NCBI RefSeq assembly: GCF_900880625.1
Contig: NZ_CAAHFB010000005.1
Location: 124,001-188,000, forward strand
Reading direction: 5' to 3'
Origin: Halorhabdus rudnickae
Lineage (GTDB): Archaea > Halobacteriota > Halobacteria > Halobacteriales > Haloarculaceae
Length of the DNA: 64,000 nucleotides
Positions 1 through 64,000 of this stretch are shown in pieces (position 1 is the first letter of the stretch; each line of letters starts with the position of its first letter). Both the position numbers and the translations under genes were made by a program. The notes beneath the pieces are model-generated. The model worked only from the letters and a program-made list of their open reading frames with translations. It was not told the DNA's origin and searched no databases.

Positions 1-2
1 TC

Positions 3-923
3 GACGAGCTCGAAGAGATCAGCGAACGTGAAGAACAACGGCAAGACAAGATCGAACGACTCGAATCACAGCTTGAAGAGCGCGAAGAACAGATCGACGA
101 TCTCGAGGACCGGGTGGAACGGTTGCTTGACCTCCGGGAGATGGTCGAGAATACTGAGGGACTCGGGAACGCGAGTGTCGATTCCAATTCGGGAGACTTC
201 ACAGTTGAGATCGACGGTGAGGCTCTCGAAAGCCCAGATACGATCCAGGCAGAGGTCATGGAGATCAAGCGAGAGAAGGAGAATCTGGCCGATGAGCGTG
301 ACGAGCTAGCCCGAACGGTCGAGGAGCAGCGAGAAAAGATCGAGTCCCTACAAGACCGTCTGGAAGAGTTGGAGTGGCTGGATTCCCATCTCGGAGAGAT
401 GCGGGAGGCTGTTGAACGGCTCGCAGAGATCACCAACGTCGATACAGACGGCGAAGAGGAATTGCGCTCCCGACTACAGGAGAAAGCACAGCAGGTCCAG
501 GACCTCAAAGAGCAGCGAGACGAACTGGAATCTCGAATCGAGGATCTGGAGAACAACGAAAGCCAGCCAGAAGCCGACCGATCGCCGTTGGTGGAGACAG
601 ACGATCAGGAACTCAGCGAGGCGCTCAGCTACGAAGTAATCAAAGACGAGTTTCAAGTCGCGTGCGAAGAGGGAGATTACGCCACCGAGAAGTACCAAGA
701 CATCCTTTCCCTAGTCTCAACAGCCGATGACGGTGTCACCGCCAAGATGGCCGGTGAGATCCTCTCAGTCTCCGACACTACGGCCCGAGACGTGCTTCGC
801 GATCTCCGCACGCAGGGGTTCGTTCAATCGGAAGGGGCACGTCCAGAGACGTTCCACCTAGACGAAACCCGCCTCAAACGTCGAGCGGAAGTCGCTAATC
901 GCCGTGTTGGGAAGCAATCGTAG
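3..923 (+). CDS. Coiled-coil protein with C-terminal winged-helix domain (5' end cut by window edge)
   Basis: The frame is open from the first bases of the window with no start codon before a GTG at 114, so this is the C-terminal part of a longer gene. About 306 residues are visible. Roughly the first 200 form a long Glu/Arg/Leu heptad-type coiled coil. The last 60-70 residues look like a winged helix: a helix-turn-helix around AGEILSVSDTTARDVLRDL, then a short wing. This layout resembles plasmid partition adaptors or SMC-like and KfrA-like proteins. It lies upstream of a ParA gene, and the window has a second wHTH/coiled-coil protein at 54370-55164 with the domains in the opposite order. The exact role is unknown; DNA binding is inferred. 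Confidence 0.75.
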   Translation, partial: DELEEISEREEQRQDKIERLESQLEEREEQIDDLEDRVERLLDLREMVENTEGLGNASVDSNSGDFTVEIDGEALESPDTIQAEVMEIKREKENLADERDELARTVEEQREKIESLQDRLEELEWLDSHLGEMREAVERLAEITNVDTDGEEELRSRLQEKAQQVQDLKEQRDELESRIEDLENNESQPEADRSPLVETDDQELSEALSYEVIKDEFQVACEEGDYATEKYQDILSLVSTADDGVTAKMAGEILSVSDTTARDVLRDLRTQGFVQSEGARPETFHLDETRLKRRAEVANRRVGKQS

Positions 924-990
924 TCAGATGAACCGGCAGAAGGGGACAAGGTGCCGATAAATCGATTCTCGACAAGGTCCTAGAGTTAGT

Positions 991-1413
991 TCACTGAGTC
1001 GCCTCGCTCGCAAACGAACGTGCTACCTCTCCACTGTCCGTTTGAGAAACGATCTCCTGAATTTCAATATCGCATCCGATGGCCTGCGAGTAGGCTTCGT
1101 TCACCTTAATCCAAGCTGATTGCGTGACATCCGCTTCGATAACCTCGCCGATCCACCCATCCTCCTGTTCCAATCTCATGCAGATAGCGTCCCCAACAAT
1201 CTCGTTGATATCATCTTCAGATGGTGTATCGGTCGGCTGGAAGACGAACCACATCGGGACCAGAGTTTGCTCCGTGTCCCCCTCGTCCGCTACATCGGAC
1301 TGATAAGGAGCAGTCATTACCGACCAGTTGAACTTGTCCGCGATATCATCAACCTCACTCGAACGCAATGGACGATCCGGCAGCGTTTCGGCTAAGTCAG
1401 CTGGATCAATCAT
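991..1413 (-). CDS. Hypothetical acidic protein, second gene of a pair
   Basis: A 140-residue acidic protein with no domain I recognise. Its ATG overlaps the stop codon of the upstream gene (1413-1760) by one base (TGATG), so the two are almost certainly co-transcribed and translationally coupled. The pair is transcribed away from the parA operon. The middle contains a run of hydrophobic and aromatic residues (MWFVFQPTD, then DGWIGEVIEADV), which suggests a small globular beta-rich fold. The position beside parA suggests an accessory role in plasmid maintenance, but no function can be assigned from sequence. Confidence 0.7.
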   Translation of the reverse strand: MIDPADLAETLPDRPLRSSEVDDIADKFNWSVMTAPYQSDVADEGDTEQTLVPMWFVFQPTDTPSEDDINEIVGDAICMRLEQEDGWIGEVIEADVTQSAWIKVNEAYSQAIGCDIEIQEIVSQTDSGEVARSFASEATQ

Positions 1414-1760
1414 CAGGCATCACCCGCTCTATTGTGCCCGGTCGTCGGAGGCTCATCCACAGACTCGAGGGCATCATCAGACATCTCACCTAATTGCCTC
1501 GCACGCGGTCCCGCTCGCCAGATCGACGATTTGGGAACATCCCGTTCCAGCCACCCTTCTCTTTCCAACTGCCTGAAAATCCGTGCTCGAGTCGCTGTAG
1601 ATACAATTTCACCGTCATCGATCTCAGGAGCCTTGAACGCTCCAGACTGGATGGCACGCTCGATAGCTCTAGAGGATATCAAAGCAGCCCGGTGGTCCAT
1701 ATGTTCACAGAGAGCGTATAGCGACATAAATCTCATTTCCGAAACGTGAAAGAGCGCCAT
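1413..1760 (-). CDS. Small winged-helix-like regulator, divergent from parA
   Basis: A 115-residue protein. The section STATRARIFRQLEREGWLER resembles the recognition helix and wing of a winged-helix transcription regulator, and the Pro/Ala/Asp-rich C-terminal tail looks disordered. It overlaps the next gene by one base. It diverges from the ParA gene across an intergenic stretch holding two neighbouring palindromes (1780-1802), which are plausible operators for this protein or for the partition proteins. An in-frame ATG also lies 11 codons in (MSLYALCEHMDHRAAL), so the start is not certain. Confidence 0.65.
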   Translation of the reverse strand: MALFHVSEMRFMSLYALCEHMDHRAALISSRAIERAIQSGAFKAPEIDDGEIVSTATRARIFRQLEREGWLERDVPKSSIWRAGPRARQLGEMSDDALESVDEPPTTGHNRAGDA

Positions 1761-1779
1761 TTAGCCCGATTCCCATCAA

Positions 1780-1806
1780 TTGAGCCTCAAATATGAGACT
1801 CAAATA
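1780..1806. promoter_or_regulatory. Twin palindromes / 12-bp direct repeats upstream of parA
   Basis: TTGAGCCTCAA (1780-1790) and TGAGACTCA (1794-1802) are each palindromic around one base. They also form a 12-bp direct repeat, GAGCCTCAAATA and GAGACTCAAATA, with a 13-bp period and one mismatch. They lie in the divergent region between the winged-helix gene and parA, where an autoregulatory operator or a parS-like site would be expected. The function is inferred from position only. Confidence 0.4.
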
Positions 1807-1863
1807 GAAAAGTCCGGTATTACCCCCTCAAAATGCAGTATATATCTAATGGAGAGGAAAACT

Positions 1864-2817
1864 ATGACAACCATTTATGTACCAGGAGGCTGGACCAAAG
1901 ATATGGCAGAACCAGCCAAGGTGTCGATCGCTAATCAGAAGGGTGGAGTCGGAAAGACGTTAAGTACGGTTCAGATCGCCGGGGCGCTGAATCAGCGTGG
2001 CCACGACGTACTTGTCGTCGACAGCGACCCCCAGGGTTCGGCCACAATTCATCTCGGGTACAACGACTACTTCGAGGACCTGGACCTCGAGGTGTCCTTC
2101 AAGGACGTCCTCACGGATACCGACCACTTAGAAGATATCGACGAAACGATCGCCGACATCGGCGAATTCGATCTTGTCCGGTCGAACATCACGATGAACG
2201 CTGGGCTTCGGACATTGCTCGCAACCGCTAGTATGGGAGACCAGCGGCTCTCAGACGCTCTTTCAAACGTCGACGAAAACTACGACTTCGTTCTCGTCGA
2301 CACGCCCCCGAGTCTCGATAAAATCGCTGTCAACTCCGCTGTCTATTCGCAGAATCTTCTCGTTCCGACATACCCGGAGAGGATGAGCACATCCGGGCTT
2401 TCGATCCTTTCGAAACATCTTGTCCAAGGTCTTCAGCACCAACTCCCGGTGTCCTATGTCGGGTTCCTTGTGAACCGGATTCAACCAAACAGTTCAGCAA
2501 GCGACATCGTGAACAAACTCGACGAAGAGTTTGGGGGCAATTTCCCGGTCTGGCGAGTCCGGGATCACGTCGCACTACAACGTTCGATCGACCCGGGACA
2601 CGGGTCGATTTTCACCCATGACGAATTCGACGAGGCTCAACTCACCTATCTAGACATAGCTGCATGGCTTGAGGAAGACTTCGGAAAGGAGAGCAGCGTA
2701 TCCGTCACAGACATCCTCTCGGAAGACGAGATCCGCGAGTCGACGGTCTACGGAAACGTCAACACAGAGCACCTCAATCAGATCGGCGACGAGGTCGAGC
2801 AAATAATCCAGAGGTGA
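1864..2817 (+). CDS. parA: ParA-family partition ATPase
   Basis: A 317-residue ParA/MinD-type P-loop ATPase, which would segregate the replicon by ATP-dependent binding to nucleoid DNA with a partner protein. The deviant Walker A is at residues 25-32 (QKGGVGKT), an A' motif reads VVDSDPQGSA, and Walker B lies in FVLVDTPPSLD. The frame is open back to a TTG at 1780, but the ATG at 1864 is preferred because a GGAG sequence lies about 10 nt before it; an ATG at 1903 is a second option. The next gene starts 6 nt after the stop codon and should be the centromere-binding or activating partner. The family is clear; which sub-type of partition system this is remains unclear. Confidence 0.93.
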   Translation: MTTIYVPGGWTKDMAEPAKVSIANQKGGVGKTLSTVQIAGALNQRGHDVLVVDSDPQGSATIHLGYNDYFEDLDLEVSFKDVLTDTDHLEDIDETIADIGEFDLVRSNITMNAGLRTLLATASMGDQRLSDALSNVDENYDFVLVDTPPSLDKIAVNSAVYSQNLLVPTYPERMSTSGLSILSKHLVQGLQHQLPVSYVGFLVNRIQPNSSASDIVNKLDEEFGGNFPVWRVRDHVALQRSIDPGHGSIFTHDEFDEAQLTYLDIAAWLEEDFGKESSVSVTDILSEDEIRESTVYGNVNTEHLNQIGDEVEQIIQR

Positions 2818-2823
2818 CCGTGT

Positions 2824-3315
2824 ATGAGTAGTGACCAAGATGCCGAGACAGAAGGGGAGAGCGAAGGCGGTAACTCCGAAGAAAGCTCAGCAGGTTCCGA
2901 CATTCTCAACGGAATGGGTGAGACCTTCCAGCAACAACAAGAATCTGCTGAAGAGGCTGAAAACCTGGAGAGGAACGAGGACGATGTAGTGGAAGATTCT
3001 GGTGAGAGCGAGTCAAGCGAGAGGGAAGACACCAGAACTTCCACAGACGAAGGCGACGAGCTCCCACCCGTCAAAGACCGTCCTCGAGTACTGACCTACC
3101 TCCCAGAAGAATTCAAGAGCACGTTCGAGATCCAGGTCTCGAAGATCAAGCTGGAGTGGCAAGAAAACGGCGACGGACGAGAAATCGAAAAGCTCCGGCA
3201 CATCTACCCAATCCTCATGAAGGTAGGCGTGGACAACGCAGAGGATCTAGACGCAGAGCAGATCGGCGAATTGATGGAAGTCGTCGAAGAGTGGGACCGA
3301 CAAGACGCCACCTAA
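2824..3315 (+). CDS. Acidic partner of ParA (putative ParB-like or adaptor protein)
   Basis: A 163-residue protein in the same operon as parA. The first 80 residues are Glu/Asp/Ser-rich and probably disordered. The last 80 (from VKDRPRVLTYLPEEFK) look like a compact helical domain. I see no ParB N-terminal nuclease-like motif and no canonical HTH. Its position directly after parA suggests it is the second partition component, with either the acidic tail or the helical domain contacting ParA. That role comes from gene order alone. Confidence 0.65.
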   Translation: MSSDQDAETEGESEGGNSEESSAGSDILNGMGETFQQQQESAEEAENLERNEDDVVEDSGESESSEREDTRTSTDEGDELPPVKDRPRVLTYLPEEFKSTFEIQVSKIKLEWQENGDGREIEKLRHIYPILMKVGVDNAEDLDAEQIGELMEVVEEWDRQDAT

Positions 3316-3435
3316 GTTTAAAACACGGATCTCAGTCTGGTTGGTGAGCTTATCGGGACCATCGTCGTTGACGAGTTGTTCATTTTCCACTGCCGGATAC
3401 TATTTTAACCCCCTACGTTAATATACCATAGAAGG

Positions 3436-3951
3436 ATGGCTGAAAGTGAATCTGATCCAAATGAAAAGCGGAAGTTCACTCTTCGCTTCGAAGACGGGTC
3501 TGAACGACATAAATTCACGTCTGAATGGCCAGGTCATGCTGCTTTGAAGGCTGCCCGGAAAGAGATCGATCCGAACGGATTCACCGATCCGGAGACAGCC
3601 GAAGAAGAAAACAGCACGCGGCTCTATCTCCGAGAAATCGGGACTCGGAAGCTGTTCGTCTACAAAGCTTGGACGTGGAAGCACAATCACGCGTGCCCGG
3701 AATGTGGGAACCGACGCGTCTACCGACGCAAGCGAAAGGACCCAGACTACCGCTGTGCTAACTGCAAGGCTGAATTCGACACCCCGATGGACGCTTCCGA
3801 GGCAAGCGAAAAGTTCGATCTCGACGATGATGAGAACGGGCTGCCCGACTATCTCGATGAAGATGATCTCACCGAAGCAGATGTGACCAGACTCGGCCGC
3901 TCTCGAGTCCCGGATGGGGAGCGTCTCACAACCCCCGAAGAGGATAGCTGA
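3436..3951 (+). CDS. MC1-like chromatin protein fused to a zinc ribbon
   Basis: 171 residues. Residues 11-80 resemble archaeal chromosomal protein MC1: a FTLRFEDGSE strand, AALKAARKE helix, then LYLREIGTRKLFVYKAW. MC1 is a monomeric DNA-bending nucleoid protein of about 90 residues. Here it is followed by a four-cysteine zinc ribbon (Cys87, Cys90, Cys107, Cys110) and an acidic tail with a DDENGLPDYLDEDD stretch. Plain MC1 has neither addition, so this is an MC1 derivative with a second nucleic-acid or protein-binding module. It lies 120 bp after the partition operon and probably has its own promoter. A role in plasmid nucleoid structure or transcription is inferred. Confidence 0.7.
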   Translation: MAESESDPNEKRKFTLRFEDGSERHKFTSEWPGHAALKAARKEIDPNGFTDPETAEEENSTRLYLREIGTRKLFVYKAWTWKHNHACPECGNRRVYRRKRKDPDYRCANCKAEFDTPMDASEASEKFDLDDDENGLPDYLDEDDLTEADVTRLGRSRVPDGERLTTPEEDS

Positions 3952-3997
3952 CCCCCCCGCACGTTCATTTATATACCGAGACGAGATACCGATGATT

Positions 3998-4190
3998 GCC
4001 TGGTGAAAACCAGGCCACCATCCGACCGCCGTCAGCCCACATCTATCCAGGGTCCACCTCGGGTGGGGGGACAACCCCCATACTGAGACTACCGGAGCCT
4101 GTCTATCTTCCTCCCCGCATACCAGCGCCCCAATAGAGACATTGCAGCGATGGTGACTTCCTTTTATAAATTCCTGCTTAGATGTATTTG
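3998..4190 (+). ncRNA. Possible small structured RNA between the MC1-like and kinase-like genes
   Basis: A TATA-like TTTATATA at 3968-3975 lies 26 nt before 3998, where a perfect 7-bp stem with a GAAA loop begins (GCCTGGT/ACCAGGC, 3998-4015). Further on, CCACC/GGTGG (4054-4066) and GGGGG/CCCCC (4066-4079) could form alternative or stacked hairpins. The 245-bp gap holds no convincing ORF. The next gene has its own TTTTATAAA box at about 4162. A short non-coding transcript is therefore possible. This rests on promoter geometry and hairpins only; the 3' end is a guess. Confidence 0.28.
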
Positions 4191-4197
4191 GTAAGGG

Positions 4198-5526
4198 ATG
4201 GCCGAAGAGGGTGAATCTAGTGGGGGAAGCCCGCCACCCGCCCCCCGACAGACGAGCGGGAAAGGGCGGAGTCGAGATAGCGACGGGGGCGGTCGAAACG
4301 ATGAAAGCTACGAGGATATGGAGGCGAGCGACAGCGCCGCCGAAGAAGCGCAAGCACGCCTTGACGAAGTGGAAGAGGACGCCGGCGAGGACATGGATGA
4401 ACTGCTCGAAGAGCTCGAACAGGTCCAAGCACAAGGCCCACAGCTAGGGGGTGGTCAATTCTCTTCCGAGGGCGAGAGCGCCCAATCGAACACTTCTACC
4501 CCGTCAGAAGGGGAAGGTCCAGACTCTTCCGGTCCGAGCTCATCTGCTGATCGGGAACCTCCTGGAAACTCTTGGGACACAACGCCGTCGACCTCCGAAT
4601 TTGCACGCCAAGTACTTCATGAGAATGCTGTCGCAGATAAGCATCTTGACGGTGACAGTGAGCCGAACGTAGCGCAAGCAGCTGAACCCGATCACGAAAA
4701 TCGGTTTGGTGGGTTCAATTCGTTCGATCCCGACGACGTCGGTGAGTGGACAAGTGTAGGGGAGGTGGACGAAGAAGGCCGGGGGTGGACCGTGGCTCGA
4801 GGTGCGAAAGAGACAGCCGATGCTCGCGAAAGTGCTGAAACCGATTTCGACGCAGTCTACCGTACCAAATACGGATCAGGTGATGGCCGTATAAGCGATC
4901 ACGGTTTGAAAACGAATCAGATGTCCGTCTATGCAGTCACATCCAGTCTCGGCGTCGAAACACCACGTTTCACCTATGATGCTGAATCGGACACAGTAAT
5001 CGCCGAGGGGGTCGACCAAGACGGGAGAACCATTTGGGAAATCGACGAAGGGGACGAAGATCTCTCGGAGAGGGCGAATAAAGTCGATCGTGACGAGTTC
5101 GTTGATAAAATGGCGGTCCAGGCGCTTTCCGGTAACTGGGATCTCTCCAGCGCGAATGTGATGATCGACGAGACGGGTTCTGTCCGCACTTTCGACTATG
5201 ACCGAGGTGGGCGAGAATTTGGAGACTTCACGTCCATGACCTATGTGACGAAACGGGCAGAGCAAGCTGCGGACAGACTCGATAACTACCGGGACGAGCC
5301 CCTCGACGTCTCGAAAGAAGAGATCGCAGAACGCACGGCCGAAATTGCCTACGAGCTTGAGCGATCGGGCCGCGACGAAGAAGTCGTCGCGGCAGTAGGA
5401 AACCAGATGGATGCGATAGTAAGCAATAGCGAGGCTGACAGTAGCGAAGCCGAGAATCATGAGATCGTCCGCCGGAATATCGAAGTTGGGGCGGATGTAG
5501 CACGAGATCGCTTCGGATGGGACTGA
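4198..5526 (+). CDS. Kinase-like protein (HipA / PI3-4-kinase-type catalytic loop)
   Basis: 442 residues. The first 190 are low-complexity (Ser, Glu, Gly, Pro). The C-terminal 250 contain KYGSGDGRISDHGLKTNQMSV (about 221-241), which may be a degenerate ATP-binding part, and GNWDLSSANVMID...TFDYDRGG (about 311-335). The latter resembles the catalytic-loop Asp, metal-binding Asn and final Asp of HipA-type and phosphatidylinositol-kinase-like folds (GNxDxxxxN...xDxG). A protein or small-molecule kinase acting in the cytoplasm is a reasonable inference, with a toxin or regulatory role possible. A TTTTATAAA box lies 30 nt upstream of the ATG. It could also be an inactive kinase fold, because no clear Lys motif is visible. 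Confidence 0.5.
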   Translation: MAEEGESSGGSPPPAPRQTSGKGRSRDSDGGGRNDESYEDMEASDSAAEEAQARLDEVEEDAGEDMDELLEELEQVQAQGPQLGGGQFSSEGESAQSNTSTPSEGEGPDSSGPSSSADREPPGNSWDTTPSTSEFARQVLHENAVADKHLDGDSEPNVAQAAEPDHENRFGGFNSFDPDDVGEWTSVGEVDEEGRGWTVARGAKETADARESAETDFDAVYRTKYGSGDGRISDHGLKTNQMSVYAVTSSLGVETPRFTYDAESDTVIAEGVDQDGRTIWEIDEGDEDLSERANKVDRDEFVDKMAVQALSGNWDLSSANVMIDETGSVRTFDYDRGGREFGDFTSMTYVTKRAEQAADRLDNYRDEPLDVSKEEIAERTAEIAYELERSGRDEEVVAAVGNQMDAIVSNSEADSSEAENHEIVRRNIEVGADVARDRFGWD

Positions 5527-5570
5527 TTTGGACCTCGCTGTTTAATTGGGAAGAGGGGTAACTCCTCTAT

Positions 5571-5915
5571 ATGCCCATTGCAGGAATCTACTCCCCGGTC
5601 GAAGACCCGTATGAGACCCCTGAAGAGAATATCACGTTCAGACGAGTAGCAGCATTCGACACTGATCAAGGTGGGTGGTTACCGGACAGTGACGGCGAGA
5701 TCGTCGCTGAATTCGATACGGAAGAACTCAAACGAGCAGATACAGACACCATACTCGACATATTTTACGATCGGTTCGAGGCGGGCCACTACAAGTTCTA
5801 CATCCACCGTGAAAGTGAGGTCCCGGGGGAGATTGTCGATGGAAGCTCTTCACACGCCCCTGATGAGTTTGAAGACGTGGACGTCGTTGAGCCAGATACG
5901 GACGCACAAAATTAG
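5571..5915 (+). CDS. Hypothetical acidic protein
   Basis: 114 residues with no recognised domain. It begins MPIAGIYSPVEDPYETPEE and has an aromatic central section (ILDIFYDRFEAGHYKFYIHRE) that could form a small alpha/beta fold; the tail is acidic and probably flexible. It follows the kinase-like gene by 45 bp on the same strand and may be co-expressed with it, as a substrate, antidote or regulator, though nothing in the sequence shows this. It is convergent with the polymerase gene, their ends being 25 bp apart. Confidence 0.6.
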   Translation: MPIAGIYSPVEDPYETPEENITFRRVAAFDTDQGGWLPDSDGEIVAEFDTEELKRADTDTILDIFYDRFEAGHYKFYIHRESEVPGEIVDGSSSHAPDEFEDVDVVEPDTDAQN

Positions 5916-5940
5916 CGGAGAAGGAACGGCCCCATCCCAC

Positions 5941-8178
5941 CTATTCTACCTCTTTCTGGGCCCAGTGAGCACACTCTTGAGATACCTCAGTTTTAGTCCA
6001 GCCGAGCGGCCCGAGGATACTGGCCGCCGCCCTGGTTGCCTCGTCTCGGTAGTAGCCTGGATCGTAGGGTGTCTCATCGTCCACTTCGGGCGCTAACCTG
6101 ACCCGATCCAGTCCGTCCTTGTCGTCATCGCTGACCACGAAGACGACGTCCTCTCCCGGCGCGTATTCGAGGCCCAGTTTCTCGGCACGTTCGAGCGCAG
6201 CGACCGTTCGTGTCTGATGTGAATAGGCGTCGACGGACTTCGACGCCCGGGTTCGGACGAGCAGGTCACTCGCCGGAACCTCACCCGCCTCCAGGACTTC
6301 GAGGTGATCCTCGAGGGCGGCGACCACCGACTCAGGATCTCGCGTGTTGTCGAACACGTCGATAAGGTCCTGTTGAACCCGAGCGACCCACGCCGGCGTC
6401 GATCGCTGGCGACACTCGATCCCCCGGAGTTTGTACGGATCGTCGCCGTTGCCGTCGCCGGCGTCGTGACGCTTCCCGAAGTACCGAGTCAACGCGCCAC
6501 CTTGGCCGTCGCGCCGCGGGCAGAACGCCACCCAATCGAACGCACTCTCGTATTCGAGGGCGATCCCCACTTCCTCGGAGATCTCCGTCGCGATCTCGTC
6601 GAGCGGGCGTTGCTCGGCGCCGTCGCGAGCGGTGGCCCAGATCGAATCGACGATCCCGTGTTGTACCTTCCACCCGCCGGCTTCCAGGCGTTCTTTGGCG
6701 GTCAAGAGGATGTCCCGAGCGTAGGCGTTGATCGCTTCGTGGACCTCGATCCGGCCGAACTTCGCGTTGCTGAACCCCTGGTAGCCGAAACACGACACGA
6801 GGATCCACTTCAGCGCGTCCGACTGTCCCCCGAGTGCCCGCCGTTCGTCGACGGCGAGGTCTTCGTTCGCCAGCTGTTCTTTGATCGCCGCGCGATCGTC
6901 GATGATCGGCTGGAGGACCTCGGGGAGGTAGCCGTCGCTGTCGCACACCGAGTATCCCAACTCCGGGACGTCATCCTGATCGTGGCACCGACACCGGACG
7001 GTCTCCGGCGAGAGGTTGTGCTGGCAGATGATGTTCGGATACATCGACGCGAAGTCGAGCTCGTGGACGTCATCGTGGACGCCCACGATCGGCGAGAGCG
7101 TCGTCCCGCCCCGGTCGGCATCGTGGAGCGTCCCCGCGGTCTTGAATCGCTCTGGCCGCCAGGCACGCCACTGGACGAGCACGTCGCGACGGGTCGCCTC
7201 TCGAATTTGGATCGCCGTGAGGACGTTCCCGATCGACGCCCAAGCTAATTCCTGGAGGGGCTTGCCCGACCGCTCGACGAGATCGAGCGCGCCGGCGAGG
7301 TTCGTCTCCTCGAGGAAGAACGTGTTCGAGCGATCGATTACGACACGACCCGGGACGTTGTAGCGGGCCGGCGAGTGCATCCGTCGGCCGTAGGACTCGA
7401 ACGTGGACTCGCCGGCGAGTTGCTGATAGGCGGGAACCTGCCTTTTCGAGACTCCCGCCGGAACCCGTTGCAGGCCCAGGTCGATGCCGTGCTCGTCAGC
7501 CGCGTCGGCGACCAGGGGGACGATCTCGCCCCGCTCGACCGAGAGGACGTCCGGGTCGAACTCTCGTAGCTGTCGCCGGAGTGCGTGGAGGACCTCGTCG
7601 ACGGTGGCGACGCCGGCCTCACCACGACCGTCGCGACGGTCGCCGTCGGCGCCGTCGACGGTGCTGATCTCGAGGGCGGTGAGGTCCTCGTTCGCCGCTG
7701 CTTCGCGAGGCAGGTCTAATCGGAGTCGCCGCGGCGGTCGCGACGGTGCCGGGTCGGTATTTGTTTCGAGGCAGAACCGGAACTCGGGAGAGAAGTCCAC
7801 GTTGAACGCCCGGTACGGATTCCGTCCTTGTGGGCCGCGATCCTCGATGAAGCGAGCGATTTCCCGTACTGTATCCATCCGATCGACTTCAATACGCAGT
7901 ACAGGCTGGTCAGCGAAGCGAAACCCTGGATTCTCCCACTCGAAGCTGAGGTTTGCGACCGCGGGATGCATCCCAAGGTCCTCGCGAAGGACTGCAAGGT
8001 CGTCGACGCAGGCAGTCCGGTCCGGGTTCTGGTGTTGCATCCCTCTCGCAGCGACCGCGTACACGGTCGGGCGATATTCGGTTTCCCGCGTCGCCGACCA
8101 TCCTGGATCGTCGACGGACCCTTCGAGCGACCACACGAGCGGCTTCCCGTCACCGAGAAAGTCGATCGTTAGGACCAT
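5941..8178 (-). CDS. polB2: PolB2-like family B DNA polymerase with altered motif C and degenerate exonuclease domain
   Basis: A 745-residue family B polymerase. Motif A is LDFASMYPNIICQHN (about residue 373), motif B is LKWILVSCFGYQGFSN (about 455), and motif C is HGIVDSIWA (about 505). In motif C the usual YGDTDS has lost its first Asp but keeps the second. The exonuclease region is worn: LTALEISTVDG stands where Exo I (DxE) is expected and DPDVLSVERGEIVPLV where Exo II is expected. These are traits of archaeal PolB2, thought to work in damage tolerance or to be partly inactivated. It is the last gene of a three-gene operon; a GTG at 8193 overlaps the previous stop (GTGA), but the ATG at 8178 fits the conserved-looking N-terminus better. 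Translesion synthesis is inferred. Confidence 0.85.
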   Translation of the reverse strand: MVLTIDFLGDGKPLVWSLEGSVDDPGWSATRETEYRPTVYAVAARGMQHQNPDRTACVDDLAVLREDLGMHPAVANLSFEWENPGFRFADQPVLRIEVDRMDTVREIARFIEDRGPQGRNPYRAFNVDFSPEFRFCLETNTDPAPSRPPRRLRLDLPREAAANEDLTALEISTVDGADGDRRDGRGEAGVATVDEVLHALRRQLREFDPDVLSVERGEIVPLVADAADEHGIDLGLQRVPAGVSKRQVPAYQQLAGESTFESYGRRMHSPARYNVPGRVVIDRSNTFFLEETNLAGALDLVERSGKPLQELAWASIGNVLTAIQIREATRRDVLVQWRAWRPERFKTAGTLHDADRGGTTLSPIVGVHDDVHELDFASMYPNIICQHNLSPETVRCRCHDQDDVPELGYSVCDSDGYLPEVLQPIIDDRAAIKEQLANEDLAVDERRALGGQSDALKWILVSCFGYQGFSNAKFGRIEVHEAINAYARDILLTAKERLEAGGWKVQHGIVDSIWATARDGAEQRPLDEIATEISEEVGIALEYESAFDWVAFCPRRDGQGGALTRYFGKRHDAGDGNGDDPYKLRGIECRQRSTPAWVARVQQDLIDVFDNTRDPESVVAALEDHLEVLEAGEVPASDLLVRTRASKSVDAYSHQTRTVAALERAEKLGLEYAPGEDVVFVVSDDDKDGLDRVRLAPEVDDETPYDPGYYRDEATRAAASILGPLGWTKTEVSQECAHWAQKEVE

Positions 8179-8189
8179 CTTCCCGCGTC

Positions 8190-8477
8190 TCACCCCCGGG
8201 TTTCCCGTCGAAGATCAACGTCTTCCGACTCGATTTCGGCCAGCCGGTGCTCTAACTCGTCGATCCGCCGCTCCTGGGCGAGTGCGATCGACACGAGGAC
8301 CGGGACGATCGGAGACTGGTGGTTGAGGTTCCCCGCCGCGTCGGCATGGGTGTTGGCGTGCTTGAGCAGCCGGTCGAAGTGTTCCTGGTCCTCGTGGCGA
8401 AGCGCCCGTCGGAACGGTTGCCACCGGTCTTCGACCGCTCGGAGAACGTCCCGAAAGGTGGGGTTCGTGCGTCCCAT
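8190..8477 (-). CDS. Small conserved-looking haloarchaeal protein between RecA-like and PolB2
   Basis: 95 residues from the ATG at 8477 (a GTG at 8486 overlaps the preceding stop). The sequence starts MGRTNPTFRDVLRAVEDRW, has Arg/His-rich helices in the middle and ends with a leucine-zipper-like helix (ALAQERRIDELEHRLAEIE). It lies between the RecA-like gene (5-bp gap) and polB2 (3-bp overlap with polB2's GTG). Complete coupling with these genes suggests it is a third subunit of a repair polymerase complex, possibly bridging the other two through the coiled coil. This is inferred from the operon; no biochemical family is recognised. Confidence 0.75.
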   Translation of the reverse strand: MGRTNPTFRDVLRAVEDRWQPFRRALRHEDQEHFDRLLKHANTHADAAGNLNHQSPIVPVLVSIALAQERRIDELEHRLAEIESEDVDLRRETRG

Positions 8478-8482
8478 GCTGA

Positions 8483-9424
8483 TCACCGGATATCTCCCGG
8501 GGCGATGGTCGGTGACGATAGCCGGCTCCCCGGGCCGGACGGCGCCGGCGAGCCCGCGCCGGTCACGACGGACGGGTGACGAGCGGCAAGGATCTCGGAC
8601 CAGTAGGTGATCGTAGTCTGCTGGATGCCGTCGCCGACGTCGTAGACGAGCGTCTCGAAGTCGAGCTCGTCACACTCGAACCGTGGGCCGAACTGGGTTT
8701 CCTCGAGGGCGATCGTCGTGGCGGCCGTCTCCAGCGCGCTCGCAGCGCCGTCACGCCGAGTCCGGGTGAGGACGACCGGGATGTCCTGGTCGCGAGCGAT
8801 GGCTTGCAGCGTCGCCAGCGACCGCAGGAGAAGCGCCTGTGCATCGTCGTCCGGCAGGTCACCGCCGCAATACAACGCGTCCAGAGCCGGCGCGACGACC
8901 ACAGCTGGGCGATCCGTCGCGGGCCCGCCGAACGGTGACGGTGGGCCGTCGCGAAGCCATCTGCCGACCTGATCGACGAGCGTGACGTGCTGGTGGATGG
9001 TGAACGCTCGGGCAACGTGGACGCGGTCGAGGGCCCGCTCGGAGGGAGCGACCTGCGCGAAGGCGCGGGTTGTAGCATGACCCTGCGCGTCGATCCAGAC
9101 GACGTCACCGCCAGCCGAGAGCGCGGTATCCAGCGCGAGCGCGTGAAGCGTCCCGACCGTCGCCGATCGTCGCGACCGTGGCGTGTCGACGTCCGGGTCC
9201 AGGAGGTAATAGTCGTCCTCGAGGCTGGGGAACTCCGGCAGCAAGAGGCCGGCGTCGGCGGTCGCGACGGCCGCGTCGTCGATCTCACCGGATGAGCGCT
9301 GCCGTGCTCGCTGGCCGAGAAGATCGTCGCGACTCGGGCCCGGCCAGCGGCGATCGCCGGCGATCGCCGATCCCCCTTTGACGTCGGAGCGATCCGGTTC
9401 TCTATCGCTACTCGTGAGGTCCAT
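8483..9424 (-). CDS. RecA/RadA-like protein lacking a P-loop, PolB2 operon
   Basis: 313 residues from the ATG at 9424 (a TTG at 9433 is less likely). The section GTLHALALDTALSAGGDVVWIDAQGHATTRAFAQ...LDRVHVARAFTIHQHVTLVDQ matches the pattern of RadA/Rad51 paralogues (helix after the P-loop, VVYIDTE-like strand, 'ArAyt..h' strand). AVVVAPALDALYCGGDL is at the Walker B position. The glycine-rich Walker A loop is replaced by SRRSATVG, so ATP hydrolysis is doubtful. It leads the polymerase operon, recalling the ImuA (RecA-like) accessory factor of bacterial mutasomes; that comparison is an analogy. It probably loads or regulates PolB2. Confidence 0.7.
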   Translation of the reverse strand: MDLTSSDREPDRSDVKGGSAIAGDRRWPGPSRDDLLGQRARQRSSGEIDDAAVATADAGLLLPEFPSLEDDYYLLDPDVDTPRSRRSATVGTLHALALDTALSAGGDVVWIDAQGHATTRAFAQVAPSERALDRVHVARAFTIHQHVTLVDQVGRWLRDGPPSPFGGPATDRPAVVVAPALDALYCGGDLPDDDAQALLLRSLATLQAIARDQDIPVVLTRTRRDGAASALETAATTIALEETQFGPRFECDELDFETLVYDVGDGIQQTTITYWSEILAARHPSVVTGAGSPAPSGPGSRLSSPTIAPGDIR

Positions 9425-9465
9425 AGTGGACAATACCTCAAGCAGCTACATACTGTCTGCCGGGG

Positions 9466-9480
9466 AGTTTCCGGATTTCC
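9466..9480 (-). promoter_or_regulatory. Shared upstream motif of the polB2 operon
   Basis: AGTTTCCGGATTTCC (plus strand) lies 42 nt before the ATG at 9424. A copy with one base change, AGTTTCCGGGTTTCC, lies at 12533-12547, 44 nt before the start of the Orc1/Cdc6 gene. A related CAGTTTCCGAGTTGTTTCCGA follows at 9539-9559. Equal distance and orientation to the two genes suggest a common operator or initiator-binding site. Confidence 0.4.
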
Positions 9481-9566
9481 AGGCCCCTGACCCAATTGCC
9501 GTATATCGAGGATGGCGCTCTTCAGATGAGGATCCAAGCAGTTTCCGAGTTGTTTCCGAAGCGGTA

Positions 9567-9608
9567 GTTAACCAACAGAATCGGATCCAAAACGGACTGT
9601 TGGTTAAC
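9567..9608. promoter_or_regulatory. 12-bp perfect inverted repeat upstream of the polB2 operon
   Basis: GTTAACCAACAG (9567-9578) and CTGTTGGTTAAC (9597-9608) are perfectly complementary around an 18-bp spacer. The site lies about 140 nt upstream of the RecA-like gene and about 100 nt upstream of the small zinc-ribbon gene. It could be a regulator-binding site or part of an origin-type element near the initiator gene. There is no poly-T tract, so a terminator is unlikely. Confidence 0.35.
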
Positions 9609-9704
9609 GACATCATCCCCGAGAACAAGGTGAAATGGACTGATGTCAACAGGACTTGGGGTGTCTGACGCAAAGTTATGAGCGATTGGCTGGTACTCGG
9701 GCCT

Positions 9705-9851
9705 ATGATTGAGACGATCTCGCAGTTCTTTGGAGAACGGCAGAATCTCCATTCGTATCACGAATGCCGGCGCTGTGGGGTGACTGTCACCCAGCCAGAC
9801 GGGGTCTGTCACAGCTGTGGGAGCGATGAAATTGGTGAATATACGCTTTGA
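9705..9851 (+). CDS. Small zinc-ribbon protein
   Basis: A 48-residue ORF with two CxxC knuckles: CRRCG at residues 21-25 and CHSCGS at 35-40, with VTVTQPDG between them. It begins MIETISQFFGER and ends EIGEYTL. This compact ribbon layout (helix, CxxC, hairpin, CxxC, IxEY) is typical of small haloarchaeal zinc-finger proteins. An in-frame ATG at 9678 would add nine residues. It lies alone between the polB2 operon and an unrelated minus-strand gene. It probably binds nucleic acid or a protein partner; the function is unknown. Confidence 0.65.
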   Translation: MIETISQFFGERQNLHSYHECRRCGVTVTQPDGVCHSCGSDEIGEYTL

Positions 9852-9982
9852 CCCCCTTCTGTCGGAACTCTACGTATCACTCCTAGTCACCACTTCGTGA
9901 TGTATCATGGGTATCGTTCACTTTTACTTCAAATCCTGTTAGAAACTAAGTGCAAGATACAAGGTACGAATGTAGCATGATA

Positions 9983-10882
9983 CTATGATTCCTCTAGCTC
10001 CGGATAGCTCGAGGCTTCCCGGTACTCTTCGACCCGCTCATCGTACTCCTTCTCAGCCTCTTCAAGCATCGTGTCGACGAGGTTTTCAGCGGCCTGGTAG
10101 TGACGGTTGACGCGATCCACGACGCGGACATGGTCCCCCTTAACGGGCTTGAATGAGGCTTCGGGATCGCCGGGGCGAAAGTCATCCAAGTCGTCTATCG
10201 GAACCGTGATGGTTATCTCACCGCCCTCGGTAGTAGGGCCGATGAAGTGAGCGATTGAGGAGGGCAGTGTAAGATGGTGTTGCGCGTAGGTTCGAAGGGC
10301 CTTGATCACCTCGTGTTCGTTCTCGAATTCGACCTTTGCGTCCTTGATTGGCCCCTCTGTTGGGAGATGAGGCTCAACGCTTTTTTCCAGTATCTCTTCA
10401 AAACTGTACGCTGCGGCAGTATAATTGTGGATGTCTGCGCGTATTCGGCGGTGGAAGTTGCCGTCCTGATCAATCCCTTCGTCCTCCACAATCTCTTGGG
10501 CCTCCTGTAATTGCTGCTGATTGTGGTAGAGGATGGCGATAGCATTGGTGAGTTCGTGAGCTGCGTCAACGATTTTGCGGACGGGATGAGACTTCTTTTG
10601 AAGCGGTTCCTTTCGTACGTGCTTGGCGATATCAGGATGGTTATCGTGTCTGTCAGTACCGTGCTTGTTTGCCTCGAAGGAGAGGCTGGAGCCCTTATCC
10701 TTGACTTGGATATCGTATTTGGTGTCGCAGTTGTTGCTAGGACAGTTGTAGCAGAGGGTGTAGAGGTGCTCAGACTGCTGTTCGAAATCAGTCGCTTGAA
10801 TGTCGAACTCGCTGTTGCAGTTAAAACATCTAATTTCGTCATTGAGGAGGGCGTTAATCAGCCGCTCAAGTTCACTATCCAT
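9983..10882 (-). CDS. Hypothetical protein with N-terminal zinc-binding cysteines
   Basis: 299 residues. The N-terminus has cysteine knuckles (CFNCN near residue 19, then CYNCPSNNCDTKYD), pointing to a zinc ribbon. The middle is helical with His- and Gln-rich helices (AIAILYHNQQQLQEAQEIV), and the C-terminal helices are charged. The start MDSELERLINALLNDEIRCFNC is well placed before the zinc site. GC content is lower than in the polB2 and cdc6 genes on either side, which suggests a separate acquisition. I do not recognise the family. A single transcription unit is likely because both neighbours point away or lie on the other strand. Confidence 0.65.
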   Translation of the reverse strand: MDSELERLINALLNDEIRCFNCNSEFDIQATDFEQQSEHLYTLCYNCPSNNCDTKYDIQVKDKGSSLSFEANKHGTDRHDNHPDIAKHVRKEPLQKKSHPVRKIVDAAHELTNAIAILYHNQQQLQEAQEIVEDEGIDQDGNFHRRIRADIHNYTAAAYSFEEILEKSVEPHLPTEGPIKDAKVEFENEHEVIKALRTYAQHHLTLPSSIAHFIGPTTEGGEITITVPIDDLDDFRPGDPEASFKPVKGDHVRVVDRVNRHYQAAENLVDTMLEEAEKEYDERVEEYREASSYPELEES

Positions 10883-10966
10883 ATCTTGAGATTTTGGTGA
10901 GCGTTCCTTTACAATTTCTTCGTCCAGTCGCGAGGGGTATCAGTTCGACTTCCGCTGCGAATTAGC

Positions 10967-11015
10967 CCTGTGGGGAACCTTCGGGTTGAGCCCGAAAGTG
11001 AAATCAATCACTCCA
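10967..11015 (+). other. Nested hairpin upstream of the deaminase-like gene
   Basis: Between 10967 and 11015 an outer stem CTGTGG/CCACAG encloses an inner stem built from CTTCGGG and CCCGAA. It ends about 16 nt before the ATG at 11032, in a 150-bp divergent region. It may be a structured 5' leader or a regulator site; nothing more can be said from sequence. Confidence 0.25.
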
Positions 11016-11031
11016 CAGTCTTACTCAGTAT

Positions 11032-11466
11032 ATGGGAGAACCTCAGGAAAAGTTGATAGAAGCGGCGCGAGATGCGGCTGAACGTGGAGCGAATTCGGTT
11101 GGTGACCCTGGAAAGGTAGGTGCCGCGGTCAGGGCCTCTGACGGGGGAATATATACTGGTTCAGTAGTCTCTACCGAGGACAGACATCAAACGATACACG
11201 CGGAGAGGCTTGCCGTCACGAACGCGGTAACAGAACATGAAGAGCCAAATCCTATAGAAGCAGTCGCAGTCAATACGGCTCTCGCTGTCGACGAAGAAAG
11301 CTCACATGCCCGTGTTTGCGGTTCCTGTCTACATTTCATTTCCGAGTTCTCTAACGGTGATATTCCCATCTATATCGTACATATGCTCGGTGAGCGCGAG
11401 ACAACCCTTCGCACGCTGTATCCTGAACCTTGGTCAAAATCTTCCGACTCAGCGGAATATCCATAA
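11032..11466 (+). CDS. Cytidine-deaminase-family protein
   Basis: 144 residues with the zinc-dependent deaminase signature: HAE at residues 56-58 (His zinc ligand, catalytic Glu) and VCGSC with zinc ligands Cys96 and Cys99. GKVGAAVRASDGGIYTGSVV is the usual N-terminal beta hairpin. The normal Pro before the first Cys (PCxxC) is Val here. The size is close to that of the tetrameric cytidine or blasticidin-S deaminase type. The substrate is probably cytidine, deoxycytidine or an analogue. Placement among repair and plasmid genes also leaves nucleotide-pool or defence-related roles open. Leaderless or short-leader expression is likely. Confidence 0.8.
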   Translation: MGEPQEKLIEAARDAAERGANSVGDPGKVGAAVRASDGGIYTGSVVSTEDRHQTIHAERLAVTNAVTEHEEPNPIEAVAVNTALAVDEESSHARVCGSCLHFISEFSNGDIPIYIVHMLGERETTLRTLYPEPWSKSSDSAEYP

Positions 11467-11472
11467 CACTCG

Positions 11473-12489
11473 TTAGGTTTCACTCGCGGACGGTATTCGA
11501 TATGACCGATTCGGGCCATTCCCTTTGGCCTCAACGAGATTATACCGCTCGAGTTTCTGGAGCCACGAGCGAATCGTTCTCTTCGTCCGAGGATCGGCAA
11601 CTCGCTCGGTGTATTGCTCGTAGATCTCTCGTGGCGGTAGTTCGCCGGCGTCGCGGAGGACCTCGTAGACTTCCCGTTGCTCTCGCCGGAGCGAGTCAAG
11701 CGCTTTCGAGCGGACTTCCTGACGAGCCGCTGGGATCGCGGCCTCGATGTGGCTGTCCCGGACGTGTTCTGCCCCGTCACGATCGGCTTGACTGGCCGCA
11801 CTCCGAAGGATGCTCAACCCGACGCGGGCGTCGCCGGCGGCGGCATCGGCGATCCACCGCAGCTGGTCGCGATCGACGGCGCCAGGAGCAAGCCCGTACT
11901 CGACGCGGTCGGCCATGATGTCGGTCAATTCGTCGATGTCGTAGCGGTCGAAGTGGATGGTCTCGGCCGTATGAAGACGGGAGCGGACACGCTCGTCGAG
12001 GCCAGCGAGGAGCTCTTCTTCGTCGTTCGTGATCAGGACCACGGAGAACTTCGAGAGCCGGTAGAGGTCGTAGATCGGGTGGCCGTCTTCGAGCTGATCC
12101 ACCTCGTCAAGCGCGACGATCACGGGCGGGCCGTCGTAGCGATCCAGGCGATCGAGGAGCTCGTCGTGCGGCGTGGACTTCCGATGGACGTCGACGGCCT
12201 GGCCAAGCCCTTCGAGAATCCGGTAGAGCGCTTTGAACCGCGTGTAGGACTGCCAGCAGTTGACGTGGACGTACTCGACGTCGAGGACGTTTTCGCGAAG
12301 GCGACCGGCGGTGAACTTCGTGATGGTGGTCTTCCCGGCGCCGGACGGGCCGGTGATCAGCGCGGAGTCGGCGGGGTTGCCCTCCGTGACGGGTTCGAGG
12401 ACGTGCGAGAGCGCGTTCACTTCGTGATCCCTGTGGACGACGTCGTTCGGGACGAACTCTTCACGAAGGACGCGAGCGTCCTCGATCAT
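11473..12489 (-). CDS. orc: Orc1/Cdc6-family replication initiator
   Basis: 338 residues, an AAA+ ATPase with Walker A GPSGAGKTT (about 47-55), Walker B VIVALDEVDQLE, a sensor-1-like VVLITND strand, the arginine-rich DERVRSRL segment, and a C-terminal winged helix (ELPPREIYEQYTERV to the end). Such proteins bind origin recognition boxes and load MCM. Haloarchaea carry many plasmid-encoded copies, usually next to their own origin. It is slightly shorter than typical chromosomal copies (near 400). The 155-bp AT-rich region upstream holds the AGTTTCCGGGTTTCC motif shared with the polB2 operon and could contain a small origin. Confidence 0.92.
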   Translation of the reverse strand: MIEDARVLREEFVPNDVVHRDHEVNALSHVLEPVTEGNPADSALITGPSGAGKTTITKFTAGRLRENVLDVEYVHVNCWQSYTRFKALYRILEGLGQAVDVHRKSTPHDELLDRLDRYDGPPVIVALDEVDQLEDGHPIYDLYRLSKFSVVLITNDEEELLAGLDERVRSRLHTAETIHFDRYDIDELTDIMADRVEYGLAPGAVDRDQLRWIADAAAGDARVGLSILRSAASQADRDGAEHVRDSHIEAAIPAARQEVRSKALDSLRREQREVYEVLRDAGELPPREIYEQYTERVADPRTKRTIRSWLQKLERYNLVEAKGNGPNRSYRIPSASET

Positions 12490-12644
12490 CTGGCCGAGGA
12501 TTCAGAAGCCAGGGTGATAAACAGAAGGGGGTAGTTTCCGGGTTTCCGACTTCTGAAATCGTAGATGGTACTGATAACACAGTATCCTCCGACTGAATGT
12601 AAAAATGTATTAATTAACAAATATATTATAGATGGTGCTCTGTC
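12490..12644. other. AT-rich region between cdc6 and PIN genes, possible origin
   Basis: The stretch 12590-12640 is very AT-rich, with ATTAATTAACAAATATATTAT-like sequence, next to the repeat-like TTTCCGGGTTTCC at 12535-12547. Haloarchaeal origins commonly lie directly upstream of an orc gene with AT-rich unwinding elements and recognition boxes. Clear long inverted ORB pairs are not visible, so an origin here is only a possibility. Confidence 0.3.
12533..12547 (-). promoter_or_regulatory. Shared upstream motif of the orc/cdc6 gene
   Basis: AGTTTCCGGGTTTCC on the plus strand, 44 nt before the ATG at 12489. It differs at one base from the motif 42 nt before the polB2 operon (9466-9480). It is a candidate regulator- or initiator-binding site linking replication initiation with the repair polymerase operon. 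Confidence 0.4.
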
Positions 12645-13415
12645 TCACTTGCGTTCGTCTTTCAAATCAGAGATTGCGGCGTCAAAATCGTCATAAACAC
12701 GGGGTTTGATTCCATCTTCGATGGTTTCTACCACTTTGTCTATCAACTCTATATTAACCCACTTAGATTCTAAGAGTAACATATTACAATCAGAGAGTAT
12801 GGCCTGAGTGCATATCTCTAAATCAGCAATATCGTTCGCGTCAGGTTTCTCGTTAGAATCCATTTCCTGAAAACGCTGAAGATAGACTTCTCCCTTCACA
12901 AGCTCCACTATATCCAATTCGTGTTGATGAAGGACTAATTGGTCCCCGTCTTCTTGTTCCTTCAAGTGGTCTTTGAAAGCCAGCCCTTTGAGGTTCTCAT
13001 ACCCGTATTCTTGAATGAGGTCCCGATACTCCTCAATACTGGTATAAAACTCGTCGACCGGTTCCCAATCAGAAGAACGGAAGATGTATTGTAACGTCTC
13101 AACCATCCCGAGATGTCGTGTCTGTTCCGCTGCAAATCTTCGGAATTCATCATCTGGAATAATAGAGATCGGATTACTCGAGATGGGATATTCATCCCCG
13201 TCAGTCGGTGTTGGAGGAAGACAGTAGTCCGCAATTCCAACGATGATTTTGGACATAATGTCCTGTTCGTCAGCTTTGACTAGATCGATGAAATTTCCGT
13301 AGCTAAAGTAGACTCTCACATCATCAGAGGCACACACCTCATAGAACTCCTTGAAGAGGTTTGGATCCTTTTTGAGAGCAATCCAGTAGTTTGTATCCAA
13401 TATTACTTTGTTCAT
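12645..13415 (-). CDS. PIN-like domain protein
   Basis: 256 residues from the ATG at 13415 (a TTG at 13427 adds four). It opens with MNKVILDTNYWIALKKD, the classic PIN first strand and first metal-binding Asp (D in LDTN). Later DANDIADLEICTQAILSDCNMLLLESKW fits the PIN acidic cluster and fourth strand. PIN domains are metal-dependent RNA nucleases, often toxins. At 256 residues it is larger than VapC toxins (about 130) and I see no adjacent antitoxin, so a free-standing nuclease is more likely. GC is around 42%, well below its neighbours, which points to recent acquisition. Confidence 0.65.
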   Translation of the reverse strand: MNKVILDTNYWIALKKDPNLFKEFYEVCASDDVRVYFSYGNFIDLVKADEQDIMSKIIVGIADYCLPPTPTDGDEYPISSNPISIIPDDEFRRFAAEQTRHLGMVETLQYIFRSSDWEPVDEFYTSIEEYRDLIQEYGYENLKGLAFKDHLKEQEDGDQLVLHQHELDIVELVKGEVYLQRFQEMDSNEKPDANDIADLEICTQAILSDCNMLLLESKWVNIELIDKVVETIEDGIKPRVYDDFDAAISDLKDERK

Positions 13416-13657
13416 CTTAGTCAACACTCATGAACTACACCGTATAAATTCCACTCTTGAGGTCTAGTGGAAGTCTATAGAGCAGTAGACTTAGTCTTGC
13501 TAGTCCTGAAGCCAACCACCTTGCGAATCGATTTATGACATCATATTAATAGTTAGTATGAGCACTTCAATGAAGGTCTTTAAGAAGGGGCCCGCCATCA
13601 AAAACAAGAACACAGCAATAAGTGAGCTAGTGAGGACAAGCAAGGAAATGAGAAAGA

Positions 13658-13665
13658 AGAATGAC
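13658..13665. repeat. Target-site duplication, left copy
   Basis: AGAATGAC directly before the left inverted repeat of the IS. The identical 8 bases follow the right inverted repeat at 14970-14977, which shows one clean transposition event. Confidence 0.93.
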
Positions 13666-13717
13666 GGCTCTGTTGAAACCCTCAGAGAGTTACAGGTTGG
13701 GCCGGTAGTCTGACCGG

Positions 13718-14539
13718 ATGGAAGCCCTCCCGAAGTCACGGTTGCTCCGGTTCGTTGAGCAGGCGTATCACTTGGCTCGACGAGCTGTTGCTCGCTACTC
13801 CTCAAAGTTCTCGAAACGACGGTACACACTTCATCAACACATCGTCCTCCTCTGTCTCAAGGTTCGGAAGAATACGACGTATCGAACGCTTCTTGACGAA
13901 CTTATCGAGATGCCCCGGATTCGGAGTGCCATTGATCTGACGGAACTCCCCTCACCTTCGACGTTGTGTAAGGCGTTCAAGCGACTCGACATGGCTGTTT
14001 GGCGGGTTCTTCTCAACCTCTCAGTCACGCTTCTCCCGACCAATGGTGTCGTTGGGATTGATGCCTCCGGTTTCGACCGGAGTCACGCCTCGAAACACTA
14101 TACAAAGCGAACGGAGATGACGATTCAGCAGTTGAAAGTCACGCTCCTCGTAGACACAAGGTCGAACGCAATCATTGACTTACACGTGACGACGACACGA
14201 AAACACGACTCACAGATCGCACCGTCGCTCATCAAGCGGAACTACGGTGACGTAGAGATTCTCCTCGGTGACAAGGGATACGACGATCAGAAGATTCGTG
14301 TCTTAGCTCACGAGGAGGGTGTTCGCCCGCTCATCAAGCACCGCGAGTTTTCGTCGCTACACAAGGCGTGGAACGCTCGGTTGGACGCTAACCTCTATGG
14401 TCAACGGAGTCAGAACGAGACAGTAAACTCCCGCCTCAAGCGCAAATACGGTGCATTCGTCCGCTCACGCTACTGGTGGAAACAGTTCCGTGAACTCGCT
14501 ATTGGCTGTCTCACACATAACATCGACAAGACACTCTGA
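13718..14539 (+). CDS. tnpA: IS5-family DDE transposase
   Basis: 273 residues with an RNase H-like DDE core: VGIDASGFDRSHAS (first Asp), ILLGDKGYDD (second Asp) and RSQNETVNSRLKRKYG (Glu, with the R/K spacing of the IS5 YREK-like signature). The N-terminal HQHIVLLCLKVRKNTTYRTLLDEL is a helix-turn-helix-like part used for end binding. It catalyses cut-and-paste movement of the element. It starts 52 bp from the left inverted repeat and is complete with no frameshift. The haloarchaeal ISH1-type subgroup is the best guess; I cannot run a database match. Confidence 0.92.
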   Translation: MEALPKSRLLRFVEQAYHLARRAVARYSSKFSKRRYTLHQHIVLLCLKVRKNTTYRTLLDELIEMPRIRSAIDLTELPSPSTLCKAFKRLDMAVWRVLLNLSVTLLPTNGVVGIDASGFDRSHASKHYTKRTEMTIQQLKVTLLVDTRSNAIIDLHVTTTRKHDSQIAPSLIKRNYGDVEILLGDKGYDDQKIRVLAHEEGVRPLIKHREFSSLHKAWNARLDANLYGQRSQNETVNSRLKRKYGAFVRSRYWWKQFRELAIGCLTHNIDKTL

Positions 14540-14614
14540 GCGTTAGATACCGGTAGTACACTTATCGCGCTGTACAAGCCAATTATATAATGGATGGGGA
14601 GCATAGTATTCGAC

Positions 14615-14866
14615 ATGGGCGACTCCGACAACCTCCCCGAAGCCGAAATTCGGCGCGCTGTGCGAGAAGAGATGTCAAGAGCGGGGCGGTCAGTTCTCTC
14701 AACTGTCTTTTGGACGATACTAGCAGCATTCACGGTTCTCGTTGGCCTTCAAGCGGTTCAAATGGCATTCTACACAACTGGCTTGGCTGCTGTGGCCTTT
14801 ATTGCGGTTGGTATACTCGTTACGGGCGCTAGCATCTATCTCCTTTATCTCCTTCACTGGGCCTAG
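14615..14866 (+). CDS. Two-helix membrane protein carried inside the IS5-like element
   Basis: 83 residues beginning MGDSDNLPEAEIRRAVREEM, then two hydrophobic helices (VFWTILAAFTVLVGLQAV and AVAFIAVGILVTGASIYLLYLL). A TATA-like TTATATAA at 14583-14590 is about 27 nt before the ATG at 14615, fitting a leaderless transcript, so this start is preferred over the ATG at 14594. It lies between the transposase and the right inverted repeat, inside the target-site duplications, so it moves with the element. A passenger gene in an IS this size is unusual. The function is unknown; it might regulate transposition or act independently at the membrane. Confidence 0.7.
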   Translation: MGDSDNLPEAEIRRAVREEMSRAGRSVLSTVFWTILAAFTVLVGLQAVQMAFYTTGLAAVAFIAVGILVTGASIYLLYLLHWA

Positions 14867-14969
14867 CAACGTGATGATACGATTGTAGAATTGAATCGAC
14901 CATCCGCAGTCCTATCTAACGGCAGATTCATCCGGGGAGCTATCAAAACAATAGGGTTTCAACAGAGCC

Positions 14970-14977
14970 AGAATGAC
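14970..14977. repeat. Target-site duplication, right copy
   Basis: AGAATGAC, identical to 13658-13665, directly after the right inverted repeat. Confidence 0.93.
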
Positions 14978-15528
14978 CTAACCCGGCGAGCAGTTCTGGC
15001 AGGGATAGGGCCCGGGCTGGTGGCAGTAGCAGGTTGTTCAGAGGAGGAGGAAGAAACTCCTGGGAATGAAGGGAGCGACGGTTCTCCCACCCCGACAGAA
15101 ACCACGCCCGAGTTAGAATCCTATGTCAAGCTGGTAGACCATAGTTTTGAGGAAAGAGGTTGGAACAGCGTAGATTTCTTTTACACACTCAAGAACGTTA
15201 GCGACCAAGAGATGGGCTGGATAGAGACTACTATCGAATTATATCAAGATAACGAAAGGGTGGAGGACAGAGTAAATGATACATCTGACCTTGACCCGGG
15301 AATTGAAGTGACTGAATCGCTCTACCTGAATGATGTTTCTCCTGATTCCGAAATCACACGATATGAGATCGAAGTGATTGTCCATCTAGATGACGGTGAC
15401 GTGAGTCATACTTACGAATTTACAGAGTTTGAGGCCCAGGAGCCGACTCCGGCGTAATCGTACAATTGAACCCCTTTCCCGTCTTTGCCATCCGGAAGTT
15501 GAAGTCCCATCTCCGAGAAAACACGGGT

Positions 15529-16218
15529 ATGTGCGGTCGGAACTCGCTGTTCATCGACCAGCAAGATCTCGAGTCCGCCTTCGACGCGACGGTGGTCGCC
15601 GATGGAGACTACGAGCCTCGGTACAATATCGCGCCTGGTGACGGCCTCGAGGTGATCACCAGCGACGCCCCGGACGAGATCGACCGCTTCCACTGGGGCT
15701 TGATCCCGTCGTGGGCAGACGATCCCAGTGACGGGATCATCAACGCTCGGTCGGAGACCGTCGACGAGAAGCGAGTCTTCCAGGAGGCGTGGGAGTCGCG
15801 GCCCTGTCTGGTGCCGTCCTCAGGGTTCTACGAGTGGCAATCACGGAACGGCGGGCTGAAACAGCCCTATCGGATTTACCGCGAGGATAGCCCGGCGTTC
15901 GCGATGGCCGGCATCTGGGACGAGTGGGAGGAAAACGGTGAGTCGCGGTCCTGCGTGACGATCCTCACGACCGAGCCGAACGATTTGATGGAGCCGATTC
16001 ACGATCGGATGCCAGTGGTCCTCCCACGGGAGGCTGAAGATCGCTGGCTTTCAGCTGACCCCGAGGAACGGCACGAACTCTGCCAGCCCTACCCCCGCGA
16101 GGACATGGACGCCTATCCGATTTCGACCCGAGTGAACGACCCCAGTAACGATTCTCCCCAGGTGATCGAGCCCGAAGAACACGAGCAAGCAGGTCTGGAC
16201 GATTTCGAGAGTGAGTAG
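15529..16218 (+). CDS. SRAP-domain abasic-site protein (YedK/HMCES-like)
   Basis: 229 residues beginning MCGR, which places the catalytic Cys2 at the N-terminus after Met removal; this fixes the start at 15529. Other SRAP landmarks are YNIAPGD (active-site Asn), FHWGLIPSWA, NARSET, LVPSSGFYEW (Glu) and IHDRMPVVL (His). SRAP proteins form a covalent thiazolidine link to abasic sites in single-stranded DNA and protect them from breakage. It lies near the PolB2/RecA-like genes, fitting a damage-tolerance theme. Transcription is probably from the 70 bp between the lipoprotein remnant and this gene. Length is normal for the family. Confidence 0.93.
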   Translation: MCGRNSLFIDQQDLESAFDATVVADGDYEPRYNIAPGDGLEVITSDAPDEIDRFHWGLIPSWADDPSDGIINARSETVDEKRVFQEAWESRPCLVPSSGFYEWQSRNGGLKQPYRIYREDSPAFAMAGIWDEWEENGESRSCVTILTTEPNDLMEPIHDRMPVVLPREAEDRWLSADPEERHELCQPYPREDMDAYPISTRVNDPSNDSPQVIEPEEHEQAGLDDFESE

Positions 16219-16251
16219 TCAGAAGTCCCTCAGTCCAGTACAGGAAGCGGA

Positions 16252-17457
16252 TCAGCTAGTATCGTCGCTTAGGATCTGATCAACACGCTCCCGATTCTCC
16301 TTGGTCCGCTCTTCACGATACGATTCGTGGGTCGTTTCGATCGACTGGTGCCGTAGAAGTTCTTGAGTGAGCTCGGCATCTTTAGCATAGAGTTCCGACC
16401 CAAGGCCCCGACGGCCGCCGTGAGGTTTCAGATACTCGCCGTCGACGTTCACATCTGCTTCCTCTGAGAGTCGCTTGAGTACCGATCGAGCGCCGTTCTT
16501 CGACAGCGCCGGTGGGGTGATATCGTATTCTCGGCAGATATCCAGCCATTCGTTTTCGTCGATCACGTCCTCAATCTCGTCGTCGTCCCATCCCCGCTCC
16601 TGGAGAGCTTCACGAACGGTTGCTGACAGTGAGGGGTAATGGCCGGTCACGAAGATGGGCCACTCGTCGGAGCTAGGCTTCATCGACTTCTTATGCCGTT
16701 CGAGAACCGACACCACCCGGTCGATCAGCGGGACATCCTGGTACTCCCGGGACTTGCCGAAGACAGATGCAACCCCATCCTGGAGGGAAACATCGTCCCA
16801 GTTGAGGCCATTCCGCTGATCGTCTCGCGGGTCGGCGACAATCTCAGCGCCACGGACGCCGGTGAGCGCGAGCATCTCGACCAAAGCCCGATCTCGGAAG
16901 GCTTGTTCGCGATCAACGTCGGCGTGATCGGCGTCAGTAGCCGCCTCTACCGATTCATCTTCTGACTGGACGTCATCCTCCGCCTCTACCTCAAGGGCCG
17001 CTCGCGCCCGTTCGTCGACGTAGGATAGTAGCGACTCGCGGGCGTCTTCGGACCAGTACTGCCGATTCGGTTCGGATGTGTTCTCCGGGAGGGGGTCTTG
17101 TGCTCGGTTCGGTTGGGCCGGATTGCTGTCGAGCCGTTCGTCGTCGACGCACCAGCCGAGGAACGCACGGACGCATAGCCAGTAGGGGCCACTGTCGCAG
17201 GCCGACGCACTACTGAGGGAGTCGGAATCGTCGTCAGCACGCTCACGGAGCCATTGAGAGTAGCGGCGAACATCGATCACCTCGATATCGTCGATGCTCT
17301 CGATGCCGCGCTGTTCGCGAAGGAACCAGCTGAAATCCGAGAGGACTGTGGCGGAGGTCGCTCGGTAGCTGCCCGAGTCGATCTCAGCCAGACGGGCGTC
17401 GATCGCCGCGTCAAGGCTGTTCTGCCGGGTCGAACCCAGGGATTTCGTGTCCCTCAT
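16252..17457 (-). CDS. Tyrosine recombinase / integrase
   Basis: 401 residues from the ATG at 17457. The N-terminal SAM-like core-binding domain (ATVLSDFSWFLREQRGIESIDD) is followed by the catalytic domain: LTGVRGAEI (first Arg), GKSREYQDVPL (Lys), LKPHGGRRGLGSEL (HxxR), and LLRHQSIETTHESY (His and nucleophile Tyr). An acidic insert of about 40 residues (EDDVQSEDESVEAATDADHADVD) lies before the first catalytic Arg, common in haloarchaeal integrases. It could resolve replicon dimers or integrate the element; no tRNA or att core is visible nearby. A perfect palindrome (17496-17525) lies upstream of its start. Confidence 0.9.
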   Translation of the reverse strand: MRDTKSLGSTRQNSLDAAIDARLAEIDSGSYRATSATVLSDFSWFLREQRGIESIDDIEVIDVRRYSQWLRERADDDSDSLSSASACDSGPYWLCVRAFLGWCVDDERLDSNPAQPNRAQDPLPENTSEPNRQYWSEDARESLLSYVDERARAALEVEAEDDVQSEDESVEAATDADHADVDREQAFRDRALVEMLALTGVRGAEIVADPRDDQRNGLNWDDVSLQDGVASVFGKSREYQDVPLIDRVVSVLERHKKSMKPSSDEWPIFVTGHYPSLSATVREALQERGWDDDEIEDVIDENEWLDICREYDITPPALSKNGARSVLKRLSEEADVNVDGEYLKPHGGRRGLGSELYAKDAELTQELLRHQSIETTHESYREERTKENRERVDQILSDDTS

Positions 17458-17495
17458 CGCTTGTGCTTCCCTGACGGCGCCGGGGTACAATAATC

Positions 17496-17525
17496 TACTG
17501 TGTTTTATTGGGCTAAAACACAGTA
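17496..17525. promoter_or_regulatory. 12-bp perfect inverted repeat upstream of the integrase
   Basis: TACTGTGTTTTA (17496-17507) and TAAAACACAGTA (17514-17525) around a 6-bp spacer, 39 bp upstream of the integrase ATG. This spacing fits an operator over the promoter. It could also be a recombination core site for the recombinase itself, since tyrosine recombinases bind arms of 11-13 bp around a 6-8 bp core. Confidence 0.5.
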
Positions 17526-17839
17526 ATTGTATACCGGCCAGTACCTCTCGAATTCGGCCATTTCAGCCCATCAAGACTGCATTTAGCTCATGTATAAACT
17601 ACATGCCGCTATATGAATTGTCAAATTTGGAAGTTCCACTACTTCGGAGGTTGGTATATTGAAGACCGGAACTAGCGGGAAATTAGATGCCTAAGAAAAA
17701 CACGAGAGTCAACAAACCCACAGATCAGTGGCGTTCCTCCCTCTCAGCGTGTGATGGTGGAATCAAGCCCGTTCAGCAAGGTTTCTAGACAAAGCTGTCG
17801 CTCACAGCCGAGCAAACCGATCAGGTTCAGCAGACGTCC
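17526..17839. other. Non-coding stretch between integrase and IS4-like transposase
   Basis: No convincing gene. The left half is AT-rich and the right half approaches the transposase element. A GGTTTC at 17779-17784 could be the left end of that element, since GAAACC also occurs on its other side (about 19581-19586), but the similarity beyond six bases is weak. Confidence 0.4.
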
Positions 17840-19513
17840 TCAATCGATCGGTCGGAGGTATTTCGCGACGTAATCGATGAACTCGCCGGCTGTGAGGTAC
17901 GGTGCGAAGTCCACGATCTCTGTGGACACTCCGGCTTTGAGCAGGAGGTCCGTCAGCCGCCACAGATTATAGAGAAGTACTGCAAATACGAAGTAGAACG
18001 ACCGAACGCGGTAATCCTTCGAGCTCGTCGTCGCGAGGAAATCGTGCTTGATCGTCTTGTATTCGTTCTCAATCTGCCACCGATCACTGTACCGTCGACA
18101 GAACCCTTCTGCATCGTCGGGTGAGACGGCGACGTTGGTAGCGAACACGGCAGTCCCGTCACTCTCCTCCGATGCGGTTGGCACGTAGCAAAACCGCATC
18201 TCGTGACTCCCATGCTCGACGTTTACCCGGGCAGCTTCGACTGCCACATCCTCGCCGGCACTATCCATCTTCTCTATGACGGTTGCCTCGGTCTGCATCG
18301 TCCGCTTGGGGATCAGATAGTTCACGTTTAGATTCGAGAGCGTCTGGAAGACGTCCATCGAATCGAACTCCCGATCGCAGACCACCGTATCGACGGTCAC
18401 GAGTTGTTTTGCCCGCCGAACGAGTCGCCGGACGAGACGATGCATCTGATTGGGCCGATTATCGTCCCAGGGAGAACTCTCCACGACCGGTTCGACGGCG
18501 AGAACAAGTGGGACGTTCCGTCCGACGAGGGTCAGCGTCGCGAATTTGTACCCGCGGTACTCGTGTTTCGTGCCGCTTACCATCGGCATATCCTCTACGG
18601 TCCCGTAGTACGGGATAGTCGTCGTATCGATCGCAACCGTCACCGGCTCCTGAAGCGGGAGATGATCGATCGCCCCGAGCATCTGCTCGGTTGCATCGTC
18701 GAACGCAGAGAGAATCTCATCAGGGTCGAACTGTTTGACCGCTCGCAGATGGGTATCTCCGTGAGGCGTCTGCTCACGATGTGAGTGAGAAGCGAAGCGT
18801 CTCGATCCCTGATCTGCACCGCAGCCGACCATCCCAATATAACTCTGAAGTTCGAGAAAACAGCTGTCGTCGTAGGAGCTGTTATCGGCCCGTTCTGAAT
18901 CGAACGGAGCGAACGCGTAGGACCGCCCGAGCTTGAGCATCTGTGTGATTTGCTGGGATGAAAAGACATCGTCGTTTGACTCTGCGGACTCGAAAGCATC
19001 ACTCTCCGTAGACTCCTTTCGGACAGTCTGGATCGAGACGTCGTACTTGTGGGCGTACTCGCGGATCTTTCTCACCCACCTGGTGACAATATCGCGCAGT
19101 TCCTCGGGGAAGCGATTCCGCCAGGTCCGCGAGAACGTCGACGCGTCGGGGACGCTATCGAGGCCAATAGCGGCCGAAACTTCGGGCCAGCGTTGGAGAT
19201 CACGGGCTACCTCCTCGTAATTCCGATTCGTGAGCTCTTTGTATAGGAATGCCTGGACAATCGGTCCGAAGTCGTACGGTGCCGGGTGCCAACCCGGATA
19301 CGTGTCGAGTTCCTCACGAAGGAGATCCGGAATTGTCGTCGCTTGCAGGGTCTCAATCAGCGAGGAAGAGGTTCGTAGCTTGGAGCGAGCCTTCATCTGG
19401 TAATGCCACATCGCCAACCGGCGCTTCTTCCGGGCTTTGCTTTCCGGATCATCGCGATGGCCTGGATGAACGTCAGTCTGCCAGTTGATTGTCTTGATGT
19501 CCGTCGTCTCCAT
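17840..19513 (-). CDS. IS4-like DDE transposase (557 residues)
   Basis: A long DDE transposase. The N-terminal region (PAPYDFGPIVQAFLYKELTNRNYEEVARDL) and 'DASTFSRTWR' are target/end-binding parts seen in haloarchaeal IS4-like enzymes. First Asp is in VTVAIDTTTIPYYG, second in TVDTVVCDREFDSMDV, and Glu in RYSDRWQIENEYKTIKHDFL, followed by the conserved SFYFVFAVLLYNLWRLTDLL. It has no frameshift or stop. An acidic insert around residues 160-190 makes it longer than usual. I cannot place exact terminal repeats; only GGTTTC-type ends about 55-70 bp outside the gene are suggestive. Confidence 0.85.
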   Translation of the reverse strand: METTDIKTINWQTDVHPGHRDDPESKARKKRRLAMWHYQMKARSKLRTSSSLIETLQATTIPDLLREELDTYPGWHPAPYDFGPIVQAFLYKELTNRNYEEVARDLQRWPEVSAAIGLDSVPDASTFSRTWRNRFPEELRDIVTRWVRKIREYAHKYDVSIQTVRKESTESDAFESAESNDDVFSSQQITQMLKLGRSYAFAPFDSERADNSSYDDSCFLELQSYIGMVGCGADQGSRRFASHSHREQTPHGDTHLRAVKQFDPDEILSAFDDATEQMLGAIDHLPLQEPVTVAIDTTTIPYYGTVEDMPMVSGTKHEYRGYKFATLTLVGRNVPLVLAVEPVVESSPWDDNRPNQMHRLVRRLVRRAKQLVTVDTVVCDREFDSMDVFQTLSNLNVNYLIPKRTMQTEATVIEKMDSAGEDVAVEAARVNVEHGSHEMRFCYVPTASEESDGTAVFATNVAVSPDDAEGFCRRYSDRWQIENEYKTIKHDFLATTSSKDYRVRSFYFVFAVLLYNLWRLTDLLLKAGVSTEIVDFAPYLTAGEFIDYVAKYLRPID

Positions 19514-19696
19514 TTGATCGATCGATTTGACTGGCGTCCTGAAGAAGTGGTCGATCGGTCAGGTAGAGTATGGGGCCTGCTGAAACCCTTGGCGGATGAT
19601 TTTTGGCCGATCTGTGGTCAATACAGGGGACGTACGTATCGTTCAAGTAGAGACATTTTATACACACGGGAGTAATATATTCGTAGCACTAACAGA

Positions 19697-20044
19697 ATGT
19701 CCTTACTCAAAATTCTGATCGGTGCTGGAATTGTTGTCGGGGCGAGTGTCGCTGTGCTCGTGTATCTGGATTGCAGACGGCGAGACCTCCCACCATCAAG
19801 CCGTCTCGTTTGGGCACTCATCTGTGGTGGCGGAAGTTTTGCCGCCTTTCTAGTCCCGTATGTCTTCCAGTACGAACTGCAATTCCTGTACTTCGGAGTG
19901 CTGAAACCGCGCCCAGTCGCCGTGTCTCCCTACGAGTCGCTGTTGGTTACTCTCACGGCTGGACTCGGAATCACACTTGTTCTTGTGAGCCTATATCTTG
20001 CTGAAAGTCGATTCTGGAACTGGACAGCAACAGAAACGCAGTGA
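19697..20044 (+). CDS. Small three-helix membrane protein
   Basis: 115 residues with three hydrophobic segments: LLKILIGAGIVVGASVAVLV, LVWALICGGGSFAAFLVPYV and LLVTLTAGLGITLVLVSLYL. The loop between the first two carries CRRRDLPPSSR, a positive-inside signal. I do not recognise a specific family. It follows the transposase region and precedes the first copy of the 84-bp direct repeat. Expression may come from the AT-rich TTTTATACAC stretch about 45 nt upstream. The function is unknown. Confidence 0.6.
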   Translation: MSLLKILIGAGIVVGASVAVLVYLDCRRRDLPPSSRLVWALICGGGSFAAFLVPYVFQYELQFLYFGVLKPRPVAVSPYESLLVTLTAGLGITLVLVSLYLAESRFWNWTATETQ

Positions 20045-20062
20045 TATCAAAATCATTCAGTT

Positions 20063-20146
20063 CGCACATTCACCTACCGGGTGTTTCAGTCCAAATCAGC
20101 TGAGGAGAACTCGGCTCGATGTGGTGAGCAGATTCGGTCAGTACAG
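20063..20146 (+). repeat. 84-bp perfect direct repeat, copy 1
   Basis: The sequence starting CGCACATTCACCTACCGGG and ending GGTCAGTACAG is identical to 20671-20754. The two copies bracket the lipoprotein gene at 20212-20658 with a 608-bp period. Matching stops abruptly at both ends, as expected for a duplicated segment or recombination scar. Confidence 0.95.
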
Positions 20147-20211
20147 AAGATTCAGCTACAGCTAACAAGAGTCCACAATTTTAATAACACAAAAACATTT
20201 TCTTCTAATCT

Positions 20212-20658
20212 ATGACTCGGTGCATAAATCGTCGGACGTTCCTTGCAGGTACCTCTACTGTAGTTACCGCCGCTCTTGGAGGGTGTACGATGGTAGGCGG
20301 TGGTGAGAACGGACAAAAAGGTGTGAACCTTACACATGTTGAACTCGGGAACGGGAGCGGTGAATCTCAGGTCTTTGATGTACTCGTCACCCACAACGAT
20401 GACACTATTTACTGGTCGTCACAGGAAGTCAGGAGTGGAGAGGGAGAGGGAGAGGTCATTGAGATAGACTCTCCTAACGAGTACGGGCATGTCGAAGTGT
20501 ACGTCCGAGTTGGCGACGTATGGGAGCGGACCGACTTCGACACCGACAGACTTGACGGAAAGCACGTCATCGCGTCAGTCACATACGGGATGATAGAAGA
20601 GGATATACTACGTATCAGCCGTCTTGTCTCTGACCGTCCAACCTCTACTGAGGGATGA
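20212..20658 (+). CDS. Tat-exported lipoprotein, bracketed by 84-bp repeats
   Basis: 148 residues with an N-terminal CINRRTFLAGTSTVVTAALGG leading to a lipobox Cys in GGCTM: twin Arg, hydrophobic helix, then lipid-anchored Cys. The mature part is acidic with beta-type strands and no known enzyme motif (VEVYVRVGDVWERTDFDTDRL). A TTTTAATAAC box about 30 nt upstream of the ATG suggests a leaderless mRNA. It would sit on the outer face of the membrane. The direct repeats on both sides make it a possible cassette that could be lost by recombination. Confidence 0.75.
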   Translation: MTRCINRRTFLAGTSTVVTAALGGCTMVGGGENGQKGVNLTHVELGNGSGESQVFDVLVTHNDDTIYWSSQEVRSGEGEGEVIEIDSPNEYGHVEVYVRVGDVWERTDFDTDRLDGKHVIASVTYGMIEEDILRISRLVSDRPTSTEG

Positions 20659-20670
20659 CTTCGGGCAATA

Positions 20671-20754
20671 CGCACATTCACCTACCGGGTGTTTCAGTCC
20701 AAATCAGCTGAGGAGAACTCGGCTCGATGTGGTGAGCAGATTCGGTCAGTACAG
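20671..20754 (+). repeat. 84-bp perfect direct repeat, copy 2
   Basis: Identical to 20063-20146; it begins 12 nt after the lipoprotein stop codon. No ORF of note spans either copy, so the repeat is probably non-coding or a remnant. Confidence 0.95.
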
Positions 20755-20797
20755 GGAGTGGGTCTATCGGACAGCAGTGGATTTCATAGATTCTTGC

Positions 20798-21562
20798 TCA
20801 TTGGCTGCCCAGCTGGTACGTAAAATTATACTTCATGCTACTACCAGACGCCGCTACGATTGTAATTTCGCCGGTTCGGTCGATACCGCTCCATTCGGTG
20901 TTGCTGTCCTCAGGAACCGCAAATGGTGAATACGTTGTCTCGAAGGGTGCTGTCTCCCCAGGAGAGATGACTAGATCCGAACGACTTGGAGACTGTGGGC
21001 GGTTGGACTCGGTTCCCACTACCCCTGGCCCAAATCCCAGTGTTGAGCGGTCGAACGACTCGTGCTGTGGATCGACCGTCGGAGCAGGAACGTCACCAGA
21101 GATGGCAACAAACCGGACAAGTAACGGTGTTTCGCCTTGATTCGTGATATCAAACTGAGCTTGACTCTCCGGTCCGACCTCAACAGCTGACGTGTGGCCG
21201 TGCACAGGTCCCTTCCAGATCCACTCGGTGATCGTTCCCCTCTCCGTATCCACTTCGAGCTTGAGTGATTTTGTGGCATACGTCTCTAAACGGTCTGGGA
21301 ATACCACCTGAAATCGACAGTTCGTCGATGGATTTTCTATAGACGCATACTGTGTATCTCGTGACGAATTGTAGATACTAGCCTCTGTAATGTCGAACTC
21401 CTCGTCAAGTCGGACGACTAATTCGGTGTCCTCGTAGTGATAACCCTCGACAACCGAAGAGGCACGAGGAGAGTCGTTTCCGAACGGCAGTGGCTCAGCA
21501 CAACCGGTCACAGACCCGAGTGCAGCCGCGCCGAGTGTAACGAGGAGCCGACGACGCTTCAT
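20798..21562 (-). CDS. Tat-exported lipoprotein
   Basis: 254 residues from the ATG at 21562: MKRRRLLVTLGAAALGSVTG followed by CAEPLPFG gives a basic twin-Arg n-region, hydrophobic core and lipobox Cys. The mature protein is acidic with an immunoglobulin-like strand pattern (FDITNQGETPLLVRFVAISG, VISPGETAPFETTYSPFAV), typical of haloarchaeal surface lipoproteins. An upstream in-frame start would add a non-signal extension and is rejected. It is convergent with the 84-bp repeat region. A hairpin at 21702-21736 separates it from the nuclease gene. The function is unknown. Confidence 0.78.
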   Translation of the reverse strand: MKRRRLLVTLGAAALGSVTGCAEPLPFGNDSPRASSVVEGYHYEDTELVVRLDEEFDITEASIYNSSRDTQYASIENPSTNCRFQVVFPDRLETYATKSLKLEVDTERGTITEWIWKGPVHGHTSAVEVGPESQAQFDITNQGETPLLVRFVAISGDVPAPTVDPQHESFDRSTLGFGPGVVGTESNRPQSPSRSDLVISPGETAPFETTYSPFAVPEDSNTEWSGIDRTGEITIVAASGSSMKYNFTYQLGSQ

Positions 21563-21701
21563 ATCAAAATGTTGTTTATCTACGCTAAATACTTTCTCAA
21601 GTCGAAGTGAAAGACATGCACGTCTACTAACCACTTTATTCTATTTTGTTCATCTGAAAATAAGGCACGCATGAAAATCATCCTCCGAAGTCGTGCCGCC
21701 C

Positions 21702-21736
21702 CCTCTTAGTACCGCCGATTATTGGCGTCTAAGAGG
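21702..21736. terminator. Hairpin between lipoprotein promoter region and beta-CASP gene end
   Basis: CCTCTTAG (21702-21709) pairs with CTAAGAGG (21729-21736), and CGCC/GGCG inside extends the stem. It lies about 60 bp beyond the stop codon of the nuclease gene, read on the minus strand. It may terminate that transcript or insulate the next promoter. A second weaker hairpin, GGCACG/CGTGCC, lies at 21664-21697. Confidence 0.35.
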
Positions 21737-21799
21737 TTCATACGGCAGATTAGTCATTCAACGGCGAAAGATCGAGAATAGCAGCGGGGGGTTTCGGCC

Positions 21800-23350
21800 T
21801 TACTGACGGTTCGTGACTGCTTCGATATCTTCACGGAGCGACGCCAATTCCTCTTCCAGCCGGTCCTGCCGTTCGAGCAAGCGCTCGACATCGGGCGTGA
21901 TCACGTCTGACTTCCCAACTTCGATCGCTTCGAGGTGGCTGGCCGTCTGGACTGCCTCGGCCTCAGTATTGTCGTCGAGATACTCGCGTAGGTGAGCGGC
22001 CGCAGCGGGAGGGCCGTGGACAAGCGAGATACCGAGGGGATTCGCTCCGCGAGCAAACTCGAGAAGATCGTTCGCAGCGGCGTGACCGGACATCCCACCG
22101 ATTTCGTGGACCCAGGCGGTCGGGACCCGGATCTCCTGTTCTTGGAAGCCGAACTCGTCTGTCTCGGAATCGTAGTCCTCGGCAGCCGGGAGCGCGGTGA
22201 TCGTGACGTCAGCGACGTCGCCCGGTGTATCTTGGATCGCGCGTCCGGGCGTCCCCTCGGCCTGATAGCCGATGAACAGCACCCGTGCTTGGTCGTAGTG
22301 ACGGGCGAGGTCACGCAGGTAGTACGGCGACCAGCCGCCGGTGAGCATCCCTGACGGCGCCACGATGATCGGTGCGGACTCCCCATCGAGAAGGCGTTCC
22401 CGTTCTTCCATCGTCTCGGGCGTCCAGGCACAGTCGGGCGTAAACGGCTCAGCGTCGTTCGAGTTGATCCGGTAGTTGGTGATCGATTCGCCCATGAATT
22501 CGTCCTGGCAGAACACCTCGTAGACGGACATCGACTCCGTGATCATGCCGTCGTAGACGATCGACGGTTCGCCGTCGACGGCGCCGCGAAGATCGTCTTC
22601 ACGCTCCCGGAATAGTTGGAGGATCTCCTGGGCCCGCCCGACGGCGAACGTCGGGATGAGGACCGGAATACCGTCAGCGTGAGCTTGCTTGGCCCGCTTG
22701 TAGACTTCTGTCCGGGCATCGCTGAACGAGCGGTGTTGCATCGTGTCCCCGTAGGTGGACTCGAGGACGAGCTCGTCTGCCTCAGGCGGCTCGTCGATAT
22801 CGCCGAGATGGGCACTTCGACCGCCGAGGTCGCCGGAGAACACCACACGGCGATCGTCGAATTCCAGGACGAGCCACGCACTCCCGAGAAGGTGGGCAGC
22901 GTCACCGAACTCGTAGGTGACGTTGAGATAATGGTCGCGATCGTACCCGACGCTGGTGACGCGATCGAGGACACGCTCGACGTCGTCGCTGGTGAACTCT
23001 TGGGGTCGACCGAGCTCTTCGGCCTCTTGCTTGTGTATCTGGAGAGAGTCGTGGAGCAAGATTCCCGTTAGAGCATTCGTCGGCCGGGTCATCACGATCG
23101 ATGCATCGTCGGCGAGCAGTCCGCGTTTTTCCGCAACCGGCAGAGCGCCGATGTGGTCGATGTGCGCGTGCGTGATGAACACCCCGTCGATCTGTCCGGG
23201 CCCGATGCCACGGAATGTCGGAAACTCCGCCGTCTGAGCCTGCTTTATACCACAGTCGACGAAGTAATCTCGATCGTCGGCCTGGACGTGATAGCATGAT
23301 CGGCCGACTTCGTCGGCTCCGCCACGCGGCGTGATCTCGAATGTGCTCAT
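21800..23350 (-). CDS. Beta-CASP metallo-beta-lactamase nuclease
   Basis: 516 residues. The MBL motif 2 is VFITHAHIDHIGALP (about 60-72), motif 3 lies in DAAHLLGSAWLVLEF, motif 4 in VVFSGDLGG, and beta-CASP-type motifs follow (VLESTYGDTMQHRS, VLIPTFAVGRAQEILQLF, IIVAPSGMLTGGWSPYYL, HEIGGMSGHAAANDLLEF). This family includes archaeal CPSF-like and RNase J-like RNA-processing enzymes. There is no KH domain at the N-terminus, unlike aCPSF1, so it fits the shorter group. A C-terminal coiled coil (RLLERQDRLEEELASLRED) may mediate dimers. It acts on RNA or DNA in the cytoplasm; the precise substrate is unknown. Confidence 0.9.
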   Translation of the reverse strand: MSTFEITPRGGADEVGRSCYHVQADDRDYFVDCGIKQAQTAEFPTFRGIGPGQIDGVFITHAHIDHIGALPVAEKRGLLADDASIVMTRPTNALTGILLHDSLQIHKQEAEELGRPQEFTSDDVERVLDRVTSVGYDRDHYLNVTYEFGDAAHLLGSAWLVLEFDDRRVVFSGDLGGRSAHLGDIDEPPEADELVLESTYGDTMQHRSFSDARTEVYKRAKQAHADGIPVLIPTFAVGRAQEILQLFREREDDLRGAVDGEPSIVYDGMITESMSVYEVFCQDEFMGESITNYRINSNDAEPFTPDCAWTPETMEERERLLDGESAPIIVAPSGMLTGGWSPYYLRDLARHYDQARVLFIGYQAEGTPGRAIQDTPGDVADVTITALPAAEDYDSETDEFGFQEQEIRVPTAWVHEIGGMSGHAAANDLLEFARGANPLGISLVHGPPAAAAHLREYLDDNTEAEAVQTASHLEAIEVGKSDVITPDVERLLERQDRLEEELASLREDIEAVTNRQ

Positions 23351-23392
23351 ACTGTCTCCTCGACCCTGGTCACGTATATCGTTCGTAAACTA

Positions 23393-23446
23393 CCCTACCC
23401 TACTTCGCTCGGGGGCAATCGCCCCGCTCGCTCGTTGAGGGTAGGG
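23393..23446 (-). ncRNA. Hairpin end of the TnpB element (probable right end / omega-RNA scaffold)
   Basis: CCCTACCCT (23393-23401) pairs with AGGGTAGGG (23438-23446), with an inner GGGGC/GCCCC stem. It lies just after the tnpB stop codon on the minus strand, where the right end and the guide-RNA (omega-RNA) scaffold of IS200/IS605-type elements sit. Sequence to the left of 23393 would be the guide. The RNA role is inferred from family knowledge. Confidence 0.5.
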
Positions 23447-23466
23447 CTTTCGCGTGGACTCCCGTT

Positions 23467-24675
23467 CTACGCCTCGGATGTGGCGGGGAGGTCGTACTCT
23501 CCACTCACGTTCAGCGTCCCGCGATTCAAGCGCACGTCTACAGGTGCGCCTCCGTCGTCTGCGTTTTGCCGACGACGGAGATACTGTAGGCCGATGTTCT
23601 TGGAAGCGTTGTAGTCGGCGTGGTTCTGGTAGCCGCAATCTTGACACTCGAAGTCCTCGCCGTGGCGGTTGTCGTCGTGGGTAAACCCACAGGTTGAACA
23701 CCGCTTCGAGGTGTTCCGTGGGTCTACTTGGACGGCTTCGACGCCCTGCTCTCTGGCTTTGTAGGCGACATACTCGTAGAGACGGCGGAACGCCCAGATA
23801 TGGTGCCACGACGCCCGTGGCACGTTCTCACGAATGTCGGTCAGGTCCTCGAACACGATGTGCGAACAGTCGTGTTCGACGGCTTCGGCTACGATTTCGT
23901 TGGCGACCCGGTGTAGGAATATCTCGAAGCGTCCTTCCTCCTTGCGCTCGATGCCTGCTATCGCGTCGTGTGCCGCTCGTGTTCCGCACTGTTGGAGGTC
24001 ACCACGCCGTTTTTCGTACTCTCGCTTCCAGTGGTTGAACTCGTCTGCCGACCAGAATCGCCCAGTCGAAGCAACCGCGAGTTGGTTCACACCGAGGTCC
24101 ACACCGAGGACTGTTCTGTGCCCGGTCGTGGTGTCGGTGTCGTCGTCCTCTTTGAACATCGACGCATGGAGATACCAGTCGCCGTCACGTCGATGAAGTG
24201 TCGCCCGCCGAAACTCGAAGTCCTCGTTGGCGACGTACTTCGTCGGCGGTGTCTCGGGATTCTCAGGGAGAATATAATCGCACTCAATACGCCCGTCCGG
24301 TGTCGATAGTGAAACGTGGTTACGGTGGAACGTGGCGCTTCGCTTGTCGTAGATAGCGGTGTCTGCCGAGAACGTCGGACGGGACGTATCTTGGTCGTCT
24401 TTGAGTCGTTCGACGCCGCTTTTGATGGCTTCGACGGCCTGATGAATCCCTTTCTGGACGAGGTTCGCGGTCAACTCCGTGTCCTCGCGTAGCTGGTCGT
24501 ACAGTGCATCTTCGGCCTTCGCCTTCGATGTGACGTGGTAGCCGTCGTCACCGTGCCAGCACCACTCGCTCGCGGTGTTGGAACAGTATTTGAATTGCTC
24601 GATAGTCTCCCGCAGGTGTGTATCCGCGCCTTCGGGCGTGTCGAGCTTGATAACGGCGGTTCGACGGTACTCCAC
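23467..24675 (-). CDS. tnpB: TnpB RNA-guided nuclease (IS200/IS605 group)
   Basis: 402 residues from a GTG at 24675 (VEYRRTAVIKLD is the usual TnpB start). The frame is open further upstream but lacks family-like sequence. RuvC residues: Asp in VLGVDLGVNQLAVAS, Glu in HIVFEDLTDIREN, Asp in HADYNASKNIGLQYL. A four-cysteine zinc knuckle (CSTCG...CQDCG) lies between the last two. All three catalytic residues are present, so the protein is likely active as an omega-RNA-guided DNA endonuclease that preserves its element. The C-terminal tail (GEYDLPATSEA) is typical of haloarchaeal copies. Confidence 0.93.
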   Translation of the reverse strand: MEYRRTAVIKLDTPEGADTHLRETIEQFKYCSNTASEWCWHGDDGYHVTSKAKAEDALYDQLREDTELTANLVQKGIHQAVEAIKSGVERLKDDQDTSRPTFSADTAIYDKRSATFHRNHVSLSTPDGRIECDYILPENPETPPTKYVANEDFEFRRATLHRRDGDWYLHASMFKEDDDTDTTTGHRTVLGVDLGVNQLAVASTGRFWSADEFNHWKREYEKRRGDLQQCGTRAAHDAIAGIERKEEGRFEIFLHRVANEIVAEAVEHDCSHIVFEDLTDIRENVPRASWHHIWAFRRLYEYVAYKAREQGVEAVQVDPRNTSKRCSTCGFTHDDNRHGEDFECQDCGYQNHADYNASKNIGLQYLRRRQNADDGGAPVDVRLNRGTLNVSGEYDLPATSEA

Positions 24676-24765
24676 GATACTTTCACATATCTGCCTGTGG
24701 TTACTTAATGATTGGGAGTTAGTAGGCAACAGTTTGGCGGCTGGTTGATACCAGGTCGGCTTCCT

Positions 24766-24826
24766 CCCCACCCTACTCGCTTGTGCTTCCGCCGGGGCCG
24801 GAAGCCGGCGCTCCTTGAGGGTGGGG
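24766..24826 (-). repeat. Second hairpin, upstream side of tnpB
   Basis: CCCCACCCT (24766-24774) pairs with AGGGTGGGG (24818-24826); the loop contains a GCTTCCGCC / GGCCGGAAGC sub-stem. It matches the design and orientation of the hairpin at 23393-23446. It may be the left end of the element or a leftover right end of another copy. Confidence 0.6.
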
Positions 24827-24899
24827 CCTCCGCCTTGAATTAGGTGAGATAGTCTAAGTAAAGGTTATACGAGCAGGCCCAAATGGTGTACCCATCTCA

Positions 24900-25115
24900 A
24901 TGGCTCGGAAACGAATCAGTCAAAACACAGGGGATTCGGGCCGGGTAAACCTCTCAGGTCCGGAGTTACGGAAGTTCGAGGCGCAGATCGGTGACACGAT
25001 CAAAGTCGATGTCGCGGAGTCGAAAGACATCGCCCACGCGATCGTCGATAACGCAGCGCACGAGGAGTTCGTGATCGTCTCGAAGCCAGCGGAGGCCGGG
25101 GATACCGATGAGTAG
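24900..25115 (+). CDS. Small AbrB/SpoVT-like protein heading the defence cassette
   Basis: 71 residues: MARKRISQNTGDSGRVNLSGPELRKFEAQIGDTIKVDVAES resembles an AbrB-type swapped-hairpin half (GRVNLSGPELRKFEAQIGDTIKV), followed by a short helix and strand. Its last 8 bases overlap the start of the DUF499-like gene, so it is translated from the same mRNA. It probably binds DNA as a dimer and may autoregulate the five-gene cassette from the promoter at about 24860-24895 (a GGTTATACG box lies about 30 nt before the ATG). The regulatory role is inferred. Confidence 0.7.
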   Translation: MARKRISQNTGDSGRVNLSGPELRKFEAQIGDTIKVDVAESKDIAHAIVDNAAHEEFVIVSKPAEAGDTDE

Positions 25116-28100
25116 CACATATCCCACTCTCTTCGAGGCTTGTGCGCCCCGCGACGACGTCCTGGACGGGTCTCTCCAAGAAGAGCAGTTCGCTGCGAAG
25201 CTCTCGACCGTCGTCCACAACCCCGAGAACGCCGCGCCTGTGTACCGAGACCCGGGGTCGTTCTACGATATGACCTATCCGACCGAGGGGCTTCGGACGC
25301 TGTTATCGAATCTCGCCGGACGATTCCTCGCGACCACGGACTACGGGTCTGATACCTATACGTCGAGTATCCTCTGTCTCGACACGCGGTTCGGCGGTGG
25401 GAAAACACACGACCTCATTGCGGCGTACCACCTCGCCGAGGATCCCAGTGCGATCGATAACCTCCAGCGGTTCCTCCTCAGCGCTGACGCCGATCTCGCA
25501 GCCCAGTACGGTGAGGCCGCAGCGAACGGCCTCGATGTCGCGACGGGCGTGTTCATCGGGACGAAGGCCGACAGCAAGGACGCCCGCCACGCCAGCGACG
25601 ATCCGAACGCCCCGAACACCCGAACGATGTGGGGCGAACTCGCCTACCAGCTCTACGGGCTCGAGGGCTACGAGTTCCTCAAAGACTACGATCAGGACCG
25701 AGACGCACCCGGTGAGGGGACGCTCACCGAACTTTTCGACCAGCATGACCAGCCGGCGCTGATCCTCATCGACGAGATCGCGGACTACATGAACAAGGCC
25801 GCCGGGACCGCTGTCGGCAACCAGACCCTCGCCGACCAGACGCTGTCGTTCGTCATGGCCCTCCTGGAAGCCGCGACCGAGACGGACAACGTCACCGTCG
25901 TCTACTCGATCGCGGACACGGCATTCGGCGAGCAGGCCGACAAGGTTCGCGACGGCGTTCGCGACCACATCGAGGAGGTCAACGAGATCGGCCGGCGCCA
26001 ACACAAGACGGTGACCCCGACCGACGAAAGCGAGATCGGGCAGGTCCTCCAGCACCGTCTGTTCGAAGAGATACCAGAAAAGAGGGCCCACGAGGCCGCC
26101 GAGTCGTACTTCCAGTTCTACGACCAGGGCGACCGGCAGTATCCCCAGGAAGCGACCGACGCGAGCTACGTCGACGTCCTCGAACGCGAGTATCCGTTTC
26201 ACCCGTCACTGATCGACGCGCTGACGGACAAGATCGACACGATCCCGCGATTCCAGCGGACACGAGACGCGCTTCGCCTCCTCGCTCGGGCAGTCTACTA
26301 TCTCTGGAACAACCAGCCAGAGCATTACGACCGCCACTGGATCCGCATCTACGATCTCACCGTCTCGGACGACGACCCCGGTGGTGGGATCCAGACCATC
26401 CTGCGCGAGCGGCTGTTCGATTTCGTCGATCTCGGGCCCGCCGTGACCGCAGACATCTACGACGACGATGGGACGGCTCACGCCCAGCTCGAGGACCGCA
26501 AATGGACCGAGAACGGGATTCCACCCCTGGGGACGCACCTGACGACGACGGTCCTCTGGCACAGTCTCGCCTACGGCGAACAGGCGGCTGGCCTCACGCA
26601 CGCGGATCTGAATCTCGCACTCGGCCACCCACACCTCAACTTCGACGACTACGATGCCGCCCTCTCTGCGCTCCGTGGCGACGACATGGACGTCGCGTGT
26701 TACTATCTCTACGAGGAGGAGCGGATCCGATTCAAACAGGAGCCCAACCTGATCCGGATCATCGACCAGCGAATCGATTCGACGCCAGAGGCGACAGCGC
26801 ACGCTCGCTTCGAGAACCAACTGATCAACGACGAGATCGGCGATGGTGGGTTCGAATCGGTCGAGTTCCCCGAGTCACCGGCTGACCTTCCCGACACACC
26901 GGACGTCCCAAAAATCGCGGTCATGCACCCCGATACAGCAGCGGTCGATGACGGAGGCGACACACCACTGGGGAAGGTCGAGCAACTCTACACGCAGAAA
27001 GCCGCCAAGCACGACGGGGAGACGGAGACGCGGGTCTTCAAGAACTACGCACTCTTTCTCGCCCCGGATGCAGACCGAATGGAGTCTGCGATCGAAGAAG
27101 CCCGCCGACTCGAGGCGATCGAGGCGCTCCTCGACAGCCCGGAGCAGAAGGCCGACCTTTCGACCGAGCAGATCGAGGAACTTCGCGAGCGAAGCGACGA
27201 GGCCCAGTTGATGCTTGCTGAGCTCGTCCGGAACGTCTACCGACACCTGTACTACCCGGATCGGGACGGGCTCAATCACATCACGATCAGCGCGACGGAG
27301 TCGAACGGCGGGACGACACTCGTCGAGGCCGTCCAGACGACACTCGAGGACAAGATCGTCAAGCGAGACGCCGGCGCACGGGGCTCGGCTCACGTTGATC
27401 AGCGCCTCTGGCAACAGACACAGGACGCCATGTCCACCGAGGCGCTGGTCAACCAGTACGCGAAAAAGCCAGGGCTCGACTACCTTTTCAGCACGAAACC
27501 GATCCGTGAGACGGTCGCATCCCTCGTGAGCGATCACGGGTACGCCTACTGGGACGCCGACTCGGAGACCGCCTACTGGACGGGCGACGATCCAGAGGGG
27601 TGGCCCCCTCAGCCAGACTTCGATGACTCCCCCGACGTCGAGACAACGATCCGAGACAGCGACGTGAAGATCGGGCCGTCCTTCCACGTCTACCAGGACA
27701 TCGATTCACTGCTCGAGGACCACCTCGACGAGATCGAGCGCCCGGAATCACCGGAGGCAACCTGTGCAGAATGTGGGACTGTCATCGACGAGCCAGAGGG
27801 GAGTACCCCGTACTATTGCGAAGAACACCAGTCGTCGACGACGTGTAGCTCCTGCGGGACGGAGGTTGCCAACGAGAGACTACTCGACGGACAGGGCCGG
27901 TGTCAGGACTGCCAGCCCGACGAATCCTGGGATGCGGGGACGAAGATGATGTCCGCGTCTCGGGCCTTCTCCGAGGTTCGTCGCGACGCGGAGTCGACGG
28001 CCGGTGCCGACCGAACGCCGCTTCTCGCGGAGCTCACGATCGAAGTCGGTAGCGACGACCCGTTCCAGGCCGCGAAGTTCATCAGCCAGCGCCCGGGGTT

Positions 28101-28404
28101 CAAGGCCCGGGAGGACGCAGTCACCGCCCGAATGGAGTACGAAACGCGGACCAACGACGGCACGTACACCGCCGAATTCACAGGCTCGCCGGACCGGTTC
28201 CGCGACGTGATCGACCAGCCCGGGTCGTTCGGTGATACTCGATCGACGATCCAGTTCCGCTTCCAGTTCGACGAGCCGGAGCCGATCACCGACGCTCGCG
28301 ACGATCTTCTGGCAGCGCTCGACAACGACCTAGACTCGGGCAGCATCGACGTTCGTGTCGAGGGGGAAGGGCCGATTCGGGCGAGTTCGGAGGTGACGGT
28401 CTGA
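25108..28404 (+). CDS. DUF499-like AAA+ ATPase of a defence cassette
   Basis: 1098 residues. Walker A is TRFGGGKTHDLIAAYHLAE (about residues 94-112), the GGGKTH form typical of DUF499 proteins. Walker B is ALILIDEIADYM. The C-terminal third holds a two-knuckle zinc region (CAECGTVIDE...YYCEEH, CSSCGTEV...CQDC) and a final alpha/beta domain. DUF499 ATPases recur with DUF1156 methyltransferases and helicases in bacterial and archaeal defence islands; their exact mechanism is not settled. It overlaps the AbrB-like gene by 8 bp and meets the next gene at an ATG/TGA overlap, so the cassette is one operon. GC is high. Confidence 0.82.
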   Translation: MSSTYPTLFEACAPRDDVLDGSLQEEQFAAKLSTVVHNPENAAPVYRDPGSFYDMTYPTEGLRTLLSNLAGRFLATTDYGSDTYTSSILCLDTRFGGGKTHDLIAAYHLAEDPSAIDNLQRFLLSADADLAAQYGEAAANGLDVATGVFIGTKADSKDARHASDDPNAPNTRTMWGELAYQLYGLEGYEFLKDYDQDRDAPGEGTLTELFDQHDQPALILIDEIADYMNKAAGTAVGNQTLADQTLSFVMALLEAATETDNVTVVYSIADTAFGEQADKVRDGVRDHIEEVNEIGRRQHKTVTPTDESEIGQVLQHRLFEEIPEKRAHEAAESYFQFYDQGDRQYPQEATDASYVDVLEREYPFHPSLIDALTDKIDTIPRFQRTRDALRLLARAVYYLWNNQPEHYDRHWIRIYDLTVSDDDPGGGIQTILRERLFDFVDLGPAVTADIYDDDGTAHAQLEDRKWTENGIPPLGTHLTTTVLWHSLAYGEQAAGLTHADLNLALGHPHLNFDDYDAALSALRGDDMDVACYYLYEEERIRFKQEPNLIRIIDQRIDSTPEATAHARFENQLINDEIGDGGFESVEFPESPADLPDTPDVPKIAVMHPDTAAVDDGGDTPLGKVEQLYTQKAAKHDGETETRVFKNYALFLAPDADRMESAIEEARRLEAIEALLDSPEQKADLSTEQIEELRERSDEAQLMLAELVRNVYRHLYYPDRDGLNHITISATESNGGTTLVEAVQTTLEDKIVKRDAGARGSAHVDQRLWQQTQDAMSTEALVNQYAKKPGLDYLFSTKPIRETVASLVSDHGYAYWDADSETAYWTGDDPEGWPPQPDFDDSPDVETTIRDSDVKIGPSFHVYQDIDSLLEDHLDEIERPESPEATCAECGTVIDEPEGSTPYYCEEHQSSTTCSSCGTEVANERLLDGQGRCQDCQPDESWDAGTKMMSASRAFSEVRRDAESTAGADRTPLLAELTIEVGSDDPFQAAKFISQRPGFKAREDAVTARMEYETRTNDGTYTAEFTGSPDRFRDVIDQPGSFGDTRSTIQFRFQFDEPEPITDARDDLLAALDNDLDSGSIDVRVEGEGPIRASSEVTV

Positions 28405-29045
28405 TGTCGGCCGACGGCACGGATATCCGGTCTCGATCACCCGGCGAGGCCGAACGTGATAACCTCGTTCGCTACGAGTCGAGTCTCTATGGTGGCCGCC
28501 CGACGTTCATGCTGGTTCGTCGGGAGACGGATGGCGGCGCTGAGTGGACGCTCGACGAACTCCTCCCCACAGAACAGGCCGAAGCCCGTCGCGATCGCCT
28601 CGAACGTGGGGGTCGATCGCTGTGTATCCGGTCGATCGAAGACCTGCTAGAGAGACTCCACGGAGTCGACACGCCCGCAGAGTACGAGGGATGGGCGTGG
28701 AGCGGATGGATGGGGGCGAAGGTGGCGCGACTCGACCCGACTCGGGTTCGGGCCCTCCAGGACGTCGTCCGCACAGCTGTCGAGGGGACGCCCGCTGATC
28801 CCGATGAGGTCCTCCGGGGCGGAGACGGGTTCGTGTTTCTCCCCGAGTCGGCGGGCATCCGTCTCGCCGTCGCGTTCCGGGGCGTGAAACCCCTCCAACG
28901 CGTCGACCGGATGCGGTCGCTCGCCCGTGGCGTCGCTCGGATGAGCGACGAGGAATGCTATTACTGGCACGCAAAGTGCCGATCACCATCGAGTCCGAAC
29001 GGAGAAAAGGCGCTTCGAGTACTGCTGACGGACCATATCGAGTGA
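28404..29045 (+). CDS. Small accessory protein of the defence cassette
   Basis: 213 residues with no motif I can name. It begins MSADGTDIRSRSPGEAERDNLV; the core is rich in Arg and Trp (YEGWAWSGWMGAKVARLDPTRV) and it ends YYWHAKCRSPSSPNGEKALRVLL. The ATG overlaps the preceding stop, so the protein is made with the DUF499-like ATPase and is probably its partner. It takes the place that small DUF3780-type proteins hold in bacterial relatives, but homology to those is not established. Confidence 0.6.
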   Translation: MSADGTDIRSRSPGEAERDNLVRYESSLYGGRPTFMLVRRETDGGAEWTLDELLPTEQAEARRDRLERGGRSLCIRSIEDLLERLHGVDTPAEYEGWAWSGWMGAKVARLDPTRVRALQDVVRTAVEGTPADPDEVLRGGDGFVFLPESAGIRLAVAFRGVKPLQRVDRMRSLARGVARMSDEECYYWHAKCRSPSSPNGEKALRVLLTDHIE

Positions 29046-29054
29046 AATAGACAA

Positions 29055-31946
29055 ATGAGTCAAAAACCAGAAGATCAGGACGTGGACTCGGATTTGAAGC
29101 GAGTGGCAATTGAAGGGACACTCCCGCTGAAGGCGGTGGGTATCGAGAACCTGAAAGAGGCAAACCCTTACTTCATGCCTCCGCATCGCTATCTCCACCC
29201 CTGGTTCGCCCGCCGACCGACACCCGCTTCCCGGTTAGCAATTCTGTCATCGGTACTTCCCCCGGATGTGAAAGCGAATACTCTGCTCGATTGGATGCAG
29301 ATCGGCCCCCGTGACGACATTGATGTAGACATTGAGCAGTACGTTGCTGAGAAGAAGAGGACGGAAGATGAGCGAGACGGTAACTTAGAAGAGCATTACG
29401 GGTACCCGCGTCCATATACACGAACGCCAACCACTGACGAGAAAGGGGAGATTCACGATCTTCTCAGAGACCACTGGGATGGGGAATTACCGACAGTTCT
29501 GGATCCCACAGCAGGTGGAGGTGTAATTCCGTTCGAGTCACTTCGATATGGTCTTCCAACGGCCGCAAACGAGCTCAATCCAGTCCCAACTGTGATGCTC
29601 AAGGTGCTTCTAGAGTATGCACCAAATGTCGGCTCACTACAAAACGAGCTGAATGAATGGGGTGATCGGATAACTGAAATCGCCGGTGAAGAACTCACAC
29701 CATATTTCCCGAGTGATGGAGAACGACAAACCCCATCTCACTATGCCTGTACTTACGCTGTCGACTGCCCCGAGTGTGGGTGTGACATTCCGATAACGAA
29801 GAAGTGGTGGCTTCAGAAACAATCTTCCTCAAAAGGAGTTGCTGCTCGCCCATCTGTATCCGAGGATGAGACCGAAATTGAGTACGAGGTAGTCCGCCTC
29901 CCAGATGATGTTGAAAAATCGGAATACAACCCTCAAGATGGACCACATACTCGAAGCGGGGCCGAATGTCTGAACTGCGGTATTGTAATGGAGTCAGATG
30001 CAATTCAGGAAAAAATACGAGATTATGACTTCAGGTATGAAATATACGGAGTCAAGTATGAGAAATCTGATGGGGGGACCGCTTGGCGAGCTCCGATTCC
30101 AGAAGATTACGAAGCCCAATCAAGGGCAGCAGATCGGATCGAATCCGATTTCGATCTTAGTTCACTACTAGATGTTCCGCGATATATTGGAGACGAAGAT
30201 AGGGCAGGCCCTTATGGAGTCACGAAATGGAGGGACGCTTTCACACCAAGACAACTCGTAACTCTACACGAATACTTACAAGCCTACAAGGAATGCCAAC
30301 AGGAGATCCTCGAAAAGTACGACCAAGAGAAGGGTGAGGCCATTTTAGCGGTACTGGCTCTGGTTGCTGGGAAGACAGTAGATCGAAATGTCCGATTTGC
30401 TCCATTAGATATTAGCAATGGACTCCTCGGAAACGCTCTAGGTGGGAAGCATTTCACACTCCAGTGGTCGTTTGTCGAAAACAATCTCTCCGCTGGAAAT
30501 CAAGACTATCACGATACACTTGACCGGGTCAGAGATTCCTATGAGGAAATAGCTACCTTTCTCAGCGACGAAGACGCAAATGATGTCCAAGTCTCGCAGA
30601 GTGACGCAGCTGATCTCCCGCTTGACTCAAACTCTATCCAAGCCGTAGTAATCGATCCCCCGTACTACGATAGCATCATCTACTCAGAAATGTCTGATAT
30701 GAGCTACGTCTGGCTCAAAGAATATCTCGGGGATATCTATCCCGAAATCTTCTCAACTGATTTGACAGATAAAAGTGAGGAGGCTGTAGCCAACGTCGCG
30801 GAATACGAAGAAGTCGCCTCGAATTCAAGCTCGAAGTCAGAATTGGCTGCTGAAGACTACGAAAACAAAATGGCTGAGATCTTCCAGGAACTCTACCGGG
30901 TGATCGAACCGGGCGGGGTGATGACCGTCATGTTCACCCACAAAGAGTCCAGCGCATGGGATACCCTCACCAAGTCTCTGATTCGATCCGGATTTACAGT
31001 CACCTCTACGCACCCGATCACCAGCGAAATGCCCCAACGGACGGACACGCGTGGGGGCGGTTCCGCTGACAGCACTCTCCTGCTCACCGGGCGAAAGCCG
31101 GTCGATGCCGACGAAGACGATAGCGAAACCATCCCAACCCTCTGGAGTGATGTCCGGGCGGACACCCGACAAGTCGCTCAAGAAGCGGCACGTGATCTCA
31201 TCGACGCCGGGCTCTCACTCACCAAAACCGACGTCATCATCTCTGCGTTCGGCCCGACCCTGAAGGTTTACGCAGACGCGTACCCGGTCGTCGACGATCA
31301 AGACCAAGAAGTCCCGCCCCGGCGGGCTCTCGAGGAGGCTCGCGAGGCCGTCACTCGAGTACTCGTCGAGGAGTATCTCGAAGGTGAGGGACTCGACGAT
31401 CTGGACGATATCACGGAGTGGTACATCCTCTCCTGGCTGGTCCACGAGTCCGAGACGTTCGACTACGACGACGGCCATCAACTCGGTCTCGGAATCGGCG
31501 TGGACATCGACGATATCAAGCGCTCGACGAAGATCTGGGGGAAGAAGCGCGGCGACATCCAGCTGAAGACCCATGACGACCGCGTTCAGGATATCACGCT
31601 CCCCAGAGACGAACGGTCGAGCCGGACACCAGTCGATCCGGACGCGCTGTCCTACACTGTCGCGCTCGATGCCGTTCACGCCGCGATGCACGTCTACGAG
31701 AAGCAGGGTGAAGACGTCGCGATCGACTGGCTGAAGCAGCGAAGCTTCGACACTGACGCCTCGTTCAAGGCGACCCTGAAGGCGCTTCTCCAGGTTCTCC
31801 CACAGAACCATCCGGAGTGGGAAGCAGCGCGGGATCTGGCTCTTGGTCGCGCTCACGACGCGCTCGGCCTCGAGTTCACGCCGACGGACTTCACCGACGA
31901 CCGAGACCAGGGGCCAGAACAAAGCGAACTGAGCGACCATTCGTGA
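29055..31946 (+). CDS. DUF1156-type DNA methyltransferase
   Basis: 963 residues. The N-terminus LPLKAVGIENLKEANPYFMP...LHPWFARRPTPASRLA is the DUF1156 signature. SAM-binding motif I is VLDPTAGGGVIPFESLRYGL (about 155-174) and motif IV is VVIDPPYYDSIIYSEMSDMSYVW (about 532-554); DPPY fits amino-methyltransferases (N6-adenine or N4-cytosine). A cysteine knuckle (CPECGCD...CLNCG) lies in the putative target-recognition part. It probably marks host DNA for the defence system. GC drops to about 48% from the start codon to about nt 30870, then returns to about 63%, so the first two thirds appear to have been exchanged by recombination. Confidence 0.85.
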   Translation: MSQKPEDQDVDSDLKRVAIEGTLPLKAVGIENLKEANPYFMPPHRYLHPWFARRPTPASRLAILSSVLPPDVKANTLLDWMQIGPRDDIDVDIEQYVAEKKRTEDERDGNLEEHYGYPRPYTRTPTTDEKGEIHDLLRDHWDGELPTVLDPTAGGGVIPFESLRYGLPTAANELNPVPTVMLKVLLEYAPNVGSLQNELNEWGDRITEIAGEELTPYFPSDGERQTPSHYACTYAVDCPECGCDIPITKKWWLQKQSSSKGVAARPSVSEDETEIEYEVVRLPDDVEKSEYNPQDGPHTRSGAECLNCGIVMESDAIQEKIRDYDFRYEIYGVKYEKSDGGTAWRAPIPEDYEAQSRAADRIESDFDLSSLLDVPRYIGDEDRAGPYGVTKWRDAFTPRQLVTLHEYLQAYKECQQEILEKYDQEKGEAILAVLALVAGKTVDRNVRFAPLDISNGLLGNALGGKHFTLQWSFVENNLSAGNQDYHDTLDRVRDSYEEIATFLSDEDANDVQVSQSDAADLPLDSNSIQAVVIDPPYYDSIIYSEMSDMSYVWLKEYLGDIYPEIFSTDLTDKSEEAVANVAEYEEVASNSSSKSELAAEDYENKMAEIFQELYRVIEPGGVMTVMFTHKESSAWDTLTKSLIRSGFTVTSTHPITSEMPQRTDTRGGGSADSTLLLTGRKPVDADEDDSETIPTLWSDVRADTRQVAQEAARDLIDAGLSLTKTDVIISAFGPTLKVYADAYPVVDDQDQEVPPRRALEEAREAVTRVLVEEYLEGEGLDDLDDITEWYILSWLVHESETFDYDDGHQLGLGIGVDIDDIKRSTKIWGKKRGDIQLKTHDDRVQDITLPRDERSSRTPVDPDALSYTVALDAVHAAMHVYEKQGEDVAIDWLKQRSFDTDASFKATLKALLQVLPQNHPEWEAARDLALGRAHDALGLEFTPTDFTDDRDQGPEQSELSDHS

Positions 31947-31953
31947 GCAACTG

Positions 31954-34900
31954 ATGTCGGGACTCCGTGACCGCGAGTGGCAGTCCATCTACGAGAGTCA
32001 GCCCGAACGCGGGCAGGCTCACCTCGTCAGGAACTTCTACGAACCAGCGCTCGAGCGAAGCACCCAGTACGATCGAATCGCGGGCTACTTTTCGAGTACC
32101 GCCCTCGCAGCGGCCGCGAACGGGATCCACGCGCTAGTCGATAACGACGGCGAGATGCGGCTGATCGTGGGGACCGAGCTGTACGAGTCCGACCGACCCG
32201 TCCTCGAAGCGCTGACGGACCAACTGGAGGCAGGCCTGGACGAGCTCGACGACGAACGCCTCGATGCGAACCTCCAGATCCTGGCGCGATTGCTCCGGGA
32301 AGGCCGGATCCACATCAAGGTCGCCTACCCCCGGGAGCCGTCTCACGAGTGGGAGATCTTCCATCCGAAGGTGGGTATCTTCCACGACGAAGACGGCACC
32401 GCACTCTCGTTCGAGGGGAGCGTCAACGAGACAGTCGGCGGGTGGGCCCGCAACTACGAGCGATTCAAGGTCCACCGATCGTGGGTCCCCGAACAGGCCG
32501 ACTACGTCGACGCCGACCAGGACACCTTCGACCGGCTCTGGGCTGACGACCACCCGTTCGTCGAGGTGTACGACCTCCCTGATGCGATCGAGCAAGACAT
32601 CATCGACTGGAAAGCTCCCGACTCGAATGCGGACCTCCAGACCGCCGTTGAGATCGCTCGCGGGACGGCGCCGCCGACCGAGCGCGATAAGGCCAACATC
32701 GTGCTTGATGGCCCGCTCTCTCCGGGCGCTCTCGCGCTCGCCGAACAGGCTAGTACAATCACGCCCTGGCCCCACCAACGCGTCGTCTCGGACACCCTCG
32801 TGAACACCTATCCTCAGAGCTTCCTCCTGTGCGACGAGGTCGGCCTCGGGAAGACGATCGAGGCCGGGCTCACCCTATCGCGACTCGGGATCACCCAGGA
32901 AATCGAGACGGGACTGTTACTCGTCCCGGCAAGTCTCCAGAAGCAGTGGCAAGAGGAACTCTGGGAGAAGTTCAACATCGACGCCTACCGCTTCGAGCGG
33001 GACACTGCCGGCGACCACGTTTTCCGTGACGCCCACGGTCGCGACCACTACCCACCGTCGGCTTCCGATCTCGATCTCGCCGGGGATCACGAGTGGACAT
33101 CGAGCCCAATCTGGCGGTTCCTCCACGAGAAGCAGTCCGAACGGTCGGGCCCCGACAGCACGCTGGACGGCCCGACGATCGTCATCATGTCCTGGCATAC
33201 GGCACGACTGGACGACCGCTGGGAGCAGGTCGCGCCACTGGAGGAATCCTCGGACCGGACGCGAGCGGAGGTGCCCGAAAGCTGTCGCGGTCGAGAGTAC
33301 GGCGCCACCGATCGGATGGGAGTGTGGGACGCCGTCCTCGTCGACGAGGCCCACAACGCCCGTCGGGGGAGCAACTTCTATGCGCTGCTGGACGAGTTGC
33401 GTGACTACACCCATGCGTACTACCTGCTGACGGCGACGCCGATGCAGCTGCACGCCGGCGAACTCTACGACCTCATGCGGCTGTTGGACCTCCCCGACCC
33501 GTGGGACGACCGGGACGCGTTCAGGGAGTTCTTCCAGACGCGAGGGGCGCTCTCGAAAGCACTCGACGAGGTCGGCAGTGGTGGTGAGGGAAGCGACGAG
33601 TCGTGGGAGGCCCAGGCGACGCTGGACGGGCTCGAACACCAGGACCGCCTGCCTGCGGATCGGTCCTTCTCCGCGAAGCTCTTCCGGCGACTCGCCGACG
33701 AACTCGACATCAACACCGACGGTCAGGACCGGGCGATCGCCAAAGAGCGTGTCCTGACCGCCTGCCGACTCGCTCGTGGGTACGGTTCTGCCTACGACAG
33801 CTATCTCGATCACGTCGACGACGCGATGGCCGAGTCCGACATTGACCGGTTCGGAGCCAGCGAGGACACCAAGCTCAAGCGCCTCCTCTACCCCGAGGAT
33901 GCCGACGAATGGTTGATGTCTTCCCGGAGCGACCGGCAGGACGCCCTGGACGAGTTGTCCGAAGACGGCTGGCAGGTCGTCCTGGAGACGCTGTCGGAGT
34001 CGACTCCGGTGGACGCGTTGATCCATCGCAACACCCGGGACACCCTCCGGAAGTACGAGGCGGTCGGCTTGCTCGACACGACGGTGCCGGACCGCCTGCC
34101 CGAACAGCGAACGATCGAACTCACCGACGAGACCCGGGCGGTGTACGACCAGATCGACGAGTACACCCGCGAGTTCTACAAGCGCGCCCAGCAGACCGAC
34201 GAAGCCCAGACCCGCGCCATCGGGTTCGTGATGACGACCTACCGCCAGCGACTCACCTCGAGTGTCTACGCGATCAGTCAGAGCTTGCAGCACCGCCTCG
34301 AAACGCTCCGAGCCCAGCAGACGGTGCTGAAAGGCCGCCAGCGCGCCCAAGAGCGAGAGTATGGTGAGACAGAACAGATCGTCCTCCAGACGATCCAGGA
34401 CGCCGACCTCGGGGACAGTGACGTCCTGGACCAACTCGATGCGAGTAGTGACGACATCGACCTCTCCGAACTAATCCCCAGCGTGACCGAGGAGGGGATG
34501 CAGCTGATCGAAGAAGAGATCGACGCACTCGAAGCATTCGTCGCAGACCTCGAGCGTATCGACACCGACCCCAAGATCCAGCAGCTCTACTCCGACCTTG
34601 ACAAACTCGATCGCGAGGGGCACAATCGCATCCTTGTCTTCACGCAGTACGCTGATACGATGGACTTCATCCGAGACAGTCTGATCGATATCGGCGGGTC
34701 GACCGTCGCGACGTACTCTGGCCGTGGTGGTGAACTCTACGACGACGCCGACGGGACGTGGCGACACGTCGGGAAGGAGCGCGTCAAGCGGGAATTCTCT
34801 CGGGAGGACGGTCAAGTCGATATCCTCGTGTGTACGGACTCGGCGAGTGAGGGACTGAACCTCCAGGAGTGTGGTGCGATGATCAACTACGACCTCCCCT

Positions 34901-35874
34901 GGAACCCGATGCGCGTCGAACAGCGGATCGGCCGGATCGACCGCATTGGCCAACGGTTCGACGAAATCACGATCCTCAACTACAGCTACGAGGACACCGT
35001 CGAGACTGACATCTACGACCGGCTGGACGATCGGATCAACCTCTTCGAAAGCGTCGTCGGGGAGATGCAGCCCGTGCTCTCGGGCGTGAGCGATCAGATT
35101 CGAGCCGCGACCCTGGAAACCGACGCCGAGTCGAGTTCCGAGGCCGTCGAAGCCGCCGATCGGGAGTTCTCCGAACAGGTCGAAGACCAGGACCAGACCG
35201 ATCGGGTGGACGTCGGCGAGTCACTGGACTCCGTGGACACGCTCCTTGAGGAAGACGTCGTCGACGAAGCGAAACTCGACGCCTGGGCGTCGTTCCGCCA
35301 CCCCGATCTCGTCGACGTCGGCGACGACGAGTATGCGTATCCCGAGCCGTTCCACGTTGCGGGTGTCGAGGAGATCCTGATCGGCAACGAGACGCTCTCG
35401 GACGCCGGTATCACGTTCGTCCCGGCCACGGACATCGACACCAGCGCTGCGACCGACGGGTCGGGCTTCGAGTTTGCCGATACGACGTATCGCCTGGAGT
35501 GGGACGCCCTCGACGGGCAGACGGGACAGAACGGTGGGACACTCGCGGAGGCGATCGCGCCGGCGGACGGCACGGTCGCCGTCACGTTCGACAGCGAGTG
35601 TGCCGACGAGTTTCCGTCGATCCAGTATCTCGCTCCCGGGAATCCCCTGCTCGATCGACTAGTGCGGACGCTTCGCTCTGCGAGCGACGAGCCTCTGCGC
35701 TTGTCGAAGGTGGACGCGTTCCGATCGGAGTCGATCAGTGTCCCACTCGTCTGTGGCTGGAGTCGGACCACGACACTCGCACGTGTTACGCCTCAGGGAG
35801 CGGTGGGCGATGTGGACGACATTTCGGCCATCCAGCAGTGGTGTGACGAATTCCTCAACAATCAGCGGGGGTAA
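31954..35874 (+). CDS. SNF2-type helicase with N-terminal PLD-like domain
   Basis: 1306 residues. The N-terminal part has a phospholipase-D-like motif (IFHPKVGIFHDEDG...FEGSVNET), suggesting a nuclease domain. Helicase motifs: I LLCDEVGLGKTIEAGL (about 288-303), II AVLVDEAHNARRG, III YLLTATPMQLHAG, and V/VI SASEGLNLQECGAMINYDLPW...QRIGRIDRIGQ. These are typical of RapA-like SNF2 translocases. It starts 7 nt after the methyltransferase. The combination with DUF499, DUF1156 and this helicase recalls DISARM-like and related restriction systems, but the DUF1998 (drmB) subunit is absent. Confidence 0.88.
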   Translation: MSGLRDREWQSIYESQPERGQAHLVRNFYEPALERSTQYDRIAGYFSSTALAAAANGIHALVDNDGEMRLIVGTELYESDRPVLEALTDQLEAGLDELDDERLDANLQILARLLREGRIHIKVAYPREPSHEWEIFHPKVGIFHDEDGTALSFEGSVNETVGGWARNYERFKVHRSWVPEQADYVDADQDTFDRLWADDHPFVEVYDLPDAIEQDIIDWKAPDSNADLQTAVEIARGTAPPTERDKANIVLDGPLSPGALALAEQASTITPWPHQRVVSDTLVNTYPQSFLLCDEVGLGKTIEAGLTLSRLGITQEIETGLLLVPASLQKQWQEELWEKFNIDAYRFERDTAGDHVFRDAHGRDHYPPSASDLDLAGDHEWTSSPIWRFLHEKQSERSGPDSTLDGPTIVIMSWHTARLDDRWEQVAPLEESSDRTRAEVPESCRGREYGATDRMGVWDAVLVDEAHNARRGSNFYALLDELRDYTHAYYLLTATPMQLHAGELYDLMRLLDLPDPWDDRDAFREFFQTRGALSKALDEVGSGGEGSDESWEAQATLDGLEHQDRLPADRSFSAKLFRRLADELDINTDGQDRAIAKERVLTACRLARGYGSAYDSYLDHVDDAMAESDIDRFGASEDTKLKRLLYPEDADEWLMSSRSDRQDALDELSEDGWQVVLETLSESTPVDALIHRNTRDTLRKYEAVGLLDTTVPDRLPEQRTIELTDETRAVYDQIDEYTREFYKRAQQTDEAQTRAIGFVMTTYRQRLTSSVYAISQSLQHRLETLRAQQTVLKGRQRAQEREYGETEQIVLQTIQDADLGDSDVLDQLDASSDDIDLSELIPSVTEEGMQLIEEEIDALEAFVADLERIDTDPKIQQLYSDLDKLDREGHNRILVFTQYADTMDFIRDSLIDIGGSTVATYSGRGGELYDDADGTWRHVGKERVKREFSREDGQVDILVCTDSASEGLNLQECGAMINYDLPWNPMRVEQRIGRIDRIGQRFDEITILNYSYEDTVETDIYDRLDDRINLFESVVGEMQPVLSGVSDQIRAATLETDAESSSEAVEAADREFSEQVEDQDQTDRVDVGESLDSVDTLLEEDVVDEAKLDAWASFRHPDLVDVGDDEYAYPEPFHVAGVEEILIGNETLSDAGITFVPATDIDTSAATDGSGFEFADTTYRLEWDALDGQTGQNGGTLAEAIAPADGTVAVTFDSECADEFPSIQYLAPGNPLLDRLVRTLRSASDEPLRLSKVDAFRSESISVPLVCGWSRTTTLARVTPQGAVGDVDDISAIQQWCDEFLNNQRG

Positions 35875-35884
35875 GGGCGTCTTT

Positions 35885-36214
35885 TCAGGGCTTTCCAAGG
35901 TACTCTGAGGTCAGCTCACCGTCCACCCTGTAGTACCGATAAAGATACGGGCCGTGCAAGTCCCCGTCCGCACACGAGCAGTTTTCGTCACCACAGGTCA
36001 CCATCTCCTTGACGATCGTGCCCTTCCCATCAGCTGACTCGTCTTCCACGGGTTCAGCAGTCTCGGGGAGCTCATCGGAATCAACCGGCTGCGTTCGATA
36101 CTCTATCAACTTGTCGACGAAGCTCTGAATTGCTCGGAGCGTCTCAAGATCCTGCTTCGGGATTCCCTCGGCGAGGTACTTTGGAAGCAGAGAGGGAGGT
36201 TCGGGAGGTGCCAT
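35885..36214 (-). CDS. Small protein with CxxxxCxC motif
   Basis: 109 residues from the ATG at 36214. The C-terminal part is MVTCGDENCSCADGDLHGPYLYRYYRVDGELTSEYLG, a cysteine-rich signature that I recall from short haloarchaeal and bacterial proteins found in mobile DNA. Its N-terminal half is a helix with acidic and Pro-rich linkers. A perfect 13-bp inverted repeat lies directly upstream (36216-36263), so the gene is probably tightly regulated, perhaps by its own product. It is convergent with the helicase gene (10-bp gap). The function is unknown; nucleic-acid binding is plausible. Confidence 0.65.
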   Translation of the reverse strand: MAPPEPPSLLPKYLAEGIPKQDLETLRAIQSFVDKLIEYRTQPVDSDELPETAEPVEDESADGKGTIVKEMVTCGDENCSCADGDLHGPYLYRYYRVDGELTSEYLGKP

Positions 36215-36215
36215 C

Positions 36216-36263
36216 GCCTTATGTAACAACTAACACCGTAGACCCTTGAATGTTACATAAGGC
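36216..36263. promoter_or_regulatory. 13-bp perfect inverted repeat upstream of the CxC-protein gene
   Basis: GCCTTATGTAACA (36216-36228) and TGTTACATAAGGC (36251-36263) with a 22-bp spacer. It begins 2 bp from the start codon at 36214 and so covers the leader and promoter region of this minus-strand gene. A dimeric repressor bound here would block initiation. Confidence 0.55.
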
Positions 36264-36313
36264 TCTGCGCGCCAACTTCCGGCCCAAGCTGAAAAAACGG
36301 AAAACCGCGCTCC

Positions 36314-36481
36314 TTACAGATCGCGGGGCTGGACTGTCTTCCGGTCGTTCGACTCAGCCCGCCGGGCGGCGTCCTCAAGCAGTTCCTCGACTTCCTCGTT
36401 GAGGGCACCGTAGAAATCCGAGGACACGTTCATGTCGTCGAGCGATTCCTTCACCGCGGCTTTGACAATCAGGTCTGCCAT
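36314..36481 (-). CDS. Small histone-fold-like protein (DUF1931-type)
   Basis: 55 residues: MADLIVKAAVKESLDDMNVSSDFYGALNEEVEELLEDAARRAESNDRKTVQPRDL. The section from NVSSDFYGALNEEV to RKTVQPRDL matches the second half of the histone fold (long helix, RKTV loop, short helix), as in haloarchaeal DUF1931 proteins. The start at the ATG at 36481 is chosen because MADLIVKAAVKE is the common N-terminus; the ORF extends 15 codons upstream without family-like sequence. It probably dimerises and binds DNA, perhaps with the MC1-like protein at 3436 as another plasmid nucleoid component. Confidence 0.7.
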   Translation of the reverse strand: MADLIVKAAVKESLDDMNVSSDFYGALNEEVEELLEDAARRAESNDRKTVQPRDL

Positions 36482-36550
36482 GCTACACGCGCCGGTATCT
36501 CTCCCTGGCTTATAAACCCGAAGCAATCTCTCTAATGGACCCTTACGGGA

Positions 36551-37456
36551 CTACGCCCCGCTAGACGGCGAATGCGTCGGGAGGGAGGGGGATATCTCTC
36601 CCCCCCTCACGGAGTAGGCCCGAACGAAACGGCGGATGACGTAGACGGTAGGCCACAGAAGGATTCCCATCCACGCAATACGGATGCCAGTCGCCGGGTT
36701 GATGAACCACAGGGGGAGATCGCCGGTCGCCGCCGCTCCTCCCAAGAGAATGAAGCCCACGGATAGGAGGACAACGGCCCATCCCCAGGTAGATCGTATC
36801 GACGGTTTGTGGGGGAGGACGTATCCGATCCCGTTCTGCTTGACCCGGTCGAGCCTCTCCTCCCGTAATTCAGTCTCCTCTTCATCGCCTGGCGAATTGG
36901 ATTCACCCTGCCAGCCCATGATCCCACGTTCTTCGAGCTCACGCCGGTATTTGTAGAGGCGATTTCGCCAGAGGAAAATGCTGTAGTCCGGCGGTGGATC
37001 GAAGACCCAGCAGTCCTCAGCAGGTTCGTCCTCGATCTTTCGGACAGGGATGTCTGCTTTGAAGAGATCACTAGGCGTCGCCTCTTCGGGGTCGTATCCG
37101 CACGTCTCGTAAATCAACGAGAGAAGCGGTCCAGGTTCAGGGACAGGGTACTCGGTCCGGAGGGTACCATATGTGCGATCGGGGAGGATGACACGGAACT
37201 CAAGGTACCGCTTGCCGTCGAGCTCTTTCCCCTCAGGTTCGAGTATGCGCGCGTGAGGCCCAGGGAGATCTCCCTTCGGTTCGTCCTCAGCTTTCGATTC
37301 GATACGTTCCCGTTCTTCACGCACGCGGTGCTCCTGTCGCTCTTCAAGGATTTGTTGTTCCACTTCCCGCGTCTGCTGGAGGCGTTCTCCCAGCCCTTTA
37401 TCTCGAGAGACGCCTCCCGGCTCATCCGATTCGGAGTCCTCGTTCATTTCAAGCAT
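36551..37456 (-). CDS. Hypothetical protein with two C-terminal membrane helices
   Basis: 301 residues. The N-terminal 60 residues are charged coiled coil (ERLQQTREVEQQILEERQEHRVREERERIESK). A central soluble domain follows (RYLEFRVILPDRTYGTLRTEYP). Two transmembrane helices lie near the end (GWAVVLLSVGFILLGGAAATG and GIRIAWMGILLWPTVYVIRRFV). It is divergent from the RHH gene and the T4SS operon. A membrane-anchored conjugation accessory or entry-exclusion-type protein is possible from position; there is no direct evidence. Confidence 0.6.
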   Translation of the reverse strand: MLEMNEDSESDEPGGVSRDKGLGERLQQTREVEQQILEERQEHRVREERERIESKAEDEPKGDLPGPHARILEPEGKELDGKRYLEFRVILPDRTYGTLRTEYPVPEPGPLLSLIYETCGYDPEEATPSDLFKADIPVRKIEDEPAEDCWVFDPPPDYSIFLWRNRLYKYRRELEERGIMGWQGESNSPGDEEETELREERLDRVKQNGIGYVLPHKPSIRSTWGWAVVLLSVGFILLGGAAATGDLPLWFINPATGIRIAWMGILLWPTVYVIRRFVRAYSVRGGEISPSLPTHSPSSGA

Positions 37457-37670
37457 ATATATAATTCACCCATAGTCCCTTAAAAATGAGCGGGCGCGGA
37501 TGTAAGTGGGCGACGTTTAGACTCTACTCGGTTTATATTTCGATTGGCATAGTGGGAAATTTCCATAGTAACCGCATCAAGAGGAGCGGTTATGAAGGTT
37601 TTAGGTCACCAGAACCACATTACCTAAAGACCAGAAAATACAAAAAGGTGTGTTCAATTGTAAAAACTGG

Positions 37671-37733
37671 CAAACAACTGTGGGTGATGGGTTCGCCCGG
37701 GAAATGAGGGAAATTGTGCCGGACAGTTGTTTG
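37671..37733. promoter_or_regulatory. 10-bp inverted repeat in front of the RHH gene / T4SS operon
   Basis: CAAACAACTG (37671-37680) and CAGTTGTTTG (37724-37733) are perfect complements 43 bp apart; the right arm ends 9 bp before the ATG at 37743. RHH regulators often bind such paired sites and repress their own operon. This is the likely control point of the conjugation genes. Confidence 0.45.
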
Positions 37734-37742
37734 TAATTAGAC

Positions 37743-38000
37743 ATGGGAATCCAAACAACGGTCCATTTGGAACCACACCAAGTGGCGTTCTTCCACCTGC
37801 GGGAGGACATCAACCGGTCGGGGGCTATCCGTCGGCTTCTCGATGCGTACATCGAAGACACGGCGTCGGTGGATTTAGACGACTTAGAAGCAGCATCGAA
37901 ACAGCTCCAGAAGGATCCTTCCCGAGACTTCGAAGACGCCATCGACGACATCGAGTCTGTTGGAGAGCTCGTCAACCAAGAGAACCTGATCGAACAATAA
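37743..38000 (+). CDS. Ribbon-helix-helix-type regulator heading the T4SS operon
   Basis: 85 residues: MGIQTTVHLEPHQVAFFHLREDINRSGAIRRLLDAYIED has the short basic strand, first helix, turn and second helix of an RHH (CopG/Arc-like) protein, though helix 1 is unusually aromatic. The acidic C-terminal half may be a dimer or partner-binding arm. The stop codon overlaps the ATG of the pilin-like gene by one base (TAATG), and an inverted repeat lies directly upstream. The arrangement suggests autoregulation of the conjugation operon, by analogy with plasmid transfer regulators. Confidence 0.6.
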   Translation: MGIQTTVHLEPHQVAFFHLREDINRSGAIRRLLDAYIEDTASVDLDDLEAASKQLQKDPSRDFEDAIDDIESVGELVNQENLIEQ

Positions 38001-38455
38001 TGAGTCCAAGCCATCGCGAACAGAGTCGTATCGAACGGATCAAAACCGGTGTCTCGAACCTCAAACGCTTCATCTCAAGTGACCTCGAGCGGAAGACGAG
38101 CCACCTTTCGTTAAAGGTCACCGTCGTCGGGCTGTTCCTGAGTGCCCTCGTGCAGCCCGCTGCCGCCCAGTCCGGCGGGACGAGTATCTGTGACGTGGAG
38201 TTCGTCTCCAGCGTCATCAACGCCCTCTTCAGCCTGGCCATCGGCGGGGCGCTGGTCCTCGGTATCCTGACGTGGGTTCTCACGTCCTTCACCGAGTCGC
38301 TGCCGCTCCCTCAGTCCACGAAACAGTCAGTCAAGAAACAGCGGAACAGCGGTCTCGCGTCCGCTCTCAGGGCGGTCGTCGTTCCGGCGATCATCGTGAC
38401 CATCCTGAGTGCGACCAGCATCGGCATCCCCAGCTGCATCAGCGTGATGCCGTAA
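38000..38455 (+). CDS. VirB2/TrbC-like pilin candidate
   Basis: 151 residues. After a basic N-terminal region, a signal-like helix (LSLKVTVVGLFLSALVQPAAAQ) is followed by a short loop with Cys (GGTSICDVEF), a second helix (VINALFSLAIGGALVLGILTWVL), a basic loop (TKQSVKKQR) and a third helix (LRAVVVPAIIVTILSATSIGI). Small polytopic proteins of this plan at the start of a T4SS operon are VirB2/TrbC-type pilin subunits. The assignment depends on topology and position because such pilins show little sequence conservation. It overlaps the RHH gene by one base. Confidence 0.55.
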   Translation: MSPSHREQSRIERIKTGVSNLKRFISSDLERKTSHLSLKVTVVGLFLSALVQPAAAQSGGTSICDVEFVSSVINALFSLAIGGALVLGILTWVLTSFTESLPLPQSTKQSVKKQRNSGLASALRAVVVPAIIVTILSATSIGIPSCISVMP

Positions 38456-38491
38456 TCCCCCCCGAGATTCCACATCCCGACACCATTCGAT

Positions 38492-40921
38492 ATGTCTCCT
38501 GACACCGGGTTTGGTGCGAATCCTCAAATGGCGGTTACAGCCGCCGTCGCGAGTATTTTGATATTAGGTCTTGTATTCGCAGGACCGGCTCTTGCCGCAT
38601 CAGGAGACTTGGAAGTGTCGGTGTCGATCCCGAACAACGAGGGGGAGGTCTGGACGGCTACTCAAGAGCCGTTCAACATCGACGTCACCGCGGAAATGCC
38701 CGAGTTTTCTGGGGAAGCTGACCTCACGCTGACTCTATATGTGAGAGGAGACGAGAAGGACTCGAAAACGATCACCGTCGAAGGTGGACAGAGTCTTAGC
38801 GAGTCCTTCACCTACACGTTCACCTCTTCCCCAGACAATCCGGTAGATAACCCGGTAGATGTGGAGGTTGAAGGGGAACTGACCGCCGACGGAGACACGT
38901 TCAGTAACAGCGATACCGTACCGGTTCACGTTACGCAGTCATACGTTCCAGAGAGCCCGTTCCCAGAGAGGCTCAACGTCCCTGATGACCTCGTTTACGA
39001 CGATACGATCAACGGGATCAACGCCTCCAACGCGTACAATCTATTCGGTCTGGACCGGGTGAACCATAGCAATCCGCTCGTTCGCGGTGGGGTGAATTGG
39101 AACCTCACTGGAAACGTGAGTTTCGAGAATATGTCTGCCGAGAATAAATCCGTCTTCTTGAAGGCATACGCGAACGCAGCGGACATTACGTACCCTGGTT
39201 TCCCCCCGTTCGTACCCACTTGGAACGCAAACAATTGGGACGACTTTTCTGGGTCATTCAGTTCAGGAACCGACCGGTCCTTTAATGCCGATCTTGGGGT
39301 CGGGGGTGGTGCCGTAATCAAGCACGCAGGCGTGTCGATGTTCAATATCGAAGAGTCAGTCACCCTATTCAGGTCAAATAACCCGTCCGGTCGAATCAGA
39401 TATATTCCAGAAGAATCCACGATACGTGGCACAGCTGACTATCGAATCGAGGTGCCAGAGGGAACCGATAGAGTCGGGTATGAGGAAAGCTACTCGTTAG
39501 ATGGCTCGTCAGTCAGCCAAGTTTGTGTCGTAGCTGGGTCTGGATCCTCATGTTCGAGTGGTAGTGAAGTAGGATCTACCGGCGGTAGCAAATTCTTTGA
39601 GGTCGATTACGACATGGGGAGTCGTGACCCGGACGAGATCCAACTCGTTGCTGAGTTTTCTGCGAATATCGAAAAGACGGTTCGAGACCGATACCAAGTC
39701 TGTCACAATGGATCCTGCCATTATGAGTGGAGTACGACCACCACGCACCAATCATACAGTGCCACCGCCTCAGAAACGATATCTGTCGAAGTGAGGGACG
39801 AGGTCAGAGCTCTCGTTGACAGACGAGTTCTCCCCAACGGAAAGGTGGGATTCGACGTACAATTCGAGCCGGCATCAGGGGACGTCCCCGTCGCCATGTG
39901 GTCCAATATGTCGATCAACAACTCCCGAGTCCTGTCCGGATGGGAGTTTACCACATGGCGTAACACGAACTGGGACAGCCTGCGTCGATTCAACGAATCA
40001 ACCGAAATGTCGTATGGTCCAGATTGTGAAAGGACCTTCAGCAACGGGAGTCTCGACGAAGGTGACAAACCTGGAGAGATTGTTAACCAGGACGATGATT
40101 CCACCACGTTCCATAAGGACGGGTGCTGGCCTGCCCACGTAAAACGGCCATCTGTTCCGATTCGCACCTATGGGTTCCCGGTTTCGGAGCCCTACGCGTA
40201 CCAAGGTGAAGAGATATACGTGAGACATGTCCGGCATGATTCCCCGCATGGGACGCTCTCAAGTCCTGAACCACAACTCCCGGGTGCTGTCGACGTCGCG
40301 GTAGTGAACAATAGTTATCAGCCAGCCACCGGGGTCGCAGTGGTTTACAATGGTAAGATTCCACCCAATGAATCCGCATACGAGAGCTCGCGAGACTACC
40401 CTCCTGGAGAAATCACCGTTGACGACATCGAATTCCGGACCTTCCCCCCGTCTGCCCCAACTGAAGTTGAAGAAGTCGGGGACCAGACAGAGGTCCAAGA
40501 GACAGAACTGGTTGCGAGCGTTGTCGACGAAAGGGAAGACGAGTTAGATGTTGCTGTCCACTTAGAAGAAGCCGATAGTGGAGATCCAATCCAACTGCCC
40601 TCGGACGACGGGTACATCCAACTCAACCGAGGGGAGTTCTCAGATGAAGAGTTTAGAACCAACTCGGATGGGAACGTCACAGTCACGGTTCCAGCGAAGT
40701 ACACCGGAAATCTCCACTTCGAATACGTACCAGAAGATTGGTGGAACGCTTCGGCCTCAGAAGTTGCCTATGCAGGGAGTGAAACACGAGTTTCACTCGG
40801 ATTCGGCGTCGGGGCTGAAGGACTAATAGTCAGATTACTTAATATAATCTGGTTGCCAGCAGCCCTACTCTTGACCATGTACGGTCTCTTCAAGCGAGAT
40901 GTCATCATGAAGTACATCTGA
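38492..40921 (+). CDS. Large secreted, membrane-anchored surface protein of the T4SS locus
   Basis: 809 residues with a signal peptide (AVTAAVASILILGLVFAGPALA) and one C-terminal transmembrane helix (VRLLNIIWLPAALLLTMYGLF) with a basic tail, so most of the protein is outside the cell. It has many N-glycosylation sequons (NHS, NLT, NVS, NMS, NKS around residues 190-225), repeated beta-strand sections and several cysteines (VCVVAGSGSSCSSG, CHNGSCHYEW). Probable roles are mating-pair contact or a cell-wall-spanning part of the conjugation apparatus. No known adhesin family is recognised. Confidence 0.65.
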   Translation: MSPDTGFGANPQMAVTAAVASILILGLVFAGPALAASGDLEVSVSIPNNEGEVWTATQEPFNIDVTAEMPEFSGEADLTLTLYVRGDEKDSKTITVEGGQSLSESFTYTFTSSPDNPVDNPVDVEVEGELTADGDTFSNSDTVPVHVTQSYVPESPFPERLNVPDDLVYDDTINGINASNAYNLFGLDRVNHSNPLVRGGVNWNLTGNVSFENMSAENKSVFLKAYANAADITYPGFPPFVPTWNANNWDDFSGSFSSGTDRSFNADLGVGGGAVIKHAGVSMFNIEESVTLFRSNNPSGRIRYIPEESTIRGTADYRIEVPEGTDRVGYEESYSLDGSSVSQVCVVAGSGSSCSSGSEVGSTGGSKFFEVDYDMGSRDPDEIQLVAEFSANIEKTVRDRYQVCHNGSCHYEWSTTTTHQSYSATASETISVEVRDEVRALVDRRVLPNGKVGFDVQFEPASGDVPVAMWSNMSINNSRVLSGWEFTTWRNTNWDSLRRFNESTEMSYGPDCERTFSNGSLDEGDKPGEIVNQDDDSTTFHKDGCWPAHVKRPSVPIRTYGFPVSEPYAYQGEEIYVRHVRHDSPHGTLSSPEPQLPGAVDVAVVNNSYQPATGVAVVYNGKIPPNESAYESSRDYPPGEITVDDIEFRTFPPSAPTEVEEVGDQTEVQETELVASVVDEREDELDVAVHLEEADSGDPIQLPSDDGYIQLNRGEFSDEEFRTNSDGNVTVTVPAKYTGNLHFEYVPEDWWNASASEVAYAGSETRVSLGFGVGAEGLIVRLLNIIWLPAALLLTMYGLFKRDVIMKYI

Positions 40922-40956
40922 GAAAATACAAAAAGGCAGAGTTTAAACCCAAAATC

Positions 40957-41790
40957 ATGACTTACCGACACACACGGAGGAAGTTCATCGCGGGTGGGTG
41001 CATCGCAGTCATAAACGCTATCGCCGGATGCTCAGGCTCGGATGAAAGTCCCGATAGTCAGTCTGGTGGGTCAGGAGTGATCGATAGCGCGTCCGTACAG
41101 CAGACCCTCAACGTAGATCTCAACTCTGGCACGGATGTAGACCAACTCTCGTTGACCGGGCCAGATGGGGAAACTTGGCGAGAAAAGTCAGTCGGGGACA
41201 CGGATACAGTCTCGGTAAATCTGCTATCTAGTGGTGGGTATCCTCCCGGAGAACAAACCATCAATGCCCACGATTCAGAGGGGAACGTGATCGGATCGAC
41301 AACGATCGACATCTCCCCAAATATCGAGATCACCGAAATCGGGTTCGCGAAAAGCTACGACATTCCAAACGGCGGCCTCGAGCGGCCGTTCCGACCGGTC
41401 GTACATGTTGAGAATACAGGGTCCGGCCCTGACACGGTTGAACGGCTCGAGATTGAGAGCCCTCTCACGGGGGATAGATACGAGCCAGAGCCCGTAATAA
41501 GAAAGAACGCAGAAAGCGGGGCCAGCGCCACCGCTAGCTCAGGTATCCCGGTAGCGAGCGGTGAAAGGCAGGGCGTCAGAGTCGACCATCCAGCGCTAGG
41601 AGCTATCGGAGCAAACCGGGATTGCGAACAAACTATCAACGCGACTGTGACCGCTGGGTTACTGATATCTTCGGATGAGACTGTCGAAGTGACGGTATCT
41701 GGGGTCGCTCCGGAAGAAACGCCCCGGGGGATGCGGGGTGGGTTCGAACTGAGAAACGAACAGTGCTCGCTCAACACTGAGATACAATGA
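40957..41790 (+). CDS. Tat-exported lipoprotein of the T4SS locus
   Basis: 277 residues. HTRRKFIAGGCIAVINAIAG and CSGSDES form a twin-Arg signal with a lipobox Cys; the mature part begins with a Ser/Asp-rich linker. Two immunoglobulin-like domains follow (GPDGETWREKSVGDTDTVSV; PFRPVVHVENTGSGPDTVERL), as in many haloarchaeal extracellular proteins. Its stop overlaps the next gene start by 4 bases (ATGA), tying it to the transfer operon. It may be the archaeal counterpart of the lipoprotein component (VirB7-like) or a surface scaffold; this is inference from position. Confidence 0.7.
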   Translation: MTYRHTRRKFIAGGCIAVINAIAGCSGSDESPDSQSGGSGVIDSASVQQTLNVDLNSGTDVDQLSLTGPDGETWREKSVGDTDTVSVNLLSSGGYPPGEQTINAHDSEGNVIGSTTIDISPNIEITEIGFAKSYDIPNGGLERPFRPVVHVENTGSGPDTVERLEIESPLTGDRYEPEPVIRKNAESGASATASSGIPVASGERQGVRVDHPALGAIGANRDCEQTINATVTAGLLISSDETVEVTVSGVAPEETPRGMRGGFELRNEQCSLNTEIQ

Positions 41791-43742
41791 TAGAGTCATC
41801 ACTCCCAACAGCAAAGAGCGTGATTTACCCCCTTCTACTCCCATCTATAGCCGATTTCGTCGATGGGATATTGGGTGCCTTATTCGACTTCATATTCGGC
41901 CTGTTCGAGCAGATCGTGGTCGAAGTGATCCAGCCAATCGGTGAGGAGTTAGGGGACTTCTGGCTGGCGTTGATCCTCCACACTCCGAAGCCGCTCAGAC
42001 ACGGGGATCCCGCCTTGATGAGACAGCCAACAAATACCCCCTGGCGGGAAGGGTGGGAGATCTACTGGAATTTCGTCGAGTTGGCACTCGTCCTAGGCAT
42101 TGTTCTGTACCTAACGGCGAACTTCGTGGCCGCGATCCCGTGGGTGAGCTCGAAGGTTAGAGAAAGTATGCGGGGTGGTTTCATCAAAACAATGGTGGCC
42201 TTGGCTCTTGGCTGGCCCCTGATGACGAGCGCCCTTTTCCTTATTAACGCAGTCAATAACCTCTTCGCGCCCCCCTCTGATCGATTCGGGTTCTTAGTGA
42301 GTTGGATGGTGAGCTCAGGGGCCGTCGCTGGTCTTGCCGGACCTCAAGCCATCTTCGGCGGGATCCTAGCTTCAATCGACCTTACATTAGTAGCTATTCT
42401 GGGTGCGCTGTTTATCCTCCGGATCCTGTTCATGGTGTTCGGAGTCGTCTTCGCGCCGATGTTTATCATGGCATGGGCTCTGGGCGTCCCGATAGTCAAA
42501 GATATAGGGAAATCTATAATTTCGATGTGGGTGAAGATTGGGCTTGCACCATCCATTATCGCCGGCATGTACTGGATGGCTTGCTTGATTCTGACTAGTC
42601 CAGACGGTAGCGGTGGATATGATTACACGGGATTCACGTTCATGTCATCGATTGGGATGTTGTTCGGTCTCATCCTGATGTTCGTGATCCCCCTGGCCGG
42701 CTTCATTGCATTCTACTTCGTGCTTCAAGCGTCGCTCGGCACCACAGCAAGTCGCGGTATAAACACCGTCCAGCGAAAAGCCAAGAAACGACGGCTCGGC
42801 GGTGGGGGTGAGACAGGAAAAGGAGCCATGCCGAATGTCGTCCAGGAAAAAGCTGGTAAGTACAAACAATGGAGGGACCAGAAGGTCAGCGCCGCGAAAG
42901 AAAGTGTCAGTTCTGGAGCCCAGGGCGCGGCTAATGCAGCAAGGTCGGCCGGCATGGCCGGAGCGGCCAAAGCACAGGGTGCCTATTGGGATGCTACCGG
43001 CGCAGGTGGTAGGACCAGGGCTGGGAGTCCCGCGGTTGCAGGGGCGGCGGGCGCCGGCGCTGCTGCTGGTGGGAGCATCAGTAACTACCGAGGGCCAATA
43101 AACGATCAAGAGCAGAAGGCAGCAGCCGCCCTCAACGAGGATAGGAGCCAGACCGCCTCAGCCGGTAATCCGTTCGACGAGATAGTGTCCTCGAGCGGTG
43201 ATAGTACTGGCTCAGCTGGTGCCGCTGCGGGCGCGGCCGCCGGCGGGACCGCCGGGAGACTCCGTCAAGGTACTTCCGCCGATGAAGTTCTGCTCAGAGA
43301 TGACGAATACTCTGTGGAAAACGGTGAAACACCGGATTCCGTCGCGGACGCTGCTACCCGCTCTTCAGTCGGAGAGGAGAGTGGAGCAGCTGATGCCGGA
43401 AGTGGAGGAAGCAACGACTCCTTCGACCTCGGAGGATCCACTGGACATGATAACGATACGAACACCGCTAGTGACGGGGTGAGCTCGTCCGATACGAGCC
43501 AGTCAAACGACGCCCCGCAGGGTGGGATCGACCTCGGCGATACGGATAATCAGAGTAGTTCTACCTCCAGTCCCAGTGATGACTCAAACCTGGGACCGGA
43601 CGCAGATGCCTCGAACGACGGGGCTGGTGGCGATAGTGCCACATCTGGTGGGGGAGACGATGTCTCGGACAACGTCGTCGACGATTCCACCGAAACGTCA
43701 GTGGAAGACATTCTGGACGATGACTCAGACAGCAACCAATAA
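41787..43742 (+). CDS. VirB6/TrbL-like polytopic membrane protein
   Basis: 651 residues. About seven hydrophobic helices lie in the first 330 (for example LALVLGIVLYLTANFVAAIPWV, LVAILGALFILRILFMVFGVV, SIGMLFGLILMFVIPLAGFIA). The central APMFIMAWALGVPIVKDIGKSIISMWVKIGL looks like the conserved amphipathic section of TrbL/VirB6 channel proteins. The remaining half is a low-complexity tail, Ala/Gly-rich then Asp/Ser/Gly-rich, probably cytoplasmic and flexible. It would form the inner-membrane channel of the conjugation machine. It has a 4-bp overlap with the lipoprotein gene and a 2-bp gap to the next. Confidence 0.75.
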   Translation: MIESSLPTAKSVIYPLLLPSIADFVDGILGALFDFIFGLFEQIVVEVIQPIGEELGDFWLALILHTPKPLRHGDPALMRQPTNTPWREGWEIYWNFVELALVLGIVLYLTANFVAAIPWVSSKVRESMRGGFIKTMVALALGWPLMTSALFLINAVNNLFAPPSDRFGFLVSWMVSSGAVAGLAGPQAIFGGILASIDLTLVAILGALFILRILFMVFGVVFAPMFIMAWALGVPIVKDIGKSIISMWVKIGLAPSIIAGMYWMACLILTSPDGSGGYDYTGFTFMSSIGMLFGLILMFVIPLAGFIAFYFVLQASLGTTASRGINTVQRKAKKRRLGGGGETGKGAMPNVVQEKAGKYKQWRDQKVSAAKESVSSGAQGAANAARSAGMAGAAKAQGAYWDATGAGGRTRAGSPAVAGAAGAGAAAGGSISNYRGPINDQEQKAAAALNEDRSQTASAGNPFDEIVSSSGDSTGSAGAAAGAAAGGTAGRLRQGTSADEVLLRDDEYSVENGETPDSVADAATRSSVGEESGAADAGSGGSNDSFDLGGSTGHDNDTNTASDGVSSSDTSQSNDAPQGGIDLGDTDNQSSSTSSPSDDSNLGPDADASNDGAGGDSATSGGGDDVSDNVVDDSTETSVEDILDDDSDSNQ

Positions 43743-43744
43743 CA

Positions 43745-44869
43745 ATGTCAAGTGAATCACTCGAATCCCCGCGAATCACGCTGGAAAGCCTGGAAGAAAA
43801 GAACGAACTGCCCGTCATTCGACTCAACTCCCGAAACACGTTCTTCGTGATCGGGTTAGTCGTACTCGGGTACATTATAGCGTCCCAGGTCGGTCTTCCC
43901 GTCCCGGTGAGCGCGACGGTCGGCGTCGCACTCGGAGCGATCGGATTCGACCTCGTTCGAAGCGCACCCCCTTACTCGAACGTGACAGAATGGATCAAGA
44001 CCAATATCCGATACTTCCGCAAGGCAGGCGAGTACTCGAACCGGGCCGAAGCACACCTCGATAGTGAGAATCGTATCCAAGCAGTCATTCAAGCGCCGGA
44101 AACCACTCGGAACCTCACTCAGGTCTCGCGCTTGTACCCGCCGCACGGGATCATCGAGCGGACAGACGGCAGCTATGCTCTGGTGCTGCGGTACTCGCCG
44201 CCGAATATGGACTTCTCAATGGGTGAAGAGTACGCGGATCTCATGAATACGGTGTCTGAAGGGTACAACAACACCATCGACTTCGATCTCTCCTTCTACG
44301 CGACGACGAGGCCGGTGGACATGGAAGCCCACTTCGAGCAGCTAGCGAAGCGTATGGACGACCCGGACGTCAAGAACAACGAAATCTTCCAAGCTTTGCT
44401 CGAAGAGATGCTAACCCACCGCCGGCAGATGGTTCAGCAATCGGATACCGAGATCGTTCACTTCTACTTCATCGTCTCGGTCGACAAGGCAGATATCAAT
44501 GAGGTGAGTGGGGGAGACAAAGACGCTGACGACCGATCGTACCTGTTCGGTCTGTTCGAAGATGATGAAAAGTCGCAAGAAGAGATCGACAAAGAAATCG
44601 TCGAAGAACGGCGGATGCGGAATATTCTGGAGAAGCGAGCCAAAGCTGTCGCGGGACTGTTCAGCGGCGGGGCGAGGATCACCGAGGACGCGTCTATCGA
44701 ACGCGTAGATTGCGTTGAGGCAGCCGCGTTGCTCGAGAGTTACTGGACTGGTAACCAAGTCCCACTGGACTCCGAGGACGAGTCTGATCCGATCCCCCGG
44801 AATGCGGTGAGTCTCGGGCCAGAGCCGGATCATATCGATATCAAGCACCCTGGAGAGGTGATAGAATGA
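43745..44869 (+). CDS. VirB3/PrgI-like protein with VirB4 N-terminal-like domain
   Basis: 374 residues. A membrane hairpin at residues 34-73 (FFVIGLVVLGYIIASQVGL, VSATVGVALGAIGFDLV) follows the VirB3/PrgI pattern. The cytoplasmic rest (YPPHGIIERTDGSYALVLRYSPPNMDFSMG; FDLSFYATTRPVDMEAHFEQLAKRM) resembles the N-terminal CagE/TrbE domain of VirB4 ATPases. This therefore looks like a VirB3-VirB4N piece separated from the ATPase domain encoded next (4-bp overlap, ATGA). Together the two would make a full VirB3/VirB4 module. Confidence 0.7.
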   Translation: MSSESLESPRITLESLEEKNELPVIRLNSRNTFFVIGLVVLGYIIASQVGLPVPVSATVGVALGAIGFDLVRSAPPYSNVTEWIKTNIRYFRKAGEYSNRAEAHLDSENRIQAVIQAPETTRNLTQVSRLYPPHGIIERTDGSYALVLRYSPPNMDFSMGEEYADLMNTVSEGYNNTIDFDLSFYATTRPVDMEAHFEQLAKRMDDPDVKNNEIFQALLEEMLTHRRQMVQQSDTEIVHFYFIVSVDKADINEVSGGDKDADDRSYLFGLFEDDEKSQEEIDKEIVEERRMRNILEKRAKAVAGLFSGGARITEDASIERVDCVEAAALLESYWTGNQVPLDSEDESDPIPRNAVSLGPEPDHIDIKHPGEVIE

Positions 44870-47800
44870 GCGACCTATCCAGTATCATCTTGCAGTTTGG
44901 AGGAATCGAGTTGAGTGGTGATATCCTGGTCGTCATCGGGGCCGTCGCCCTGATGGGGATCGTGGGCATTCGGGAGATCTTCCGCCGCTTCACCGGTAGT
45001 GGCGGAGGTCTATCGTCGGTCGGTACAGACGACATCGATGCCGACGAAATCAACGAGAGCTCAGAGGGAATGGACATTGGGGACAGGGAGGATTCAGAGA
45101 GTTTGTCAATTGATCCCGAGTTCGGGGATCTCCTCGAGGATGACGGGCAAGAGACCGTTAACCGGGTGATCGAAGAGGAAAACATCGACCCCGAGAAGAT
45201 CGCTCAAGGTGAAGAGGTGTTGCCACCACACCTTGATGGGGACGATATCGATCCAGAAGACTTCCTCTCGAAGATCAACCGCCTTCACCAACGCCAGATC
45301 GCTAGCGGACATGTCAAAAAGGGGTCGACGGAGTACAAAGTCGGTGATCTGTATCGGCGGGTCATGTTCGCGCACAAGCACCCGAACGAGACGGAGGTCG
45401 GGGGGATCAAGTCCATCATCGACGACCCGACGATGCATTTCGATCTGACGATCCACTTCCACCATATAGATGACGACCGGGCTCTCAGGAAGGCCAAATC
45501 TCTCTTCAGTAGCCTCGACGCCAGTGTGAGCGTTCAAGCCGAGGAAGGGGATGCGCTCTCTGTGGGTGACAAGGCGGTTCGCAAAAAGAAGGTCCGGACC
45601 TACCGTGACCAGATCAAGCAGAACGATCAGACGCCGATCGCGACGACGATGTACGTCTCTCTCCGCGACGAAGATATCGATAACCTGCGTGATCAGGTAG
45701 ACGTCGTTCGAGATCAGTTCCGTACTGAGGCAGGGATCCGGCTCAAGACCCTCGAACGTAATCAGAAAGAAGCGCTGGTTTCGGCCTCGCCAATCGGCAT
45801 CGACAAGGTCTATCGGGATTGTCCTGAGGTCGATCCCTCCCACCCGATGTTGGGCTCTTCATTCGGGGCCTTCATCGCATCCCTCTCACAGAGTCGGAAG
45901 TTCGAACCGGAAGGTCACGAGTGGGGCCGTCACTCGGTTCAGGGGCACCCGATTGTCAAAGACCCGTTCCAGAGCCCGCGGAACTACAACATGGTCGTCG
46001 TGGGAGAATCCGGGTCCGGGAAATCCCTCAACACGAAGCACATGGCGCTGGCCACGAAGGCCGTCCAGCAGAACACGCTCATCATCATCCTAGACCCGCT
46101 TCAAGGCTTCATGGGGCTGGCCGAAGCCCTGGATGCTGAGAAGGTCACCATCGGTGGGAAACAGAACCTCAACCCGATGGAGATCCGGAAGCCCCCTGAA
46201 GAGCATATCCGGTCGGAAGCGTTCGACGAGGACCGGGACCCCCTCTCGGCGAAGGTCGATGACGTGATGTCTTTCATCCAGAACTACGTGGGCCAACAGC
46301 CGGGCCTGCAATTCGGGGAAGAATCCCAACTCCTCCGGTCGCTTATCCTCGAGTCCTACAAGCGAAAAGGAATCACCCACGATGTCCAAACGCACGACAA
46401 CGAGAGTCCGACCCTTACTGATGTCCTAGAACTGGCAAACGAAGCGCGAGAAAATCCTGCCGAGTGGGCAGAAGGGCCACAGGATCCCGAAGATATCGAA
46501 GATCAGGCGTCGGCCATCGGGAACATCCTTCGGGAGTTCACTCCGGGCGGCCAATACGAGAATTTGGCCCAGCAGACCGAGCAAGATATCTTCGGCGACA
46601 ACGACGTTATCTACCTCGATCTCTCGCAGCAGGAGTCGAGTGGCGGAGGTGGTGTCGGTGTCGTGGGCCAGCTCATGTTCTCACTGGCATACGAGAAGTG
46701 TAAGCAGTTCCCCGGACCGGCACTGTATATCGTCGACGAGGCCAGGTTCCTGTTCCGCGAGGCAGACACACTCGAATACCTGGTCCAGCGCGTCAGGCAC
46801 AGTCGCCACTACAACACCTCGATCCGGTTTATCACGCAGGAGATGGAGGACTTCTTCGACTTCGAAGGAGCATCCTCGATCGTCTCAAACTCGTCCTTCC
46901 ACATCATCCATCAATCACCAAACATCGAAGAGTGGGGGCACAGGTTCGACCTGAAGCAGCCGCACATGGAATTCGTCAAGAACGCCGCCACCGGGTCAGA
47001 CAACCCGTATTCGCAAGCCCTGGTCCGATTCCCCGAGAAGGACCAATATTACCCCATCACGATCGACCTCGGGGAGCGCATGTTGACGATCGCCGACTTC
47101 GACGAGCAAGAAGACCGGTACGAAGATCTGCCCGGGAGAGGCGATGACGTGATCCAGCAATCCCCCGTAGCTCGTGAGCTCGTCGCCAGGATCAGGCATG
47201 GATCCCACTCCCACGAAGAAGCGCTCGACGGTGTCCTCGAGGACTGGCAACGGCCCTTCTGGGAGATGCTTTCCGAGGATCGGGCTGCGAACGCTCTCTC
47301 TCGTATCCAAAACGGCGAACAGCCTGAAGCCGCCCTTTACGCCGAGGCCTTGGAGCAGGTCCGTGAGGTCGTTGACGCTACTGGGGGCGAAGAAGTCGTG
47401 GAAGAAGTTATCAACCGGCTCGAAGACGCGATCAAGAAAACCCACAAACAGGGCGGGCCTGACGAGCCCTACCAGTACAATGTAGAAGAAGTGGAGAGCG
47501 AAACCGTCGACGGGCATGAAGTCCAAAACAGTGCGACTACCGTTGCCGGAGGGAAACAGCAACAGATCGCCGCGAACGGCCAGGGGAGTCAGCGGCAGGT
47601 CCCCAAAGAGCAGTCCAACCGTCCCCTGAACGGAGAACGGAACAGGCGGATTGAAACCAACGGAGACACGCGCCCGACGCCGAACCACCCGCAGGTCGGC
47701 CACGAAGCCCCACTCGCAGGCCGACCACACCAACCGATCGAATCGAAGGCCAACGGCGATGATGGGGAAGAAGACGGAGACAGCGCCGCTGACGGCGAAG

Positions 47801-48642
47801 GAGACGACGAGGACGAGGTTGAGGACGAAGACGAAGACAACTCTGACGGCGGTGGTGGCGGCTCTCAGAAACCACCCATGACAAACCGACTCCGGGCCTG
47901 GGCAGGGGGGTGGAAAAACCAAGTGAATACCCACATGAGAGACATCAAGGTGATGACTGGGATTACCGCTCTTGTGTGGGGGTTGGCGGTACTCTACGGG
48001 GCGATTAGCTTCGGGCAGAGTGGACTAATCGCTCTGGTTGCCGGGAGTATCGTGGCCGTCCTCTCAGCTTCCGTAGCAACCCTCTTCTACCGTGTCCCAG
48101 GACGAGCAAAGACCATCGGATTGGCGTATCCGTTCGGGATGAACGTCGTGTTTCTACCAGCGACAGTGATCGCGCTCTACGAGCCCACGTTTAGCCCTAT
48201 CCTCGATATGAGTTCCTCTGTCGGTTTTTGGATCGCAGGGACGATCCTCGCCCCCATGGGGTTAGAGCAGTTCTTCTACTCTACTTTCGATCTGAGTGGG
48301 CCGACATACCTGCTGATGTGGTTCGTAATCGCCTTCCCGGTCGGTTGGGTCGTCGGCTCTCTCTGGTACGGTGGGAGATACGCGGTACGGAGAGTTAGAT
48401 CCTCACTCGCTGGGGTAGAGATCGATCTCGATCTATTCGGCCCAGAGCCATCCGGGAAGCCAACTGGAGGGATTCCGAATACCCAGCGCTCTGGGAAACC
48501 CCGAACCGACCTGATCGGAAGAAAGCGAGACAGCCAGCAAGTATCGCTTCCCGTCGGCGATTACGACACTCGTACAGAGCGTCAGACTGAAACCAAGCCA
48601 GCAAAGCGTACCCCAGAATCAACCCAGGAGATCAACGTATGA
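44866..48642 (+). CDS. virB4: VirB4-family conjugation ATPase with extra C-terminal membrane domain
   Basis: 1258 residues. An N-terminal membrane helix (DILVVIGAVALMGIVGI) precedes a CagE/VirB4-like region, then Walker A VVVGESGSGKSLNTKHMA (about 378-395), Walker B ALYIVDEARFLF (about 620-631), and RFITQEMEDFFDFEGA with the downstream glutamine typical of VirB4/FtsK-like motors. After about residue 870 comes a disordered acidic linker and then four membrane helices (MTGITALVWGLAVLYGAISFG through LLMWFVIAFPVGWVVGSLWYGG). VirB4 powers pilus assembly and substrate movement. A C-terminal membrane domain is not usual in bacterial VirB4. Confidence 0.88.
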   Translation: MSDLSSIILQFGGIELSGDILVVIGAVALMGIVGIREIFRRFTGSGGGLSSVGTDDIDADEINESSEGMDIGDREDSESLSIDPEFGDLLEDDGQETVNRVIEEENIDPEKIAQGEEVLPPHLDGDDIDPEDFLSKINRLHQRQIASGHVKKGSTEYKVGDLYRRVMFAHKHPNETEVGGIKSIIDDPTMHFDLTIHFHHIDDDRALRKAKSLFSSLDASVSVQAEEGDALSVGDKAVRKKKVRTYRDQIKQNDQTPIATTMYVSLRDEDIDNLRDQVDVVRDQFRTEAGIRLKTLERNQKEALVSASPIGIDKVYRDCPEVDPSHPMLGSSFGAFIASLSQSRKFEPEGHEWGRHSVQGHPIVKDPFQSPRNYNMVVVGESGSGKSLNTKHMALATKAVQQNTLIIILDPLQGFMGLAEALDAEKVTIGGKQNLNPMEIRKPPEEHIRSEAFDEDRDPLSAKVDDVMSFIQNYVGQQPGLQFGEESQLLRSLILESYKRKGITHDVQTHDNESPTLTDVLELANEARENPAEWAEGPQDPEDIEDQASAIGNILREFTPGGQYENLAQQTEQDIFGDNDVIYLDLSQQESSGGGGVGVVGQLMFSLAYEKCKQFPGPALYIVDEARFLFREADTLEYLVQRVRHSRHYNTSIRFITQEMEDFFDFEGASSIVSNSSFHIIHQSPNIEEWGHRFDLKQPHMEFVKNAATGSDNPYSQALVRFPEKDQYYPITIDLGERMLTIADFDEQEDRYEDLPGRGDDVIQQSPVARELVARIRHGSHSHEEALDGVLEDWQRPFWEMLSEDRAANALSRIQNGEQPEAALYAEALEQVREVVDATGGEEVVEEVINRLEDAIKKTHKQGGPDEPYQYNVEEVESETVDGHEVQNSATTVAGGKQQQIAANGQGSQRQVPKEQSNRPLNGERNRRIETNGDTRPTPNHPQVGHEAPLAGRPHQPIESKANGDDGEEDGDSAADGEGDDEDEVEDEDEDNSDGGGGGSQKPPMTNRLRAWAGGWKNQVNTHMRDIKVMTGITALVWGLAVLYGAISFGQSGLIALVAGSIVAVLSASVATLFYRVPGRAKTIGLAYPFGMNVVFLPATVIALYEPTFSPILDMSSSVGFWIAGTILAPMGLEQFFYSTFDLSGPTYLLMWFVIAFPVGWVVGSLWYGGRYAVRRVRSSLAGVEIDLDLFGPEPSGKPTGGIPNTQRSGKPRTDLIGRKRDSQQVSLPVGDYDTRTERQTETKPAKRTPESTQEINV

Positions 48643-50135
48643 GCCTCTTCAAAAGACTCCTCGGAAAAGAAGAAACGGGCCTCGAAACAATTCAAGCCGA
48701 CGCGGACCTGTTCACCGATCTTCAAGAACATCTCCCCGATCAACCCCTGATTCGGCTGCGGCCGCACGAAGACAATCCAGGCCTGTCAAACGCCAAGGGC
48801 CTCATCAGGAGTCTTTACCACTACCGGAAAGATGGGTACGGTCGAAACGACTCCCCCATCAACTCCTTCGAAATCTGGTTCGACGAAGGAGAGGTCCGCT
48901 TCTACTTCCACCCCGATACTCGGGAGATGAAGAACAGTGGGAAGAAACACTTCGAGGACCAGTATCCAGGGACCCGGATGGTGGAAGAGCAGGATCCTTT
49001 CCCAGAAATTAACGAGGGGGACTACATCGCTGCCGCGGAGATGACCCTCAGCAACCATTTCGCACGACCACTCAAGACGGTAGAGGGGCCCCAATCGTTC
49101 GATCGAGACCCACACGGAAGCCTCACCTCTGAGATGGTCGTCGAAAACGAGCGGACAACCGCTGGTGAGCGTGTGAAAGGGGAGAAAGTGAAGATGGTGG
49201 TACAGGTCGTCTTCCAGCCCATCTCGCGTAGCTGGAGCCGAGGTGGACTATTCGGGACCAACCTCAACGACTACGCGGACGACTTGAAGAAGCCCAAACA
49301 GAAGGGCGATTCCATGAGCCAGTTCATGCGGGCTGTGGTGGGCCTCGAACCTGCCATGCGAGAGCCCACCCAGAAAATGCGGAAGTCAGCCCGGATGATC
49401 TCGGAATTGAAAGGTGAGCCGGCGTTCCTCACCGATATTCGGATCATCGGTATATCCCCCTACGACGAGATCTCACGCCAACACGTCGGGGGGGTCGTCG
49501 AAGAATTCGAGAACTTCAACAACCCCGTCACGGAGCAAACGCTCCAGATGCGTCGCCTCAACGAGGAAGAGATTCAAACCACCCTCGAGATGGCGGCAGC
49601 AAGGGATCTTCCAAGCTCAACGCTCGGAAAAATCAGTGCGATGAAAGACGTCTTGACGGTTCCAGAGCTCGCTGGCATCGTCCACATCCCGAACAAGGAC
49701 ATCCACACTCCGAACGTCGACTGGACAAAGATGGAAAAGGGGTCGGGTGTCCCGACATCCATCCCTGGCTTGGACGACGTCCAGAAGGAGATGCAGGCTT
49801 CAGTCGACAACCCTGCGGAAGCTGCCCGGGCCGAGTCTGAAGAGGATGCTGACTCGAGGATGGTCGCGGTCGACGAACATGATGAGGCTGCCGAAGACAT
49901 CGATCTGACCATCGAATCAGAGGACGATGTTTTCGAAGAGCCAGGGAGCGGTTTAAGGTCGGCTGCTGACGGGCGGGGTCTTAACACCGACCAAGCGATC
50001 GAGGAAGAAAACGAAGAGGGCAACGAAGACCCCGGATCGCAGTCAAGCGATTCGACAGAACCTAACGAAGAGTCTGGCGAAGACTCCGGATGGCTCGATC
50101 TCGGCTTGACAGAAGAAGAGGGAGACGAAGAGTGA
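48639..50135 (+). CDS. T4SS accessory protein between VirB4 and the coupling protein
   Basis: 498 residues. The body (MSLFKRLLGKEETGLETIQADAD...) has alternating strands and helices, with 'VPELAGIVHIPNKDIHTPNVDW' at about 345-366. That section resembles a motif found before the ATPase core in some archaeal and Gram-positive transfer proteins. The last 120 residues are acidic and disordered. The ATG overlaps the virB4 stop (ATGA). It probably forms a complex with the following VirD4-like ATPase, as a separated N-terminal domain of a TraG-type protein; this is inferred from gene order and that one motif. Confidence 0.6.
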   Translation: MSLFKRLLGKEETGLETIQADADLFTDLQEHLPDQPLIRLRPHEDNPGLSNAKGLIRSLYHYRKDGYGRNDSPINSFEIWFDEGEVRFYFHPDTREMKNSGKKHFEDQYPGTRMVEEQDPFPEINEGDYIAAAEMTLSNHFARPLKTVEGPQSFDRDPHGSLTSEMVVENERTTAGERVKGEKVKMVVQVVFQPISRSWSRGGLFGTNLNDYADDLKKPKQKGDSMSQFMRAVVGLEPAMREPTQKMRKSARMISELKGEPAFLTDIRIIGISPYDEISRQHVGGVVEEFENFNNPVTEQTLQMRRLNEEEIQTTLEMAAARDLPSSTLGKISAMKDVLTVPELAGIVHIPNKDIHTPNVDWTKMEKGSGVPTSIPGLDDVQKEMQASVDNPAEAARAESEEDADSRMVAVDEHDEAAEDIDLTIESEDDVFEEPGSGLRSAADGRGLNTDQAIEEENEEGNEDPGSQSSDSTEPNEESGEDSGWLDLGLTEEEGDEE

Positions 50136-50275
50136 GGGAGGGCCAGCGAGGATCATCCATACAACTACAATGTCCAGGGCAAAACCGACCGCGTGACGGG
50201 AAATCCGGTTGATCTGACAGAAAGATTTTCTAATTGCATGAGAAACGAGAACTACTAACAGACCACAACCACAAC

Positions 50276-53200
50276 ATGAGCATCTTCAATCCACTCGGGG
50301 GTTCAGACGAGAAAAAGAACGACGGTGACGAAGAGGGGGGTTCGGATACGTTATTAGAAGCCGTCTGTGCCGACCTGGATGACCTATCCGATGCGCTTAA
50401 AGAGACGAATCTTCCCGTTGAACGCCGAGAACAACTATTAGACGATTATAAGGCTATCATCAAAAGGGGGAACGAAAAGGTCGAAGAGACTGTATTATGG
50501 GTACCCCCAGGAGAAGACCCGTCAACTGAGGAGATGGGTAAGAGCTTGGAAAACCTTCAAAGAGCTTTTGAGCAGTCTGACAATGCGACCCTCTCAAACG
50601 CGGACGCCGAGGAACTGCGCGAGAGTTTCGCTACGATCCTCTCTGTGATAGAGCATGACGAGGAGTTTAACTTTGCCTTCAAAGAAGAAGATATAGCCAA
50701 GAGGCACGGCCGAGCGGTTCAATCTATAGGGGTTCGAGAAGACGTCGATCCGGAAGAAATGGATGATGACGGCCGGGAAATATACGCTGGTCCTCGAGCA
50801 CGGGCGCAGCTACAAAGCCTCCCGCGGAGATCGAGAGAGGTTGAAGGTTTTGACCCACCATTATTCCTTGGCACCGGGGTTAAGCGTGGTAACGACGCCA
50901 CGATTCCCAAGCAGACCCTCTACCGACATTCGGCTACACTCGGGGTGACCGGGTACGGGAAGTCGACACTGTTCACGAACAACATCAAGCAGCTGATTGA
51001 GGCCGGTCAAGGAGTCTGCTTCATCGACCCGAAGGGTGACGACTCCCGCCGGATTGCAGAGATAGTCCCCGAAGATCGGAAAGACGACATCATCTGGATC
51101 GAGCCAGGGAGCTCATCGGGGACTGTCTCCGGATTCAACTTCATCAACGTCGGTCTCCCCCCAGACCACCCTCAGATCGAGACCGCAGTATCGGCTCTCG
51201 TCGACGACCTCAAGAAGATGCTCGGCGCCGGGAAATACTGGGGACCCCGGATGGACCGTATCGCCGGGAACATCATCCGGGCGATGAACACCTACAACCG
51301 GAAGTTCCCCGACCGTCCGGACCTGAACCTGGCAGACCTCTACTACGTCCTGATGGACCCCCGCTCCCGGCACGAATTCGCAGCGATGGTCAAGGCGGCC
51401 GGGATCGACTTCATCGAGGACTACACCGAGGAGATCGCCGAGATGGAGGACGACAAACTCGAGCCGATCCTCGGTCGGATGCAGCCCTGGATCGAGTCGC
51501 CGGCCGCCCGCCGGATGATCTGCTTCCGGAAAGGTGAGGTGAACATCCCGCAGGCCGTCGAAGAGGGGAAGATCATCATTGTCCGGATGGGGGGCCAGCC
51601 GGACGACCTGAAGAAGATGCTCGGGATGGCCGTCGTGCGTCGGATCTGGGCGACGATCCGGTCGCGAGCGGAGATGGCCGAGCACGAGCGATCGCCGTTC
51701 TACCTGTTCGTCGACGAGGCCCACCACGTCGCGATGGCCGACGAGACGTTCCCAAAGATGCTGGCCGCAGCACGAAGCCTCAGGCTTTCCATCAACCTCG
51801 CTACCCAGTACCTCTCCCAATTGCCAGAAGGAGTAGTGAAAGGGATTCGAGTCAACTGTGATACCTTCATGTCGTTCAACGCGGGGTCAGAAGAAGAAGC
51901 CAAGAAAATAGCTCCACAGCTTGATCTGAACTCCCAATCGCTGCTCAACGAATCTCGATTCCATATCTGGCTCCGACTGACCAACCCCGACACTGGTGAG
52001 CTCACCGCACCGTTCAAGGTCTATATCCACCCCCCATTCCCACCCTTACGGACGACCGAAGAAGCCGACCAAGTGATCGAAAACAGTCTCGAGGAGTACG
52101 GCCGTGAGAAGATGACCCCCTCTGAGCGAAAGCGACGGCTCCAGTTCCACAAGGGTAGAGGAAACGCCGAGCTCGGTGTTGGTGAAGAGATCCTCCTGGC
52201 GAAACAAGACTCGGAGATACCGCCAGCAGAGGTTGAAGCCCGAAAAGCGATGGCCGTTGATCGCCACAAGCAGGTCCTCGAAGGCGACACTTCCGTTGAC
52301 GAAGCTAGAGGCCAAGCACCGTCGCCGAGCACACCACAAGACGGAGACGAAGACGATGAGATGGCGCTCAGAGAGCAGGAAGAGCAGCGTCTCCTTGAGT
52401 GTACCTACGCCGCTCGTGTGAAGGCTGGTCTCGATACCGGCGAACCCGTCGAGACGAAGAAAGTGAAAGCGGAGATAGAAGAGCGAAGACTCGACTTTGG
52501 TCACGAAGAGCGGCTGGCCGACCTTGCCGAAGGACTGTCGGAATTCATTGAGCTCGACCAGAAGAGTAACGAACCCACGTTTGCCCTCACCGGCAAAGGT
52601 CGGAGTCGCGTCTTTGGGTCAACAGGGGCCGACATCACCGGGGGAGACGTCGGCCACCGTCGGCTGCTTCGAGAGTCGTTCAAACTCTTCACTCGGTTAG
52701 GCTATCAGGCGTCACTGCCGACGCAGGAAGGTATAGAACTGCCGGACGGGCTGGCCGAAACGCCGTTCGATCCCACCAACATCGACACGAAAGGCAAGAA
52801 GCCCTCGCAGATCCAGGAAGCCCTCGAAGAGCGGATGGAAACGCTCAAAGAGGATTACCCCCACATCGCTAAGATCAGCGAAGGGAAAGACGTCAGCATC
52901 GAAGCCGAGTCATCGACCCTATTCAAGCCGGCACAATGCCTCACGAACTTCCGGAAAGCGATTGACAAAGGCCACTTCGCCGCCTACGTTACGAAAGACG
53001 CCTACCACGACGACGACAGTAAGGGTACCCACGAAGACCCTACGGTCGAGTGGGCAGCGTTCATCGATCGGGTTCTTCACGATACGACGTACAACGCGCA
53101 GGAGCGGAAACATGAGACGCTCTACGGCAACGAGAATCTGATTCTGGCCAAATCAGCTGACGAGGATGGCCACCGGACGTTCTACAACCAGAAATCCCAG

Positions 53201-54295
53201 TACCGTCTCGACGAAGAACACACAGCCGTCCGGGAAGCCACCGAAGGGCGGTCAGACACGACCTGGGAAGAGACGGACGATGGGATCGTCGCGAAGACCG
53301 GCGGCGAGGTATTCGCCAAATTCGACAGCGTCGAGGACGTGATCGAAGGCGATACTACGGCCGTTCCGGCCTACTATCACTACGATCAGAGTGAAGACCG
53401 GTACATCGTCGAAAAGGGTGGGGAGACGCTGGAATACGCCACCAGCGACGAGCTCGAAGAGGATTGGGAGACATTCAAAGCGCCGTTCCTTCCGCAAGAA
53501 GAATTCCCCGAGAAACCCACGGAAGACGACTACATCATCATCGTCATCCCGGACGCGGACAACCCCAAACACGACCAGCCACTCATCTACGACCAGGGCG
53601 ATGTCATCCCCATCTACGATGCCTTCGGGATCGACGTTCCCGAACACGGCCTCATCAAAGAGGAAGAGATCGCCCCAGAAGAAGTAGAGCAAGTGGATGC
53701 CATCCCCGACATCGACCAGGGCGTTTTGGAAAACCACCTTTCTATAGCCGAAACCCAAGGGAACACCCTCGCTCATCGGGTCAACACCGTGGTCGAAGAG
53801 GAAGAGTACATCGAGGAATTCGATATCGAGCCCGATGATGAGGAAAGCGATACTGGCGGTGCAGAGTACCTCTTCCCTGAGGTGGAGACACTCGACGAAC
53901 TGCCTGACGTGTGCCCCGAGTGTGGAAGCACGCATCTCGAGATATCCGACTTACCATTCGCTGGGCCAGCTGGCGGTCTCGAAAACTTCCCCTCAGTGGC
54001 CGCCGCTCTCGCCGAGAAGGGCGTGCTGAAGACCTCCACCTCACCCCCTATCGTGACCGATCTCGTCGACGCCTCCATCGTCGAATGCCAAGACTGTGCC
54101 GTCGCAGCTACAATCTACCCGGTGGAAGGAGAGAAAGAAGACACTACGGAAGCTTCGGAGTCTTCTGATTCAGAAGAAGACGGCACAGATGAAGCGGAAG
54201 AAGAGACTACTGACGAAGAAAAAACCGACTCAGGAGGAGACGTCTTCCCAGCGACGAGCAGTCCAACGAACGAGGACGACTTCTTCGAAAGGTAA
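50276..54295 (+). CDS. virD4: VirD4/TraG-like type IV coupling ATPase with long C-terminal extension
   Basis: 1339 residues from the ATG at 50276 (a TTG at 50234 is less likely). Walker A is LGVTGYGKSTLFTNNI (about 222-237), followed by VCFIDPKGDD and Walker B PFYLFVDEAHHVAM; SINLATQYLSQLPEGV is the glutamine-bearing sensor of TraG/TraD/HerA-type motors. No clear membrane helix is seen at the N-terminus. The final 700 residues hold an acidic region and a zinc knuckle pair (CPECGSTHLE...CQDCA). It would recruit and pump DNA into the secretion channel. The ATPase core (about nt 50930-51780) is richer in GC than the rest of the gene. Confidence 0.87.
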   Translation: MSIFNPLGGSDEKKNDGDEEGGSDTLLEAVCADLDDLSDALKETNLPVERREQLLDDYKAIIKRGNEKVEETVLWVPPGEDPSTEEMGKSLENLQRAFEQSDNATLSNADAEELRESFATILSVIEHDEEFNFAFKEEDIAKRHGRAVQSIGVREDVDPEEMDDDGREIYAGPRARAQLQSLPRRSREVEGFDPPLFLGTGVKRGNDATIPKQTLYRHSATLGVTGYGKSTLFTNNIKQLIEAGQGVCFIDPKGDDSRRIAEIVPEDRKDDIIWIEPGSSSGTVSGFNFINVGLPPDHPQIETAVSALVDDLKKMLGAGKYWGPRMDRIAGNIIRAMNTYNRKFPDRPDLNLADLYYVLMDPRSRHEFAAMVKAAGIDFIEDYTEEIAEMEDDKLEPILGRMQPWIESPAARRMICFRKGEVNIPQAVEEGKIIIVRMGGQPDDLKKMLGMAVVRRIWATIRSRAEMAEHERSPFYLFVDEAHHVAMADETFPKMLAAARSLRLSINLATQYLSQLPEGVVKGIRVNCDTFMSFNAGSEEEAKKIAPQLDLNSQSLLNESRFHIWLRLTNPDTGELTAPFKVYIHPPFPPLRTTEEADQVIENSLEEYGREKMTPSERKRRLQFHKGRGNAELGVGEEILLAKQDSEIPPAEVEARKAMAVDRHKQVLEGDTSVDEARGQAPSPSTPQDGDEDDEMALREQEEQRLLECTYAARVKAGLDTGEPVETKKVKAEIEERRLDFGHEERLADLAEGLSEFIELDQKSNEPTFALTGKGRSRVFGSTGADITGGDVGHRRLLRESFKLFTRLGYQASLPTQEGIELPDGLAETPFDPTNIDTKGKKPSQIQEALEERMETLKEDYPHIAKISEGKDVSIEAESSTLFKPAQCLTNFRKAIDKGHFAAYVTKDAYHDDDSKGTHEDPTVEWAAFIDRVLHDTTYNAQERKHETLYGNENLILAKSADEDGHRTFYNQKSQYRLDEEHTAVREATEGRSDTTWEETDDGIVAKTGGEVFAKFDSVEDVIEGDTTAVPAYYHYDQSEDRYIVEKGGETLEYATSDELEEDWETFKAPFLPQEEFPEKPTEDDYIIIVIPDADNPKHDQPLIYDQGDVIPIYDAFGIDVPEHGLIKEEEIAPEEVEQVDAIPDIDQGVLENHLSIAETQGNTLAHRVNTVVEEEEYIEEFDIEPDDEESDTGGAEYLFPEVETLDELPDVCPECGSTHLEISDLPFAGPAGGLENFPSVAAALAEKGVLKTSTSPPIVTDLVDASIVECQDCAVAATIYPVEGEKEDTTEASESSDSEEDGTDEAEEETTDEEKTDSGGDVFPATSSPTNEDDFFER

Positions 54296-54369
54296 TCAGA
54301 AAGCTCAGATTGGAAGGACCGGGATTATGTTTCTCACTCCCGGTGATCTTCACCGTGGAAGCCGACTGA

Positions 54370-55164
54370 TCATTCGTCGTCGAGATCCATCGGGGAAGAC
54401 TCGCTCTCTTCGATCGGGTCGAAGTCACTTTCCTCGATACCGAGATGATCCCGAACCCTCGCCTTCGCTTCCTCGAACGAGACCTCTTCACTGATCTCCT
54501 CCATCGGGATGCCGAAGACATCCTGGAAGATGTTGTGATACAGGATCACGAGATCGATGGTCTGAGAGAGTCGTTCAGCACGGACATCATCGACAGCACC
54601 GTATTCCCCCTGGATGGCATCTTGGATCCGATCCACATCAGCCTCAATACTATCTAAGCGATTAGACACTTCACCAGGAATGTCATCACCGGTCTCGACG
54701 TGATCAACCCGGGTGGACAAGTGTTCGATCTGATTCTGAATGTCCGCAAGCGCATCCTCTAGTTCTCCCGTCTCACCACCCTCAAGATCGAAATCGAATT
54801 CCGATTGGGGCTTGGTATCCGAGCCACCTATCTCGATGGAAGTATAACTATCCTCCCATTTTTGAATAGCCCGGAGCCCCTCGTCAGTGACCTCGACTGA
54901 ACGGGGGGACTCACCCTCCAGACCCGGCCGCGCATCATGGAGCTCAACGTACCCCATCTCCTCGAATCCCCTCGAGTCTGGGCGGATTCGATAGGTCACC
55001 TGACTCGAAGATAGATCAGATTCCTGATTTATGTTCCGTGTATTCGCCGGCACCTCCGAAACATCTGTATTCGGGTACTGATCTGGGTTTTCGTTGATCT
55101 CCCTCACTATCTTAAGGAACTTTACATCTTCGGGCGAAAGGGCGCTCTTCGGCTTCCGAGCCAT
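54370..55164 (-). CDS. Winged-helix / coiled-coil DNA-binding protein facing the repeat array
   Basis: 264 residues. The N-terminus (LSPEDVKFLKIVREINENP...INQESDLSSSQVTYRIRPDSRGFEEMGYVELHD) looks like a winged helix of the kind that reads a palindrome. Residues 135-190 form a coiled coil (LEDALADIQNQIEHLSTRVDHVE), and the tail is acidic. The gene is convergent with the coupling protein gene and its promoter lies in the palindromic repeat array at 55205-55450. It is therefore the best candidate for the protein binding that array, either as autoregulator or as replication/partition factor. It also resembles the left-edge protein (1-923) in domain content. Confidence 0.7.
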   Translation of the reverse strand: MARKPKSALSPEDVKFLKIVREINENPDQYPNTDVSEVPANTRNINQESDLSSSQVTYRIRPDSRGFEEMGYVELHDARPGLEGESPRSVEVTDEGLRAIQKWEDSYTSIEIGGSDTKPQSEFDFDLEGGETGELEDALADIQNQIEHLSTRVDHVETGDDIPGEVSNRLDSIEADVDRIQDAIQGEYGAVDDVRAERLSQTIDLVILYHNIFQDVFGIPMEEISEEVSFEEAKARVRDHLGIEESDFDPIEESESSPMDLDDE

Positions 55165-55204
55165 CTACTGTTCACCACCCGTATAATATTCGTAGGGTGG
55201 TAAA

Positions 55205-55451
55205 AAACTACCGTTATAATAACCGTTGGAGGTTTATACCCGCAGCCATTCTAATGGTGATATTGAGGGTTATTATTTCTACCCCTGTATATTTTGACGG
55301 TAACTATTACCGTTAGAATTTCAACAGGTGTAAATTATTACGGTTATTATAACCCTATTGTTTCTATAATGGTTATTTTTTCATACCGCAAATGAAACCG
55401 CAAGAAATTATACCCGTGTATATTCCAACGGAGATTATTACCGTTAGAACC
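55205..55451. repeat. AT-rich array of palindromic repeats (iteron/operator-like)
   Basis: Variants of a CGGTTAnnATAACCG-type palindrome recur: CCGTTATAATAACCGTT at 55211-55227, ACGGTAACTATTACCGT at 55297-55313, TTACGGTTATTATAACCC at 55338-55355, and ACGGAGATTATTACCGTT at 55428-55445. Two units are longer direct repeats: 55280-55319 and 55411-55450 share about 80% over 40 bp, including a TATATT and the end TATTACCGTTAGAA. Such clusters are typical of initiator iterons, centromeres or cooperative operators. Confidence 0.7.
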
Positions 55452-56141
55452 GGGGTATATTTCCAACCCCTGGAACCTATCGTCAGGAAATAAGGGTAGA
55501 GCCACCCCCCTTAACAGGGTAAAGAGGTAATCAAAGAAAGTCAGCGCTAGCAGCGCAAGCACCTCACAGAGGTATATACTTCACAGAGAGCTAGTAGCGA
55601 AGGCATAGTAAACATGGTGATAAGAAGAGAGAAGTCCAGCAGGTCATAGTCCTCAGTGGGGGCCATCAGGAGATAACAATCTCAGCCAGGACAGCAGTAA
55701 CAGGAGAGGGAAAAAGTCCCAGGTTTCTGATACAGGGTGAGAGACACAGATCTCGAGCTCAATGGGGATCCACCAGCGGTGTAGACAGCGGTCACCAGCA
55801 AAGGGAATATTCAGCTAGGTCTACCCTGGGAGGCAGGTGAGAAGCACTGCCAGGAGAGGGGGTGGCCAGCAGCGCAATCCAGGATTAACTACCAGTTTCC
55901 TGAAACTGGGGTCAGTGGCAGTAGCACACCAAGCCAGAGGGGCAATAGTGAAAGACAGACAACAGCTGCATCGACTTAGCAGACTAGGGGGTCCAGGTCT
56001 TTCTACAGCGTGGACAGTGGCATCGGTATAGCCAGAGCCAGGGGGTCAATGAGATCTCGAGGATCCAGGGAGGTGGCACCCTGAACACTATGTCAGCAAG
56101 CTAGGAGTTACTACAGCGTGGACAGCGGCATCAGTATAGCA

Positions 56142-56185
56142 GTGTCTCCAGGCTAGGCAAATCTCCACGGTGGTCAGCGGCATCG
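56142..56185 (+). repeat. 44-bp repeat, copy A
   Basis: Starts GTGTCTCCAGGCTAGGCA and ends CAGCGGCATCG. It matches 56347-56390 at 43 of 44 positions, 205 bp apart, inside the ORF-free CAG-rich region. Confidence 0.9.
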
Positions 56186-56346
56186 GTATAGCCAGAGCCG
56201 GGGGGGTCAGCGTTTCTTCGACAGTGACAGTCACAGGGGTACAGGCAGGACAGCAATCAACAGATCCTCGAGGACACCAGCGGCATCAGCGTAGCAGACC
56301 AGCGAGACAGCGAACTCTTCACTAGGACAGCGTCATCGGTACAGCG

Positions 56347-56390
56347 GTGTCTCCAGGCTAGGCATATCTCCACGGTGGTCAGCGGCATCG
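56347..56390 (+). repeat. 44-bp repeat, copy B
   Basis: Second copy of the 44-bp unit; it differs from 56142-56185 only at one base (GGCATATC versus GGCAAATC). Confidence 0.9.
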
Positions 56391-56565
56391 CGGTAGCAGT
56401 GTATCCAGGCTAGGCGGTTTTCAGCGTGGTCAGTGGCAACAGCTAGGGCATTGTGTCCTCAGGAGAAGCACAGAAAGATATAGCAGAAAGCCAGGGGGCA
56501 GAACCCAGAGCAAAAGCCGAAGGCCAGAGGCCAGTAGATTCAGGGCCATTAGAGCTTACCGCATC

Positions 56566-56604
56566 CCCGAGACTGCAAGCGCGCGTCTCGGGACTCTAGC
56601 TTTT
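56566..56604 (+). terminator. Strong hairpin closing the CAG-rich region
   Basis: CCCGAGAC (56566-56573) and GTCTCGGG (56585-56592) form a perfect 8-bp GC-rich stem with an 11-nt loop, followed within 9 nt by a TTTT run. This is terminator-like and would define the 3' end of any plus-strand transcript from the repeat region. Confidence 0.5.
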
Positions 56605-56796
56605 CGCCGGGTGGCCCCCCAGCTGTGTCTCGAGCCTGACTTCGCCCCCGGACGAAGCGCTCTCTCGGCGGCGGCGCGGTCGCCCACCTTCTTTCTCCCA
56701 TCTACAAGCGCAACAATCCCCCAGTCGGACAAGTATATCGCGTCTACGTACTTTTTTGGGGAAGAGCGTCAAAGGGAGAGTGAGACAGAGAAACCG

Positions 56797-57753
56797 ATGT
56801 CGCGATCTACATCTCGCTTTCCGAAAGGCGCGATAGCACAGGTGGAAACGGGGGTAGCTCACAGGACTTTCCTGGAAAGCGTCGAACCAGACTACGCGCT
56901 GTTGAAGATTCAGTACGCTCGGCGACTCTTGAAGCAGGAGGAGACAGCGGAAAGTTGGTTCCCCGAGGGGACGACTGTGATCACGTCGACGGCGATTCGC
57001 GACGATCAGAACGCGGCGCTCCCGATCGAGGGGAACGGGCACAAGCGCGGAGAGGCTGATATCGTACGAGAGTTCGGGCCGGACTTTCACATCCCGGCCG
57101 ATCGGTCGGACTACCAGGACCTCGAGGATGCGGAACGGTACGAGCATGTCCGGGAGTGCATGACCGGGACGGTGACGCTGGCGAATCATATCGCAGACGG
57201 TGGGTGGGATACGCAGATCGTTCCGTTCGTGAAGGGGGTGACGCCGAAAGAGCGGTGGCTCTGCTACCGGACGATGGAACAGTTGGGTCTTGAGTACGCG
57301 GCACTCTACGCGAACGGGTATTTCAACGATGGGACGGGGATAGGGATCGGCGAGCTCGTCGAGGACCTGGAATTGATCGCCGAGGAGAGCGCGGAGATGG
57401 TCGAGAGCGTCGACGGCCCCCTCCGGTTGATGGTGTTGAACTGTCTGTCCCCCCAGGTGCTTGAGCGGTTCCCGGAGAACGTCGAGGCCGCGAGTGGTTT
57501 GTGGGTGGGCCAGCGCCGAGGGTGGCGGGAGAAGGTAGTGCCGATGAAGCAAGAGCCCGCGGAGATGCGGCGGATCTACGGTGACGTCGAGGAGCGCGTA
57601 GCGAAGGCGCTGTCTGTGCCCCGTACCGAACGTGAGGAAGCCAGTGCGTCAGCGAGTACGGAGAGATCGCCGGCGGAGTCAGAAGGCGTGGGTAGTACGG
57701 AGAGCGGCGGAGAGTCAGCGACTAGTACGGAGGTCGGAGGGAAGGGTGAATGA
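56797..57753 (+). CDS. Unknown protein, paralogue A of a duplicated family (TIM-barrel-like pattern)
   Basis: 318 residues from the ATG at 56797. It shares long identical stretches with 58366-59259: FHIPADRSDY, ECMTGTV, TAESWFPE and GWRE. Alternating strands and helices (YALLKIQYARRLL, TTVITSTAIRD, QIVPFVKGVTPKERWLCYRTMEQLGLEYAALY, LRLMVLNCLSPQVLERF) suggest a TIM barrel, and the pattern vaguely recalls tRNA-guanine-transglycosylase-like folds. That link is weak and no catalytic motif is confirmed. The last 50 residues are a Ser/Glu/Gly tail. The stop overlaps the next ATG (ATGA), and a GC-rich hairpin lies about 200 bp upstream. The function is unknown. Confidence 0.7.
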   Translation: MSRSTSRFPKGAIAQVETGVAHRTFLESVEPDYALLKIQYARRLLKQEETAESWFPEGTTVITSTAIRDDQNAALPIEGNGHKRGEADIVREFGPDFHIPADRSDYQDLEDAERYEHVRECMTGTVTLANHIADGGWDTQIVPFVKGVTPKERWLCYRTMEQLGLEYAALYANGYFNDGTGIGIGELVEDLELIAEESAEMVESVDGPLRLMVLNCLSPQVLERFPENVEAASGLWVGQRRGWREKVVPMKQEPAEMRRIYGDVEERVAKALSVPRTEREEASASASTERSPAESEGVGSTESGGESATSTEVGGKGE

Positions 57754-58301
57754 GTAGCGACGACAGTGGATCGGCACGGACGCGGGGGAAGGGATCACGG
57801 AAGCCTGGCCGTGGTGAAGACGACGACGTCGAGGACGCCGGTGACAGTGACGCCTACGACGACGCCCAGCAGACGATCCAGGCGATCGAAGACCAAGGCC
57901 CCATCGAGGCGGCCGAAGACGGTGAGGGACCCGGTGGAGAGATCGAAGCCGCGGATGCCAGCAGCGGGCAAGCGGCCGGCGGGGCTGGCGGTGAGATCGA
58001 ACCGGTCACAGATACGGATGTTGAGAGCGTCGACGACGAGCACAGCGATGTCGACGAGGAGACGGACGAGGAGACGGACGAGGAGCCAGACGGAGAGACA
58101 AGTGAGAGTGAAGGCGGTGACGAGGCCAGTAGTGGTGATGAACAGTACCGACGTGCCACGCGGTCGGTGCTCTGGGCGGTGACTCAAAGTGCCGCCCGAG
58201 ACGCAGCAAGTGACTACGATAGCACGATAGACGACCTGATAGACGCGACGATCGACCACTTCAACGAAACGGTCGGTGGCGAGGGCGACGGAATGCCGTG
58301 A
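57750..58301 (+). CDS. Acidic low-complexity protein between the two paralogues
   Basis: 183 residues. The first 130 are nearly all Asp, Glu, Gly, Ser and Ala (DEETDEETDEEPDGETSES), so disordered. The last 50 (YRRATRSVLWAVTQSAARDAASDYDSTIDDLIDATIDHFNE) could form a small helical domain. It overlaps paralogue A by 4 bp and is followed by a hairpin before paralogue B. It may act as a linker or chaperone for the paralogue pair; this rests on operon position only. Confidence 0.6.
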   Translation: MSSDDSGSARTRGKGSRKPGRGEDDDVEDAGDSDAYDDAQQTIQAIEDQGPIEAAEDGEGPGGEIEAADASSGQAAGGAGGEIEPVTDTDVESVDDEHSDVDEETDEETDEEPDGETSESEGGDEASSGDEQYRRATRSVLWAVTQSAARDAASDYDSTIDDLIDATIDHFNETVGGEGDGMP

Positions 58302-58315
58302 TGTCGGCCCGAGAG

Positions 58316-58354
58316 ATGGGGGCCGTGGAGTACTACTAATTGTTCGGCCCCCAT
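58316..58354 (+). other. 10-bp hairpin inside the paralogue operon
   Basis: ATGGGGGCCG (58316-58325) and CGGCCCCCAT (58345-58354) form a perfect stem with a 19-nt loop, 12 bp before the ATG of paralogue B at 58366. It may be an attenuator, an RNA-processing site or a translation-control element that sets the ratio of paralogue B to A. Confidence 0.45.
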
Positions 58355-58365
58355 ACGGACGGACG

Positions 58366-59259
58366 ATGAGCGAGTATCCGGAGGGTGCGGTTGCTCTGGT
58401 GGAGGCAGGGCGGGGGCATCACGACTTCCTCGAAGCCGTGAAGCCGCGGTATGCGATCATGAAGTACCACCACGCAAACCGGCTATTGAAGCGTGGGGAG
58501 ACGGCAGAGAGTTGGTTCCCCGAGGAAACGACTGTGATCACGTCGACGAACGTGATCGATAATCGGAACGCGCCGATCCCACTGGAGGACAATGGGCATC
58601 GACGCGGCGAGATCGACATTGTACGGGAATTTGAGCCGGATTTCCATATCCCGGCCGATCGGTCGGACTATCGGGACTTCGACGACGCAAAACGCTACGA
58701 GAAGACCAAGGAGTGCATGACCGGGACGGTCACCGTGGCGAATCATATTGCCGATCACGGCCTCGAGACGCGGGTGATCCCGTTCGTGAAAACGACGACG
58801 CCGGCGGAGCGAGAACTGTGCTACCGGACGATCGACCAGCTTGGGTACCCGTATGCAGCGGTGTACTGTAACCAGTACTTCAACGATGGCCGAGGCGTGT
58901 TGATCGACGAGCTCCTCGAGGACCTGGAGATGCTCGCCCGGGAGTCGAAGCGTGCGGTCGAGGTGACCGGTGATTCCCCGTTACGTTTGCTCACGGTGAG
59001 TCTCTTGTCGCCGAACGTGTTGGAGCGGGGCCCCGACGCGGTCGTCGCGGGCAGTGGGCAGATGGTCGGGACCGAGCGGGGCTGGCGAGAATCGATCAAG
59101 CCGAGGGTCCAAGAGGCCGACGAGATGCGCCGGGTGTACGCCGACGTCGAGGAGCGTGTAGCGGCGGCACTCCCCGATGCGAGCGTCGGCGAGGAACGGG
59201 TGCGCGACAACAGGGCCGAGGAGGGGCAAGAACAGCGCGCAGATCGTGCCGAGTCGTAA
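58366..59259 (+). CDS. Unknown protein, paralogue B of a duplicated family
   Basis: 297 residues, similar to paralogue A (56797-57753) over nearly its whole length but without the long Ser/Gly tail. The best conserved sections are ESWFPEETTVITST, REFEPDFHIPADRSDYRDF, ECMTGTVTVANHIAD, IPFVKTTTPAERELCYRTIDQLGYPYAAVY and LLSPNVLERGPDAVVAGSG. The conserved polar and aromatic residues in these loops (DRSDY, CMTGT, ERxLCYRT) are probably the active or binding site. A TIM barrel is suspected; substrate and reaction are unknown. It is translated after an intergenic hairpin, so expression may differ from A. Confidence 0.7.
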   Translation: MSEYPEGAVALVEAGRGHHDFLEAVKPRYAIMKYHHANRLLKRGETAESWFPEETTVITSTNVIDNRNAPIPLEDNGHRRGEIDIVREFEPDFHIPADRSDYRDFDDAKRYEKTKECMTGTVTVANHIADHGLETRVIPFVKTTTPAERELCYRTIDQLGYPYAAVYCNQYFNDGRGVLIDELLEDLEMLARESKRAVEVTGDSPLRLLTVSLLSPNVLERGPDAVVAGSGQMVGTERGWRESIKPRVQEADEMRRVYADVEERVAAALPDASVGEERVRDNRAEEGQEQRADRAES

Positions 59260-59427
59260 AGACGCCGGGATACACGTCTAACCCCCGGATCGATTTCTCG
59301 GCAGGATGCGCGGCTGTGAGAGCGGGCAGAGGTTTCGGACGATAGCGAGGCAGCATCGAACATCGATAAAATTGGGCGTGTATATCTGTTATCTAAGGTC
59401 GATGCGTCATCTATACTATATACATAC

Positions 59428-59502
59428 CAAACCTAACCACTACCGAAAGACTTTTTAGAATAGCACTCTATGAATGAAATGCGAAGGAGGTCACTACGGA
59501 TG
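59428..59502 (+). promoter_or_regulatory. Promoter/Shine-Dalgarno cassette 1
   Basis: CAAACCTAACCACTACCGAA, then a TATA-like TTTTTAGAA, CTCTATG, and AAGGAGGTCACTACGG directly before the ATG at 59500. It shares this order and most bases with the cassettes at 61458, 62169, 62591, 63479 and, on the minus strand, 61301-61377. Confidence 0.75.
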
Positions 59503-59811
59503 TCAGTCACTACCGCCACCGGTGGAGAGATGGAAAGCGAGGAAGAGAACCTGGCAGTCATCGAAGGTGGATCGACGTGGGAGTTCGCCGACGACGCCGA
59601 GGTTCCCAAACCGGCCCACCGGGAATTCGAAGTGACGGAAGTGCGGGTCATGGAAGACGGCAGCGTGAGCGTGACTGTCTCCTACGGGACCGACAACGAC
59701 GAACCCGATGAAGAGGTCGATGTCGAGGATATCCGGGAGAAGGAACGCGAGGGCAAGATCACTCGAACGAATACGGCCCACGAGGCGTGGAAGAACCGAA
59801 ACGCCGAGTGA
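59500..59811 (+). CDS. Small acidic protein, cassette gene 1
   Basis: 103 residues from the ATG at 59500, fixed by the AAGGAGGTCACTACGG leader just upstream; earlier in-frame ATGs lie inside the leader. The protein is acidic with a beta-type core (REFEVTEVRVMEDGSVSVTVSYG) and a charged helical end (DIREKEREGKITRTN). No family is recognised. It is the first of six genes sharing the same promoter cassette, so it belongs to a co-regulated set. Confidence 0.7.
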   Translation: MSVTTATGGEMESEEENLAVIEGGSTWEFADDAEVPKPAHREFEVTEVRVMEDGSVSVTVSYGTDNDEPDEEVDVEDIREKEREGKITRTNTAHEAWKNRNAE

Positions 59812-59908
59812 ATCAGGCCTTTCGGACGCTCTTCTGGCGGTTTTCTCCGATTCCAGTCATGTCAATTTGACAGCGTGGGTTTATTAGGGCCGAATGGCGA
59901 CCCTAGAT

Positions 59909-60586
59909 ATGAGCGCAAGAACAACCGGCACTGTCCCCCCCGGTGAACGCGAGAGTCACGGGGGGAACCGAACGCGTACCAGCCAAACGAACGGCAAATC
60001 TCACCAAACCGTGTTCAATCTCACTCAGGACACCTCCTGGACGGTCGTCAACGTGATCGGTGCGGATGAGCTCTCCCGGCGGAGTGTGCGCCAGCTGAAC
60101 GGCTACCACGATGGGATCGACAACCGGGGGAACTGGCAAGTTATCTCAAATCCTACGGACGACGTCGCTCTGTCGATCGTTCGAGACACGACGAAGTTCT
60201 CGGCGATCGAAACTCGGCAGTTTCGCCGAGATCTCCAGGAGACTCTCGTGGACGAACTGGGGAAGACTGAGGTCCTCCGGTTCAGCATGAGCGACGAGTA
60301 CGACGCCGAGATCATGGCCCAGATGATCACCTACATTTCCGACACCAAGAGTGTCGAAGGGGAGCACTGGGCTGGAGTCCGGGCCCAGTCTGACGAGAGT
60401 TTCGGTGTGTGGCTGGCGTGCGATCCGGGTAATCGCCGGCAGCTAACCCTGTCCGAAGCAGAGCCGTACCTGGAGACGATCGCCGAAGACACCGGGATCG
60501 AACCCCACTTCTGGGACAACGACGCCGGCGATATCACGCCAGGCCACTACCCGGACGCACTTGACCGCGAGATTATCGACGCGTAG
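59909..60586 (+). CDS. Hypothetical protein of 225 residues
   Basis: The ATG at 59909 is preferred over 59894 because a TTTATTA box at 59880-59886 is centred 26 nt upstream, giving a leaderless mRNA starting at this codon. The N-terminal 40 residues are Thr/Ser/Gly-rich. The rest has alternating strands and helices (TSWTVVNVIGADELSRRSVRQL, KTEVLRFSMSDEYDAEIMAQMI). It lacks the cassette promoter of its neighbours, so its control differs. Both sides of the gene carry AT-rich intergenic DNA. The function is unknown. Confidence 0.65.
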   Translation: MSARTTGTVPPGERESHGGNRTRTSQTNGKSHQTVFNLTQDTSWTVVNVIGADELSRRSVRQLNGYHDGIDNRGNWQVISNPTDDVALSIVRDTTKFSAIETRQFRRDLQETLVDELGKTEVLRFSMSDEYDAEIMAQMITYISDTKSVEGEHWAGVRAQSDESFGVWLACDPGNRRQLTLSEAEPYLETIAEDTGIEPHFWDNDAGDITPGHYPDALDREIIDA

Positions 60587-61186
60587 GGAAGCCGGCCGCT
60601 CTTTCCCCTACCGTTTGCTCGAGATCTCGACGTAGTCCACCGGACGATAGCTTATTCCATAATCTCAAATTGCGTAATAATCCGGAAGTGAGGCCATCTA
60701 CCGGATATGACAGTTTTAGATATAGTATAGAATAGAGAGGAGAGCGGTTAACTACCGGAATTAGAAGACAGAGAGCATAGAGATATATTCAAAACCAGGC
60801 CACCACCGAAGAACTTCTTAGAAATAAAGATTCAGTAGAGAGAGCCAAAGCAAATCAGATCACAATCAAGCCCGAGAAGGTCAAGACCGCCCAGAAAGAG
60901 AGAAGCGCCGTTTTTCTACCTACGGACGCAGGGATGGCCGTCACGGACGCGGAATTCAACCCTGGCCGTATGTAGAGAACGGCAACCTCGAACAATCTAG
61001 TGGGCCGTTCGAACGATCGGCAATTTTGGACGGGCGAAGGGCCGAAGGGAGGGGAGAACGAGCTCGAGTACGGCGACGGGGCCCAGACGACGTCAGGAGA
61101 CGCGGTCAACGTGTGGCCGGTACTGTCGATTAACTGGCCAGGGATCGCGCCAAGGGGTGCGCAGTGCGCCCTGGCGAGGAATCCCC
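60587..61186. other. 600-bp region without a convincing gene, with a decayed promoter cassette
   Basis: The left half is AT-rich with ACCGGA and TATAG repeats. 60791-60829 (AAAACCAGGCCACCACCGAA then CTTCTTAGAAAT) resembles the cassettes nearby but no Shine-Dalgarno sequence or start codon follows. A frame of about 40 codons after it, ending in GMAVTDAEFNPGRM and a stop, has no start codon. This looks like a relic of a cassette gene. Short ORFs in the right half have no supporting signals. Confidence 0.4.
60791..60829 (+). promoter_or_regulatory. Decayed promoter cassette
   Basis: AAAACCAGGCCACCACCGAA and ACTTCTTAGAAAT match the 5' half (BRE/TATA part) of the repeated cassettes, but CTCTATG and GGAGGTC are absent. 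It may be a degraded copy or the promoter of a short untranslated RNA. Confidence 0.4.
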
Positions 61187-61303
61187 TCAGAGCCAAAGGT
61201 GCAGCAGCGGGACCGCGTAGCCGACCAGGATCAGCATGAAGGCGAACGTGATCTTGAACTTCTGACTGTACGTCATTCCGTAACCGTAGCCGTGAGTTGC
61301 CAT
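61187..61303 (-). CDS. 38-residue membrane protein, cassette gene 2
   Basis: A short ORF read on the minus strand: start MATHGYGYGMTYSQKFK, then one hydrophobic helix (ITFAFMLILVGYAVPLLHLWL) to the stop. It is credible because the full cassette, including GAAACCTTTATTATT, CTCTATG and TAGGAGGTCACTC, precedes its ATG at 61303 in the correct orientation. It is a single-pass membrane peptide with a His/Tyr/Gly-rich N-terminus. The role is unknown; small membrane proteins in such sets may modulate transport or act as toxins or regulators. Confidence 0.75.
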   Translation of the reverse strand: MATHGYGYGMTYSQKFKITFAFMLILVGYAVPLLHLWL

Positions 61304-61377
61304 CTTTGAGTGACCTCCTAAGGCATCTAGTCCATAGAGCGGGTTAATAATAAAGGTTTCGGTAGCAATTGGGTTTT
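61301..61377 (-). promoter_or_regulatory. Promoter/Shine-Dalgarno cassette 2 (minus strand)
   Basis: Read on the minus strand: AAAACCCAATTGCTACCGAA, ACCTTTATTATTAACC, CGCTCTATGGACTAGATGCC, TTAGGAGGTCACTCAAAG then ATG. It is almost identical to cassette 5 at 62591-62664, including the untranslated CTCTATGGACTAGATGCCTT part, so a recent duplication is likely. Confidence 0.8.
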
Positions 61378-61457
61378 ACATAGAGAAGAATTAGATGATT
61401 TCTCGGATTGAGATGCCAGAGAGCCCTTACCTACAGTAACCTTATCACACCAATTCT

Positions 61458-61532
61458 AAACCCAATCGCTACCGAAACACTTATTATATCCCCACTCTAT
61501 GAACTAGATGCGTAAGGAGGTCACTACAGATG
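61458..61532 (+). promoter_or_regulatory. Promoter/Shine-Dalgarno cassette 3
   Basis: AAACCCAATCGCTACCGAAA, CACTTATTATATCC, CACTCTATGAACTAGATGCG, TAAGGAGGTCACTACAG then the ATG at 61530. It lies back to back with cassette 2, about 80 bp apart. Confidence 0.8.
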
Positions 61533-61991
61533 AGCGTTACCACATGCGTCCGGCCGGAAGAACTCGAAGAGCCCGACATCGAGGAACTGAAGGAGGACTT
61601 CACTCCGAAGCAGCGCGAGAACTGGGAAGAGCACGGAAAGCCGATTTTCGAGAACTTGGAGGACGAAACAGCGAAAAACTGGTTCCTCCGTCTCCAGCGA
61701 CCCAAGAAGCAGGGCTGCGGTATGATGGACCGCGATCACGTCAAGACCGGTGCCCCGGAGAAGTACCTTCGAGAGTCGATCAGCCAATTCGAACGACCGC
61801 GCCAGTCGTTCGGCAGCATGATCATGGCCTCGGTCGGGGTTGACGATGAACAGCGGGAGGAACTCGACGACGTCGCCGTGCGGATCGTCGCTGCAAAAGC
61901 CAAAGGCGGGATTCTCAGTGACATTCAGGTCCAGCGAATTCTCGAGGGGAACAAGCGGGTGGCAGAGATCTACGGGGTTGCGGACAGCTAA
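61530..61991 (+). CDS. Hypothetical helical protein, cassette gene 3
   Basis: 153 residues, start fixed by GGAGGTCACTACAG. Begins MSVTTCVRPEELEEPDIEEL. Its first residues (MSVTT) match those of cassette gene 1, so similarity may extend a few codons past the start. It has helical sections rich in charged residues and a C-terminal SDIQVQRILEGNKRVAEIYGV helix that could bind a partner or DNA. No domain is recognised. Expression should follow the other cassette genes. Confidence 0.7.
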   Translation: MSVTTCVRPEELEEPDIEELKEDFTPKQRENWEEHGKPIFENLEDETAKNWFLRLQRPKKQGCGMMDRDHVKTGAPEKYLRESISQFERPRQSFGSMIMASVGVDDEQREELDDVAVRIVAAKAKGGILSDIQVQRILEGNKRVAEIYGVADS

Positions 61992-62168
61992 CCCCCTTCT
62001 GATTTCTTCTGACGCCGCCAGGCTTCAAAATCGAAGCCAACCGAGCTCTGATCCCTTCTTCATTCCGCATCCTGAAACCCGACAATATTCCCTCGGTGGG
62101 ACTTCTAATAGCCAAATCAGAAATAAGATCAAGCTACATTCAGCAGCGCTCTTTGATAGAGTCAATCC

Positions 62169-62237
62169 AAACCTATTAGCTACCGAAAGATATATTAATA
62201 TGACACTCTACAAGACAATTGGAGGTCGCTACGAATG
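62169..62237 (+). promoter_or_regulatory. Promoter/Shine-Dalgarno cassette 4
   Basis: AAACCTATTAGCTACCGAAA, GATATATTAATATG, ACACTCTACAAGACAATT, GGAGGTCGCTACGA then the ATG at 62235. The CTCTA part is kept but the following GGACTAG section is changed. Confidence 0.75.
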
Positions 62238-62495
62238 CCAGAAAACGCAGTTGCGGCCGGTGCGAGAACTGAATTGAAAAACGCGATAGTAGGTAAGGCG
62301 AAGGTTTTCCACGCGGAAGTGAAGAAAGCACTCGACACGTCGACGTCTTGGGCTGCCGAACGATCGAATTTTCAGCTGGGGATCGCAGCCCTCGGAACAG
62401 CCGTTATCGCCAGCGGGACGAGCACGTCAGCACTGATCCTGGCCGGGATCGTTCTGATCACGAACGACCAGATCCAAAAGGGACGCTGGACCTGA
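62235..62495 (+). CDS. Small membrane protein, cassette gene 4
   Basis: 86 residues. The N-terminal half is helical and basic (ELKNAIVGKAKVFHAEVKKAL). The C-terminal half is one long or two short hydrophobic helices (FQLGIAALGTAVIASGTSTSALILAGIVLITN). The start is set by GGAGGTCGCTACGA. The Lys-rich amphipathic helix before a membrane segment would suit a membrane-associated regulator. No homologous family is recognised. Confidence 0.7.
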   Translation: MPENAVAAGARTELKNAIVGKAKVFHAEVKKALDTSTSWAAERSNFQLGIAALGTAVIASGTSTSALILAGIVLITNDQIQKGRWT

Positions 62496-62590
62496 AAAAC
62501 CTCGAGAACGCAAGCATAGAACGCGAACCGCCGGCGAATTTTCGCGGGAGTAGCACGAAGGCGTCAAACCGAGGAATCGATCAGCAATTC

Positions 62591-62664
62591 AAACCCAATT
62601 ACTACCGAAACATTTATTATTAACCCGCTCTATGGACTAGATGCCTTAGGAGGTCGCTACGATG
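62591..62664 (+). promoter_or_regulatory. Promoter/Shine-Dalgarno cassette 5
   Basis: AAACCCAATTACTACCGAAA, CATTTATTATTAACC, CGCTCTATGGACTAGATGCC, TTAGGAGGTCGCTACG then the ATG at 62662. This is the closest to a consensus of all copies. Confidence 0.8.
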
Positions 62665-63165
62665 AACGACCGATGTTACACCCCCGGGCCGGACGAAACG
62701 CTCACTGACATCCTTTCGGACGACGACGCCGTCGAGGAGATGCCGGCCGAACGTGTGAAGGAAGCATACGTTCGGATGAAACTCTTCGAGGTGGCCAAAG
62801 AGCGGTACCTCGAACCCAAGTACGGGCGTGAATCGATGGCTAACGACGACTACGATCGCCTGATGGACTTCCTGGAAGAGTGGGACGTCCAGGGCGTCCA
62901 GATGGCCCTCCAAGTGTACGCCGGCAAGGCCTACAGCCATGACTTCGTTCGGGACGTGAACGAAGGGGAGGTGACAAGGGAAGCGGCCCGGCGAGTGGTC
63001 GACCGGGTTTTCGACGAGATCACGAAAACCAGTATCGCCGAAGAGCGCCGTATCGAAGCGGTTCGGGACAGTCTGAAGAGCACCCTCCGGAGTTGTGGGA
63101 TGCCCCGCCCGAAAATCGCCCGTGCAGTCGTGCAGAACTGGAAAAGCGAACGGGCCCGGGAGTGA
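62662..63165 (+). CDS. Hypothetical helical protein, cassette gene 5
   Basis: 167 residues, start fixed by TTAGGAGGTCGCTACG. All-helical pattern: KEAYVRMKLFEVAKERYLEPKYG, YDRLMDFLEEWDVQGVQMALQVYAG, and a C-terminal KSTLRSCGMPRPKIARAVVQNWKSE that could be a helix-turn-helix-like DNA contact. No family is recognised. It may be a regulator in the cassette set. Confidence 0.7.
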   Translation: MNDRCYTPGPDETLTDILSDDDAVEEMPAERVKEAYVRMKLFEVAKERYLEPKYGRESMANDDYDRLMDFLEEWDVQGVQMALQVYAGKAYSHDFVRDVNEGEVTREAARRVVDRVFDEITKTSIAEERRIEAVRDSLKSTLRSCGMPRPKIARAVVQNWKSERARE

Positions 63166-63478
63166 CCGGTGGGTCGGTCGAAGCTATCCCCGCCAGCGAT
63201 CGCGAGCTCGTGGCCGTGGCTAGACTCTCGAGAATGCCGTGGTGAATCTTGGCAGCAATCCCGGCGTGAGTCGTCAGATTGGGCTATATACGACTTAGAT
63301 ACAGTAGATGAAATATAGCACGCACATCTTTCGGATACATCCGGTAAATCCAATCTGTTCTATAAAACCTATAATGTAGAGTGGTCCGATACATCTTATA
63401 CTGCCTCTACAGCATAGAAGGTAATTCTATCCTATGCTTCCTATACATCCTATAACGTACATGCTTTATATCTATACC
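63166..63478. other. AT-rich non-coding stretch with short repeats
   Basis: No credible gene. From 63290 on, CATCnnnTATA-type words recur (ACATCTTATACTG, ACATCCTATAACG, TACATCCGGTAAATCC), and the region is rich in TATA-like steps, much like 59370-59440 and 60640-60790. It may hold regulator sites that act on the cassette next to it. Confidence 0.4.
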
Positions 63479-63546
63479 AAACCCAGTTACTACCGAAGCA
63501 CTTATTATGGTATCGCTCTATGGTTCATACAGGAGGTCACACGATG
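63479..63546 (+). promoter_or_regulatory. Promoter/Shine-Dalgarno cassette 6
   Basis: AAACCCAGTTACTACCGAAG, CACTTATTATGG, TATCGCTCTATGGTTCATAC, AGGAGGTCACACG then the ATG at 63544. The TATA part and Shine-Dalgarno agree with the other copies. Confidence 0.8.
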
Positions 63547-64000
63547 GCTACAACTGGATTCGAGAACTCTCGAAAGGACGCTTACGTGTGCAAAGGGTGC
63601 GCGAACGATGCGAATCTGTCGACGTCGAACCTACGGACGGTCGAGGATTCTCAGTTCCGTCACGGCAACGGTGGGGGCCCGTGCGCTATCTGTGGCCTGG
63701 ACACGCTGGACACTCTCGCCCGGAAAGCCCTTCGAGGTCGAACGGAGCGCGACCTGGTGACGGTCGACAACCTCGAGGACGAGGTGGACAGGGTCGAGGC
63801 CGTCGCGAAGATCCTCGACGAGGCATACACCCACACTCGCGTTCGAATCGAGCTCGGCCCCGGTGAGACGCCGGAAAAGGCCGAGATAGCCCCGGGCGTC
63901 AGCATGGTCCAACACAGTGACGACGCCGACGAGACGCTTTACGTCGACATTCCCGAGGAGACGCCGGCCGGCGTCCGATCGAGGACCGACATGGTCCAGG
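63544..64000 (+). CDS. Zinc-ribbon-type protein, cassette gene 6 (3' end cut by window edge)
   Basis: The frame starts at 63544 directly after AGGAGGTCACACG and stays open to the end of the window (152 codons). It begins MATTGFENSRKDAYVCKGCA and has two knuckles, CKGC (residues 16-19) and CAIC, 35-40 residues apart, which would bind one zinc. A helical section (NLEDEVDRVEAVAKILDEAYT) and acidic strands follow. It may be a nucleic-acid-binding member of the cassette set. The C-terminus is unknown. Confidence 0.7.
   Translation, partial: MATTGFENSRKDAYVCKGCANDANLSTSNLRTVEDSQFRHGNGGGPCAICGLDTLDTLARKALRGRTERDLVTVDNLEDEVDRVEAVAKILDEAYTHTRVRIELGPGETPEKAEIAPGVSMVQHSDDADETLYVDIPEETPAGVRSRTDMVQ

Follow-up and report, generated by a model that had tools for sequence, protein, structure and literature searches.

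A plasmid-borne operon of Halorhabdus rudnickae related to the DUF499-centred BREX-related systems and carrying the small protein DUF7680

Introduction

The DUF499-centred BREX-related (BR) systems are recognized by a DUF499 AAA+ ATPase, a DUF1156-type N6 methyltransferase and a SNF2 helicase encoded in the same operon. Type-1 BR, or Hma (PMC8565338, PMC12839542), consists of three genes; the helicase mostly carries a C-terminal PD-(D/E)XK nuclease, which is active in 79% of Type-1 taxa, and the ATPase often carries a HEPN domain (PMC12839542). Type-2 BR comprises DUF499, DUF3780, a DUF1156 methyltransferase and an HKD-helicase (PMC12839542; NCBIfam NF042962-NF042964), with a standalone DUF3780 gene in 98% of Type-2 taxa (PMC12839542). 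DUF3780 systems of this gene order are named anti-phage by NCBI, and DUF3780 is named in one paper that we found. Type-3 BR is characterized by PglZ and iSTAND. Here, we describe a haloarchaeal operon of this kind, in which a protein of the family DUF7680, named in no paper that we found, occupies the place of DUF3780.

Results

The operon was found in a 64,000-nt window of H. rudnickae (GCF_900880625.1, contig NZ_CAAHFB010000005.1, positions 124,001-188,000, forward strand). As an earlier note on this DNA had proposed, open reading frames at positions 24900-35874 of the window form five consecutive, tightly packed genes, all on the + strand. The lead gene overlaps the DUF499 gene by 8 bp and the latter overlaps the DUF7680 gene by 1 bp, while gaps of 9 and 7 bp separate the methyltransferase gene from the DUF7680 gene and the PLD-SNF2 gene, respectively. 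Scans for sigma-70 promoters and terminators, which are not suited to archaea, performed no better than on shuffled sequences. The cassette is plasmid-borne; its contig also encodes ParA, Cdc6, VirB4-like and TraD-like genes, and a second copy of the operon lies on another small contig of the same genome.

The family matches, together with intact motifs of an ATPase, an adenine-type methyltransferase, a PLD (HKD) nuclease and a SNF2 protein, uphold the earlier description of a probable defense cassette in which a methyltransferase and a nuclease-translocase accompany a large ATPase. In alignments, the catalytic motifs are kept in 94-122 relatives. The ATPase (25108..28404; 1098 aa), HmaC/BrxC-like, matches DUF499 well above the Pfam threshold (PF04465, 2.6e-33; 115 bits, cut-off 23) as well as PADLOC HmaC (1.4e-82). 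Its Walker A motif (DTRFGGGKTHDL; 25381..25416) is kept in the rows of 42 haloarchaeal and 72 other DUF7680 systems, and its Walker B motif (ALILIDEIADYM; 25756..25791) was located by alignment of relatives. No HEPN domain was matched by Pfam in the cassette proteins.

The call of a DUF1156-like methyltransferase (29055..31946; 963 aa) is borne out by matches to HmaB (2.2e-54) and N6_N4_Mtase and by a DPPY catalytic motif IV (30654..30665) seen in the sequence and in the alignment of relatives; the DUF1156 match itself lies just below the Pfam cut-off (7.8e-5; 23.2 bits, cut-off 24). Between the SAM-binding motif I (VLDPTAGGGVIPFE; 29496..29537), also placed by alignment, and motif IV lies a variable insert with CxxC pairs (29652..30584), in which otherwise alike operons have their lowest identity. 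This insert, whose position matches that described in PMC12839542, is the probable target recognition region.

The last gene (31954..35874) encodes a 1306-aa fusion of a PLD (HKD) nuclease and a SNF2 helicase (SNF2-rel_dom, 7e-15; Helicase_C, 1.4e-17; PADLOC PLD_Helicase, 3.9e-66). PLDc_2 matches residues 36-196 at 1.1e-4, with 22.5 bits under a cut-off of 27. The PLD-like motif reported earlier is present as HPK...GSVN...E at residues 137-170 and is kept in relatives; its HxK (32362..32370) and GSxN (32416..32427) elements are seen both in the sequence and in the alignment. HxK is present, but a histidine occupies the aspartate position of the canonical HxKx4D. The alignment of relatives also placed the SNF2 Walker A (LCDEVGLGKTIEAGL; 32827..32871), the DEAH box (VLVDEAHNARR; 33334..33366) and helicase motif VI (QRIGRIDRIGQ; 34921..34953). 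Pfam, by sequence profiles alone, matched no nuclease at the helicase C-terminus.

The small protein (28404..29045; 213 aa), which had been listed without a family as a cassette member, is DUF7680 (PF24728, 1.6e-34), a fixed partner of the system. It showed no Pfam match to DUF3780, and DUF3780 (PF12635) was found in 0 of 391 Halobacteria genomes. DUF7680 and DUF3780 are nevertheless probably remote homologues, because their profiles align end to end and their predicted strands and helices follow a common order. Searched at E <= 0.001, the DUF7680 model (pLDDT 87.2, pTM 0.82) had no fold match among PDB and viral models and the DUF3780 model none among viral models; thus, the function of DUF7680 is not readable from known folds. 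DUF7680 was absent from the viral contigs searched.

The 71-aa lead gene (24900..25115) had no family match in the profile libraries searched (Pfam, PADLOC and others). The gene itself, noted earlier as AbrB-like, stands, while its AbrB/MazE likeness is weak and comes solely from a profile-profile match (hhalign p ~0.002 over 32 columns, over the AbrB signature) in a comparison in which rows L220 and L221 appear misread. This gene, which the earlier note called unusual for such systems, is no peculiarity of the locus: of the 41 other haloarchaeal loci, 16 have a strong match to it immediately ahead of DUF499. It may regulate the operon.

A search for the gene order in other archaea, which the earlier note had suggested, recovered DUF499-DUF7680-methyltransferase in all 41 further haloarchaeal loci, which were selected by DUF7680, and the PLD-helicase in 39 of them. 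In a mostly bacterial set, DUF499 lies directly upstream of DUF7680 in 69 of 74 loci, and the same gene order occurs on Rhodococcus and Sinorhizobium plasmids and across bacterial phyla. The order is more than chance, because it recurs in the 41 haloarchaeal loci and in many bacteria. Many relatives are plasmid-located; those at L038, L042, L058 and L060 are on chromosome-size contigs.

Pairwise identity of DUF499 correlates with that of the helicase (r 0.98) and DUF7680 (r 0.95), and less with that of the methyltransferase (r 0.83). Among 33 locus pairs with DUF499 at least 90% identical, the methyltransferase falls below 75% in 19 and the helicase or DUF7680 in none. The DNA of L050 and L056 is ~95% identical up to base 5546, where DUF7680 ends, and again from base 8459, where the methyltransferase gene ends; four more pairs repeat this pattern, which is strongest over the first ~1800 bp. 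By genome comparison of these five separate pairs, which may not all be independent events, operons whose ATPases are nearly identical have swapped only the methyltransferase, so that sequence specificity very likely resides in this enzyme.

Discussion

Judged by its families, the cassette belongs to a known kind of system, the DUF499-centred BREX-related (BR)/Hma kind, with all three components by which BR systems are recognized. It shares the ATPase, the methyltransferase and the SNF2 helicase with Hma, and HmaC and HmaB are the best PADLOC matches of the first two. It differs from Type-1 BR in its N-terminal PLD nuclease and in its DUF7680 gene, which, besides being present here, occurs in all 41 further haloarchaeal loci (selected by DUF7680), so that a three-gene locus does not describe it. 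Type-2 BR is closer in layout: the four-gene order, the DUF499 ATPase, the DUF1156 methyltransferase and the HKD at the N-terminus of the SNF2 helicase are common to both, as is a small alpha+beta protein second in order whose main predicted elements follow the same order. That protein is DUF3780 in Type-2 and DUF7680, its positional counterpart, here. The DUF499 protein matches NF042962 (DUF499_antiphage) at 1.4e-61, and the cassette proteins score far below the equivalog cut-offs of NF042962-NF042964 (209/1200, 120/1000 and 326/1100 bits). In the DUF499, methyltransferase and helicase trees, DUF3780 operons form one clade (support 100) on a long branch, apart from all DUF7680 rows; by these trees, the two operon kinds are separate lineages. 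Type-3 BR does not apply, as there is no PglZ among the five genes or the scanned neighbors.

The resemblance to DISARM-type restriction proposed earlier has a basis in the helicase, which matches the DrmD-like SNF2 helicase at 8e-64, and in the presence of a methyltransferase and a PLD domain. Among named systems, however, the cassette's closest relatives are Hma and the DUF499-centred BREX-related systems and not DISARM; the helicase reaches 269 bits against a cut-off of 610, and of the DISARM components DrmA, DrmB and DrmC, DrmB (DUF1998) is, as reported, absent from all five proteins. In DndCDEA-PbeABCD (PMC6459918), PbeA is also a PLD-helicase, and residues 4-343 of the cassette protein match positions 2-325 of the PbeA model at 2.7e-65. 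The cassette has a methyltransferase in place of phosphorothioation, and its five proteins include neither a PbeC CxC-ABC ATPase nor a DndE-like PbeD.

The DUF7680 branch is widespread, and its signature small protein is undescribed in the literature that we found. We lean slightly toward regarding DUF7680 operons as a fourth, unrecognized DUF499-centred lineage, present in haloarchaea, cyanobacteria, Chloroflexota, Actinomycetota and others, that would combine an HKD effector like that of Type-2 with a diverged DUF3780 counterpart. Its specificity would be changed by methyltransferase exchange alone, and therefore DUF7680 and the ATPase would have to act independently of the target sequence.

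We consider the cassette, with a probability of about 0.7, to be an operon of this DUF7680 branch that acts against viruses and plasmids in the manner of restriction-modification and works as follows. Using its own target recognition region, the DUF1156 methyltransferase would read a short sequence and methylate an adenine in host DNA. In a complex with the DUF499 ATPase and DUF7680, the same enzyme would inspect incoming DNA; at an unmethylated site, the ATPase assembly would recruit or license the SNF2 translocase, whose PLD domain would cut the DNA. The adenine target, the common modification/restriction complex, the cutting step and the regulation by the lead gene are inferred from family knowledge. 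The observed support consists of the intact motifs of the three enzymes, the fixed order over a wide taxonomic distance and the methyltransferase-only exchange; further support comes from the family matches, from the literature on the DUF499-centred BR and Hma systems (PMC12839542, PMC8565338) and from the anti-phage naming by NCBI of DUF3780 systems with this gene order. Against it, we found no phenotype, methylome or biochemistry for the DUF7680 branch.

The cutting step is where another reading departs, in which unmethylated DNA is recognized and its replication stalled, as in type 1 BREX and PbeABCD, with the PLD domain being structural or DNA-binding only. PbeABCD, with its PLD-helicase, is reported to stop virus replication and to leave viral DNA intact (PMC6459918), BREX has a relative of DUF499 in BrxC, and the missing canonical aspartate after HxK would agree with such a role. 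Against this, the DUF7680 rows keep HxK, GSxN and the E that follows, as an active site would be kept, and the Pbe data have been reanalysed in favor of cleavage (PMC10853773). We hold a replication block without cutting to be unlikely.

The plasmid setting raises the idea that the operon mainly keeps a conjugative plasmid by killing cured cells and excludes rival plasmids, with virus defense secondary. The ParA, Cdc6, VirB4-like and TraD-like genes of the contig, the second copy on a small contig and the many plasmid-located relatives would suit this idea, which we find improbable given the four relatives on chromosome-size contigs and the frequent plasmid location of defense systems in general. 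A purely epigenetic role, in which the methyltransferase regulates genes, assisted by the other gene products, and nothing is restricted, is very unlikely: orphan methyltransferases are conserved in Halobacteria, according to the title of PMC6471742, but nearly all loci here retain a nuclease-helicase with its motifs, and the methyltransferase is exchanged too often for a conserved regulatory mark.

For the restriction-modification-like operon that we favor, the naturally occurring pairs in which little besides the methyltransferase differs offer a plain test of the specificity subunit in BREX-related systems, and the same pairs let one test whether the small protein can read a methyl mark. 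The unnamed domain family DUF7680 gains a place, a probable set of partners and a link to DUF3780, and the archaeal defense catalogue gains a system for which the libraries searched have names only for the separate parts.

The operon and its family assignments

The five consecutive genes described in the earlier note were all confirmed at window 24900-35874 on the + strand, with successive junctions consisting of an 8-bp overlap, a 1-bp overlap, a 9-bp gap and a 7-bp gap. Based on Pfam, PADLOC and NCBIfam searches, the second gene encodes a DUF499 ATPase (best match HmaC, 1.4e-82), the third a DUF7680 protein (1.6e-34), the fourth a DUF1156-type DNA methyltransferase (best match HmaB, 2.2e-54) and the fifth a PLD-SNF2 helicase (PLD_Helicase, 3.9e-66). 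The 71-aa product of the lead gene (24900-25115) had no match in the three libraries; its earlier description as AbrB-like is weakly supported, by a match over 32 columns (p ~0.002) from an alignment two of whose rows are doubtful. Against the NCBIfam 'anti-phage' DUF499, DUF1156 and phospholipase D families, the ATPase, methyltransferase and helicase scored 209, 120 and 326 bits, far below the equivalog cut-offs of 1200, 1000 and 1100 bits, respectively; thus, the three large proteins are relatives of those families and not members.

DUF499-centred operons are named Hma in PADLOC (PMC8565338), and a 2026 study divides them into types 1-3 of the BREX-related (BR) systems (PMC12839542). Type-2 BR comprises DUF499, DUF3780, a DUF1156 methyltransferase and an HKD-helicase, with DUF3780 present in 98% of taxa (PMC12839542). 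An archaeal operon of a methyltransferase, DUF499 and an SNF2-nuclease (PD-(D/E)XK or PLD) had already been remarked (PMC7641849). DUF7680 was named in no paper found in our literature search, nor in the main text of PMC12839542, the supplement of which may already count these loci as another type.

DUF7680 in the place of DUF3780

Plasmid DUF3780 operons have a gene order identical to that of the DUF7680 operons, with DUF3780 standing where DUF7680 does. The profiles of the two families align collinearly and nearly end to end over 133-138 columns, with scores that vary with the direction and alignment used: 22.1 with DUF7680 as query (p 0.013), 34.9 with DUF3780 as query (p 1e-4), 31.5 between alignments A4 and A3 (p 3.2e-4), and weaker values for the small first alignment sets. 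In neither direction did any of 130 null windows, taken from other alignments, attain the observed score, although the best of them came close when DUF7680 was the query (22.1 versus 21.2); in that direction no null window gave an alignment of 130 columns. In both predicted models (mean pLDDT 87.2 for DUF7680 and 79.9 for DUF3780) the main elements come in the same order: strands one and two, strand three, a helical stretch, strand four and then four helices. The haloarchaeal DUF7680 model differs in an extra helix-strand-helix following the second strand, located at residues 56-90 of the window protein (28404-29042); haloarchaeal DUF7680 proteins are ~60 residues longer than cyanobacterial ones. 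The profile alignment and the like order of elements make remote homology of DUF7680 and DUF3780 likely, though not proven.

In quick trees of DUF499, the methyltransferase and the helicase, the DUF3780 operons formed one clade (support 100) on a long branch. The proteins of the DUF7680 operons formed one group in the methyltransferase tree (support 97); the unity of this group is unsettled in the other two, since the label requires two changes in the DUF499 tree and the group has a support of 28 in the helicase tree. The HEPN-type (Type-1) rows, which have long branches and an unsure position, fell to the DUF7680 side.

Distribution and genomic surroundings

Of 391 Halobacteria genomes, 64 carried DUF7680. 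The search for DUF3780 matched none of the 391 and no control genome; the same search recovered the family in methanogens (2 of 295 and 8 of 200). The genome under study carries two DUF7680 copies, one in the window on contig C5 and one on another contig (C2:60001-80000), where genes 6442-16851 of the stretch form a second, diverged operon without a lead-gene match; its large proteins score about 710-870 bits against those of the window.

All of 41 further haloarchaeal loci, each selected through its DUF7680 gene, showed the order DUF499-DUF7680-methyltransferase. The PLD-helicase followed in 39; the other two were L046, at a contig end, and L049, with no helicase match within the fetched stretch. 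Strong matches to the lead gene preceded DUF499 in 16/41.

A scan of genome contigs yielded 158 DUF7680 relatives, 80 of which were retained, mostly cyanobacterial but also from Chloroflexi, Planctomycetota, Gemmatimonadetes, Deltaproteobacteria and Bacillota. DUF499 lay immediately upstream in 69 of the 74 with room, and a methyltransferase at most 9.5 kb downstream in 36/46; many exceptions were broken or truncated loci. At the cyanobacterial locus L147, DUF499, the methyltransferase and the helicase share one strand and DUF7680 is encoded on the other. The same gene set occurs on plasmids of Rhodococcus, Sinorhizobium, Nostoc, Leptolyngbya, Pseudanabaena and Picosynechococcus, where Pfam upheld DUF7680 in 4/4 checked.

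The contig of the window carries ParA, Cdc6, VirB4-like and TraD-like genes, so the operon is probably located on a conjugative plasmid. A row of large + strand genes (38492-54295), including VirB4-like (44866-48642, +) and TraD/TraG-like (50234-54295, +) members and others without a family, is a probable archaeal conjugation cluster. Two neighbouring TGT-model matches in PADLOC (56611-57753, 6e-45; 58276-59259, 7e-49), with no NCBIfam family match, are possible plasmid 7-deazaguanine modification genes. Directly upstream of the operon lies a TnpB-like gene (Cas12f1-like TNB domain, OrfB_IS605; 23467-24771, -); a beta-CASP metallo-beta-lactamase gene is located at 21800-23350 (-). A 750-aa frame at 5941-8193 (-) with family B DNA polymerase and homing-endonuclease matches may be a polymerase gene that contains an intein, or a remnant.

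Many related operons contain extra genes between methyltransferase and helicase (L037, L040-L042, L044, L047-L049, L053-L055, L058, L061 and L062), read by eye as SF1-type helicase, PHP-ATPase, PD-(D/E)XK-like, DUF3800-like and others; this gap is likely a hot spot for accessory genes. At L038 (6949-8442), a transposase gene, IS66-like by reading, splits the methyltransferase, the other operon genes being full length.

Active-site motifs and methyltransferase exchange

The active-site motifs of the operon enzymes are conserved. Each chain carries a single HxK and a single GSxN motif in its PLD domain, with the usual aspartate replaced by histidine; cutting of DNA is likely, though not proven. 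Pbe, which has a related PLD-helicase, was reported as non-cutting (PMC6459918), a view contested in PMC10853773.

Among 35 complete haloarchaeal loci, DUF499 identity correlated better with that of the helicase (r 0.98) and DUF7680 (0.95) than with that of the methyltransferase (0.83). In the 33 locus pairs with DUF499 identity of at least 90%, the methyltransferase fell below 75% in 19, and the helicase or DUF7680 in none. L050 and L056 are 99, 98 and 99% identical in DUF499, DUF7680 and helicase and 53% in the methyltransferase; their DNA is ~95% identical up to L050:5546, where the DUF7680 gene ends, and again from 8459, where the methyltransferase gene ends. Identity falls in a like manner in L066/L067, L048/L051, L040/L043 and L047/L055, where the first ~1800 bp are the least identical and the last third is higher. 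The pattern recurs between the window and its five nearest relatives, with identities of 75-76% in the helicase and 73% in DUF7680 throughout, and of 62-88% in the methyltransferase. Within the low-identity region lies the insert that separates motif I from motif IV, described in PMC12839542 as the target recognition insert.

The simplest reading is that specificity would sit in the methyltransferase, while the ATPase, DUF7680 and helicase would serve any of several methyltransferases. DUF3780 has been proposed to read the methyl mark (PMC12839542); if DUF7680 does so, its reading must be independent of the surrounding sequence.
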